43,068 nucleotides of DNA from Gammaproteobacteria bacterium (GTDB lineage Bacteria > Pseudomonadota > Gammaproteobacteria > Steroidobacterales > Woeseiaceae), in the NCBI GenBank assembly GCA_009937505.1, contig JAACFJ010000002.1, positions 1 through 43,068 of the forward strand, written 5' to 3'. Below, piece by piece: positions 1-43,068 of this stretch. A model generated the notes under the pieces. The model did not search any database and was not told the DNA's origin. It saw nothing but the letters and a program-made list of their open reading frames with translations. The position numbers and the translations under genes were made by a program. The stretch's first letter is position 1, and the number at the start of each line of letters is the position of its first letter.

Positions 1-212
1 TGGCAGTCGATGAGGGCGGGGGTAAGCCATCGACCCGCCAGGGAACAGGTCTCTGCAGCAGCCCGGTCAGGCAGGTCGGTGGCAGGGCCGATCCAGTCGA
101 TTATTCCGCCGGCAATCCCGATCGCGCCCGCATCGACCGTGCCGTAATCCGGCGCGCCCTGCCGCATCGTGGCGATGCGGGCGTCTGTCAGCAGTAAATC
201 CCAGTCGGCCAT
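1..212 (-). CDS. hutI: Imidazolonepropionase HutI, N-terminal part (cut by window edge)
   Basis: Third enzyme of histidine breakdown: it opens imidazolone propionate to N-formimino-L-glutamate, using a metal in an amidohydrolase fold in the cytoplasm. Only about 70 codons are visible. The start MADWDLLLTDARIATM and the segment LAGRWLTPALIDC are typical of the HutI N-terminus, where the family's first metal-binding histidines follow directly; the window ends there. The ATG at 212 has a GGAGAG ribosome site four bases upstream. The gene is divergent from hutF, and the shared 68-base gap carries a HutC-type operator. The context of a full hut cluster makes the assignment firm although the catalytic region is not seen. 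Confidence 0.88.
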   Translation of the reverse strand, partial: MADWDLLLTDARIATMRQGAPDYGTVDAGAIGIAGGIIDWIGPATDLPDRAAAETCSLAGRWLTPALIDC

Positions 213-254
213 CAGTCTCTCCGCAATTGCAAAGCAACCTAGCATGGACTAGCC

Positions 255-264
255 TGTATATACA
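255..264. promoter_or_regulatory. HutC-type operator in the hutI/hutF divergent promoter
   Basis: The perfect palindrome TGTATATACA matches the GT-A-TA-T-AC core bound by HutC/GntR-family repressors. It lies 17 bases before the hutF ATG (281) and 43 bases before the hutI ATG (212). A weak promoter for hutF can be proposed: TTGCAA at 227-232, a 17-base spacer and TAGCCT at 250-255. The operator would then overlap its -10 end. The HutC repressor is encoded just downstream (1636-2403), and urocanate is the known inducer in this family. Site recognition is by motif and context only. Confidence 0.65.
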
Positions 265-280
265 ACTTGACGGTACACCG

Positions 281-1639
281 ATGACCTCACTTTTTGCCAG
301 AAAAGCGCTGCTGCCCGACGGCTGGGCCGATGACGTCCTGCTGCGGATAACGGACGGCATGATCGACGACGTTTTGCCGGGAGCGACGCCCGACGACTCG
401 ACGGTTGCGACGGGCTGCATCATCCCCGGCCTTTGCAACGCCCACAGCCACGCATTCCAGCGGGCCCTGGCCGGGCGCACGGAAGAGCGTTCGCCGGCGG
501 GCCGCGACAGCTTCTGGACCTGGCGCGAGCGCATGTACGAGCTCGCGGCAACGCTCGATCCCGACCTGCTGCGCGCCATCGCCTGCCAGGCCTATACCGA
601 GATGCTGCAGAGCGGCTATACGACCGTCGCCGAATTCCACTACCTGCATCGCGATCCAGCCACGCGTTCAGCCGGTATGCACATGTTCGAAGCGCTTGCG
701 GATGCCGCGTCGCAAACGGGTATTCGCCTCACTTACGTCCCCGTGCTTTACGAGCGAGCCAGCTTTCATGCGCCCAAGCCCGAGGGGCCGCAGGAACTGT
801 TCGCGCTGTCGCTCGAACAGTTTCTCGAACATCACGAGGAGGCGACGCGCAGGCAATCGGAAAAACTCAGCGTCGGCATCGGCGCACACAGTCTGCGCGC
901 CGTCAGCGCCTCGTCGCTGCTGTCGATTGCCGACGCGGGCCGGGAAGCCGGTGGACCCGTTCACCTGCACATCGCGGAACAGCAACGCGAAGTCGACCAG
1001 TGCCTGGCCGCCTACGAGCGCCGCCCGGTGCGCTGGCTGCTGGAAAACGTGGGCATCGATGAACAGTGGTGCCTGGTGCACGCGACGCACATGGACGCCG
1101 ACGAAACCAGGAGCCTCGCCGGTACCGGTGCCGTCGTCTGCGTGTGCCCGAGCACGGAGGCGAATCTCGGTGACGGCCTGTTTCCGCTCGCGGATTACCT
1201 GGCTGCCGGAGGCAAGCTGGCCATCGGCTCGGACAGCCATATCTCGATCAATCCGTTCGAAGAGCTGCGCTGGCTCGAATACGGGCAGCGCCTGGCGACG
1301 CGGAGCCGCAACATCACGTCGTTCCGCAGCGCCCACGTCGGTCGCGAGCTGTTCGAACGCGCCGTCGAGGGTGGCGCGCAGGCGAGTGGCCAGACGATCG
1401 CAGGACTGTGCAGCGGTGCCCCGGCGGATCTTGTCGCGCTCTACGACGACGACCCGATGCTGACGGGCCACGGCGACGAATCGCGCCTGGACGCGCTGGT
1501 GTTCTCCGGCTACCGGCTGCCGATCGAGGGCGTGATGGTGCATGGCGAATGGCTGGTCGCAGACGGCGAACACAGCTCCGGCGCAGCCACGCGCGATGCT
1601 TTTCGTGCGGCCGTCGCCGCCGTCGGAGCGAATCGATGA
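281..1639 (+). CDS. hutF: Formimidoylglutamate deiminase HutF
   Basis: Converts N-formimino-L-glutamate to N-formyl-L-glutamate and ammonia, the step that defines the five-enzyme hut pathway. The 452-residue product is an amidohydrolase. The HxH metal pair is in NAHSHAFQRALAGRTEE (H55, H57), a further metal histidine is likely in HLHIAEQ, and the late aspartate lies in GSDSHISINPFEELRWLE. These strings are characteristic of HutF rather than HutI or guanine deaminase. An upstream in-frame start at 227 is possible, but it would cover the promoter and operator, and 281 begins at the family's usual N-terminus. The stop overlaps the hutC start (ATGA), so translation is probably coupled. Confidence 0.93.
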   Translation: MTSLFARKALLPDGWADDVLLRITDGMIDDVLPGATPDDSTVATGCIIPGLCNAHSHAFQRALAGRTEERSPAGRDSFWTWRERMYELAATLDPDLLRAIACQAYTEMLQSGYTTVAEFHYLHRDPATRSAGMHMFEALADAASQTGIRLTYVPVLYERASFHAPKPEGPQELFALSLEQFLEHHEEATRRQSEKLSVGIGAHSLRAVSASSLLSIADAGREAGGPVHLHIAEQQREVDQCLAAYERRPVRWLLENVGIDEQWCLVHATHMDADETRSLAGTGAVVCVCPSTEANLGDGLFPLADYLAAGGKLAIGSDSHISINPFEELRWLEYGQRLATRSRNITSFRSAHVGRELFERAVEGGAQASGQTIAGLCSGAPADLVALYDDDPMLTGHGDESRLDALVFSGYRLPIEGVMVHGEWLVADGEHSSGAATRDAFRAAVAAVGANR

Positions 1640-2403
1640 GCGACAACAATAAACCGCGCTACCAGCAGCTCAAGGATCTGATCATCACGCAGATCTCGTC
1701 GGGTGAACTGGCGCCGCATGACCGGGTGCCGTCGGAAAACGAACTCGTCGAGCGGATGAGCGTATCCCGCATGACGGCAAATCGTGCGCTCCGCGAACTC
1801 ACCGACGAGGGCTACGTCGAGCGCATCGCCGGCCGCGGCACTTTCGTATCTGATTTTCGATCGCGGTCGCACATGCTCGAGGTGCACAACATCGCTGACG
1901 AGATTGCGCAGCGGGGCCACCGCCACACCTGTGACGTGCTGCGGAATTCGCGGCAGCATGCACGGGGCGAGATCGCAAGGGCACTGGACGTCGAGCAGGG
2001 CAGCGACGTATTTCACCTGTTGCTCGTGCATTTCGAAAACGGCGTGCCGATACAGGTGGAGGATCGCCACGTTCTGGCGGAATTTGCCCCCGGGTGCGCC
2101 GAGCAGGACTTCAGCTCGGTCACGCCCAGCGCCTACCTGACCTCGATCGCTCCGCTGCAAGAGGCCGAGCAGATCGTGCGCGCGCAGCTGCCGAACGCGG
2201 CGGTTCGCCGGCACCTGCAGATGCCGGAAAACGAGCCTTGCCTGGTGGTCATGCGCCGTACCTGGGCGCACGGCCGACCCGTCACGTTCGCGAGATTGCA
2301 TCACCCGGGCAGCCGTTATGAGCTTACCGGGCACTACACACCCCCTGGAACATCGAAGTCGGCGTCGGGCGACGTCGTGCAACTGGAGAAACTACAGCGA
2401 TGA
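1636..2403 (+). CDS. hutC: Histidine utilisation repressor HutC (GntR family)
   Basis: Urocanate-responsive repressor of the hut genes. The 255-residue protein has an N-terminal GntR winged helix-turn-helix (about 8-75: [37 protein letters not shown], then GRGTFVSDF). A C-terminal UTRA ligand domain follows, with [19 protein letters not shown] and QVEDRHVL. The ATG at 1636 overlaps the hutF stop, and the gene's own stop overlaps the hutU start at 2400. It is therefore co-transcribed with the enzymes it controls, giving autoregulation through the site at 255-264. The operator fit and the operon position support HutC over other GntR proteins. Confidence 0.92.
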
Positions 2404-4070
2404 ACAAACCCCGAGTCATCAGGGCGCCGGTCGGCACAGAGCTTTCCGCGAAGAGCTGGCTCACCGAGGCGCCGCTGCGCATGATCATGAACAATCTCGA
2501 TCCCGACGTTGCCGAGCGGCCGCAGGACCTGGTGGTGTACGGCGGCATCGGCAAGGCTGCCCGAAACTGGGAGTGCTTCGACGCCATCGTCGAATGCCTC
2601 AGGGAACTCGGTGAAGAGGAAACCCTGCTCGTGCAGTCCGGCAAACCGGTCGGCGTTTTCCGAACGCACGCTGATGCGCCCCGCGTGCTGATAGCCAACT
2701 CGAACCTCGTGCCGGCCTGGGCCAACTGGGAGCACTTCCGCGAACTGGACCGGAAGGGGCTGATGATGTTCGGCCAGATGACGGCCGGGTCGTGGATCTA
2801 CATCGGGAGCCAGGGCATTGTTCAGGGCACCTACGAGACCTTCGTCGAAATGGGGCGCCAGCACTACGGCGGCGACCTGTCGGGCCGCTGGATACTGACC
2901 GCGGGGCTCGGCGGTATGGGCGGCGCACAACCGCTCGCGGCAACCATGGCCGGCGCGTCGATGCTCGCGATCGAGTGCCAGGCCGATCGCATCGAGAAAC
3001 GGATTGAAACGGGCTATCTCGATACGAAAACCGACGACGTGGACGATGCGCTGAAAATGATCGACAAGGCGGTGACCGACAGGAAGCCGTTGTCGGTCGG
3101 TCTGCTGGGCAATGCGGCCGAGATCCTTCCCGAACTCGTGAAGCGCGGCATCCAGCCCGACGCCGTTACCGACCAGACCTCCGCACACGACCCCGCCAAT
3201 GGCTACCTGCCGCTCGGCTGGACGGTCGAGGAATGGTTCGAACGTCGCGAGTCGGATCCCGACGCGGTGGTCGCTGCGGCTGTCGAGTCGATGGCCGTTC
3301 ACGTGCGCGCCATGCTCGCGTTTCATGAAGCCGGCGTGCCGACTTTCGATTACGGCAACAACATCCGCCAGGTCGCGCTGGACCAGGGCGTTGACAATGC
3401 CTTCGACTTCCCGGGATTCGTCCCCGCGTACGTGCGCCCGCTGTTTTGCCGCGGCGTTGGTCCGTTCCGCTGGGCGGCGCTGTCGGGTGACCCAGAGGAT
3501 ATCTATCGCACCGACGCCAAGGTGAAGGAGCTGATCCCGGACGACGAGCATCTCCACCAGTGGCTGGACGCTGCCCGCGAGCAAATTCATTTCCAGGGGC
3601 TGCCGGCGCGCATCTGCTGGGTGGGCCTCGGCGAGCGTGACCGGCTCGGTCTGGCGTTCAACGAGATGGTGCGCAACGGTGAACTCAAGGCACCCGTTGT
3701 CATCGGCCGCGACCATCTCGACAGCGGTTCGGTTGCGAGCCCGAATCGTGAAACCGAAGCGATGCGGGACGGCTCTGACGCAGTATCCGACTGGCCTTTG
3801 CTGAATGCGCTGCTGAATACGGCGAGCGGGGCAACCTGGGTATCCATTCACCACGGCGGCGGAGTAGGCATGGGCTATGCGCAGCACGCGGGTCTCGTGA
3901 TCGTCTGCGACGGCAGCAAAGAGGCGGATCGTCGTATTGCGCGCGTACTGTGGAACGATCCGGGCACCGGCGTAATGCGTCATGCCGACGCGGGTTATCC
4001 GGAGGCAATCGAATGTGCGAAGGAGCACGGCCTGAACCTGCCGATGGTGGGCCGGGAGGATCTGCCATGA
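2400..4070 (+). CDS. hutU: Urocanate hydratase HutU
   Basis: NAD-dependent hydration of urocanate to imidazolone propionate, the second step of histidine degradation, in the cytoplasm. The 556-residue length is normal for the family. Diagnostic strings are [16 protein letters not shown] near the start, the glycine-rich NAD region [43 protein letters not shown], and [19 protein letters not shown] near the C-terminus, with [15 protein letters not shown] following. Its start overlaps the hutC stop and its stop overlaps the hutH start, both as ATGA. Nothing is missing or broken. Confidence 0.97.
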
Positions 4071-5596
4071 AACTCGTCGTCGACAAGCAGCTCATCACGC
4101 TCGCGGAGCTTCGCGAGGCCTGGGGCGGTCCTGTCGAAGTCACTCTTGGTATCGACGCCCGGCGCTCTATTGCGGAGTCGAGCGAGTACATCGGTGACGT
4201 CGTCGCTAGCGGCGCGGAGATCTACGGGGTCAACACCGGTTTCGGCCAGCTCGCCCGGGTACACATCAGCGACGACGAACTCGTGAAGCTGCAGGAAAAT
4301 CTCGTGTGCTCGCACGCGGTCGGCGTCGGTGAAGACCTCGATGACGACATCGTGCGCCTGATCATGCTCATGAAGGTGATCGCGCTGGCCGAAGGTTTCT
4401 CGGGCGTGCGGCTCGAGCTGGTCGACGCGCTGTGTGCGCTCATTAACCACAACGTGTATCCGCGGATTCCGGCCAAAGGCTCGGTGGGCGCGTCAGGCGA
4501 TCTCGCGCCACTCGCGCACATGGCGAGCGCGCTCATCGGCGTCGGCGAGGCGAGAGTGAATGGCGAGCTGGTGGGCGCGAAAGAGGCGCTTGCGCATGCG
4601 GGCATCGAACCGATCCGGCTGGCGCCGAAAGAAGGGCTCGCGCTGCTCAATGGCACCCAGGTGTCGACGGCGCTCGCGCTCGCCGCGGTATTTCGCTGCG
4701 AGAACCTGCTTGCGGCGGCGCTTGCCGCCGGCGCCATGTCTGCCGACGCGGTGAAGGGCAGCGACACACCGTTTGACCGCCGCATACACAGCGTGCGCGG
4801 GCACGGCGGGCAGACCGCCGTGGCTGGCGTGTTGCGGCAGCTCATGAGCGACAGCGAGATTCGTGCATCGCACCTGGGCTGCGACCACATCCAGGACCCC
4901 TACTCGATACGCTGCCAGCCGCAGGTAATCGGTGCGTGCCTCGATGTTTTGCGGCACGTATGCACCGTACTGGAAGTCGAGGCCAACGCGGTCACTGACA
5001 ACCCGCTGGTTTTTACCGAGTCGCATACGGTGCTCTCGGGGGGCAATTTCCACGCGGAGCCGGTCGCGTTCGCTGCTGACTACCTGGCGCTGGCGATCGC
5101 CGAAATCGGCGCGCTGTCGGAGCGCCGGATCGCCTTGCTCGTGGACGAGCACATGAGCGGCCTGCCGGCGTTTCTCGTGGAAGAGGGCGGCCTGAACAGC
5201 GGCTTCATGATGGTGCAGGTAACTGCCGCCGCGCTCGCGTCGGAAAACAAGTCACTTGCGCATCCCGCGAGTGTCGACAGCATCCCGACGTCGGCGAACC
5301 AGGAGGATCATGTCAGCATGGCGACTTTTGCGGCGTATCGCCTGCACACGATGCTGGCGAACAGTGACAACATCGTTGCGATAGAACTGTTGGCGGCGGC
5401 GCAGGGCATCGAATTCCACCGGCCGAAAAAGAGCTCTCCCGCGATCGAAAAAACGATCGCGGCCGTGCGCAGCGTTTCCCGGGTTTACGACGAAGACAGG
5501 TCATTGTCTCGCGATATCGCACGGCTCGCGGCGATGATCGATTCGGGTGAGTTCTGTGAACATGCGGCATCGGTGTTGCCGAGCCTGGGAGCATGA
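4067..5596 (+). CDS. hutH: Histidine ammonia-lyase HutH
   Basis: First step of histidine catabolism: removal of ammonia from L-histidine to give trans-urocanate. The 509-residue protein carries the conserved [15 protein letters not shown]. Its A142-S143-G144 triad cyclises to the electrophilic MIO cofactor. Other family strings are [11 protein letters not shown] near residue 55, [27 protein letters not shown] and AVTDNPLVF. The start ATG at 4067 overlaps the hutU stop and the stop overlaps hutG (ATGA each side). The product urocanate is both substrate for HutU and the expected inducer at HutC. Confidence 0.97.
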
Positions 5597-6384
5597 GCGA
5601 CGTATACGCGTTCTCGCAAGGTGATTCGCCGCTGCTGATCAGCGTGCCGCATGACGGCCGGCTGATCCCGGATGCGCAGCGCGCCCGCATGACGGAAGCC
5701 GGCCTTGCGATTCCGGATACCGATTGGCACGTTGCCGAGCTTTACGGCTTCGCCCGTGATCTCGGGGCATCACTCCTCGTGGCGCAGTATTCACGCTACG
5801 TCGTGGACCTCAATCGTCCACCGGACGACGGCTCGTTGTACGACGGCCAGGTCGCGACGGGGCTTTGTCCACAGCACACATTCTCGGGCGATTCCATTTA
5901 CTGTGACGACGCGCCCGTCACGGCGGCGGAGACCGCCGAGCGCGCAGAGTGCTACTGGCGCCCCTACCACGAACGGCTGTCGCGCGTGCTTGATGAGCTG
6001 CGAGCGCGCCACGGCTATGCGCTGCTGTGGGATGCCCATTCGATCCCCAGCCGGGTGCCGCGGCTATTCGACGGCGAGCTGCCGGTGCTCAACCTGGGCA
6101 ATTTCGACGGCCGGAGCTGCGATGCTGCCGTCGCCGACGAACTCTACCGGTGCGCATCTGCAAGCCCATACAGCGCCATATTGAACGGCCGCTTCAAAGG
6201 TGGCCACATCACCCGTCACTACGGCAATCCGGGCAACGGCGTACAGGCCGTGCAGCTCGAGCTCGCGCAACGCGCCTACATGGACGAGGCAACGCTGGAC
6301 TTCGACGCTGGTCTCGCGGACCGCCTGCGCGGCACGCTTGGGGCGTTGCTTGGGGTATTCACCCGGACCGCCGCCGTTCAGTGA
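5593..6384 (+). CDS. hutG: N-formylglutamate amidohydrolase HutG
   Basis: Hydrolyses N-formyl-L-glutamate to glutamate and formate, the last step of the route opened by HutF. The 263-residue protein shows the FGase family pattern: LLISVPHDGRLIP with a likely zinc histidine, DTDWHVAELY, YVVDLNRPPDDGSLYDGQ, LLWDAHSIPS, and GGHITRHYGNPGNGVQAVQLE near the C-terminus. The pairing with hutF is expected, since this enzyme type needs formylglutamate rather than formiminoglutamate. It is the last hut gene. No transporter or regulator follows it, and only a hairpin without a T tract (6437-6454) lies before the next gene. Confidence 0.94.
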   Translation: MSDVYAFSQGDSPLLISVPHDGRLIPDAQRARMTEAGLAIPDTDWHVAELYGFARDLGASLLVAQYSRYVVDLNRPPDDGSLYDGQVATGLCPQHTFSGDSIYCDDAPVTAAETAERAECYWRPYHERLSRVLDELRARHGYALLWDAHSIPSRVPRLFDGELPVLNLGNFDGRSCDAAVADELYRCASASPYSAILNGRFKGGHITRHYGNPGNGVQAVQLELAQRAYMDEATLDFDAGLADRLRGTLGALLGVFTRTAAVQ

Positions 6385-6476
6385 GAATTCATGTCGAAGC
6401 GAGTAAAATGCGCAGCTTACGAAGACTTCATTCACCACCGGCAAGCCTGCCGGTAGTTCAATTCAAGGACAGGACT

Positions 6477-7028
6477 ATGACCAGACTCATCAAGCTCGTG
6501 ATCGCGTTCGGCCTTCTTGGTGCGATGAGCGCATCACCTACGGCGATGGCCGCGTCGGCCGCGGAAATCGACGTCCGCGTCAAGGAAACCATCGAGGAGT
6601 TCAAGAAGAACGTCAATGGCGCCGAGGTGTTCCTGCAGCAAGCCTCCGGTTACCTCGTGTTCCCGAAAGTTTACAAGGTTGGTGTCGGTATCGGCGGCGA
6701 GACCGGTGAAGGCGCATTGCTTATCGGTAAAGGGGTGGTCGATTATTACCGCACGTCGAGCGGATCGATCGGCTTTCAGCTCGGCGCACAAGCGCGGTCG
6801 ATCGTCATCGTGTTCATGACCGAGGAGTCGCTGAACAAGTTCCGCAACAGCGAAGGCTGGAAGGTTGGCATCGACGGCTCGGTTGCGCTGATCGATCTTG
6901 GCGCGGGCAAGACGATCGACTCGAAGAACATCAAGGATCCCGTCGTCGGGTTCATTTTCGGTTCCAAGGGGCTGATGTACAACCTGACGCTCGAAGGTAC
7001 GAAGATCCACAAACTTGACAAGAGCTGA
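6477..7028 (+). CDS. SYLF (YSC84-type) lipid-binding-domain protein, exported
   Basis: A 183-residue protein with a clear N-terminal signal sequence (about residues 1-26, ending near TAMA-A) and one SYLF/YSC84 domain. Visible domain strings are GYLVFPKVYKVGVGIGGETG, GEGALLIGKGVVDYYRTSSG, FQLGAQARSIVIVFMTEE and FRNSEGWKVGIDGSVAL, ending in the KGLMYNLTLEGTKI strand. The family binds phosphoinositides in eukaryotes; the bacterial role is largely unknown, probably in the periplasm or at the outer membrane. The ATG at 6477 follows AAGGACAGG. A possible -10 (TAAAAT, 6404-6409) lies upstream, but no good -35 is seen. The next gene overlaps its end by 14 bases. Confidence 0.85.
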   Translation: MTRLIKLVIAFGLLGAMSASPTAMAASAAEIDVRVKETIEEFKKNVNGAEVFLQQASGYLVFPKVYKVGVGIGGETGEGALLIGKGVVDYYRTSSGSIGFQLGAQARSIVIVFMTEESLNKFRNSEGWKVGIDGSVALIDLGAGKTIDSKNIKDPVVGFIFGSKGLMYNLTLEGTKIHKLDKS

Positions 7029-7512
7029 CCGAAAAAAACCGCCGCCCGGACCGCGGAAGTCGGTCGGGCGGCGAGTCGGCGAGAATCTTCGGGCGGCCGG
7101 GGAGCTCGGCCGTGAAGCCGTGGCGCGGCCCGGAGGATTGCCGGACAAGGCGCACGGCTGGTTTCGTTCCTGGTTTCGCAAGGTATGGAAGGTTCGCGGC
7201 GGCGGTCTCTATGCCGTCGGTTTCGCATTGGCCTTCCTCTTTTTCGAGATTCGCGAGGCTGTGGTCGAAGACATTCCCCAGTTCGTCGCGATGAACAACA
7301 TCCTGAGTTCGGAGCTCATCGGGTTCGGCATTCAGTTCCTCGTCGACACGCTGATAAATTTCGTTCGTGCGCTGCTCTGGCCCATGTACGTCGTCATGTT
7401 GTGGCCGCCGGCAGGCGCCATCGCGCTGGCCGCCGCGTTCATCCTGTTTCCCCGCTACCTGAAAAAGCCCATCGAGAGCTGGCTGTTCCAGGACGCTGAC
7501 GCGGATTCATAA
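7015..7512 (+). CDS. Small membrane protein of unknown function
   Basis: Unrecognised 165-residue protein. It has a basic, proline-rich N-terminus (RKKPPPGPRKSVGRR) and an amphipathic basic stretch around residues 47-60. There are two or three hydrophobic segments: about 64-79 (GGLYAVGFALAFLFFEI), possibly 101-117, and about 120-146 (LWPMYVVMLWPPAGAIALAA). The start is uncertain. The TTG at 7015 overlaps the SYLF gene, and later GTG (7117) or TTG (7138) codons are also possible. Codon use looks coding throughout, and the tight overlap suggests co-transcription with the SYLF gene. It ends 13 bases before hairpin element A. No function is proposed. Confidence 0.6.
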   Translation: MTRADRKKPPPGPRKSVGRRVGENLRAAGELGREAVARPGGLPDKAHGWFRSWFRKVWKVRGGGLYAVGFALAFLFFEIREAVVEDIPQFVAMNNILSSELIGFGIQFLVDTLINFVRALLWPMYVVMLWPPAGAIALAAAFILFPRYLKKPIESWLFQDADADS

Positions 7513-7524
7513 GCTGCGCAGACC

Positions 7525-7598
7525 CCCGGGCATTTCTCTCCCTCATGGCTCGCTGCGCTTCGCTTGCTGCGCTCTACTTCGGTCGATAAACGCCCGGG
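7525..7598 (+). repeat. Hairpin element copy A (conserved loop, private arms)
   Basis: One of six related elements in this window. Arms CCCGGGC (7525-7531) and GCCCGGG (7592-7598) are complementary, with further pairing of the TTT / AAA just inside. The loop carries the family signature TCATGGCT ... TACTTC (7543-7580), with an altered middle compared with the other copies. It sits between two convergent genes (stops at 7512 and 7543). It overlaps the last 18 codons and stop of the peptidase gene on the minus strand, so the encoded tail DRSRAQQAKRSEP is repeat-derived. It may act as a shared 3'-end hairpin; no T tract follows it. Confidence 0.75.
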
Positions 7599-9006
7599 CG
7601 CCCGCATCCGAAGCCGACCGCGTAATCGCGTCGCGAACCGACGCGAGTTCGGCGTCATCGTGCAGCGCGACCCGGCCATCCTCGATATCGACGCCGAGGC
7701 GCCGGAACAGCGGCGCGATATCGGGAAATCCTTCCTTGTCGGCATATTGCTGGTATAGCGGCATAAAGACCGGTTCCTCGACCAGGCTGTCCAGCTTCCC
7801 GAACAGCTGCGGTCCGGTCCACCGATCGGCGGCCGGCAGGCAGCATCGCTGCAGCCGGTCGAGTACGTCGTCGAGTGACTCGCGGCCACCCGAGCGCTCG
7901 CGCAATTCGACGTCGGCCATCAGCGCGACTATGGCGCCGCTCCAGTAAATTTTCATCGTGGCCGCGCCCACACCGCGGCGGGACGCCTCATTCGCCGACA
8001 GTTCGGGTCGCGATTTCCTGCCACGCTCGAACCCCTCGTAGAGTTTTTGCCACGCGCGCTGCACCTCGTAGCGTCCCGCGCGCGCAAGCAGCACGTTCTG
8101 GTAGTACTGGGCGAACCCTTCCGAGATCCAGCGATGCGAAGACTGCAGGAACGGCAGCATCAGGTGGCTGAACTCGTGTGTCGCCGTCCAGTCGTCGTAG
8201 AAATCCTCGATGGGCCGGCGCTTGTCGATGAAGAGTTCTATGCTTTCTCCGCCGTCGCGAACGACCCGGCCGAACGGCACCGGCGAGTCGCTCCGCCAGC
8301 CGTTCTTGCCGACAGGCATCACGACAACATGCGCGCCGGGATTCGGGAATCGTCCATAGGCCAGGCTGACGTAACCGACAGTGTCCAGGATCCAGTCGAT
8401 GATCGCGTCGTCATCGACATTGCCCGGGGACCGCAAGAGCGCAATGCGCGGCATGCCTGCGGACGGCTCTTGATGGACATGTATGAAACGTCCGAACGCG
8501 GCGGGCGCTCGAGCGCTGCGTGGCGAAGGCGGTATCTCGTACGTGTGCTCGATATCCCCGACAGTTTGCCAGGGCACGGATACGTCGACACCGTCTCCGA
8601 GCAGGAAGCGTACGATGACGCGCGACTCCGCGGCTGTCCTTGGTTGCCACAGCCAGACGGCCGGAGACACGACGACGTTGTCCGGGTCCAGGCCCTCGTT
8701 GCGGCGCTCGGCCGCAGCGGCCCCGCGCAGGTCCACGACGTAGTCGATACAGGAGATGGAGGTTTGCGGCGACGTCAGTGTGCGGCCCCGCCTCTCGAGA
8801 GGCAGGCCCGTCTCGCAATCCGCCGCTTCGAGCAGAAACCGGCCGGCCGAACCGTGGCGCGCGCGGACAGACTGAACCGGGGACGCGAAACGGGCCGTGA
8901 CGCGCAGCGTGTCGAGGGCGGCATCGACGTGCACGGTGTAGTGGTGGGCCGCGGCGGCAGGCCCGGAAAACAACAGGGCAACAATACAAATGATAATCGT
9001 TCTCAA
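7543..9006 (-). CDS. Exported zinc metallopeptidase-like protein (gluzincin, M61-like)
   Basis: A 487-residue protein with a signal peptide and a zinc peptidase site: HEFSH (H277, E278, H281) followed by WISEGFAQYY, where E296 is the likely third ligand. This HExxH plus downstream Glu arrangement is the gluzincin pattern seen in M1 and M61 aminopeptidases. The rest of the chain is poorly recognised, so the substrate is unknown. I place the start at TTG 9006 because the product then begins MRTIIICIVALLFSGPAAAA, a well-formed signal peptide. A longer GTG start at 9069 adds 21 residues without signal character and has no ribosome site. A Fur-like box covers the proposed start. The C-terminal 18 residues are encoded by hairpin element A. 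Confidence 0.72.
   Translation of the reverse strand: MRTIIICIVALLFSGPAAAAHHYTVHVDAALDTLRVTARFASPVQSVRARHGSAGRFLLEAADCETGLPLERRGRTLTSPQTSISCIDYVVDLRGAAAAERRNEGLDPDNVVVSPAVWLWQPRTAAESRVIVRFLLGDGVDVSVPWQTVGDIEHTYEIPPSPRSARAPAAFGRFIHVHQEPSAGMPRIALLRSPGNVDDDAIIDWILDTVGYVSLAYGRFPNPGAHVVVMPVGKNGWRSDSPVPFGRVVRDGGESIELFIDKRRPIEDFYDDWTATHEFSHLMLPFLQSSHRWISEGFAQYYQNVLLARAGRYEVQRAWQKLYEGFERGRKSRPELSANEASRRGVGAATMKIYWSGAIVALMADVELRERSGGRESLDDVLDRLQRCCLPAADRWTGPQLFGKLDSLVEEPVFMPLYQQYADKEGFPDIAPLFRRLGVDIEDGRVALHDDAELASVRDAITRSASDAGARAFIDRSRAQQAKRSEP
8991..9005. promoter_or_regulatory. Fur-box-like site across the peptidase start codon
   Basis: TGATAATCGTTCTCA matches the 7-1-7 Fur consensus TGATAATCATTATCA at 13 of 15 positions; the left heptamer is perfect. 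On the minus strand it spans the proposed TTG start codon (9004-9006) and the first codons of the peptidase gene. It also lies about 157 bases upstream of the divergent HiPIP gene. Fur-Fe(II) binding here would block expression of the peptidase in iron-rich cells. The motif is partly constrained by coding for Ile-rich signal peptide residues, so chance is not excluded. Confidence 0.5.
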
Positions 9007-9162
9007 TTGAGTCTCATCAATAGGTGGACAATTGGTGTATCTCGTTATGCTGCCGTTCAGGTTCGGCACGTAGAATGCGGCGCTGACTTTATAACTGGTT
9101 TAGAATAGCGCTCGCTGGGCTCGTTCCGGCGCAAAACCAAAAAAAGTATCGAGGAGACTCCG

Positions 9163-9486
9163 TTGAGTAAAATTGCACGCCGTAAGTTTATCCAGTTGTC
9201 TGCCGTTGCCGCCGCCGGCGCTCTCGTACAGCCGGGCCGCTCAGCTCAAGCAGAGGACATGCCGAAGCTCTCGGAAGATGATCCGATGGCGACGGGCATG
9301 AAATACACGCACGATGCGAGCACCGTCGATCCGGCGAGCCGTGCAAACAGCGCAGAGGTGCAGAATTGTGCCAACTGTGCGCTCGCGCAGGGTGAAGACC
9401 AGGGCGGATGGCTGCAGTGCCAGATCTTCCCGGGCAAGCTCGTCAACGCGAAAGGCTGGTGCAGCGTCTGGGCGCCCAAGTCCTGA
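9163..9486 (+). CDS. High-potential iron-sulfur protein (HiPIP), Tat-exported
   Basis: Soluble periplasmic one-electron carrier with a [4Fe-4S] cluster cycling between 3+ and 2+. The 107-residue precursor begins with a twin-arginine signal (ARRKFIQLSAVAAAGA), as expected for export of a folded cofactor protein. Four cysteines are spaced as in HiPIPs: C69 and C72 in NCANCALAQG, C86 in WLQCQIFPGKLV, and C100 in GWCSVWAPK. The TTG start at 9163 has a strong GAGGAG upstream. A TAGAAT at 9101-9106 could be a -10, but no convincing -35 accompanies it. A strong terminator follows at once, so the gene is probably monocistronic. Confidence 0.94.
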   Translation: MSKIARRKFIQLSAVAAAGALVQPGRSAQAEDMPKLSEDDPMATGMKYTHDASTVDPASRANSAEVQNCANCALAQGEDQGGWLQCQIFPGKLVNAKGWCSVWAPKS

Positions 9487-9507
9487 GTAGAAATTAACTC
9501 AGCATCG

Positions 9508-9536
9508 AAACGCCGGCTGCGAGCCGGCGTTTTTTG
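9508..9536 (+). terminator. Intrinsic terminator after the HiPIP gene
   Basis: An 8-base-pair GC stem, CGCCGGCT / AGCCGGCG (9511-9518 and 9522-9529), with a three-base loop GCG, is followed directly by a run of six T (9530-9535). It lies 22 bases past the HiPIP stop codon and has the textbook form of a Rho-independent terminator. Confidence 0.93.
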
Positions 9537-9614
9537 TTGCAGTTTCGGACGCGACGCGATTACGCTCTGCGCATATAGAATTTGCATGGTTTGCCCGTAG
9601 ACCGGAGACGTCCC

Positions 9615-10796
9615 TTGTTTGAATCGCTGGAGCTTCTGCCACCCGATGCCATCATCGGCCTGATCACCGAATGCCGAAACGACCCTCGTGACCCGAAAGT
9701 GGATCTCGGGATCGGCGTATACCGGAACGCGGCGGGAGAGACGCCCGTGCTCGATGTCGTCAAGCGGGCCGAGCAGCGCCTGATCGATACGCAGGCGTCG
9801 AAGGCCTACATCGGTTCGGCGGGGCCGGCAGATTTCAATGAAGCCATGCGGGACTTGACCTTCGCGGGCACGGTCGCAAACGATCGGGTCGCTATGTTGC
9901 AGACGCCGGGAGGCTCGGGGTCGCTGAGGGTGGCTGCAGGTGTCATCCTGCGCGCGAGAGAGGACACGACCGTCTGGGTCAGCAGCCCTACCTGGGCAAA
10001 TCACGTACCCTTGCTTGGCGGCGCTGGCCTCAACCTGAAGCCCTATGCGTACTACGACGAAACAACGAAGGCGCTCGACCTGGACGGGATGCTGGACTCG
10101 TTGCGCGGTATACCGAAGGGCGACATCGTCCTGCTCCACACCTGCTGCCACAACCCGACCGGGATCGATCCGGACGAGGCGCAATGGCGAGCCATAGCCG
10201 ACGTTATCGTCGAGCGCGAGCTATTGCCGTTCGTTGATATTGCCTACCAGGGTTTCGCGACGGACCTGGATGCCGATGCATTCCTGATTCGCGAGCTCGC
10301 CGGGCGCGTGCCCGAAATGCTCGTCGCCAACTCCTGTTCCAAGAATTTCGGGCTCTATCGGGACCGCGTCGGCGCCCTGTTCGTCGTCACGGCCGATAGC
10401 AACGCACGTGACGTCGTGCAGTCGCAGGCCAACAACGTGGTGCGCACCATTTACTCCATGCCGCCCGACCATGGCGCAGCCGTGGTCGCGATGATCCTGG
10501 ACGACGACAAGCTTCGTGCCGACTGGATCGAAGAGCTCACCGAGATGCGTGAGCGGCTCTGCGAGATGCGGCAGCTGCTTCACGATGCCTTGCGCGAGGA
10601 AGCGCCCGATCACGACTTTTCCCACCTCGTGCGCGCGAAGGGCATGTTCTGCTTTCTTGGTGTGTCGCCCGAGCAGGTCAGCCGCCTGAAAAAAGAACAC
10701 TCGGTTTACATGGTCGATTCGAGCCGCATCAATATCGCTGGCATAACGGCGGACAACGTCGGACATATCGCAAGGTCGGTCGCCGCCGTACTTTGA
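9615..10796 (+). CDS. Aromatic/aspartate aminotransferase (TyrB/AspC family)
   Basis: Class I PLP-dependent transaminase moving amino groups between aspartate or aromatic amino acids and 2-oxoglutarate. The 393-residue protein fits the family from end to end: FESLELLPPDAIIGLITECR, KVDLGIGVYRNAAGETPVLD, YIGSAGPADFNEA, TPGGSGSLRVAA, LLHTCCHNPTGIDP, and the PLP lysine in NSCSKNFGLYRDRVGAL. The start is taken at TTG 9615, eleven codons inside the longest frame. It has GGAG seven bases upstream and gives the usual N-terminus MFESLELLP. Whether aspartate or aromatic substrates dominate cannot be told from sequence alone. It ends three bases before the convergent DUF192 gene. Confidence 0.9.
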   Translation: MFESLELLPPDAIIGLITECRNDPRDPKVDLGIGVYRNAAGETPVLDVVKRAEQRLIDTQASKAYIGSAGPADFNEAMRDLTFAGTVANDRVAMLQTPGGSGSLRVAAGVILRAREDTTVWVSSPTWANHVPLLGGAGLNLKPYAYYDETTKALDLDGMLDSLRGIPKGDIVLLHTCCHNPTGIDPDEAQWRAIADVIVERELLPFVDIAYQGFATDLDADAFLIRELAGRVPEMLVANSCSKNFGLYRDRVGALFVVTADSNARDVVQSQANNVVRTIYSMPPDHGAAVVAMILDDDKLRADWIEELTEMRERLCEMRQLLHDALREEAPDHDFSHLVRAKGMFCFLGVSPEQVSRLKKEHSVYMVDSSRINIAGITADNVGHIARSVAAVL

Positions 10797-10799
10797 CGG

Positions 10800-11261
10800 C
10801 TACTGCATCGCCGGTTCCCATATGAGGTGGCTGTCTGCGTCGATTGACAGGCGCCGGGCAGTACCCGCATTGAGTTCCAGCACGAAGCTGACGGGTTTGC
10901 TCGAGGTAATGGATTGCTCCGATAACGGCACGGTGTCGCTTGCTATGTTCGCGATACTGCCGTCGCGACGGGCAAACACCATGTCCAGCGGTATATAGGT
11001 GTTCTTCATCCACATCGAACGGTAGTTTTCGTCCGGGTAGACGAACAGCATGCCGGTCCATGCGGGCATCTTGCGAACGAACATGAGTCCACGCCGCTGT
11101 TGTTGCCCGCTGAGGGCAAGGTAGATGTCGAAGCGGTAACAGGCGTCGCGCGCGACGATGACGAGCACATCTGACTCGAAAGACTGCTCGAGGGGTTCCT
11201 GGGCAGTTGCCGACAGAGGCATAAGGCACAGCATCAGCAGGATTGCGCGCACGGATCTCAT
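10800..11261 (-). CDS. DUF192 family exported protein
   Basis: A 153-residue protein with a cleavable signal (MRSVRAILLMLCLMPLSATA) followed by a DUF192 domain. Visible domain strings are YLALSGQQQRRGLMFVRKMP, GMLFVYPDENYRSMWMKNTY, IPLDMVFARRDGSIANI and VLELNAGTARRLSI. The family is widespread and its biochemical role is unsettled. The start is fixed by the ATGA overlap with the stop of the upstream lipoprotein gene. This excludes a start four codons further up, and the two genes are probably one translational unit. Confidence 0.85.
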   Translation of the reverse strand: MRSVRAILLMLCLMPLSATAQEPLEQSFESDVLVIVARDACYRFDIYLALSGQQQRRGLMFVRKMPAWTGMLFVYPDENYRSMWMKNTYIPLDMVFARRDGSIANIASDTVPLSEQSITSSKPVSFVLELNAGTARRLSIDADSHLIWEPAMQ

Positions 11262-11839
11262 CTTGCGCCCCAATCGAGGAGGCCGCCGAAATGCAGTTCG
11301 CGCAAGGTGACGCTCGAGTCGCCGTTAACTTCCGCCAGCGGGGCGATGCAGTACAGCGTTCCCGCGATGAAGTAGACGTTCTCGCTATCCTCAATGCCCT
11401 GTTGTCCGGTGACGTCGGTCCAGCAGCTTTCGAGGCCCGATGTGCTGAAAAAGCGCCCGCTGCCTTCCTCGATTACCGTGACATTGCTGCCGAGTTCCCG
11501 CGCCGTGCTGGCGCGTTCGAGGCCGGGCATCGCGATGATGATCGCTATCGCCAGATCTCCCGATTTTCCCGCGAATCTCAGGCGCGCGCCTTCACCATTC
11601 GGGCGCGGCATGCCCGCGCAGTCGATATCGCCGGCAGACCAGTCGATCGGGCCCGAAAACTCGCCGTAAAAACTTGTGCGAAGGTAGCCCTGCTCGCCGC
11701 AACCGCGGGTCTCCGGCGGCGGTGGCAACAACGCCGGCAGCGCTGCCGGCTCCGGCGTATCGCCACAGGCGGCCAGCCAGGCGGATGCAACGGCTGCGAT
11801 CAGTGTCGAAGAAGGTACATTTTCGCGAATTCCCTGCAA
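11258..11839 (-). CDS. Putative lipoprotein of unknown function
   Basis: Unrecognised protein of about 193 residues. A signal with a lipobox (STLIAAVASAWLAAC) precedes a proline-rich linker (TPEPAALPALLPPPPETRGC). A probably globular part follows, with DWSAGDIDCAGMPRP, LAIAIIIAMPGLERA and SCWTDVTGQQ. Several paired cysteines would suit disulfides in the periplasm. I chose the TTG at 11839 because it gives a normal-length signal sequence; the frame stays open further upstream to 11929. The ribosome site is weak, so the start is tentative. The stop overlaps the DUF192 gene start, implying joint expression. Confidence 0.6.
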   Translation of the reverse strand: MQGIRENVPSSTLIAAVASAWLAACGDTPEPAALPALLPPPPETRGCGEQGYLRTSFYGEFSGPIDWSAGDIDCAGMPRPNGEGARLRFAGKSGDLAIAIIIAMPGLERASTARELGSNVTVIEEGSGRFFSTSGLESCWTDVTGQQGIEDSENVYFIAGTLYCIAPLAEVNGDSSVTLRELHFGGLLDWGAR

Positions 11840-11979
11840 TGTTCGTTGCTCGCTGTTGTCTGAGAACGGAACATTATTACCGAAGTGATCCACTGATGGA
11901 CAAAATTCACGGCGACGAGTTGGCCTCAACAGGCATCCTCTCTACAATGTCACGCCCCAAACCGGCCCGGGAGCCATTG

Positions 11980-12947
<968 letters not shown>

Positions 12948-12948
<1 letters not shown>

Positions 12949-13895
12949 TGCGGCAACTCGACCACATCTCCGAGAACGCATCGCCCGTCAGCGTGTCGCA
13001 ATCGGGCCTGATTCGCCTGAGCGGCCCGGCGCGTGCGATAGCGCTCGACGTGCTCAGGGTCCGGTCCCTGCAGACCGGCGCATACGTTTCGCATTTCCGC
13101 GGCCGCGGCATGGAATTCGACGAGTCGCGGCCCTACCAGCCCGGCGACGACCCGCGCTCGATCGACTGGCGCGTGACAGCACGCAGCACCACGGCCTACA
13201 CCAAGCTCTTTCGTGAAGAACGCGAGCGGCCGGTACTGGTCATGGTTGACCTGCGGTCCAACATGCACTTTGCGACCCGCGGCTGCTTCAAGTCGGTCAA
13301 CGCGAGCCGCGCCGCCGCGCTGCTGTCATGGGCGGCGCATCACCGCGGCGACCGTCTCGGCGGGCTCATCTTCGGCGACACGGTGCATCGCGAACTGAAA
13401 CCCCGGCTCGGCCGGCAGGCGGCCCTGCGGTTTCTGCACGAACTCGCCGAGCACCCGGACTGGGAGCGGCGTGAACACGAGCATGCGAATGACCGCGAAG
13501 CGCCGCTCACGCTGGCAATGGCGTCTCTGCGGCGTGTTGCGCGGCCTGGCAGCCTCGTCGTCATCCTCAGCGACTTCCTGGGTATCAATCGTGCCGCACA
13601 GTCGTACCTGTCGAGCGTGGCGCGCCATAACGAAGTGCTCGCTGTCGTCCTGAGCGATCCGCTTGAGCGCGAGTTGCCCCCGCCGGGCCGCTACAGGCTC
13701 ATCAGGGACGACGACGAGTTGGCTATCGACACCCATGCGCAGGCGGCACGCCGCGACTACCGGGACGCTTTCGAAAATCGCGCCCACGAACTCGGGCATT
13801 TTTGCCAGCGCTACGGCATCCACCTCATGCAGCTCTCGACGGACGACGATCCCGTCAGTGCGTTGCAGACAGCACTTGGAAGGAGGACGCACTAG
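12948..13895 (+). CDS. DUF58 domain protein of the MoxR/Bat operon
   Basis: A 315-residue protein with the DUF58 signature region GRGMEFDESRPYQPGDDPRS followed by IDWRVTARSTTAYTKLFREE. A VWA-like Rossmann part then follows (VLVMVDLRSNMHFATRG, SLVVILSDFLGINRAA). The true DxSxS MIDAS motif is degenerate here (DLRSN), as is usual in DUF58. It is translationally coupled to moxR (TAATG) and to the next gene (TAGTG). Its role is known only by association with MoxR ATPases and VWA membrane proteins. Confidence 0.9.
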
Positions 13896-14386
13896 TGGAT
13901 CCGCAGGAGATTCCGCTGCGCGCCCTGCACCTGCCGGAGGCGGTCGGCTGGTGGCCGCTTGCACCGGGCTGGTGGGTGCTCATCGTGTTGCTGGTCGCCG
14001 CTGCCGGTTTTCTGCTTCGTGCCTGGTCGAGACGGCGCGCACATGCGGCTGCGCGACGCAAGGCGCTCAAACAGCTGGAGAAAAGCCGCTCGGCGTACGC
14101 CTACCACGGGAACCCGGTCACGCTTGGCGCCGAAGTGTCGGAGTTGTTGCGGCGCACGATGCTTGCCTACGCGCCCCGCGCCGAGGTCGCCGGTCTTACC
14201 GGCGATGCCTGGCTCGCATGGCTGGACCGCGATCTCGACGAGCCGCGGTTTCACAAGGGCGCAGGCCGCAGCCTGCTTGAGCTGCCGTATCGCAAGCCCG
14301 AGACGGTCGCCGAGGATGTAGACATCGACGGCATGCTCGCGGCAGTTCGGGAGCGGCTGCGGACGCCGGTGGGGAGAGGCGCCTGA
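13895..14386 (+). CDS. DUF4381 membrane protein of the Bat operon
   Basis: A 163-residue protein beginning VDPQEIPLRALHLPEAVGWW. One transmembrane segment (about residues 23-44, WWVLIVLLVAAAGFLLRAW) precedes a cytoplasmic helical part rich in Arg and Ala, with LGAEVSELLRRTMLAY and LTGDAWLAWLDRDLDE. This is the DUF4381 layout found between DUF58 and the VWA genes in Bat operons. The GTG start at 13895 has an ideal AGGAGG upstream and overlaps the previous stop. Function is unknown beyond the operon context. Confidence 0.87.
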   Translation: MDPQEIPLRALHLPEAVGWWPLAPGWWVLIVLLVAAAGFLLRAWSRRRAHAAARRKALKQLEKSRSAYAYHGNPVTLGAEVSELLRRTMLAYAPRAEVAGLTGDAWLAWLDRDLDEPRFHKGAGRSLLELPYRKPETVAEDVDIDGMLAAVRERLRTPVGRGA

Positions 14387-15420
14387 TGCTGTCGTTCGCA
14401 TGGCCTTGGTTGCTCCTGGCACTGCCGCTGCCGTTCATCGCCCGCGCCCTGTTGCCCGAGGCGAACCAGCTGCAGGAAGCCGGACTTCGTGTGCCGAGCT
14501 TTGCCGGTTTCGACGTACTCGCCGACCGTTCGCGATCCGAGCAGTTGCTCAACTGGCGGATCTGGGTTGCGATGATCGCCTGGGTGCTGCTGGTCATCGC
14601 CGCGGCACGACCCGAACGTATCGGCGACGAACTCGAAGTGCCGGTATCCGGCCGCAACCTGATGCTCGCCGTGGATCTCTCCGGGAGCATGGACCAGAAG
14701 GATTTCGAACTCGGCAATCGTCGCGTCGACCGTCTCACGGCAACGAAAGCCGTGGCGAGCGATTTCATCAGCCGCCGGGAAGGCGACCGCATCGGCCTTA
14801 TCCTGTTCGGTGAGCGAGCCTATCTGCAGGTGCCGCTGACGCTCGACCGCGAAACGGTGAAGATACTTCTCATGGAAGCGTTTATCGGTCTCGCGGGCGA
14901 AAAGACCGCGATCGGCGATGCGATCACCCTCGCGGTTAAACGCATCCACGACCAGGAAGAGGATGCGGGCGAACAGGTGCTGGTGTTGTTGACGGATGGT
15001 GCCAACACGGCCGGCGAGATCGACCCGATGAAGGCCGCCGAGCTTGCCGCCCAGGTCGGGTTGCGTATCTACACTATCGGTATCGGCGCCGAGCAACTCG
15101 AGGTGGCCTCTATTATCGGCGGCCGCCGCCGGGTCAATCCGTCGGCCGATCTCGACGAGGAAACGCTCACGGGCATCGCGGATCTTACAGGCGGGCGCTA
15201 CTTTCGCGCGACCGATACCGCGACGCTGCAGGACATCTACAGGCTCGTTGACGAACTCGAGCCGGTCGAGGAGCCGGAAGCGGGCTTCCGGCCGGTCCAG
15301 TCATTGTATTTCTGGCCGCTCTCCGGGGCAGTCGCGCTCTCGGTTTTCCTCTGCATTGTGAGTTTGCTGCAATCGCTGCGCCTGCGGCGAATCAGCGGGG
15401 TACGGACCCATGCCGGCTGA
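14386..15420 (+). CDS. VWA-domain membrane protein (BatA-like)
   Basis: A 344-residue inner-membrane protein. An N-terminal membrane segment (4-24), a second at about 58-74 and a third near 305-330 frame a von Willebrand A domain. The MIDAS is intact: D97-L-S99-G-S101, with a conserved threonine region near GEKTAIGDA and VLVLLTDGANTAGEI for the downstream Asp. It should bind a divalent metal and partner proteins on the periplasmic or cytoplasmic face. Its start overlaps the DUF4381 stop (TGATG) and the following gene overlaps its end by 11 bases. BatA is an inferred name by position and architecture. Confidence 0.9.
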   Translation: MLSFAWPWLLLALPLPFIARALLPEANQLQEAGLRVPSFAGFDVLADRSRSEQLLNWRIWVAMIAWVLLVIAAARPERIGDELEVPVSGRNLMLAVDLSGSMDQKDFELGNRRVDRLTATKAVASDFISRREGDRIGLILFGERAYLQVPLTLDRETVKILLMEAFIGLAGEKTAIGDAITLAVKRIHDQEEDAGEQVLVLLTDGANTAGEIDPMKAAELAAQVGLRIYTIGIGAEQLEVASIIGGRRRVNPSADLDEETLTGIADLTGGRYFRATDTATLQDIYRLVDELEPVEEPEAGFRPVQSLYFWPLSGAVALSVFLCIVSLLQSLRLRRISGVRTHAG

Positions 15421-17212
15421 GTTTCAGTTTCTCCGTCCCGAATGGCTGTGGGCTATCCCGGCGGTAATCGCGACGGCAGTGCTGCTCGCCCGTCGCCAGC
15501 TCGGCCCGGGCAACTGGCAGCGGGTCGTCGACCCGGCGCTCGCGCCGCACATTCTGTCGGGATCTCCGCGCCGCAAATCCGATCTGCGCTGGTGGCTGGT
15601 CGGAATCACGGGGGTCATCGGCGTATTGTCGCTCGCGGGACCCGCGTGGCAGCGCATCGAGCAGCCGGTATACCGGTCCGACCAGGCGCTTGTCGTCGCG
15701 CTCGACCTGTCCCGGTCCATGGACGCGCAGGACGTTGCGCCGAGCCGGATGCTTCGTGCGCGCCTCAAGATTCTGGATATTCTCGAGCGCCGCGCCAGCG
15801 GCCAGACGGCGCTCGTCGTTTATTCGTCCAATGCGTTCACCGTTACGCCGCTGACGAATGACAACGACACGATCGCGGCGCTGGTGAACAGCCTGAGCAC
15901 GGATATCATGCCAAGTCGCGGCAGCTACCCCGCAGCTGCCATTTACAAGGGGCGGCAGCTTCTCGATCAGGCCGGAGCCGCTTTCGGCGAAGTATTGCTG
16001 ATTACCGATGGCGGCTCGTCGCCCGCAACCGAGCGGGCCGCGCGCGATCTTCGTGATGCGGGTTACACGCTGTCCGTGCTTGGCGCCGGCACGAAGGAAG
16101 GCGCCCCAATACCGAAGCTATCCGGCGGCTTCGTTACCGACCAGGCAGGACGGATAGCGGTTGCGCGTCTCGAGGAGCGCGGCTTGCGCGAGCTAGCGAT
16201 GAGCGGCTCCGGGCGTTACGCGACGCTGTCGTCGGACGGCCGCGACCTCGACTACCTGATGGCGGGCGAGGTCGGTACGCGCAAATCGAGCGACGACTCG
16301 CTCGCAACGGATCAGTGGCGGGAAGAAGGTCCGTGGCTCGCCTTGCTGTTGCTGCCGCTGGGCGCACTGGCGTTCCGGCGCGGCTGGGTCGTCATGCTCG
16401 CGATCGCCGTGCTGCCGCTGAGCCAGCCCGCCGAGGCTTCACTCTGGGACGACCTGTGGTTCAACAAGGACCAGCAGGCGCAGCGGCAACTCGAGGCGGG
16501 CAAAGCGGCGGACGCGGCCGGCCTGTTCGAGGATCCGGAATGGCGTGCCGTGGCCGAATACGAGGCCGGCGCATACGCGCAGAGTGCGGCGCGATTCGCG
16601 GAACAGGACGATTTGCGAAATCTCTACAACCTGGGCAACGCACTTGCCCGGCAGGGTGAGTTCGATTCCGCGATCGACGCTTACGAACAGGTGCTGGAGG
16701 CCGATCCGGACAACGAGGACGCGGCATTCAACCGGGACCTGCTCAAACAGATGCAGGACCAGGAATCGCAGCAGCAAAACCAGGGCGACGACCAGCAGTC
16801 ATCGGATCAGTCGGGCGGCGACAGCCAGGAGTCCGAAAGCGACGCCTCTTCGCAGAACGAGAGTTCGGAAGGTTCGTCGGATTCGCAAAGCCAGTCCGGC
16901 GAGCAGAACGCATCGCAGCGTGATGACGAGATGAGCGAGGAAGATATGCAGGCGCTGCAGGAGGAACTGCAGCGCGCGGCCGAAGAAGCCGAGAAAGAAG
17001 CCGGGCAGCAATCGCCCCAGCTCAGCGAGGAACAGCTCGAGGCACTGCGCCGCGAGCAGGAACAGCAGCAGGCAATGGAACAATGGTTACGACGAATCCC
17101 GAACGATCCGGGCGGACTCCTGCGCCGCAAGTTCCGCTACCAGTATCAGAGGATGGGACGCGACCAGGACGGCAATAACCTTTGGCCCGACGACGAGGTG
17201 CAGCCATGGTGA
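15410..17212 (+). CDS. VWA plus TPR membrane protein (BatB-BatC fusion)
   Basis: A 600-residue protein. Membrane segments lie near 12-28 and 61-78, a VWA domain follows (MIDAS D99-L-S101-R-S103, then VLLITDGGSSPA), and two hydrophobic segments lie near 305-345. After that comes a TPR-containing region (about 360-450: NLYNLGNALARQGEFDSAID, YEQVLEADPDNEDAAFNRDL). A long Gln/Ser/Glu/Asp-rich stretch (about 450-560) leads to the conserved ending WLRRIPNDPGGLLRRKFRYQ. In many genomes the VWA part (BatB) and TPR part (BatC) are separate; here they are one chain. The Q/S/E stretch is probably disordered. The gene overlaps the neighbours on both sides. Confidence 0.9.
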   Translation: MPAEFQFLRPEWLWAIPAVIATAVLLARRQLGPGNWQRVVDPALAPHILSGSPRRKSDLRWWLVGITGVIGVLSLAGPAWQRIEQPVYRSDQALVVALDLSRSMDAQDVAPSRMLRARLKILDILERRASGQTALVVYSSNAFTVTPLTNDNDTIAALVNSLSTDIMPSRGSYPAAAIYKGRQLLDQAGAAFGEVLLITDGGSSPATERAARDLRDAGYTLSVLGAGTKEGAPIPKLSGGFVTDQAGRIAVARLEERGLRELAMSGSGRYATLSSDGRDLDYLMAGEVGTRKSSDDSLATDQWREEGPWLALLLLPLGALAFRRGWVVMLAIAVLPLSQPAEASLWDDLWFNKDQQAQRQLEAGKAADAAGLFEDPEWRAVAEYEAGAYAQSAARFAEQDDLRNLYNLGNALARQGEFDSAIDAYEQVLEADPDNEDAAFNRDLLKQMQDQESQQQNQGDDQQSSDQSGGDSQESESDASSQNESSEGSSDSQSQSGEQNASQRDDEMSEEDMQALQEELQRAAEEAEKEAGQQSPQLSEEQLEALRREQEQQQAMEQWLRRIPNDPGGLLRRKFRYQYQRMGRDQDGNNLWPDDEVQPW

Positions 17213-18888
17213 ATTCACGCGACTTCGGTATGCATCGAGCGTGGCTCGCGCTCGTTACCATGCTGATGTCGATCAGCGCGGCACAGGCCGCCGTGACGGC
17301 GCGGGTGGATCGTAACGCCATCGACCTCAACGAGTCGTTCATGCTCGAGATCGTGGTCGACACGGATATCGATCTGCAACCCGATGTCTCGTCTCTTCAC
17401 GAGGATTTCTACGTCGGGCAGAGCAGTCAGCTCAGCAACACGATGATCGTCAACGGCGAAATTTCGCGTAGCCGTACCTGGACCTACCAGCTCATGGCCA
17501 AACGGACCGGCGAGCTGGTCATACCGCCGGTTGCCGTGGGTTCGGAGAGCAGTCAGCCACAGCGCATTACCGTGCGCCAGCCCACCAACGCGCCGCCTGG
17601 CGAAGCCGACGTCTTCATTACCAGCGAAGTCGATTACGCGGAGTCTTACGTGCAGGCGCAGGTGCTCTACCGCATCAAGGTGTATCGCGCCGTGCCGACG
17701 CGACAGCCGGCCCTGCGCGACCCCCAGTTTGGTGGCGCCGAAGTGCTGATCGAGGTAGCCGGCGAGGAACGCAGCTACGACGCGCGCCTGAACGACCGCA
17801 CCTACAACGTGGTCGAACGCGCTTACGCGATATTCCCGCAGGAAAGCGGCGAGGTCACCATATCGCCTGCGCGTTTCGAGGCGCGTGTTCTGCGCGCTGG
17901 CAGAATTACGGGACGCAAGGTGTTCGAGTCCGAACCGCAGGCGATACGTGTACTGCCGATACCGGAGCCGCCAGCCGATTTTCCCGACGCGGCATGGTTG
18001 CCGGCCAGGGACTTGCAGCTCCGCGATAACTGGTCGCGGCAGCCCGACGATCTGAAGGCAGGCGAACCGATAACCCGCGTCATCGAGATCAATGCGCTGG
18101 GTCAGCTGGAAACGCAGATACCGGCCATCGAGCCGCCGAACGTCAGCGGCGTCAACATTTACCCGGACAGGCCCGAGCTCAGCCGGCAGATCGAGCCCGG
18201 CGGTATCCGCGGCGTTCGCAAGGACCAGTACGCGATCATCGGCGTCGACGGCGGTGTCATGACCTTACCGGCGCTGCGGCTGCCTTGGTGGGATGTCGAA
18301 GCGGGCGAGTGGAAGGTTGCCGAGCTGCCGGAGCGCAGCATCAGCATACTGCCGTCGCGTGAGGCACCCGTCGTCGATCCGGCGCCGACGGTGACGACCC
18401 CGGTTGACGATACGGAGGCACCGTCCGCCGAGGTGTCCATGGGCCGCGATTTCTGGCGCCTCGTCGCGCAGGTAGTCGTCGTACTGTGGCTGCTGACGCT
18501 GGCCGCCTGGTGGTTGTCATCACGCCCGAAACGCGAGCCGCGCGAACCTGCCCCGCCGCCGCTGCACAAGCAACAGGCACGGCACCTGAAAGCAGCGCGC
18601 AAGGCGGCACTCTCGGGAGACGGAGCGGGTGTCAGGCAGGCGATGCTCGAGTGGGGGCGGCTGCAATGGCCCGATGACACGCCGCGCAGCATCGGCGCGC
18701 TCTCACGACGCGTGTCTGCGCCGCTGTCGGACGAATTGGGCCGGCTTTCCCTCGCTGCCTACGGACGCAACGGGGAGGGCTGGGACGGCCAGGCGCTCGC
18801 GAAGTCGGTGCGCTCTTTCGCCGTACTCGATGAGACCGGCGAGGATGCTGCGCGCGACCCGCTGCCGCCGCTGATGCCCCAGACCTGA
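17206..18888 (+). CDS. BatD-like protein (oxygen tolerance family)
   Basis: A 560-residue exported protein, last gene of the Bat operon. A signal sequence (HRAWLALVTMLMSISAAQA) precedes repeated beta-sandwich segments (VTARVDRNAIDLNESFMLEI, RTWTYQLMAKRTGELVIPP, YAIFPQESGEVTISPARFEA). A membrane segment near 425-445 (VAQVVVVLWLLTLAAWWL) follows, then a cytoplasmic helical tail. This matches the BatD layout. The start ATG at 17206 overlaps the preceding stop by seven bases. The family name comes from a Bacteroides aerotolerance phenotype; the molecular role is not established. Hairpin element pair B follows. Confidence 0.88.
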   Translation: MVNSRDFGMHRAWLALVTMLMSISAAQAAVTARVDRNAIDLNESFMLEIVVDTDIDLQPDVSSLHEDFYVGQSSQLSNTMIVNGEISRSRTWTYQLMAKRTGELVIPPVAVGSESSQPQRITVRQPTNAPPGEADVFITSEVDYAESYVQAQVLYRIKVYRAVPTRQPALRDPQFGGAEVLIEVAGEERSYDARLNDRTYNVVERAYAIFPQESGEVTISPARFEARVLRAGRITGRKVFESEPQAIRVLPIPEPPADFPDAAWLPARDLQLRDNWSRQPDDLKAGEPITRVIEINALGQLETQIPAIEPPNVSGVNIYPDRPELSRQIEPGGIRGVRKDQYAIIGVDGGVMTLPALRLPWWDVEAGEWKVAELPERSISILPSREAPVVDPAPTVTTPVDDTEAPSAEVSMGRDFWRLVAQVVVVLWLLTLAAWWLSSRPKREPREPAPPPLHKQQARHLKAARKAALSGDGAGVRQAMLEWGRLQWPDDTPRSIGALSRRVSAPLSDELGRLSLAAYGRNGEGWDGQALAKSVRSFAVLDETGEDAARDPLPPLMPQT

Positions 18889-18953
18889 ACAAGCCAAACT
18901 CCCCCGACAACAGATCGCCGACGCTGCCTGATCCCGGCGGGCTCGTCGGCAGG

Positions 18954-19044
18954 GCAGGCCGCTGGGGAATTCCTCTCGGTCATGGCTGGGCTCGCTGCGC
19001 TCGCCTGCGCTTTACTTCCCTCGAGGAACACCCCAGCGGCCTGC
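18954..19044 (+). repeat. Hairpin element copy B1
   Basis: Perfect 14-base arms GCAGGCCGCTGGGG (18954-18967) and its complement (19031-19044), with inner partial pairing TTCCTC / GAGGAA. The loop holds the family signature TCATGGCT (18980-18987) and GCTTTACTTCC, with extra bases in the middle compared with copies B2, C2 and D. It lies in the gap between two convergent genes (stops 18888 and 19245), 45 bases from the oppositely oriented copy B2. A bidirectional 3'-end hairpin role is plausible. Confidence 0.82.
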
Positions 19045-19089
19045 CGCGGACAATACGCCGCAGCCGCGATACCGCGCCAAGATTCGCAG

Positions 19090-19172
19090 GGCGGGCTGCC
19101 GGCGATGTTTTTCGAGGAAGTAAAGCGCAGCGCAGCGAGCCATGACGAGAAAAATCGTCGCCGCAGCCCGCC
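19090..19172 (-). repeat. Hairpin element copy B2, inverted relative to B1
   Basis: Arms GGCGGGCTGC (19090-19099) and GCAGCCCGCC (19163-19172) are perfectly complementary. Pairing continues inside through CGGCGA, and TTTTTC pairs with GAAAAA. The loop on the minus strand reads TCATGGCTCGCTGCGC followed by TGCGCTTTACTTCC, the consensus form of the family. Together B1 and B2 form a head-to-head pair occupying most of the 356-base gap between the batD-like and glyoxalase genes. Nothing else is seen in that gap. Confidence 0.82.
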
Positions 19173-19244
19173 TGTGTCACAAACTCCGCCGGGATCAGGC
19201 GACGGTAAGCATTTCGCGCTCGCCGTCCCGGGGTGTAATTTCGA

Positions 19245-19664
19245 TTACCAGTGGCCGGAGTTTGGCATGGACGCCCAGGGTTCCTGCGGCGGCAGCGCGT
19301 CGCCCTTCTGCAGGAGTTCGATCGAGATGTTGTCGGGGGAGCGCACGAACGCCATGTGGCCGTCGCGAGGCGGGCGGTTGATGGTCACGCCGGCGTCCAT
19401 CAGTTTCTGGCAAAGCGCATATATGTCGTCAACGCGGTAAGCGAGGTGGCCGAAATTTCGTCCTTCGTCGTAATCTTCCGGGTCCCAGTTATACGTAAGC
19501 TCGATCTGCGCGTCTTCATCGCCGGGTGCGGCGAGGAAGACGAGCGTGAATCGACCCTTTTCGCTGTCGTAGCGTTTCAGCTCCAGGAGCCCGAGCTTGT
19601 TGCAATAGAAGTCTATCGACTCGTCCACGTCGCTGACGCGCACCATTGTGTGCAGGTACTTCAT
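19245..19664 (-). CDS. gloA: Lactoylglutathione lyase (glyoxalase I)
   Basis: Converts the methylglyoxal-glutathione hemithioacetal to S-lactoylglutathione. The 139-residue protein matches short bacterial GloA. The metal ligands are at the expected places: His5 in [10 protein letters not shown], Glu in AQIELTYNW, His in [11 protein letters not shown], and Glu in [14 protein letters not shown]. The motif [13 protein letters not shown] fits the loop before the last ligand. The ATG at 19664 gives the standard N-terminus, so longer frames upstream are ignored. It is convergent with the Bat operon and divergent from the HAD phosphatase gene, with a 73-base gap. Confidence 0.92.
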
Positions 19665-19737
19665 GAAATCGTCCGGGTTGAAGTGATTTGTTGAAACGGA
19701 CCACAATGGTGGTTCATTGCGGCGTGGCGAGCAAGAT

Positions 19738-20439
19738 GTGAACGACATTCGCACGATAACCCTGGATCTCGATGACACGCTGTGGGACATCACGCCCGTC
19801 ATACTGCGCGCAGAAGCGCGACTGCGGGACTGGCTTGCGGAACGATACCCTCGCGTCGTGGAAATGCACCAGCCCGAAGACATCGTCGAGCTGCGGGCAC
19901 AGGTTTTTGCAGAGTACGAGGACCGGTCTCACGACCTGACGTTCGTTCGCTGCGAGGTGCTTGCGCGCATGGGCGTCGCCGCGGGCTACGGTGACGATTT
20001 TGTCGACGAGGCGTTCGACGTCTTCGACACGGAGCGCAACACGGTCGAATTGTTCCCCGAGGTGCGGCCCGCGCTCGAGTCTCTCGCGAGCCGATTCACG
20101 CTGGTGGCCGTGACAAACGGCAACGCGAGACTGGAGCGAATCGGCATAGACCACTTTTTCCACGCCGTTGTATCCGCGCGCTCCGCCGGCGCCGCCAAAC
20201 CAGCAAGGCCTATTTTCGACGCCGCGGTGAGCGTCGGCGGCGCGACCGCGCAAGAGACACTGCATGTCGGGGACCATCCCGAATTCGACGTACACGGGGC
20301 GCGTTCGGCGGGCCTGAGAACAGTCTGGCTGAATCGCAACGGTCACGAATGGCCGGGCAGCCTCGAGCCGCCGGACCGGACAATCTCAAATCTCCGGGAA
20401 CTCGACGAGATGTTTGCTGTGCCTGCACCGCCGGAATGA
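19738..20439 (+). CDS. HAD-family phosphatase (YigB/YjjG-like)
   Basis: A 233-residue HAD hydrolase with a helical cap. Motif I is DLDDTLWD near residue 11, motif II is [11 protein letters not shown], motif III is the lysine in [13 protein letters not shown], and motif IV is [18 protein letters not shown]. It resembles the YigB group, which includes phosphatases of riboflavin-pathway and other small phosphates, but substrate cannot be read from sequence. The start is placed at GTG 19738, preceded by GGCGAG; a TTG at 19717 is also in frame. Its stop overlaps the next gene's ATG (ATGA). Confidence 0.82.
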
Positions 20440-21344
20440 CCTCGCCGCTGATTCTCTATGTGCCGGGGCTGCTGCCGAAGCCCGAGGCGGGCGTACACAA
20501 GCAAGCTCTGCGGCGCTGCCTTGCAGAGGGATTGCGGCGCCACGATGAGGACGTGGGCAAGGAATTCGATGCCGCCGAACGCAGTTTCGACCTGGTCGCC
20601 TGGACATACGATTTCTATCGCGAACACCGGGACTTCGCGCTCGACGCGAAATCGATCGACGACTTATTCAACCGTCCCGATGCGAGTGAGCAGGACATCG
20701 TCGAGGCGTCGTCGCTCGGCAAGCGGCTGCTGCGTTGGCTTTACCGGGTCGGGAACCTGTTTCCGTTCCTCATCCCACATCTTGCGAGTGAGCGTGTTGA
20801 GCTGCACCTCCGCGACCTGATGCGTTACGCGCACAACCGTAACGACATTGCTGCACACACCCGGGAAATGCTCAAGATGCCGCTGCGGGCGGCGTGGGAG
20901 TCGGGCAGGCCCGTGCTGCTCGCGGCGCACAGCATGGGCTCGGTAATCGCCTATGACGTGCTCTGGGAGATGAGTCGCGACCCGCGGGACGAACTGCAGA
21001 TCGATCTGCTGCTGACGATGGGATCACCGCTCGGCCAGGGTTACCTGCAGCGGCGAATCCTCGGCCACGACGAGTCCGGACGAGCACGATATCCCTGCAA
21101 TATCCGGCGCTGGGTCAACCTGTCCGCCGTGGGCGATATGACCGCAGTCAACCCCTGCCTGGGAAACGATTTCGGTGAGATGGTGGAGCTCGGTCTCGTC
21201 GAGTGCATCGAGGACATCGAAATTTTCAATTTTTTCCGCCACGACGGCGAGCTGAACGTGCACGCCGAGTATGGCTACCTGGTCAACAAGGTGACGGCGG
21301 CTGTTGTCGCCGACTGGTGGCGACAACAGCAACATGCCGTTTAA
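20436..21344 (+). CDS. Alpha/beta hydrolase fold protein
   Basis: A 302-residue protein starting [19 protein letters not shown], with an oxyanion-type segment near the start and the nucleophile elbow AHSMGS in PVLLAAHSMGSVIAYDVLWE (Ser near residue 168). LLTMGSPLGQGYL follows, as in lipase/esterase-like hydrolases. A likely catalytic His is in HAEYGYLVNKV. The helical insertion between residues 40 and 140 is unusually long for small hydrolases. Substrate is unknown. It is translationally coupled to the HAD phosphatase gene and convergent with the OmpA-family gene, four bases from its stop. Confidence 0.75.
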   Translation: MTSPLILYVPGLLPKPEAGVHKQALRRCLAEGLRRHDEDVGKEFDAAERSFDLVAWTYDFYREHRDFALDAKSIDDLFNRPDASEQDIVEASSLGKRLLRWLYRVGNLFPFLIPHLASERVELHLRDLMRYAHNRNDIAAHTREMLKMPLRAAWESGRPVLLAAHSMGSVIAYDVLWEMSRDPRDELQIDLLLTMGSPLGQGYLQRRILGHDESGRARYPCNIRRWVNLSAVGDMTAVNPCLGNDFGEMVELGLVECIEDIEIFNFFRHDGELNVHAEYGYLVNKVTAAVVADWWRQQQHAV

Positions 21345-21347
21345 GGG

Positions 21348-22814
21348 TCAGCTGGCGTCGAGATTCGGCTTGATGACGATGTCGATGCGGCGGTTCTTTT
21401 CGCGGCCCGACGCCGTCTCGTTGCTCGCGACGGGACGGGTCTCGCCGTAGCCGGTTGCAATCAGGCGATAGCTCGGAATACGCATCGCATTGATCATGTA
21501 CTGCTGTACCGATTCTGCGCGGTCCTGCGACAGCTTCTGATTCAGGTCGTCGCTGCCATGCGAGTCGGTATGCCCTTCGATGATCAGCTCGCTGCGGGGA
21601 AAAACGTCGATGGCCTTTTCCACCTTTGCGAGAAGGTCGAAATTCGCTGGCTTGAGTTGCGCCGAGCCACTGTCGAAGGTCAGGCCGACCAGACGCATGA
21701 TGATCGTGTTGCCCTGGCGGAAGACACGCGCCTCGTCGTTGCTGAACATCCGCTCGATCTGCTCGAACTGCTCCTTGATGCGTTCCTGCGCCTCGATGCG
21801 CTGAATCAGCGCGGTGCGTTCCGCCGTTGCGCCGCCGAGGCGTTCGTCCAGTGCGCGTAGTTCCTCTTCCATGTCGGCGAGACGCAGCTGGTTATCCGCG
21901 TTCTCCTGTTCGAGCGCCTGCTTCTCGTTGCGTATGTCCTCGATGTAGGTGACGAGTCCGGCGGTTAGTCGGTCGGGTCCGTCGTGCATGTCTGGGATTA
22001 CGTCGGCGGCACCCGCGACGGCCCGGAACTGTTCTTCCCACAGCAATACGAGCTGCTCGGGCGTCAGATCCTTGTCGCGAACCTTGAGGACGATTTCCGA
22101 CAGGTAGATCGCGTGCTTCGCCTCGTAGTTCGCCTGCTGGGCCAGGCTGCGGGGGAGGTCCGTGTCATAACGGTTCTCGTTGAGCTCACGCTCCGCGTCG
22201 GCGAGCAACTGTTTTGCCTTGCCGAGGGTAATCGGTGCATAGCGGCCCACGCGACGGCGGTCAGCTTCGGAGAGCAGTTGGCGCGTTTCGCCGAGATACT
22301 GTGCCTTTATCGCGACGAGCTCTGCGTCGCGGTACAGCGTCGTTGCTTCTACCTCGCGGCGCTTGGCACTCTTGAGATTGCCGGTCTCAAGGTAGCGGAT
22401 CGCGTCGCCGAACTTGTCCTGTGCATCTTCCCACAGGTCCGGCGACAGTTTCGGAGCCTGTGCGTTAGCCGCGTCCTGGCGGCTCTTCAGAGCCTGCGCC
22501 AGCGCGGTTCGCGCCAGCTGGGCCGCTTTCGCCGCGTCGGTGAAATAGTTGGCGGCTTCCGCGGCGTTGGTTCGCACGTACTCGATATTGCGGCCGCGCT
22601 CCAGTGCCTTTTCAGCATCCTCGTACTCGCGCATGCCGCGCTCGTAGGAGCGAGGTGCCAGCCACTCGGCATCGACGGCATCGGCGGCCGCCTTGGCGGC
22701 ATCCGCGTCCTTGAAGAAGGTGCTTCTCAGTTCATTCTGCGCCAGAGCTGATGCGGCTCCGAGCGCCAGTACGCCCAGAATCAGGGCCCGTGGCCACGTT
22801 GGTAATACGATCAT
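21348..22814 (-). CDS. OmpA-family outer membrane protein with coiled-coil N-terminal half
   Basis: A 488-residue exported protein. A signal peptide (ending ASALA-Q) precedes a long alpha-helical, Ala/Glu/Arg-rich region (about 30-240, resembling DUF4398-type repeats such as KAKQLLADAERELNENRYDT). A coiled coil lies near 295-350 (EKQALEQENADNQLRLADME). The C-terminal OmpA peptidoglycan-binding domain (about 370-485) has LTFDSGSAQLKPANFDLL, ELIIEGHTDSHGSDDLNQKL, SQDRAESVQQYMI and GETRPVASNETASGREKNRR. It should tether the outer membrane or a lipid-linked assembly to peptidoglycan. It is transcribed alone from the minus strand, with GGGGAA upstream of the ATG. Confidence 0.88.
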   Translation of the reverse strand: MIVLPTWPRALILGVLALGAASALAQNELRSTFFKDADAAKAAADAVDAEWLAPRSYERGMREYEDAEKALERGRNIEYVRTNAAEAANYFTDAAKAAQLARTALAQALKSRQDAANAQAPKLSPDLWEDAQDKFGDAIRYLETGNLKSAKRREVEATTLYRDAELVAIKAQYLGETRQLLSEADRRRVGRYAPITLGKAKQLLADAERELNENRYDTDLPRSLAQQANYEAKHAIYLSEIVLKVRDKDLTPEQLVLLWEEQFRAVAGAADVIPDMHDGPDRLTAGLVTYIEDIRNEKQALEQENADNQLRLADMEEELRALDERLGGATAERTALIQRIEAQERIKEQFEQIERMFSNDEARVFRQGNTIIMRLVGLTFDSGSAQLKPANFDLLAKVEKAIDVFPRSELIIEGHTDSHGSDDLNQKLSQDRAESVQQYMINAMRIPSYRLIATGYGETRPVASNETASGREKNRRIDIVIKPNLDAS

Positions 22815-23082
22815 TGAATCGTTCCCCGGTTTGTTCGTGAGGAGAACTGCCCAAGCGACTGGCAGTTACAGCTCGATATTACATATGTCACGGGCCCAAA
22901 ACTGTGCACCGCGTCGCCGATTTTCTCTGATTTTTCCCAGAATTCCAGAATATTACGCTCGATTCTTCATCTTTGCAGGGCTCTGCGCGGTCGTGCTGCA
23001 GGGCAGCACCGCGAACGGATGCCCGGTTTCGGCTGTGATCGAGGTCACCATTTGGGAAGTGCGGCGCCCCTCGTCAGAATTT
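22815..23082. other. Intergenic region upstream of the OmpA-family gene
   Basis: This stretch separates the divergent OmpA-family gene and the small gene at 23132. It must contain the promoter of the former, but I see no confident -35/-10 pair. An open frame runs through it from inside the OmpA gene, but it has no ribosome site and no recognisable product and is not called. No repeat, tRNA or hairpin terminator is seen. The last part merges into the CRP-like promoter described separately. Confidence 0.5.
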
Positions 23083-23125
23083 TGTGCTCTAGCTCACAGC
23101 CGAAGAAAAACGACCGGCGTAATCT
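23083..23125 (+). promoter_or_regulatory. Class II CRP/Vfr-type promoter of the small gene
   Basis: TGTGCTCTAGCTCACA (23083-23098) matches the CRP/Vfr consensus TGTGA-N6-TCACA at 9 of 10 half-site positions. A -10-like TAATCT lies at 23120-23125. If transcription starts at the A of the ATG at 23132, the CRP site is centred at exactly -41.5 and the hexamer spans -12 to -7, the standard class II geometry. This would make the mRNA leaderless, which agrees with the lack of a Shine-Dalgarno sequence before the ATG. The spacing fit is read directly; activation is inferred. Confidence 0.6.
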
Positions 23126-23131
23126 GTACCC

Positions 23132-23329
23132 ATGTCCGCGAAGTACTACACACAGTTCATCCTGACCGACACGCAGTATCGTGACGGTAATGAATTCAGC
23201 GGCGTGGTCGAACTGAGCCAGCCGATGGATTACACCACGGATACGCGCGACATCGAGGCCGCACTGGCCCGGAATTTCGACCTGCACCGGAGTTCGGTGA
23301 AGCTCCTGAGCTGGTCAAGATTGCACTAG
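23132..23329 (+). CDS. Small protein of unknown function, CRP-type promoter
   Basis: A 65-residue soluble protein, not recognised: it starts MSAKYYTQFILTDTQYRDGN and ends RSSVKLLSWSRLH. It has no signal peptide or membrane segment. The alternation of aromatic and charged residues suggests a small alpha/beta domain. Evidence that it is real: a well-placed CRP-like site and -10 upstream, an intrinsic terminator 45 bases past the stop, and coding-like third positions. There is no ribosome site, so it may be translated from a leaderless message. It may be involved in carbon- or cAMP-linked control, but that is inferred from the promoter only. Confidence 0.68.
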   Translation: MSAKYYTQFILTDTQYRDGNEFSGVVELSQPMDYTTDTRDIEAALARNFDLHRSSVKLLSWSRLH

Positions 23330-23371
23330 TTACTTCTGGCGTGCTTGCAGAATCTACGGATTCCCCCTGAC

Positions 23372-23399
23372 TCTCCCGGCTTCGGCCGGGATTTTTTTT
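23372..23399 (+). terminator. Intrinsic terminator after the small gene
   Basis: CCCGGC-TTCG-GCCGGG (23375-23390) is a six-pair GC stem capped by an extra-stable TTCG tetraloop, followed by A and eight T. It is a textbook Rho-independent terminator 45 bases after the stop at 23329. Confidence 0.94.
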
Positions 23400-23436
23400 G
23401 ACCGATTCCTGGCCGCATGTCGAAAACGGCCTCTGT

Positions 23437-23517
23437 GTGCCGGCCAGCGGTGTTCCTCTCAGTCATGGCTCCCTTCGGTCCGCTTTACTTCCTTCGAGGA
23501 ACACCGCTGGCCGGCAC
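23437..23517 (+). repeat. Hairpin element copy C1
   Basis: The strongest arms of the family: 22 bases at 23437-23458 are perfectly complementary to 23496-23517 (outer end GTGCCGGCCAGCGG, inner end TGTTCCTC). The loop keeps TCATGGCT (23463-23470) and CGCTTTACTTCC but has a different middle (CCCTTCGGTC). It lies in the 437-base gap between the small gene and lipA, downstream of the terminator, and pairs head-to-head with copy C2 75 bases away. The remainder of that gap holds no other recognisable gene. Confidence 0.85.
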
Positions 23518-23592
23518 TGCATCGCGCAGCGCGCGGATTAGGCGCGATCAGCCAACAACCCGCTGCTCCAGCGTCCGGCGCCGTCAAAACCG

Positions 23593-23673
23593 GCAGGCGA
23601 TCGGGGCGTTTGTCGACCGAAGTAAAGCGCAGCGCAGCGAGCCATGAGGGAGAGAAATGACCCGTTCGCCTGC
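23593..23673 (-). repeat. Hairpin element copy C2, inverted relative to C1
   Basis: Outer arms GCAGGCGA (23593-23600) and TCGCCTGC (23666-23673) are complementary. Pairing resumes imperfectly inside (CGGG with CCCG; GTTTGTC with GAGAAAT). On the minus strand the loop reads TCATGGCTCGCTGCGC then TGCGCTTTACTTC, identical in that stretch to copy B2. The sequence around the loop is also nearly the same as copy A, including CATTTCTCTCCC and GGTCGA. An apparent 76-codon frame ending DRSKAQRSEP is produced by C1 and C2 and is not a gene. Confidence 0.78.
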
Positions 23674-23766
23674 GGCAGGTTGAGGTCTGTACGCCGGATC
23701 CGGTTCCCACGCGGCGAATGATTTGTGAGAAAATGCGCGTCCGGCATTCGGCCGGCAAGCGAACTT

Positions 23767-24774
23767 ATGACCGACAGCGATACCAAATTTCGCGGCATTC
23801 CGATTATCGAGAGTGGCCGTAAGTACCAGACCGACGCAGGTTTCCCAGCGATCAAGAACGGCGTGAAGCAGCGCCGCGACGCCGAGCCTGTCGTGCACGG
23901 CCAGAAGCCGAAATGGTTGCGTGCGAAGATGCCGTCGGGGAAGGGGTACTCGAATACGCGCGACATCGTGCACGAGCACCGGCTGAGCACGGTCTGCGAA
24001 GAGTCGATGTGTCCGAACATCGGCGAGTGCTGGAATGCGGGTACCGCGACGATCATGGTGCTCGGCTCGGTTTGCACGCGCGCGTGCCGATTCTGCGCCG
24101 TCGACACGGGCAACCCGAAGGGTTGGCTGGATCCTGAAGAGCCCGCAAATACGGGTCGCGCGGTGCAGCTCATGGGGCTCGAGTATGTCGTCATTACCTC
24201 GGTCGACCGCGACGACCTGGCGGACGGTGGCGCATCGCATTACGCCGCCTGCGTGCATGAAATCAAGAAACGCAACCCCGGCACGGCCGTTGAAGCCCTG
24301 ACTCCCGATTTCAACGGTGTTCACAAGCATGTCGAGGTCGTCGTCGATTCGGGCCTGGATGTGTTCGCGCAAAACGTCGAGACGGTGAAACGCCTCACAC
24401 ACCCGGTGCGCGACCCCCGTGCCGGTTACGAACAGACGCTCGATGTACTCCGGCATGCCAAGCAACACCGCCCCGAGGTACTGACGAAGACCAGCCTGAT
24501 GCTGGGCCTGGGCGAACGCGACAGCGAGATCATGAAGACCATGGACGATCTGCGCGCAGCCGATGTCGACATACTGACGCTCGGACAATACCTCCGCCCG
24601 ACGCCCTATCACCTCGCGGTTGAACGCTACATCACGCCGGACGAGTTCGAGACCTACCGCGCGGAGGGTTTGGAGCGCGGCTTCGTCGAAGTTGTGGCGG
24701 GCCCGATGGTGCGTTCGAGCTATCGCGCCGAGCAGGTCCTGCAAAAGAACAACGTCGGCCTGGCGGTCGGATGA
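23767..24774 (+). CDS. lipA: Lipoyl synthase LipA
   Basis: Radical-SAM enzyme that inserts two sulfurs into octanoyl groups on lipoate-dependent proteins. The 335-residue protein has all cluster ligands. The auxiliary [4Fe-4S] cysteines are in [15 protein letters not shown] and the radical-SAM motif is [10 protein letters not shown]. The C-terminal serine motif [13 protein letters not shown] is present, as are [20 protein letters not shown] and [18 protein letters not shown]. The ATG at 23767 is the first suitable start. The usual partner lipB is not adjacent. The next gene on the same strand, sohB, follows after 27 bases. Confidence 0.97.
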
Positions 24775-24801
24775 TCGCGGCGACGGATTCACGCGGATAA
24801 C

Positions 24802-25833
24802 ATGACGATGGAGTTTCTCGCCGAATACGGATTGTTTCTGCTGAAGGTCATGACGATCGTCGTCGCGATCGTGATCATAATTACGGCAGTCGCGGCGGCA
24901 GGTCGCAAGGCGACCCAGGACGGCCTCGAGGTCGAAAACCTGAACAAGAAATACCGCAAGACGGCCGCCGCGCTGCGCTCTGCCGTCATGAAAAAAGACG
25001 AGCGCAAGAAGCAGGCCAAGGAAGAGAAGAAGCAGCAAAAAGCCGAGGAAAAACGCGCGAGCCGCCCACGCAGTTTCATCATCGATTTCAAGGGCGACCT
25101 CAAGGCCAGCGCGGTGTCCTCGTTGCGTGAGGAAGTCAGTGCCGTGCTCGACGTTGCGACGTCCGGGGACGAGGTCATCGTGCGACTCGAGAATCACGGC
25201 GGCATCGTGCACGAGCACGGTCTCGCTGCTTCACAGCTTGCGCGAATTCGTGATCGGGAGATGCCCCTGGTTGTCTGTGTCGACAAGGTTGCGGCGAGCG
25301 GTGGCTACCTGATGGCCTGCGTCGCGTCGAAAATCTACGCGGCGCCGTTTGCGATCCTGGGTTCGATCGGGGTGCTGGCGCAGATCCCCAATTTCAATCG
25401 CCTCCTCGACAGTCACGGGGTCGATTTCGAGCAAATCTCTGCTGGCAAATTCAAGCGCACGGTGACGATGTTCGGCAAGAACACCGACGCGGACCGCGCC
25501 AAGCTCAAGGAAGAACTCGAAGACGTCCACACGCTGTTCAAGGCGGCCGTCAGCCGTTACCGGGCGGACCTGGACCTCGACACCGTCGCAACGGGCGAGC
25601 ACTGGTATGGCACGCGCGCCCTCGAACTCGGCCTGGCCGATGAAATCCTGACCAGCGATGAACTGTTGCTGCAGCGTGCGGCGGAGCGCGACCTGTATAC
25701 CGTCAGCTACAAGATCAAGCAGCCGCTGCAGAAACGCATCATGCACAACATCGACGGCGCGCTCGAGAAGGTCGACGCCGCGAGCTGGCGGCGGCGATTT
25801 GAGTCGCGGCTGCCGCGCAGCCCTTGGAACTGA
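24802..25833 (+). CDS. sohB: SohB-type signal peptide peptidase-like serine protease
   Basis: Membrane-anchored S49-family protease of 343 residues. An N-terminal membrane segment (about 9-33) is followed by a highly charged Lys/Glu coiled region (50-88), then the catalytic domain. The nucleophile is Ser166 in DKVAASGGYLMACVASKIYA, and the general-base lysine lies in ISAGKFKRTVTMFGKN (K216 or K218). LGSIGVLAQIPNF is also characteristic. SohB is a periplasmic-face protease first found as a suppressor of degP loss in E. coli. Two ATG codons (24802, 24808) could start translation. It is probably co-transcribed with lipA. Confidence 0.93.
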   Translation: MTMEFLAEYGLFLLKVMTIVVAIVIIITAVAAAGRKATQDGLEVENLNKKYRKTAAALRSAVMKKDERKKQAKEEKKQQKAEEKRASRPRSFIIDFKGDLKASAVSSLREEVSAVLDVATSGDEVIVRLENHGGIVHEHGLAASQLARIRDREMPLVVCVDKVAASGGYLMACVASKIYAAPFAILGSIGVLAQIPNFNRLLDSHGVDFEQISAGKFKRTVTMFGKNTDADRAKLKEELEDVHTLFKAAVSRYRADLDLDTVATGEHWYGTRALELGLADEILTSDELLLQRAAERDLYTVSYKIKQPLQKRIMHNIDGALEKVDAASWRRRFESRLPRSPWN

Positions 25834-25862
25834 GTCAACGCGGGGCTGTCAAAATCGTTACC

Positions 25863-25890
25863 GTTGCGCGGGCGCGGCAAAGGCTATAAT
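25863..25890 (+). promoter_or_regulatory. Possible sigma70 promoter of the M48 lipoprotein gene
   Basis: A perfect -10 hexamer TATAAT (25885-25890) precedes the M48 gene, with a weak -35 such as GTTGCG (25863-25868) sixteen bases upstream. Transcription would start near 25897, leaving a short leader with AAGGAG at 25904-25909 before the ATG at 25915. The -35 fit is poor, so confidence rests on the -10 and position. Confidence 0.5.
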
Positions 25891-25914
25891 GGCGCCGCAG
25901 TTCAAGGAGTAACC

Positions 25915-26727
25915 ATGCCTCAGCTACACGTCAAGTCACTGATTTCACTGGTTTTGGTCGCCATTGCCGGCGCAGCGTGTTCGACCTCGCCCACCGGGCG
26001 CTCGCAGGTGGTTCTCAAGAACGAACAGGAGCTGGCCGTCGAGTCTGCCCGCCAGTTCGCGGAGATGAAGGCGAATATGCCGCTCGAAACGGACCGGGCG
26101 AAGATCGACTATATCCACTGCGTCGCGCAGGCCGTGGTGATGGAGCTGCCGCCCGAGTATCGCGACCTCGAATGGGAGATGGCGATCTTCCAGTCGGACG
26201 CCGTCAATGCGTTCGCCATGCCCGGCGGCAAGATCGGTGTCATGACGGGTATTCTGAAGGCCGCGCAGAACCAGGATCAGCTCGCTGCCGTCATCGGTCA
26301 TGAAATCGCCCACGTCACTGCACGTCACGCAAACGAGCGCGCGTCCCGCGGGTCGTTCTCGAACGTCGGCGTGCAGGTTGCCGCAGTGCTGCTGGGTGGT
26401 GGCCACCAGGGTGCGACCTACTCGGCTTACGAAGCGCTGCAGGCGGGTGCTGCGTTGGGCATCATGCTGCCGTTCTCCCGTTCGCAGGAGAGTGAGGCGG
26501 ATGTCATCGGCCTGGAGTACATGGCGAAGGCAGGCTTCGACCCGCGTGAAAGCGTCCCGCTCTGGCAGAACATGGGCCAGGAAGCGGAACAGGCGCCCGC
26601 GGAGTTTCTATCGACACACCCCTCCAGCGAAAAGCGCATCGACCAGCTCGTCGGCCAGTTTGGACCGACGTTGAAGCTCTACAACGAGGCGAAGCAGGCA
26701 GGAAAGACACCGTCCTGCAGCATGTAG
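25915..26727 (+). CDS. M48 family zinc metalloprotease, lipoprotein (LoiP/YcaL-like)
   Basis: A 270-residue lipoprotein: the signal ends in the lipobox VAIAGAAC with lipidated Cys22. The catalytic site is HEIAH (H129-E130-H133) in VIGHEIAHVTARHANERA, and a later Glu ligand lies in SRSQESEADVIGLEYM. NAFAMPGGKIGVMTGIL is typical of M48B/C peptidases. It likely acts in outer-membrane protein quality control from the periplasmic leaflet, as LoiP, YcaL and BepA do; which ortholog it is cannot be said. AAGGAG lies six bases before the ATG. The stop overlaps the following GTG start (TAGTG). Confidence 0.92.
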   Translation: MPQLHVKSLISLVLVAIAGAACSTSPTGRSQVVLKNEQELAVESARQFAEMKANMPLETDRAKIDYIHCVAQAVVMELPPEYRDLEWEMAIFQSDAVNAFAMPGGKIGVMTGILKAAQNQDQLAAVIGHEIAHVTARHANERASRGSFSNVGVQVAAVLLGGGHQGATYSAYEALQAGAALGIMLPFSRSQESEADVIGLEYMAKAGFDPRESVPLWQNMGQEAEQAPAEFLSTHPSSEKRIDQLVGQFGPTLKLYNEAKQAGKTPSCSM

Positions 26728-27473
26728 TGCCGGCAGCGCCGGGCTTCAAGGACCATTTCTCCGCGCAGTCCGCGGGTTACGCGCGGCATCGGCCGCATTA
26801 CCCTGGCGAGTTGTTTGCGCATCTCGCCGGCCTCTCGGGTCGGCGGCTCGCATGGGACTGTGCGACCGGCAACGGGCAGGCGGCGGTCGCCCTCGCCGAA
26901 TATTTCGACCGGGTCATTGCCACGGATGCCAGCCGGGCACAGATCGATGCCGCGGTCTTTCACCCCGCTGTCAGCTACCGGGTTGCCACCGCCGAGGAAT
27001 CCGGCCTGCGCGAGAACTCCGCGGATCTCGTCACCGTCGGCCAGGCGCTGCACTGGTTCGATACGGAGCGTTTCTTTGCCGAAGCGTCGCGCGTGCTCGT
27101 CGCGGGCGGTGTCGTTGCGGCGTGGTGCTATGAATTGTGCACTGTCTCGCCGGGCTGCGACGCAGCTGTCGGGCGTTTGTACGCCGATATCGTCGGGCCG
27201 TTCTGGCCACCCGAACGGCGCCTGACCGAGGAACGCTACGCAGGCATCGTCTTTCCCGGGACCGAATTGGCGGCGCCCGAGTTCGACATGACAGCCCGAT
27301 GGTCGGTCGATGGCATGCTCGGCTACCTGCGCACCTGGTCGGCGTGCCAGCAGTACCGGCGCAAACACGGCGATGATCCGGTAGGACTGATTGAAGACGA
27401 GCTGCGCAGGGCATGGGGCGCGAGCGCGCAAACGGTGCGCTGGCCACTGACGGTACGGGTCGCTCGGCTCTGA
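26727..27473 (+). CDS. Class I SAM-dependent methyltransferase
   Basis: A 248-residue cytoplasmic protein. The SAM-binding motif I is WDCATGNGQAAVALAEYF (about 43-60), followed by the acidic-strand motif VIATDASRAQID and the post-motif VTVGQALHWFDTERFFAEAS. This matches the methyltransferase group with HFSAQSAGYARHRPHYP at the N-terminus, common as yeast Crg1/Tmt1-like or UbiE-like proteins. The substrate is unknown. The GTG start at 26727 shares a base with the M48 protease stop, so the two are translationally coupled, although no functional link is evident. Confidence 0.85.
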   Translation: MPAAPGFKDHFSAQSAGYARHRPHYPGELFAHLAGLSGRRLAWDCATGNGQAAVALAEYFDRVIATDASRAQIDAAVFHPAVSYRVATAEESGLRENSADLVTVGQALHWFDTERFFAEASRVLVAGGVVAAWCYELCTVSPGCDAAVGRLYADIVGPFWPPERRLTEERYAGIVFPGTELAAPEFDMTARWSVDGMLGYLRTWSACQQYRRKHGDDPVGLIEDELRRAWGASAQTVRWPLTVRVARL

Positions 27474-27531
27474 GTTCGTCTCGCCCGCCAATTTTTGCGA
27501 AGATAGCGTCTTCGGACCAGGGGCCAGGGCC

Positions 27532-28686
27532 TTGAATACGCCATTTACAGCTGCTCGACGATGCATAGTACTGCTGGCGCCTGTCGCGCTGGCTGGCTGC
27601 ACGTTCCTCGAAGATCTTTACTCCGGCTCGTCCGGCGACGCGCAGCCCGAAACCGTACCGCTCGAGGAGCGGCCGGTGGAGGAGCCGATCTCACGCAACT
27701 ATTTCGTGCTCGAGACGGAGACGCAGTCCGTCGTCGGCGCGCCGCAGATCGTCTATACCGATGCCGAAAACACCCTGTCCGACCTGGCCCGGGAATACGG
27801 CCTGGGCTACGACGAGATCATCGCCGCTAATCCCGGGGTCGATCCCTGGTTGCCCGGGGACCGGACACCGGTACTGTTGCCCACCCAGTACGTTGTCCCG
27901 GATGTCCCTCGCGAAGGCGTCGTGCTGAACATTGCATCGAAGCGGTTGTTCTATTTCCCGGAGGTTCCCGACGGCCAGCCGCAGACCGTGCTCACGTATC
28001 CGATCGGTATCGGGCGTGTGGGCTGGGAGACGCCCGTCGGCACGACGGAGGTGGTGTCGAAAGCAGCCGATCCGCATTGGTACGTGCCGGCGTCGGTTCG
28101 CCGCGAGCATGCCGAGTTGGGCAACCCGCTGCCGTCCGTGGTACCGCCGGGACCGGACAACCCGCTCGGCTCGCACGTGCTCAAACTGGCGATGCCCGGC
28201 TACCTGATTCACGGCACCAATCAGCCCTACGGCGTCGGCATGCGCGTCAGCCATGGCTGTGTGCGGCTGTATCCCGAGAACATAGAGCTCTTGTATTCGC
28301 TGGTCGGCGTTGGGGCGACCGTCCGCATCATCAACGAGCCATATCTCCTCGGGTGGCGAAACGGGGAACTGTATTTCGAAGCGCATGCGCCGCTGGAGGA
28401 CGATACGATCCCGGCTGAGGAACGGCTCCGGACTTTGCTGGAGAACGCCGAAGCCCATGCAGGTCTCAGTGAGCGCGACGCAGATCACATACGTTCCCTT
28501 GCGAGCACGGCGAACGGCGTGGCGTCCCTGGTGAGCTATCACGACTCACACGAGGTCTTCGCGCGCGCGAGCCTCGTCCGCAATACGGTCGAACCCGACC
28601 CCAATGCGCCGACGCTCACCGAGGTACGCGAACTCATGGATGAGGTCATGGCCGAGGAGCCGGAGGAAGAGGAAAAGGATTTGTGA
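27532..28686 (+). CDS. L,D-transpeptidase (YkuD/ErfK family), lipoprotein
   Basis: Peptidoglycan cross-linking or lipoprotein-attaching enzyme of the envelope. The 384-residue precursor has a lipobox ending at Cys23 (LAPVALAGC). A LysM-like segment (about 72-118: YTDAENTLSDLAREYGLGYD, EIIAANPGVDPWLPG) and a YkuD domain (about 128-262) follow. The catalytic motif is HGTNQPYGVGMRVSHGCVRL, with His241 and Cys243. The C-terminal 120 residues are acidic and helical, ending EEPEEEEKDL. The TTG at 27532 follows CAGGGGCCAGGG. Its stop overlaps a very small downstream gene (GTGA). Confidence 0.92.
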   Translation: MNTPFTAARRCIVLLAPVALAGCTFLEDLYSGSSGDAQPETVPLEERPVEEPISRNYFVLETETQSVVGAPQIVYTDAENTLSDLAREYGLGYDEIIAANPGVDPWLPGDRTPVLLPTQYVVPDVPREGVVLNIASKRLFYFPEVPDGQPQTVLTYPIGIGRVGWETPVGTTEVVSKAADPHWYVPASVRREHAELGNPLPSVVPPGPDNPLGSHVLKLAMPGYLIHGTNQPYGVGMRVSHGCVRLYPENIELLYSLVGVGATVRIINEPYLLGWRNGELYFEAHAPLEDDTIPAEERLRTLLENAEAHAGLSERDADHIRSLASTANGVASLVSYHDSHEVFARASLVRNTVEPDPNAPTLTEVRELMDEVMAEEPEEEEKDL

Positions 28687-28811
28687 GCGAATGGCTCGAC
28701 GTGATGCTCGAGGAAGTCGCCCGCAAACAACGCGAAGCGCGCGAGGCCGAAGAAGAGCAGAAGCGGCGCGAGCAAGGCGCGGACGAAACGGACGACGATC
28801 AGTCGAAGTAG
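28683..28811 (+). CDS. Small acidic/basic helical protein, coupled to the L,D-transpeptidase gene
   Basis: A possible 42-codon gene: GTG at 28683 overlaps the preceding stop. The product starts MSEWLDVMLEEVARKQREA and continues with a Glu/Arg/Lys-rich single helix ending in an Asp-rich tail. The overlap, sustained high GC at third positions and exact fit in the short gap favour translation. Against it stand low sequence complexity and short length. Its last 13 bases overlap the end of the convergent deaminase gene. No function is suggested. Confidence 0.45.
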   Translation: MSEWLDVMLEEVARKQREAREAEEEQKRREQGADETDDDQSK

Positions 28812-29857
28812 CGCAGAAACTCCGCAGGTAACAGTCCAATATCGATGGCGGACTCCGGGATTTCCGGCAACGGACTCGAGTTGTAGGTGTTCCAGAACAT
28901 CAGGAATGCGTCCCGGTGCTGTGCTTGTCCGGCGTCGTAAAGCAGTGCTGCCATCGCTTTGCCCGTGTAGGTGGACTCGAGGTCGAGACCGAGCGCATCG
29001 CGAGCAATGGAGATGGCGGCGTCCGTTGCCACGTTGCTCCTGGCGTAACCTCCAGCGAAGAATTCGTGCCGAACCTCGATACGCGCGCGGCGGTGGAGAT
29101 CGACGGGAATACTCGGGTCCAGCCTGTTGAGCATGCTCGCCGTCTTCGCCATCAGGTGATCCAGCCGCTTGCGGTTCATGATCTCGTCGGGCGACACGCG
29201 AACGGCCTGCACCTCGCTCTGCATGCCGGCCAGTGCGAGCCCCAGAGCCAGCCCCCCGGCCGAGCCCATCGTGCCGGTTGCCAGATAGATTCTTTCCGGT
29301 GCATCGATTTCGCCTGCACCGACCTGGGCTGCCAGTTCGAGACCGGCACTGACGTAGCCGACGGCGCCGAGCCAGGATGATCCGCCCAGGGGGATTGCCC
29401 AGGTGCGGCGGCCCTGCAGGTACCGGCGCATCGTTTCGACCCGGGACCGATAGTCTCCGCCGTACCGGACGATCTCGGCGCCGGATTGCAGCAGCAGCCT
29501 CAGCACTCTTGCTATGGCGGGCGATTCAACCTGGTGCGACAGCAGGCAGGTACAGTCCAGATCAAGACGCCTGGCATAGAGCGCCGTAGCCAACGCATGA
29601 TTCGATGCCACGGAGCCGAAGGTTGCGACGCGCTTCGCGCGTTTGTCGATAGCGCGCTGCAGGAGAAACTCGAGCTTGCGGATCTTGTTGCCGCCGTAAT
29701 ACGAACTCGTGAGGTTGTCGTACTTTATGCCGATATCACGCATACCGGATGCGGCTGGAATTGCGCCTCTGCCTACCGGTGTTGGCAGGTTCGCGAGCGC
29801 TACCTTGCGAAGTTTGCCTGCGAGTGCCGGATAGGCGTTGACTAGGTGATTGGTCAT
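28799..29857 (-). CDS. D-cysteine desulfhydrase / ACC deaminase family PLP enzyme
   Basis: A 352-residue fold-type II PLP enzyme. The PLP lysine lies in YYGGNKIRKLEFLLQRA (Lys58), the conserved ATFGSVASNHALATALYARR supports substrate carboxylate binding, and the phosphate-binding turn is YLATGTMGSAGGLALGL. Family members remove sulfide from D-cysteine or ammonia from 1-aminocyclopropane-1-carboxylate. The decisive residues cannot be settled by eye, although D-cysteine desulfhydrase is common in gammaproteobacteria. It is transcribed alone, divergent from the sheath-like gene with a 121-base gap. Confidence 0.83.
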   Translation of the reverse strand: MTNHLVNAYPALAGKLRKVALANLPTPVGRGAIPAASGMRDIGIKYDNLTSSYYGGNKIRKLEFLLQRAIDKRAKRVATFGSVASNHALATALYARRLDLDCTCLLSHQVESPAIARVLRLLLQSGAEIVRYGGDYRSRVETMRRYLQGRRTWAIPLGGSSWLGAVGYVSAGLELAAQVGAGEIDAPERIYLATGTMGSAGGLALGLALAGMQSEVQAVRVSPDEIMNRKRLDHLMAKTASMLNRLDPSIPVDLHRRARIEVRHEFFAGGYARSNVATDAAISIARDALGLDLESTYTGKAMAALLYDAGQAQHRDAFLMFWNTYNSSPLPEIPESAIDIGLLPAEFLRYFD

Positions 29858-29916
29858 GATGGCGTACTCATATTGTCAATCAGCGATGGCATAAGCAAAC
29901 GTCACTGACCGCGGCC

Positions 29917-29945
29917 TTGTTCATGGTGTTGGCAGGCCCTAGAAT
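29917..29945 (+). promoter_or_regulatory. Sigma70-type promoter of the sheath-like gene
   Basis: TTGTTC (29917-29922), a 17-base spacer, then TAGAAT (29940-29945). The predicted start near 29952 leaves a leader of about 27 bases, with GGAG six bases from the TTG start at 29979. This gives the sheath-like gene its own promoter. The following GTPase genes have no equally clear promoter, so they may be read from here. Confidence 0.6.
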
Positions 29946-29978
29946 GCGGGCACGGTAATCTGACTCACGGAGAACAAG

Positions 29979-31532
29979 TTGTCAGATGCGGTCGATCGTG
30001 GCATCACGGTCACAGAGATTGCGGCGATGGGCGAACCCATCGACGCAGCGCACGAATCCACGGCGGCCTTTGTCGGGCGCGCGCTTCGTGGTCCTCTGAA
30101 TACCCCTGTTCTCGTTCACACCTTTGGAGGGTTCCGGCGCCGCTTTGGAGACGTCTGGTCGCGCTCGAGCCTCGGTCCCGCCGTCAGGCAGTTTTTCGAA
30201 CACGGCGGCAAGAACCTCTACGTCGTGCGCGTCGCAAACGATGCACGCGGCGCGATGATCTGCCTGCCGGCGAGCGGTTCTGCGCTGGTGCTGCGGACAC
30301 TCGAGCCGGGCTCCACGGAATGCGTTCGGGCGGCCGTGGACTACGACGGAATCGACCTCGACAACGACGCGCTCTTCAACCTGACACTACAACGCGTGGA
30401 CCCGGTTTCGCGGCTCGTTATCGAGCAGGAGATGTACCGCAAGCTGAGTTATCTCGAGGAAGCCGATTCTTTTGTCGCCGACGCACTACTGACGTCGTCC
30501 CTGGTTCGCGTCGAGAAACCGTATCCGTCGCACAGGCCAGAGTCGACCACGCCCGGTAATGCCCGGCACGGTTCCGCGTATGTCGATCATGCGCAGGACG
30601 GCACCGACGGCCACGAGTTATCCGACTACGACCTGGTGGGCTCGCGACGGGGCAGCACGGGCATATTTGCGCTGGACCCGGTCGACCATTTCGACATCCT
30701 GTATCTGCCACCGCCGGGAAAGGGCATCGACCCGGGACCCGCGGCCGTACTGGCAGCAGAGCGTTATTGTCGCAGTCGCGGTGCCATGCTGATCATTGAT
30801 CCGCGCGCAGGCATCGAGAAGCCCGGAGCCATGGTACGAGAGGTCCGCGAGCAGGGTTATGCCAGCCCGAACATGGTGAGTTACTTCCCCCGGATGGCAC
30901 TTCGCAAGGATAGTGACGCGCAGCCGCGTGCGATTGGTGGGGCGATCGCCGGCCTGCTGTGCAAGCTCGACCGCAACTACGGCCCCTGGCATCACCTCGA
31001 TCGACACGGACTCGGTTTGAGCCGGGAGTTCGTGCCGGCGGTGCCTGTCGGCGAAGAAGACGCTCTGATCCTCACACGTGAGGGCATCAACGTGATCCTG
31101 CCCGGCGAGGCCGGCAAGGCGCGAGTGGCAGGGTCGACAACGATGGCGCGAGGGAGCGAGATGCAGCGCCCGCTAACCAGCCTCTCGGTGCGTCGCCTGT
31201 GCCTGCGCATCGTCAACTCTATCGAACAAGCGACGCAATGGGCCGTGTTCGAGCCCCTCGATGAAACCCTGGCGCAGCGTATTCAGAGCCAGGTATTTGC
31301 GTTCCTGAGCGCACTTGTCGACATGGGCGCGTTCGTCAGCGACCGTATCGACGTACAGTGCGACGCGGGGCTATGTCGAAGATCCGACGGCAATAATCAC
31401 GACATTTCAATTCTGATTTCGTTCCAGCCGTGCGGCTGCAGCAAGCCAATATCGCTGAGCCTGCATCAGTCAGTGGAAGGGTTCCGGGTCGCAAGCACCG
31501 CATTCGCACCCGTAAACGGCGACTGCGCCTGA
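29979..31532 (+). CDS. Phage-tail-sheath-like protein, orphan
   Basis: A 517-residue protein with the layout of contractile tail sheath subunits. The N-terminal domain has STAAFVGRALRGPLNTPVLV and AVRQFFEHGGKNLYVVRV (67-84). The core has GIFALDPVDHFDILYLPPPG (228-247) and the YCRSRGAMLIIDPRAG strand. The C-terminal domain has SLSVRRLCLRIVNSIEQATQ, WAVFEPLDETLAQRIQSQVF and AFLSALVDMGAF (401-452), the part that forms inter-subunit contacts in known sheaths. Five cysteines cluster at the end (461, 466, 485, 487, 516), which is unusual. No tube, baseplate, spike, terminase or AAA+ recycling gene is near. Two membrane GTPase genes follow 65 bases later on the same strand. Family assignment is by motif; any contractile function is uncertain. 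Confidence 0.8.
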   Translation: MSDAVDRGITVTEIAAMGEPIDAAHESTAAFVGRALRGPLNTPVLVHTFGGFRRRFGDVWSRSSLGPAVRQFFEHGGKNLYVVRVANDARGAMICLPASGSALVLRTLEPGSTECVRAAVDYDGIDLDNDALFNLTLQRVDPVSRLVIEQEMYRKLSYLEEADSFVADALLTSSLVRVEKPYPSHRPESTTPGNARHGSAYVDHAQDGTDGHELSDYDLVGSRRGSTGIFALDPVDHFDILYLPPPGKGIDPGPAAVLAAERYCRSRGAMLIIDPRAGIEKPGAMVREVREQGYASPNMVSYFPRMALRKDSDAQPRAIGGAIAGLLCKLDRNYGPWHHLDRHGLGLSREFVPAVPVGEEDALILTREGINVILPGEAGKARVAGSTTMARGSEMQRPLTSLSVRRLCLRIVNSIEQATQWAVFEPLDETLAQRIQSQVFAFLSALVDMGAFVSDRIDVQCDAGLCRRSDGNNHDISILISFQPCGCSKPISLSLHQSVEGFRVASTAFAPVNGDCA

Positions 31533-31597
31533 ACCGGAGCGGCGCCGGGACTGTGCAGGGTTCCTATTGGCCGCTTTTTGCGGCAGTGTGAACATCC

Positions 31598-33097
31598 ATG
31601 AAGCTGGACAAGTTCATCCGCACCGTTCTCGGGCTCGCGATCGTCGTGGTGTTCTTCATTGCGATCGGGGCGCTGCTGTTCTTTACCCAGACCGCGCTGA
31701 ATGTCTGGGACCGGCTCCTCGAAGGTCCGTGGATACTGCGCTGGGGTTACGTGGGTGCGATGATCGGGCTCGTTGTCCTCGCTATCTACCTGGTCTGGGT
31801 GCTGCTCATTCGCCGCAAGACACCTGCGGCAAAGAAGGCGGCCGCACGGCCACCGCTGAGCCGTGACGAGATTGAGGCCCGATTGCGGGATGCCGAAACC
31901 GCCGGCGTAGACGTGAGCGAAGCGCAGCGGGAATTGCAGGAACTGGCCGCCCGTCAACAGGCCGGCGGCATTCACCTCTGCTTCTTTGGAGAAATAAGCA
32001 CGGGCAAGAGTTCGCTCATCAAGGCGCTGGTGCCCGAAGCGAATGTCGCCATTGACGTCGTCGGCGGATCGACGGGCGACGTGCGCCATTACCGGTGGCG
32101 CGATAGCGAAGGCAGCGAGATTCTGCTGACCGACGTACCCGGTACGGGTGGCCATGAAGAAGGACTGGACGAGATGGCACTCGAGGAAGCGCAACGCGCC
32201 CATGTCGTGCTGTTCGTGTGCGACGGCGACCTGACGCGGGCGGAGAGCCAGGCTGTCGGGCACCTGCTCGCGCTCGACAAGCCGCTGGTGCTCGTCATGA
32301 ACAAGTCCGACCGTTTTACCGTCGAAGAGCAGGCGGCGATCATGCAGAAGCTTTTGCAGCGCGTCGATGACATGGGTGGTTCCCTCGAGCGCGACAAGGT
32401 CGTGGCGGTATCGGCGGGTGGCGAGCTGGATGTCGTGCAGCGCGGTGAAAATGGTGAGGAGCAGGTCATGCGGCGCCAACGTCCTGCCGATATCGGTGTA
32501 CTCGTCGTTGCTATCAATCGGCTGCTGGAGAACGAGGCCCAGCCGCTCGATGTACGCCGCGATCGCGCCGTTTTCCGGCTCGCGGCGGAGAAACTCGTCG
32601 AGGCGGAAGAAGAGTATCGCGTGCAGCGGTCCGAGCAGATCATTCGCAACTCGACGCGCAAGGCCGTTATCGGCTCCCTGGCCGCCGTGAGTCCCGGCAC
32701 GGACGTCATTATCCAGGGTTACATCGGCACAACGATGACGCAGGAGCTCTGCAAGCTTTACGGTGCGGCACCGAGGGACCTCGATATCGAGGAGTTCCTG
32801 GATCTGAGCCAGAGCCGGGTGGGCAAAACCTTGCCACTGACGCTGGCCGTCGCCGGTAACGGCCTGAAGGCGTTTCCCGGAATCGGTACGGTTGCCGGGG
32901 GTCTCGTTCATGCGGTCGCTTACGGCCTGATATTCGATGCGCTGGGGCGCAGCCTTGTGCTGACGCTCAAGCAGCACGGACAACTCGTACCCAAGGCGGC
33001 TGCGAAGGAATTCGAGGAAGGAATCAGTGAACATATTGAAGCGGGCGTTCGACGCGTTACCAGGCTGGCCCTGGAAGAAAAAGCGGACGCCGGCTGA
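31598..33097 (+). CDS. Membrane-anchored GTPase with C-terminal DUF697
   Basis: A 499-residue protein. Two N-terminal membrane helices (about 8-31 and 49-71) are followed by a helical linker (88-122) and an Era/dynamin-like GTPase domain. G1 is GEISTGKSS (131-139), a likely G2 threonine is in GGSTGDVRHY, G3 is DVPGTGG (179-185), and G4 is NKSD (235-238). The C-terminal part is a DUF697-like hydrophobic helical domain (GSLAAVSPGTDVIIQGYIGT, TMTQELCKLYGAAPRDLDIE, then glycine-rich helices). Before the ATG lies a small GCCGC-T5-GCGGC hairpin (31570-31584) and no good ribosome site. The following GTPase gene starts 71 bases inside its end. Role unknown; membrane remodelling or complex assembly are possibilities. 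Confidence 0.85.
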   Translation: MKLDKFIRTVLGLAIVVVFFIAIGALLFFTQTALNVWDRLLEGPWILRWGYVGAMIGLVVLAIYLVWVLLIRRKTPAAKKAAARPPLSRDEIEARLRDAETAGVDVSEAQRELQELAARQQAGGIHLCFFGEISTGKSSLIKALVPEANVAIDVVGGSTGDVRHYRWRDSEGSEILLTDVPGTGGHEEGLDEMALEEAQRAHVVLFVCDGDLTRAESQAVGHLLALDKPLVLVMNKSDRFTVEEQAAIMQKLLQRVDDMGGSLERDKVVAVSAGGELDVVQRGENGEEQVMRRQRPADIGVLVVAINRLLENEAQPLDVRRDRAVFRLAAEKLVEAEEEYRVQRSEQIIRNSTRKAVIGSLAAVSPGTDVIIQGYIGTTMTQELCKLYGAAPRDLDIEEFLDLSQSRVGKTLPLTLAVAGNGLKAFPGIGTVAGGLVHAVAYGLIFDALGRSLVLTLKQHGQLVPKAAAKEFEEGISEHIEAGVRRVTRLALEEKADAG

Positions 33098-34382
33098 CGA
33101 GGACGGGGGTGATGACCACCTCAATCTCGCCCGCGAGAGTCTGCGTGAACTGATCAACGACCAGCGCCTCCCCCCGGGCGTACGCGAATCGTTGTCGCAG
33201 GATTACGAGGCCGTTCAGGCCATGCTGGACAAGCTCGATCACGGCCATATTCACCTGGCCGCATTCGGCCGCGTGAGCACAGGGAAGTCTTCATTGCTGA
33301 ATGCCCTGATCGGGGAAGACCGGTTTGCCGTGAGCCCACTCCATGGCGAGACGAAGCACTCGGCCATGCAGGCATGGCGGGAGGAGGAGGCTGGTGGCGT
33401 CTACCTGATCGACACGCCCGGCCTCGACGAAGCCGGCGGCGAGGAGCGCGAGACGCTGGCAAAGGAAGTCGCCGGTCGTTCCGACCTCGTCCTGTTTGTC
33501 GTGGATGGCGACATTACGGAAACCGAACTCGAATCGCTTCGCACGTTGCTTGCCCGAGGGCGCCCGGTCATCGTCGTGCTGAACAAGCGCGACCTGTTTA
33601 CGGCCGACGAGCAGGCGCAGCTGCTTACGTCGCTGCGGGCGCGTACCGAAGGACTGATCGATCCGTCACACATTATTGCGGCTGCCGCACAACCACGTCC
33701 GCAGACCGTTGTCGAGGTCGACGCAACGGGCAACGAGATCACGGCACAGCGCGCGCGTCCGCCGGACGTCGAAGAACTCCGAGTCGCGCTGTGGGACATC
33801 CTCGACGCCGAGGGCAAGACGCTGGCAGCGTTGAATGCGAGCCTCTTTGCCGCAGACCTGAGCGACCAGGTCGGGCGCCGCATCCTCGCTGCGCGACGGG
33901 AGATCGGCGACAAGCTCGTGCGGACCTATTGTGTCGGCAAGGGCATCGCGGTCGCCTTCAACCCGGTTCCCGTGGCGGACCTGTTCGCAGCGGCATTCAT
34001 CGATATCGGCATGGTGGTGCACCTGTCGCGCGTCTATGATCTGCCTCTCAGCAACAGGGAGGCCGGTTCCCTGGTCGCTGTAATCGTCGCCGAGTCGGCA
34101 GCCTTGATGGGCACGGTCTGGGCGCTGCATTTCGTGTCGAGCGCGCTCAAGGTCGGCACGGTCGGGCTCTCCACCGTCCTGACCGCGGGCGCTCAGGGTG
34201 CCGTTGCCTACTACAGTACCTACGTGGTCGGGCGCATTGCCGCGGAGTACCTTGCGAAGGGCAAGTCGTGGGGCGAGGGGGGACCGAAAAAAGTGGTGCA
34301 GCGGATACTCGACGATCTCGATCGCGAGACGGTGCTGCGCGATGCCAGGCGCGAGATCCGCGCGCGGCTCAAGCTGGGGTGA
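33027..34382 (+). CDS. Second GTPase with DUF697-like membrane domain
   Basis: A 451-residue paralogue-like partner of the preceding gene. It lacks the N-terminal membrane helices. G1 is GRVSTGKSS (81-89), G3 is DTPGLDE (129-135), and G4 is NKRD (186-189). The C-terminal third is hydrophobic (VAFNPVPVADLFAAAFIDIG, VAVIVAESAALMGTVWALHF, VSSALKVGTVGLSTVLTAG), as in DUF697 proteins that insert into or lie on membranes. The GTG start at 33027 has AAGGAA upstream and overlaps the first GTPase by 71 bases, so synthesis of the two is closely linked. Two unequal GTPases made together suggest a heteromeric, dynamin-like pair. Confidence 0.84.
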   Translation: MNILKRAFDALPGWPWKKKRTPADEDGGDDHLNLARESLRELINDQRLPPGVRESLSQDYEAVQAMLDKLDHGHIHLAAFGRVSTGKSSLLNALIGEDRFAVSPLHGETKHSAMQAWREEEAGGVYLIDTPGLDEAGGEERETLAKEVAGRSDLVLFVVDGDITETELESLRTLLARGRPVIVVLNKRDLFTADEQAQLLTSLRARTEGLIDPSHIIAAAAQPRPQTVVEVDATGNEITAQRARPPDVEELRVALWDILDAEGKTLAALNASLFAADLSDQVGRRILAARREIGDKLVRTYCVGKGIAVAFNPVPVADLFAAAFIDIGMVVHLSRVYDLPLSNREAGSLVAVIVAESAALMGTVWALHFVSSALKVGTVGLSTVLTAGAQGAVAYYSTYVVGRIAAEYLAKGKSWGEGGPKKVVQRILDDLDRETVLRDARREIRARLKLG

Positions 34383-34392
34383 GGACGCTCGT

Positions 34393-34752
34393 GTGGAGAG
34401 ACAGGCACGGCTCACACGCATCTACGAGACGATTCGCGATATTCCGCGCGGCAGCGTGGCCAGCTACGGGCAGATCGCGGAGATTGCCGGCATCCCCCGC
34501 GGCGCGCGGCAGGTCGGCTGGGCGCTGAAGCAATTACCCGCTGGGCAGGACGTGCCCTGGCACAGGGTCATCACTGCCTCGGGTAGAATCGCCTTCGAGG
34601 CCGGCAGCGCCCGGTTCGAGAAGCAAAAGAAGCTGCTGAAGGGTGAAAATATCCCAGTAATCGCCGGTCGAGTCGATATGGGCAAATATCGCTGGCAGCC
34701 GCAGCTCGACGAGTTGCTGTGGAAGCCGACCTCGGCCTGGGATGAGCGTTGA
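34393..34752 (+). CDS. Alkyltransferase-like protein (ATL), MGMT homologue lacking the reactive Cys
   Basis: A 119-residue protein of the O6-alkylguanine-DNA alkyltransferase fold: IPRGSVASYGQIAEIAGIPR, then GARQVGWALKQLPAGQDVPW and HRVITASGRIAF. In true MGMT the active site is PCHRV; here it reads PWHRV, with Trp56 in place of Cys. This is the hallmark of ATL proteins, which bind O6-alkylguanine lesions, flip the base and hand them to nucleotide excision repair without removing the alkyl group. The GTG at 34393 has GAGG eight bases upstream and starts 10 bases after the GTPase stop. Confidence 0.93.
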   Translation: MERQARLTRIYETIRDIPRGSVASYGQIAEIAGIPRGARQVGWALKQLPAGQDVPWHRVITASGRIAFEAGSARFEKQKKLLKGENIPVIAGRVDMGKYRWQPQLDELLWKPTSAWDER

Positions 34753-34769
34753 ATCCGGGAGACCAGTAA

Positions 34770-35291
34770 ATGACGACAGTAATATTTTCGCACGGCCAGG
34801 AAAGCGGGCCCTGGGGCACCAAGATCAGGGCGATGGCCGCGATGGTGAAGGAACTCGGCTGCGCCGCCGACAGCGTCGACTACCAGGGCATCGCGGACCC
34901 GACGGAGCGGGTGGAGAAACTGGTTGCCGCATGCCAGGGGATCGATGACACACTGATACTCGTCGGGTCCAGCATGGGTGGACATGTTGCGACGGCGGCA
35001 GCCGAAAAGGTGAATGCGGCCGGGTTATTCGTGCTGGCGCCCGCCTACCACATGCAAGGCTACGAAGAACTGACGCCACTGCCGCCCGGCATGCCGATTT
35101 GCATCGTTCACGGCTGGCACGATGATGTCGTCCCCGTGGATAACAGCATTCGTTTCGCGCGCGAGTGCAATGCGGAACTGCATCTCATTGATAGTGATCA
35201 CCGCTTGACGGACAACGTTGTCGAAATCAGTGCCTACCTGAAACGCTTCATCAGAGCGGTTACGGGTGAATTACAGGAGAGCCCCGCATGA
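34770..35291 (+). CDS. Small alpha/beta hydrolase (YqiA/YcfP-like)
   Basis: A 173-residue serine hydrolase. The strand and oxyanion loop TVIFSHGQESGPWGTK lead to the nucleophile elbow LVGSSMGGHVATAAA. The catalytic Asp lies in VHGWHDDVVPVDNS and the His in LIDSDHRLTDNV. The minimal fold without a lid resembles the YqiA/RBBP9-like small esterases. Substrate is unknown. It starts 17 bases after the ATL gene and its stop overlaps the start of the small lipoprotein gene (ATGA), suggesting one transcript. Confidence 0.84.
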   Translation: MTTVIFSHGQESGPWGTKIRAMAAMVKELGCAADSVDYQGIADPTERVEKLVAACQGIDDTLILVGSSMGGHVATAAAEKVNAAGLFVLAPAYHMQGYEELTPLPPGMPICIVHGWHDDVVPVDNSIRFARECNAELHLIDSDHRLTDNVVEISAYLKRFIRAVTGELQESPA

Positions 35292-35476
35292 AAAAGCTGT
35301 TGTTGCTAACACTCCTCGCGATCCTCGGTTGTTCTTCCGAGCCCGATCAGGAGGGCGAGCAAGGCGTCCTGCTCGATTCGGCCAAAGCACCCCTGGAAAA
35401 AGCAGAAGCGGTCGAAGGCATCGTTCTCGAGTCCAAAGAGCGGATCGACGAGGCTGTGGAAACGGGCGAGGAGTAG
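35288..35476 (+). CDS. Small lipoprotein of unknown function
   Basis: A 62-residue precursor: signal and lipobox MKKLLLLTLLAILGC, so Cys15 should be lipidated. A short acidic, helical tail follows (SEPDQEGEQGVLLDSAKAPL and beyond). It belongs to the broad class of tiny outer-membrane or periplasmic lipoproteins. It is translationally coupled to the upstream hydrolase by ATGA. No family is recognised. Confidence 0.72.
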   Translation: MKKLLLLTLLAILGCSSEPDQEGEQGVLLDSAKAPLEKAEAVEGIVLESKERIDEAVETGEE

Positions 35477-35536
35477 CGCATTTTTCGCCAAAAACAAGGG
35501 TTTGCTGACACGGTCTTTTCGGTAGACTGATCCGCC

Positions 35537-38014
35537 ATGAGCATTGCCGGATTCTTACTGCGGCCCCTGTACTGGCTGGCCGGCAAGATCTTCGCGGTCT
35601 GGGCGCGGCCCGTGATCCAGCCGGAGACACCGGCCGAACTCGTGAGCAACCCGGATGCGGCCGTCTGCTATGTACTCGAGACCGGCGGCCTTGCAGACAT
35701 GCTGGCCCTGGAACGAGCCTGCAAACTCCACGGCATGCCATCGCCCAGCGAATCGTTCAAATGCTGCGGCAGGCGCGAATCGCGCCGTGTCGTCGTCATG
35801 CGGCGCATGAAGGGGTTCATTTTTCGGCGCCCCTCGCGACAGGGTTCACCCCGGCTGCGGCGCCTCGTCGAGGCGGCCGACGCAAATCAGCAGGAGCTGC
35901 TGTTGATACCTGTTGCGATCTACTGGGGCCGCTCGCCGCAAAAAGAACGGTCGGTGTTCAAGTTACTGTTTGCGGAGAACTGGGACGTTGCCAGCAGAAC
36001 CCGCAAATTTTTCTCAACCCTGCTTCTCGGCCGGAATACGCTGCTCCGATTCAGCGATCCGTTGCCGCTGAGTTCCATCGTTGCAAGCGATCTCGATTCC
36101 GAGGTGGCCTTCCGCAAAGTCTCGCGAATCCTGCGCGTGCATTTTCGGCAGCGGCGTACGGCTACCGTCGGTCCTGACCTGTCGAATCGTCGCACGCTGG
36201 TTAACCAGGTAGTGAGGGCGCCGGGCGTGCGCAAGGCAATCGCCAACGAGGCCGGCGACGACCCGGCCGCGCTGGAAAAGGCGCGCAAGAATGCGCGCCG
36301 CTACGCGCAGGAAATTGCAGCGGATATTTCCTACCCCACGATCCGCATCGTGGAACGATTCCTGCGCTGGCTTTGGACGCGAATTTACGACGGCGTCGAG
36401 GTCGCACATATCAATCGCCTGCACGAGGTAGCGAAGGACAAGGAGGTGGTATACGTACCGTGCCATCGCAGTCATTTCGATTATCTCCTGCTGGGCTACA
36501 TCCTCTATGAACAGGGCCTGCACACACCCCATATCGCAGCGGGAATCAATCTCAACATCCCCGTCATCGGCCCGATCCTCCGGCGGGGCGGCGCGTTCTT
36601 CCTGCGTCGCAGCTTCAAGGGCAACCGCCTGTACGCGGCCGTATTCGATGCCTATCTAGACCAGATCCTCCAACGCGGCTATTCCGTGGAGTACTTCGTC
36701 GAGGGGACTCGCAGCCGCACGGGAAGATTGCTGCAGCCCAAGGGCGGCATGCTGGTCATGACCGTGCACTCCTATATAAGAAACCCGAAACGCCCGATCG
36801 TCTTCGTGCCGGTCTACTTCGGGTACGAGAAATTGATCGAAGGGGACTCTTTCATCAGCGAGTTGAGCGGTTCCGAAAAGAAAAAGGAGACGCTGTTCGG
36901 GCTCATCCGGTCGGTCAAATCGCTGCGCGAGAAATTCGGCAAGGTCTACGTGAACATTGCGGAACCCATCGAGCTGGAACCCGTACTCGATTCGCGCAAG
37001 CCGGACTGGCAAGACGCCGTGCCCGAAGGCGGCGAGCGGCCGTCGTGGCTCGGCGGCATTGTCGATGAGCTCGGTATCGACATCATGAGCAACATCAATG
37101 CGGCCGCGGCCGTTACTCCGATCAGCCTGCTCGCCTGCGTGATGCTGGCTACGCCCAAGCAGAAGATCGGGGCGCAGGAGCTCAAACGGCAGCTCGAGCT
37201 GTATCTCTCATTGATGAAGAAGTTCAGCTATTCGGAGTCGGTGACGCTGCCGGACTGGACGCCGGAAAAAATCATCCGGCACGGCGAAGACCTCGACGTA
37301 ATAAGCCGCACCTCGCACCCGTTGGGCGACGTCATCCACATGACCGAGCACACGGCAGTGCTAATGACCTACTTCCGCAACAACATCCTGCACCTGCTTG
37401 CGGTGCCTGCGTCCGTCGCCTGCTGCTTCATCCAGGGACGTGAACTCGAACACGCCGAGCTGCAGCGGCTTATTCGCCTCATCTACCCCTTCATGCGGAA
37501 GGAGCTCTGCCTGAAGTGGAACTACGACGATATCGACGATGTGACGACGCAAGCAATCGAAGCGTTACTTCAGCTGGAGATTCTGACGAGGGGCCGCAAC
37601 AAGAAGATGCTCATACGCCCTCGAGCCGGGTCCGCGAAGGCCTACCAGCTGCTCATGCTCGGGCAGTCGATGGTGCCAATGCTGCAGCGCTTTTATCTCG
37701 TTATCGCGATCCTCGTGCATCACGGCTCCGGCAAGCTCACGAGGGGTAATCTGGAGTCGCTGTGCCAGCAGAGTGCCGAGCGCATGTCCATGATTTACGG
37801 GCTGCATTCACCGGATTTTTTCAGCAAGACGCTGTTTCATGATTTCATCAGGAAGCTGCAGAACCTGGACGTACTGCGTCGTAATGCCGACGGCGTGCTT
37901 GAGTTCGACGATGACATCACCAGTATTGGCGCGGATGCCCGGTTGGTTCTTGGCGAGGAGATCCGCCACAGTATCCTGTCCCTGACGTTCGAAGATACCG
38001 AGGCCGACGTATGA
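35537..38014 (+). CDS. plsB: Glycerol-3-phosphate 1-O-acyltransferase PlsB
   Basis: First committed step of phospholipid synthesis: acylation of sn-glycerol-3-phosphate at position 1 at the inner membrane. The 825-residue length fits the PlsB family. The HX4D motif is VPCHRSHFDYLLLGYILYEQ, near residue 309. Further acyltransferase blocks are GPILRRGGAFFLRRSFKGNR, YFVEGTRSRTGRLLQPKGGM and IVFVPVYFGYEKLIEG. The N-terminal extension and the C-terminal helical domain of bacterial PlsB are both present. A poor promoter-like TTGCTG / TAGACT pair with only 15 bases between lies upstream. Its stop overlaps trhO (ATGA). Confidence 0.97.
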   Translation: MSIAGFLLRPLYWLAGKIFAVWARPVIQPETPAELVSNPDAAVCYVLETGGLADMLALERACKLHGMPSPSESFKCCGRRESRRVVVMRRMKGFIFRRPSRQGSPRLRRLVEAADANQQELLLIPVAIYWGRSPQKERSVFKLLFAENWDVASRTRKFFSTLLLGRNTLLRFSDPLPLSSIVASDLDSEVAFRKVSRILRVHFRQRRTATVGPDLSNRRTLVNQVVRAPGVRKAIANEAGDDPAALEKARKNARRYAQEIAADISYPTIRIVERFLRWLWTRIYDGVEVAHINRLHEVAKDKEVVYVPCHRSHFDYLLLGYILYEQGLHTPHIAAGINLNIPVIGPILRRGGAFFLRRSFKGNRLYAAVFDAYLDQILQRGYSVEYFVEGTRSRTGRLLQPKGGMLVMTVHSYIRNPKRPIVFVPVYFGYEKLIEGDSFISELSGSEKKKETLFGLIRSVKSLREKFGKVYVNIAEPIELEPVLDSRKPDWQDAVPEGGERPSWLGGIVDELGIDIMSNINAAAAVTPISLLACVMLATPKQKIGAQELKRQLELYLSLMKKFSYSESVTLPDWTPEKIIRHGEDLDVISRTSHPLGDVIHMTEHTAVLMTYFRNNILHLLAVPASVACCFIQGRELEHAELQRLIRLIYPFMRKELCLKWNYDDIDDVTTQAIEALLQLEILTRGRNKKMLIRPRAGSAKAYQLLMLGQSMVPMLQRFYLVIAILVHHGSGKLTRGNLESLCQQSAERMSMIYGLHSPDFFSKTLFHDFIRKLQNLDVLRRNADGVLEFDDDITSIGADARLVLGEEIRHSILSLTFEDTEADV

Positions 38015-38925
38015 GGGTCGCATCGTTCTACCGCTTCCTGGAACTTGGCGATGCAATAACGTTTCGCGACGACCTCCAGGCGTTTTGCGATGCGCGCAAC
38101 GTACTGGGGACTATCCTGGTTGCGGCCGAGGGCTTTAACGGCACGATATGCGGGAAGGAAGAATCGATCCTCCAGGTATTCGACTGGATCGAGCGCCGCC
38201 TCGCGCTGGAAACGCCGATCGAGGCGCGCTGGACGGACGCCAGCGAGGCGCCGTTCCGGCGCATGCGCGTGCGCGTCAAGAAAGAGATCGTCACCCTCGG
38301 GCGCCCGGACATCCTGCCGCATAGGAAGACCGGCACGTATGTGCCGCCGGAAGAGTGGAACGACCTTATCGAGAATCCCGACGTGCTCGTCATCGATACG
38401 CGCAATCACTACGAGGTCGAGGTAGGCACGTTTCCGCGCGCGCTCGATCCCGGCACCGACAGCTTCCGGCAGTTCCCGGAGTTCGCGAAGCAGCTCGCCG
38501 AGGCGTCGAGGGACCGGCCTCTGGCGATGTTCTGCACCGGCGGAATCCGCTGCGAGAAAGCGACGGCGCTGATGCTTGAGCTGGGTTTCGAAGAGGTCTA
38601 CCACCTGCAGGGTGGAATACTGAATTACCTCAGGGACATGCCGGAAGAGGAAAATCGATGGCAGGGTGAGTGTTTCGTTTTCGACACGCGCGTGGCAGTC
38701 GACAAGGATCTTGCGGAGGGTGGCTACGTCCAGTGTCATGCCTGCAGACGACCGCTGTCAGCCGGGGATCTCGAGTCACCCGATTACCGGGAAGGGGTTT
38801 CCTGCCCGCACTGCGTGAATGAGATCGATGAGGAACGCACGGCGCGCCTGGAGGAGCGCCGCAAGCAGGTCGCGCTTGCCGAACAGCGCGGGGCCAGGCA
38901 CATCGGGCAGAAACTGACTTCCTGA
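38011..38925 (+). CDS. trhO: tRNA uridine(34) hydroxylase TrhO (YceA family)
   Basis: Rhodanese-domain protein that hydroxylates U34 of tRNAs as the first step towards 5-oxyacetyl-type wobble modifications. The 304-residue protein has the N-terminal acylphosphatase-like part (VASFYRFLELGDAITFRDDL, GTILVAAEGFNGTICG) and DASEAPFRRMRVRVKKEIVT. The rhodanese active site is AMFCTGGIRCEKATALML, and the C-terminal cysteine pairs CHACRRPLS and VSCPHCVNEI are likely to bind zinc. It is coupled to plsB through ATGA. Hairpin element D starts five bases after its stop. Confidence 0.94.
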   Translation: MRVASFYRFLELGDAITFRDDLQAFCDARNVLGTILVAAEGFNGTICGKEESILQVFDWIERRLALETPIEARWTDASEAPFRRMRVRVKKEIVTLGRPDILPHRKTGTYVPPEEWNDLIENPDVLVIDTRNHYEVEVGTFPRALDPGTDSFRQFPEFAKQLAEASRDRPLAMFCTGGIRCEKATALMLELGFEEVYHLQGGILNYLRDMPEEENRWQGECFVFDTRVAVDKDLAEGGYVQCHACRRPLSAGDLESPDYREGVSCPHCVNEIDEERTARLEERRKQVALAEQRGARHIGQKLTS

Positions 38926-38929
38926 ATCT

Positions 38930-39013
38930 GGCGGCCAGCTCCGATCCTTTTTCTCGTCATGGCTCGCTGCGCTGCGCTTTACTTCCTCGAAAAAGGAATC
39001 CTCGCTGGCGGCC
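38930..39013 (+). repeat. Hairpin element copy D
   Basis: Outer arms GGCGGCCAGC (38930-38939) and GCTGGCGGCC (39004-39013) pair with one mismatch. Inner arms CCTTTTTC (38946-38953) and GAAAAAGG (38989-38996) pair perfectly. The loop on the plus strand is the consensus TCATGGCTCGCTGCGC then TGCGCTTTACTTCC. It fills the gap between convergent trhO (stop 38925) and the DUF465 gene (stop 39030). Unlike B and C it is single. Confidence 0.82.
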
Positions 39014-39029
39014 TGTCGGACAGATCTGC

Positions 39030-39245
39030 CTAGGCGTCCAGATCGGGAATGAGCTCGCTCTCCAGCGACGTGATCATGTCCTTGAGCAACAGCTTGCGCT
39101 TCTTCAGGCGGCGAATGCGTAGCTGGTCGACCATCGGGTCATGTTGCAGACGGTCGATCAGGTAATCCAGGTCCCTGTGGCTCACTCGCAGCTCGCGAAG
39201 GCGCTCGAGTTGCTTGAATGATTCGGTATCGATTTTATCGGACAT
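39030..39245 (-). CDS. DUF465 (YdcH) family small protein
   Basis: A 71-residue helical, charged protein. Its YdcH/DUF465 hairpin of two helices is visible as LRELRVSHRDLDYLIDRLQH and LRIRRLKKRKLLLKDMITSL. The family is widespread in proteobacteria, and its function is not known. It starts MSDKIDTESFKQLERL at ATG 39245. It lies downstream of cysQ on the same strand with a 63-base gap and may be read with it. Confidence 0.85.
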   Translation of the reverse strand: MSDKIDTESFKQLERLRELRVSHRDLDYLIDRLQHDPMVDQLRIRRLKKRKLLLKDMITSLESELIPDLDA

Positions 39246-39308
39246 GCAGGTCGTACGAAGCTGATTCGGCTGTTGCTATTACTATATTAGTAGACCGTTT
39301 CACGCATG

Positions 39309-40112
39309 CTACTCGCGGTCGGGTAGCAGCGCCAGCCAGTCGTGATCGGTCGCCCCGATAACCATGAAATGCGGGTTCAGTATGTCCTCTTTCTGGTTAT
39401 ATTTCATAGGCTTACCGTCGAGCGTCACGACCGAGCCGCCGGCCTGTTCGACCACCGCCTGTGCCGCTGCGGTGTCCCATTCCGAGGTTGGCCCGAGGCG
39501 CGGATAGATGTCAGCGCCGCCTTCGGCGACAACGCAGAACTTGAGCGAGCTGCCCATGGGAACCAGGTCGCAGTCGCCGAGATTCTCGATAAAGGCGTCG
39601 AGGCTCGCACCGCGATGCGAGCGGCTGCCGACGACACGTACCGGCTGCGCGCTGTTTTGCGCGACGTGGATCGGTTTCGGCTGCTCTCCGTCGGCGCGCA
39701 ACTCGGCACCGTGGCCCTCACAGCCCACGTAGGTCTTTCCCTGGACCGGCACATGGACGACGCCGAATACCGGACGTCCGTCTGCAATGAGTGCAATGTT
39801 CACGGTGAACTCACCGTTCCGATTCACGAATTCCCTGGTGCCGTCAAGCGGGTCGATGAGCCAGTAGGTCGGCCACTTGCTGCGTTCCCCGTAGGTCGGC
39901 AGTCCGGTTTCCTCCGAGATCACCGGCAGGTCGGGCGTCATCTCGGCCAGTCCCGACACGATCTGCCGGTTAGAGGCAAGGTCCGCCTGCGTCAGGGGAG
40001 ACTCGTCGCCCTTGCTTTGAACGTCGAAGTCGCTCGCGTAGACTTCGAGGATCGCATCACCGGCCTGCCCGGCAAGGGCAACGATCGGATCGATGAGTTC
40101 GACATAATTCAT
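39309..40112 (-). CDS. cysQ: 3'(2'),5'-bisphosphate nucleotidase CysQ
   Basis: Inositol-monophosphatase-fold phosphatase that removes 3'-phosphoadenosine 5'-phosphate formed during sulfate assimilation. The 267-residue protein carries the metal-binding motifs PVISEETGLP (the Glu pair), YWLIDPLDGTREFVNRNGEF and GPTSEWDTAAAQAVVEQAGG. It also has FTVNIALIADGRPVFGVVHV and RSHRGASLDAFI. The start ATG at 40112 gives the family's N-terminus. The open frame extends upstream only into the divergent promoter and the YrfG-like gene, so that extension is not used. Confidence 0.93.
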   Translation of the reverse strand: MNYVELIDPIVALAGQAGDAILEVYASDFDVQSKGDESPLTQADLASNRQIVSGLAEMTPDLPVISEETGLPTYGERSKWPTYWLIDPLDGTREFVNRNGEFTVNIALIADGRPVFGVVHVPVQGKTYVGCEGHGAELRADGEQPKPIHVAQNSAQPVRVVGSRSHRGASLDAFIENLGDCDLVPMGSSLKFCVVAEGGADIYPRLGPTSEWDTAAAQAVVEQAGGSVVTLDGKPMKYNQKEDILNPHFMVIGATDHDWLALLPDRE

Positions 40113-40151
40113 TCCAGCATCCTTAACGGCTGACGGGGCGCGCAGTATACG

Positions 40152-40820
40152 GTGAATAACGACCCTAAAACCATGCTGAACGAATGCGAGACGCTGATGC
40201 TCGATATGGACGGCACCGTGCTCGATCTCGCCTACGACAACTACGTGTGGAAGGAACTGGTCCCCGAGCACTATGCAGAAGCGAAGGGCCTCAGTATCGA
40301 CGTTGCTCGCAACCGGCTGTATGCGAAGTACCACGCGATCCAGGGTGACATCCAGTGGTACTGCCTGGATCACTGGAGCGAGCGCCTGGGGCTGGACGTG
40401 CTCGAGCTGCATCGCGGCGTCAATCACCGGATCGATTACCTGCCGGGCGCCAGGGACTTCCTGCACGCGTTGCGCGAGCATCACGTGCGCGTGATGCTCG
40501 TGACGAATTCACATCCGGATACGCTGGCGCTCAAGGACGAGGTGACCGGGCTCGCCGAGTATTTCGACGCGATCTATACCTCACACCAGTTCGGCTACGC
40601 GAAAGAGCGGCAGGAGTTCTGGCACGCCCTGCAGGAGGAAGAAGGCTTCCGGAGAGAATCGACGCTGTTCGTCGACGATAACCAGACCGTGCTGAAGAGC
40701 GCCGACACCTATGGCCTGTCGAGGCTCGTCGAGATTAACCATCCCGATACGTCGGAGCCGGCGAGGGAGACCTCGGCCTACACGAGTGTCACGGGCGTAG
40801 CCGACCTGCTGAGCTCTTGA
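40152..40820 (+). CDS. HAD-family nucleotidase (YrfG-like GMP/IMP 5'-nucleotidase)
   Basis: A 222-residue HAD phosphatase. Motif I is LMLDMDGTVLDLAYDNYVWK, which strongly resembles the YrfG N-terminal signature. Motif II is VMLVTNSHPDTLALK, the motif III lysine is in GYAKERQEFWH, and motif IV is LFVDDNQTVLKSA. E. coli YrfG dephosphorylates GMP and IMP in vitro, and this is the likely role here. The GTG at 40152 is used; an ATG at 40173 is a possible alternative. It is divergent from cysQ (39 bases) and convergent with rhlB. Confidence 0.87.
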   Translation: MNNDPKTMLNECETLMLDMDGTVLDLAYDNYVWKELVPEHYAEAKGLSIDVARNRLYAKYHAIQGDIQWYCLDHWSERLGLDVLELHRGVNHRIDYLPGARDFLHALREHHVRVMLVTNSHPDTLALKDEVTGLAEYFDAIYTSHQFGYAKERQEFWHALQEEEGFRRESTLFVDDNQTVLKSADTYGLSRLVEINHPDTSEPARETSAYTSVTGVADLLSS

Positions 40821-40856
40821 GAAGCTACCTCGGCTCGAGAAGCGCTACTACCACGA

Positions 40857-42122
40857 TTATTTCCTCGGCGGTTTGCGGCGTGTCGGGCGCTTGCTGCTTC
40901 GCCCACGGCGCTGATCGGTCTTCTTCCTCGGACGCGATTTTGGCCTTTTCAGCTCCGGCAGCAACGCCACGTCGTAATTCGCGACCGGGATCTTATGGCC
41001 GATGTAGTCCTCGATATCGGGCAGCGAAATCGCATATGTTTCGCAGCCAAAACTGATCGCGTCGCCTGCCGCGCCAGCGCGCGCCGTGCGGCCGATGCGG
41101 TGCACATAGTCTTCGGCGTCTTGCGGCAAGTCGTAATTGATCACGTACTGGACGTCGGGGATGTGCAAGCCACGCGATGCAACATCGGTGCCGATCAGGA
41201 CCGGCAGGTCGCCACTCTGGAAATCCATGAGCATGCGCAGGCGTTTCTTCTGCGGAACGTCCCCGGAGATGGCCTGCGCATCGATACCGTTCTCCTGCAG
41301 GTAGGCCTGCACGCGTTCCGCTTCGCGTTTCATGTTGACGAATACCATGATGCGGCCCTGGCCCATTTCGCGAATAAGACCCACGAGTAACGGCATCTTA
41401 TCCTTGTTAGACGGGAAGAAAATCGCCTGCCGAACCTTGTCCGCAGTGACCTTGTCGGGCTCGATGCGGATCAGTTCGGGCTCGTTCATGTGCTCGTAGG
41501 CGAGATCCATGACGTTATGCGAGAGCGTGGCCGAAAACAGCATGTTGAGGCGCTTGTCTGGTGCCGGCAGCCGCCGCAGCAGATAACGGATGTCCTTGAT
41601 GAACCCCATGTCGAACATGCGGTCGGCTTCGTCGAGTACTGCTACCTCGACCTCGTCGAGCTTGAATACGCCCTGCTTGTAGTAGTCAATGATGCGCCCG
41701 GGCGTGCCGATGAGAAGATCGATTCCTTCTTCGATGATGCGCCGCTGCTTTTCGTAATCCGTGCCGCCATACGCGAGGCCTATTTTGAACCCGGTATGGC
41801 TGCCCAGGAGCTCGGCGTCGTTGGCGATCTGAACGGCAAGCTCGCGGGTGGGCGCCAGCATGAAAGCACGGGGCTGCTTTTTGTCACCGTCCTTCGCAGG
41901 CGAATTCAGGAGGCGCTGGTAGGTCGCTACCAGAAAGGCAGCTGTCTTCCCGGTGCCCGTTTGTGCCTGGCCGGCGACGTCATGTCCCTCGAGGGCAATG
42001 GGCAGCGTGCTGGCCTGGATGGGAGTACAGAATTCGAAGCCGGCATCACGGATGCCGGCCTGCACTTGTTCATGGATCACGAGTGCGTCGAATCTGAGGT
42101 CGCTCAGATGATTTTGGCTCAT
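40857..42122 (-). CDS. rhlB: DEAD-box RNA helicase RhlB
   Basis: ATP-dependent RNA helicase that assists RNase E in the degradosome in enterics. The 421-residue protein has the Q motif (FEFCTPIQASTLPIALEG), Walker A AQTGTGKT, APTRELAVQI, TPGRIIDYY, VLDEADRMFDMGF, SAT, ATP-sensing VASRGLHIPDVQYVINYDLP and HRIGRTARAG. A basic tail rich in Arg, Lys and Pro ends the chain, as in RhlB. Its position divergent from trxA and rho reproduces the common gammaproteobacterial arrangement and supports RhlB over other DEAD-box paralogues. Confidence 0.95.
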   Translation of the reverse strand: MSQNHLSDLRFDALVIHEQVQAGIRDAGFEFCTPIQASTLPIALEGHDVAGQAQTGTGKTAAFLVATYQRLLNSPAKDGDKKQPRAFMLAPTRELAVQIANDAELLGSHTGFKIGLAYGGTDYEKQRRIIEEGIDLLIGTPGRIIDYYKQGVFKLDEVEVAVLDEADRMFDMGFIKDIRYLLRRLPAPDKRLNMLFSATLSHNVMDLAYEHMNEPELIRIEPDKVTADKVRQAIFFPSNKDKMPLLVGLIREMGQGRIMVFVNMKREAERVQAYLQENGIDAQAISGDVPQKKRLRMLMDFQSGDLPVLIGTDVASRGLHIPDVQYVINYDLPQDAEDYVHRIGRTARAGAAGDAISFGCETYAISLPDIEDYIGHKIPVANYDVALLPELKRPKSRPRKKTDQRRGRSSKRPTRRKPPRK

Positions 42123-42264
42123 ATAATTTTGGTCGGAAAATGTGCGTGAAAAGCTTGCAAAATGGCTCGCGAAGCGTTCAAATTAGCTTAATTCGACGCG
42201 ACAATCGTCGCACCCGCCGGAAGCCGGAATTAGTCGGCGTTAAAGCGCGATAGTTTGCCTGATG

Positions 42265-42292
42265 TTGCGGGCAGCGTCATCCATTTTACAGA
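42265..42292 (+). promoter_or_regulatory. Possible promoter of trxA-rho
   Basis: TTGCGG (42265-42270) and TACAGA (42287-42292), 16 bases apart, lie in the rhlB/trxA divergent gap, about 78 bases before the trxA start. Both hexamers are imperfect; it is the best pair seen there. The leader that follows carries GGAGGAAGTAACC just before the GTG start. Confidence 0.3.
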
Positions 42293-42369
42293 GTTCGTTT
42301 ATCGGGGGAGCTGATAACGAGCCTGTCAAAACCAATTGTCTCGATCTTCAAGTGTGGAGGAAGTAACCG

Positions 42370-42696
42370 GTGAGCGACAACATCGTGCACACCAATGACG
42401 GTGATTTTGACGCGGACGTTCTGCAGTCCGACAAGCCGGTCCTGCTCGATTTCTGGGCGGAGTGGTGCGGCCCCTGCAAAATGATCGCGCCGCTGCTCGA
42501 CGAAGCAGCCACCGAATACGCTGACAAGCTTGCGATCGTCAAGCTCAATATCGATGAGAATCCGAATACGCCCCAGAAATTCGGCATCCGCAGCATACCG
42601 ACCCTGATGTTATTCAAGGACGGTGCAGTTGCCGCGCAAAAGCTGGGAGCAATGTCGAAATCTCAATTAATGGAATTTTTGGACAGCAATCTGTGA
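42370..42696 (+). CDS. trxA: Thioredoxin TrxA
   Basis: Cytoplasmic disulfide reductant of 108 residues. The active site WCGPC (32-36) lies in [20 protein letters not shown]. The cis-proline loop [15 protein letters not shown] and the closing [12 protein letters not shown] are standard. The GTG start at 42370 is preceded by a strong GGAGGAAG. It is upstream of rho and divergent from rhlB, as in many gammaproteobacteria. Its stop overlaps the first possible rho start (GTGA). Confidence 0.97.
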
Positions 42697-43068
42697 GAGG
42701 GTACTTGGGTAATTCAACGAAGAGCCGGCCAAAGCAGTCCGGCAACAAGAGCAAGGGCAGCCCGAACCGACGGCGCCGCAGGCGTCCGCCTCAGTCGGAA
42801 TATCCCGACGACGACGGCTGCCTCGAGGTAATACCGCCGGAGGAACTCGAGCAGAGCAAGGACACGATGAACCTGTCCGAGCTCAAGACACGTCCCGCAG
42901 CGGAACTCGTCGAACTCGGCGAGAAACTCGGCCTCGAAGGCCTGGCGCGTTCACGCAAGCAGGACATCATTTTCTCGATCCTGAAGGCGCACGCGGACCA
43001 GGGCGAGCACATTTACGGTGAGGGCGTCCTCGAGATACTGCAGGACGGTTTCGGCTTCCTGCGGTCCG
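42693..43068 (+). CDS. rho: Transcription termination factor Rho, N-terminal part (cut by window edge)
   Basis: ATP-driven RNA translocase ending transcription. The visible part contains the Rho N-terminal SAP-like domain, [20 protein letters not shown] and [20 protein letters not shown], then [14 protein letters not shown], which opens the RNA-binding cold-shock-like domain. The classical start would be ATG 42867, which has AAGGA upstream. However, the frame is open to GTG 42693, which overlaps the trxA stop. It adds 58 residues: a basic stretch ([24 protein letters not shown]) then an acidic one. I give the longer form because its codon use looks coding; TTG 42705 is another option. The ATPase domain lies outside the window. 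Confidence 0.88.

Follow-up and report, generated by a model that had tools for sequence, protein, structure and literature searches.

The window studied here, a stretch of 43,068 nucleotides analyzed in full, carries a gene for a genuine full-length protein of the contractile sheath family that stands alone, and this solitary sheath is very probably exapted and independent of a tube. A contractile sheath normally surrounds a tail tube, and to our knowledge sheath proteins are known only as components of contractile machines. The lone gene is kept on the chromosome across much of the order of this bacterium, nearly always without a tube, and this points to the recruitment of one part of a molecular syringe to a different cellular task.

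The gene (29979..31532, forward strand) starts with TTG, 6 bases downstream of a GGAG that we read as a putative Shine-Dalgarno-like site (29969..29972, forward strand), and encodes 517 amino acid residues. Residues 4 to 462 matched the "tail sheath" family PHROG 23 with an E-value of 1.7e-32, which places the protein in that family, and solved CIS sheaths in the Protein Data Bank (PDB) matched it by sequence with E-values of ~5e-20. The cut-offs of the Pfam sheath families were not reached: the C-terminal domain PF17482 scored 19.6 bits in the window protein against a cut-off of 26.9 (E 9.7e-4), and PF04984 gave zero matches across the window's assembly. An AlphaFold2 model of the protein had a pLDDT of 86.3 and a pTM of 0.86, with residues 1 to 13 below a pLDDT of 50. 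The top Foldseek match of the model was a CIS sheath (E 4.9e-26), and the PDB matches listed (the best 50) were sheath or contractile-tail entries. A sequence-only reading of the window had described a full-length sheath-like protein of 517 residues, and this description is borne out by the PHROG family, by the solved CIS sheaths, and by structure prediction, which returned a sheath fold.

The sheath-family profile matched 229 of the 296 genomes of the order, representing 55 of its 68 genera, and 166 of the 204 good assemblies. The solitary sheath sits at one syntenic place, in a block shared across families of the order, and family f16 shows an empty site at the position where family f5 carries the gene; the shared block and the empty site indicate vertical fixation of the sheath gene in the order. 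In a phylogenetic tree, 37 solitary sheaths fell on one side of one branch (support 100/100; 200 of 200 bootstrap trees), and because the tree was rooted by midpoint, the direction from CIS to solitary sheath is one that we infer. The dN/dS of the solitary sheath was 0.06 to 0.18 in six pairs, resembling that of the neighboring gene for a pyridoxal-phosphate enzyme, and the sheath matches contained no internal stops except in a second-copy match in one genome (G030).

In the window's assembly, which is 88% complete, we found no PF06841 tail tube, no CIS tube protein, and no gp25-like baseplate protein (PF04965), in agreement with the earlier statement that neither tube nor baseplate accompanies the sheath. 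PF06841 was detected in 11 of the 296 genomes; eight of these are among the sheath-carrying genomes, and in all eight the tube and the solitary sheath lay on separate contigs. A recognizable tube (PF06841) was thus absent from 221 of the 229 solitary-sheath genomes, and a tube diverged beyond both PF06841 and the 13 CIS tube queries that made up our search would escape such counts. Of the 77 solitary-sheath carriers among the first 99 genomes, 71 had neither a tube (two queries) nor gp25, and gp25 itself occurred in seven of the 99, four of them with a solitary sheath. With the 13 tube queries at E 1e-3, a tube was found in none of the 77 neighborhoods of the solitary sheath (75 distinct). Single-contig genomes, for example G087, G863, and G868, carry the sheath yet are not among the 11 genomes with a tube. 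At the three tube loci that were read (L106, L120, and L121), each tube had its own sheath alongside, and L120 and L121 are complete-looking second sheath-tube loci in members of the window's genus.

Outside the order, a tube lay within 1.5 kb of the sheath in 23 of 25 relatives and was present in 10 of 10 larger neighborhoods. The 25 class-level loci were drawn from the best 30 of 42 outside-order class matches; L088 and L093 had no tube in the 1.5-kb flank, and no other solitary sheath was found among these loci. The flank of L124, in genome G585, was likewise free of a tube. Since these three loci lack a tube in the flank and 25 of the 42 class matches were covered, solitary sheaths may possibly be spread beyond the order. 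Homologs seated in eCIS clusters without the GTPases described below, the pattern that the sequence-only reading had set against itself, were found among the relatives outside the order but not inside it. The survey of homologs and their neighbors thus presents the tubeless sheath as a fixed gene of the order, which strengthens its reading as solitary and repurposed.

Among the 27 window proteins scanned with Pfam, there was no phage-tail gene besides the sheath; apart from the sheath, two had no family over the cut-off, and the rest, including the GTPases, belonged to chromosomal families. The absence of an AAA+ recycling gene had been reported earlier; a MoxR-type AAA+ gene does exist at 11674-12948, but it is grouped with DUF58, VWA, and BatD genes and is not a sheath-recycling gene. 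Upstream of the sheath gene lie the gene for an L,D-transpeptidase (YkuD by Pfam; 27532..28686, forward strand) and the divergent gene for the pyridoxal-phosphate enzyme (28799..29857, reverse strand), presumably D-cysteine desulfhydrase-like, which is kept in the window's family. Neighborhood counts identified the L,D-transpeptidase as the steadiest neighbor of the solitary sheath in relatives, within 4 kb at 56 of 77 loci and always upstream and co-directional. We claim no functional tie for it because its gene belongs to a conserved housekeeping block and the protein, from a lipoprotein-like start read by eye, would be periplasmic. No neighbor that tells of a function was found in the neighborhoods read, and no defence genes were found near the solitary sheath. 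A scan of 29500-34900 for promoters of the sigma-70 type gave 0 sites (mean of 1.0 in shuffled sequences), so the good promoter once assigned to the sheath gene was not recovered. Terminator-like sites numbered 3 against 3.4 expected, and therefore no transcript boundary can be drawn.

Two GTPase genes follow the sheath gene on the forward strand after 65 bases and overlap one another, as the earlier coordinates had it: GTPase 1 (31598..33097), slr1306-like with MMR_HSR1, and GTPase 2 (33027..34382). Both had been described as DUF697-like, which is correct for the second (E 3.5e-31 by Pfam) but not for the first, where DUF697 gave no match. The idea that a sheath polymer works with these two adjacent membrane GTPases draws on the close spacing in the window, on adjacency in five further genomes of the genus, and on the common strand of sheath and GTPases in all 43 genus genomes that have both on one contig. 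However, the window and those five are the only ones of the 43 in which the distance is 300 bp or less; in the remaining genus genomes, 1.9 to 6.5 kb separate the genes and hold a sigma factor, DUF1800, DUF1501, and DUF885. GTPases were within 4 kb of the sheath in 10 of 77 neighborhoods, and outside the window's family the co-occurrence of sheath and GTPases did not exceed chance (8/13/6/11 genomes; Fisher p = 1.0). Families f2, f7, f10, and f15 have the sheath without a GTPase match, f14 and f16 have the GTPase without the sheath, and plsB lies 3' of the GTPases whether or not the sheath is present. Adjacency and co-occurrence counts thus speak strongly against a sheath–GTPase module, and the proposed partnership with the membrane GTPases retains a very slim chance.

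The solitary sheaths also differ from CIS sheaths in which parts of the protein are conserved, a shift first measured with bootstrap ranges in an earlier comparison of domain identities. In the window protein we distinguished, all on the forward strand, an N-terminal arm at residues 7 to 20 (29997..30038; GITVTE...), the counterpart of the sheath handshake arm; an N-terminal α/β part of the sheath wall at residues 28 to 92 (30060..30254); an inserted β domain at residues 93 to 200 (30255..30578), which by its architecture would be the outward domain of the sheath; and the C-terminal part of the lattice domain, with helices and the last strands, at residues 401 to 505 (31179..31493). The identities for the N-terminal part, insert, and C-terminal part were 0.39, 0.23, and 0.52 among 19 CIS sheaths, a broad set that shares four sequences with the near set and contains near-duplicates and in which 78 of 171 pairs were comparable over the insert, versus 0.41, 0.41, and 0.31 among 16 solitary sheaths of other families. 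In 21 sheaths of the window's family, the corresponding values were 0.76, 0.58, and 0.50. The wall part had an identity of 0.34 in the broad CIS set and 0.45 in the other-family solitary sheaths, and the arm had 0.57 and 0.27, respectively, with 0.79 in the window's family. Judged from these sequence identities, constraint is inverted in the solitary sheaths: with the N-terminal parts about equally diverged, relaxation affects the C-terminal lattice/tube domain, and the insert is held tighter. The handshake arm and the last strands, both needed by a sheath lattice, show relaxation in other families as well, and this speaks against a canonical polymer. A tube-attachment helix is described for other sheaths in two papers (PMC8894135 and PMC6088184), and its candidate counterpart is residues 429 to 448 (31263..31322, forward strand). 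Its identity was 0.38 in the broad CIS set and 0.31 in solitary sheaths, with overlapping ranges, and its net charge did not separate the groups. The charge therefore gives no test of tube binding, and since the identity differs little, loss of tube binding is argued from the absent tubes and not from the helix.

The best overall explanation, which we consider on balance probable, is an exapted sheath protein. A CIS-type sheath would have been co-opted, probably once, by an ancestor of the order and retained as one chromosomal gene whose product needs neither tube nor baseplate and does not contract; its lattice-and-tube domain has relaxed, with tight constraint on the wall part near the N-terminus and on the insert, which presumably faces outward. 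Because the lattice domain is relaxed while the wall part and insert are tightly held, the protein would most likely be a static cytoplasmic homo-oligomer or a scaffold/adaptor that binds a partner through its insert. Where the sheath came from, the outward placement of the insert, the oligomerization, and the binding role are our inferences. A static scaffold or adaptor working specifically through the inserted domain is our best guess, tentatively held, and with slightly less assurance still we envisage a core protein of the whole order that forms a non-contractile, tube-free ring or static tubule with the insert as docking surface. Of the "repurposed polymer" proposed earlier, the solitary and probably repurposed nature survives, given the order-wide tubeless occurrence and the shifted constraint, but the tie to the GTPases does not. 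As to the source, phage sheath models in a viral structure library fit the fold of the window protein equally well, and given this equal fit the solitary sheath may derive from a phage. At the sequence level, a tblastn search in 50,697 phage records gave no match at 1e-5; plasmid records held sheaths at 25 to 33% identity, among them those of Streptomyces, Deinococcus, and Ensifer.

Three other explanations were weighed against this exapted sheath. An ordinary sheath subunit, whose tube and baseplate are encoded elsewhere in the genome or are too diverged for recognition, would account for the full-length fold, and the eight genomes with a tube and the complete-looking second loci in the genus are in keeping with it. 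The earlier reading had likewise offered a machine encoded elsewhere, but this is disfavored because so few of the solitary-sheath genomes contain a recognizable tube; moreover, gp25 is similarly scarce, the tubes lie on other contigs with their own sheaths at the loci read, and the lattice/tube domain is relaxed, so that we regard this explanation as unlikely. Somewhat less likely still is a decoy, for defence or regulation, that enters sheaths while they assemble, be they from phages or from injection systems of rivals or of the cell itself, and spoils them. The kept fold and the conserved wall part fit a decoy, but the parts needed for co-assembly (the arm and the last strands) are the very ones relaxed in other families, and the surroundings hold no defence genes. 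If the gene were decaying, as what is left of a lost injection system or prophage, the relaxed C-terminal domain and the lack of any further tail gene nearby would be explained; this reading is largely refuted by purifying selection close to that on the neighboring enzyme gene, intact frames, and broad presence at one syntenic place, and we consider it highly improbable.

A tubeless sheath fixed in most genera of the order, its constraint moved off the lattice domain, would be an evolutionary experiment in putting a single machine part to a new use; if it also forms a scaffold, contractile tails would have given rise to a novel type of bacterial scaffold. Bacteria of this type are common in marine sediments, and cultured members should permit a direct test. 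Our literature searches found no paper describing an order-wide solitary sheath or the domestication of sheaths. At least one large survey required baseplate, tube, and sheath-initiator genes before it counted a system (PMC12210884), so that lone sheaths drop out by design.

CIS sheaths of Halogeometricum (9ezm) and Streptomyces (8bky/8bl4) are like the window protein in sequence and overall fold, but their genes are accompanied by those for tube, baseplate, and ATPase, whereas the window gene is alone. The relative L098, whose locus contains tube, AAA, Pvc16, and T4-baseplate families by Pfam, exceeds the cut-offs for both PF04984 and PF17482, unlike the window protein. The nearest relatives outside the order, single-component eCIS sheaths of related gammaproteobacteria (L096-L105), are mostly of similar length; however, all 10 have a tube gene next to them, and conservation is highest in their C-terminal domain, whereas that of the window sheath is among its least conserved parts. 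Phage N4 gp65 is named a tail sheath protein and has a job other than contraction, but it is a phage virion protein. Polysheaths demonstrate that the sheath fold can form tubes without a partner: gp053 of FV3 is a phage sheath protein that self-assembles without a tube (PMC6357053), and the T4 and phiKZ sheath proteins also form polysheaths (PMC6088184). Polysheaths are laboratory products or by-products of assembly, whereas the solitary sheath is a natural lone gene.

The gene under study (29979–31532, forward strand) reads as an ORF for a sheath-fold protein of 517 residues with a TTG start, which is preceded at six bases by GGAG and is identical in close relatives of the window's family. 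The protein matched the PHROG 23 tail sheath over residues 4–462 (E 1.7e-32) and, at E ~5e-20, sheath structures solved from injection systems of archaea and Streptomyces. It scored 19.6 bits against Pfam PF17482, below the cut-off of 26.9, and no match to PF04984 was found. By contrast, the sheath at L098, a locus of a relative outside the order, exceeded the cut-offs for both families, neither of which the window protein reached. An AlphaFold2 model, with 28 relatives as input, had a pLDDT of 86.3 and a pTM of 0.86; its top Foldseek match was the Halogeometricum contractile injection system (CIS) sheath (E 4.9e-26), the best 50 of 94 matches at E <= 0.001 were sheath or contractile-tail entries by title, and a viral structure library likewise returned sheath-type folds. 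This comparison with known sheaths upheld the identity proposed in the sequence-only reading.

With the single protein as a query, 78 of 99 relatives matched (its own genome counted); G067 is counted among these but carries a CIS with multiple sheaths, so the solitary type, in which no tube gene adjoins the sheath, is present in the other 77. A 28-sequence profile (E <= 1e-40) matched 229 of 296 genomes of the order, spanning 55 of 68 genera and families f1–f7, f9–f11, and f15, and 166 of the 204 genomes that were >= 90% complete and <= 5% contaminated; solitary status was read from the neighborhoods of 77 loci (75 distinct), a subset of the 229, with the weaker f10 matches in genomes G984 and G989 left out. 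Genomes without the solitary sheath include small ones of 1.1–2.0 Mb (genus g488, G004, G011, G051, and others), and because the gene is missing from the family's genomes of this size, reduced lineages can do without it. Across a sample of the class, 47 of 369 genomes matched at E <= 1e-8, five of them from the order. In a phylum-wide sample, four of 398 matched at E <= 1e-60: the window's own genome, G419 and G827, where a tube adjoins the sheath, and G585, where no tube was found in the 4.5-kb locus.

The claim that the sheath stands without a tube was borne out, as tblastn with thirteen tube proteins (E 1e-3) found none in any of the 77 neighborhoods (1.1 Mb in all). A flank of 1.5 kb held a tube in 23 of 25 loci outside the order versus none of five inside it, larger neighborhoods outside the order held one in 10 of 10, and L098 includes members of the tube, AAA ATPase, Pvc16, and T4-baseplate families. 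The tail tube family PF06841 matched 11 of 296 genomes, taken as the same draw as in the sheath-profile search. Eight of these also have a solitary sheath (G264, G046, G010, G031, G012, G081, G988, and G1027), in every case on a contig separate from the tube. Among the first 99 genomes, PF06841 occurred in six, CIS tube protein in five, and the baseplate family gp25 in seven; combined, they matched six of the 77 solitary-sheath genomes. At the loci read (L106, L120, and L121), each tube is adjoined by its own sheath. At L106:8498–17471 (G012, from the window's genus), the additional canonical sheath stands beside a short ORF of 106 aa that resembles a tube gene. Genes for a TIR-domain protein, a Tle1-like phospholipase, and a CHAP-domain protein lie upstream, and the whole may form a small sheath-tube-effector island.

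The solitary sheaths are one lineage, vertically kept. In a midpoint-rooted tree of 49 sheaths, from which the multi-domain L107 and four loci of genomes already represented were excluded, a branch (support 100/100, present in all 200 bootstrap trees) separated the 37 solitary sheaths from 10 CIS sheaths and the two "second" sheaths of the genus. One of the latter, a canonical sheath gene alone at L108:8188–9708 (G030, same genus) and sister to that of L106 (100/100), is perhaps a fresh case of tube loss. The dN/dS of the solitary sheath ranged from 0.06 to 0.18 over six pairs; a seventh pair was saturated. Between the two closest relatives, its pN/pS (0.22) was similar to that of the neighboring PLP-enzyme gene (0.21; 28799–29857, reverse strand), with lower values in the L,D-transpeptidase (0.09–0.13) and PlsB (0.13). 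In f5, the sheath sits between H58 and MGMT-like genes; in f16, these are separated by 33 and 69 bases with no sheath between. The solitary sheath protein is considered established as a tube-free derivative maintained by selection.

The distribution of constraint along the protein has shifted in the solitary sheaths. In a single common alignment, mean pairwise identities over residues 8–92, 93–200, 201–300, 301–400, and 401–505 were 0.39, 0.23, 0.27, 0.46, and 0.52 for 19 CIS sheaths of the class (near-duplicates present; the second value from 78 of 171 comparable pairs), 0.41, 0.41, 0.39, 0.29, and 0.31 for 16 solitary sheaths from other families than the window's, and 0.76, 0.58, 0.62, 0.50, and 0.50 for 21 sheaths of that family. 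An earlier alignment gave insert/C-terminal ratios of 0.35 (bootstrap 0.23–0.50) for 12 near CIS sheaths, four of them shared with the 19, and of 1.36 (1.22–1.53) and 1.13 (1.08–1.18) for the two solitary groups. Of 156 columns strongly conserved among the near CIS sheaths, 74 have an unchanged majority residue in solitary sheaths of the other families. The candidate attachment helix differs little (0.38 in the broad CIS set and 0.31 in solitary sheaths, with overlapping ranges). Domain I of sheaths holds the handshake and the tube-attachment helix, and further domains point outward (PMC8894135, PMC6088184, and PMC9230969); residues 93–200 are probably the counterpart of such an outward-pointing domain.

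The sequence-only reading had tied the sheath to two membrane GTPases, and in the window they do follow it after 65 bases (31598–33097 and 33027–34382, forward strand). This linkage is not general: of 43 genus genomes with both on one contig, always in the same direction, only six have them within 300 bp, 10 at 1.9 to 2.8 kb, and 27 at 4.5 to 6.5 kb; in 14 more genomes, 10 of the genus, they lie on separate contigs. The intervening genes encode a sigma factor, DUF1800, DUF1501, and DUF885 proteins, and two small proteins that match no Pfam family, a block seen at L048:6174–12407 and other loci of the family and inserted into or lost from this gap many times within one genus. Outside the family, the presence of one was independent of the other (both, 8; sheath only, 13; GTPase only, 6; neither, 11; Fisher p = 1.0). 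Within 4 kb of the sheath, a GTPase was found in 10 of 77 loci and an L,D-transpeptidase (27532–28686, forward strand, in the window) in 56, always upstream and co-directional (4 kb available upstream in 69 and downstream in 68; two duplicate pairs). Therefore, the sheath is located in a conserved housekeeping block, and the window's GTPase contiguity is one local version of it. The overlapping GTPase pair (31598–34382; L116, L117, and L118 of G088, G075, and G086) is itself conserved in several families of the order, where it precedes plsB whether or not a sheath is present. Elsewhere, the window carries the usual MoxR-Bat set (11674–18888: MoxR-type AAA+ ATPase, then DUF58, VWA, VWA/TPR, and BatD genes) and histidine-use genes (2400–6384) for urocanase, N-formylglutamate amidohydrolase, and an aromatic amino acid lyase that is, by context, histidine ammonia-lyase.

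In the solitary sheath, constraint is concentrated in the wall and in the inserted domain. A contracting helix would not be expected, because constraint on the lattice domain has relaxed and some families (L111, L112, and L114) have a weak arm motif or none; the likeliest use would be as a static oligomer or scaffold, with the inserted domain binding a partner. No description of a conserved solitary sheath was found in the literature searched, which largely excluded subscription journals, and one survey included a cluster only if it had genes for baseplate, tube, and initiator (PMC12210884). Several phages have sheath proteins that assemble into tubes on their own, with no tube protein inside (PMC6357053 and PMC6088184), so a natural static sheath polymer is physically possible.
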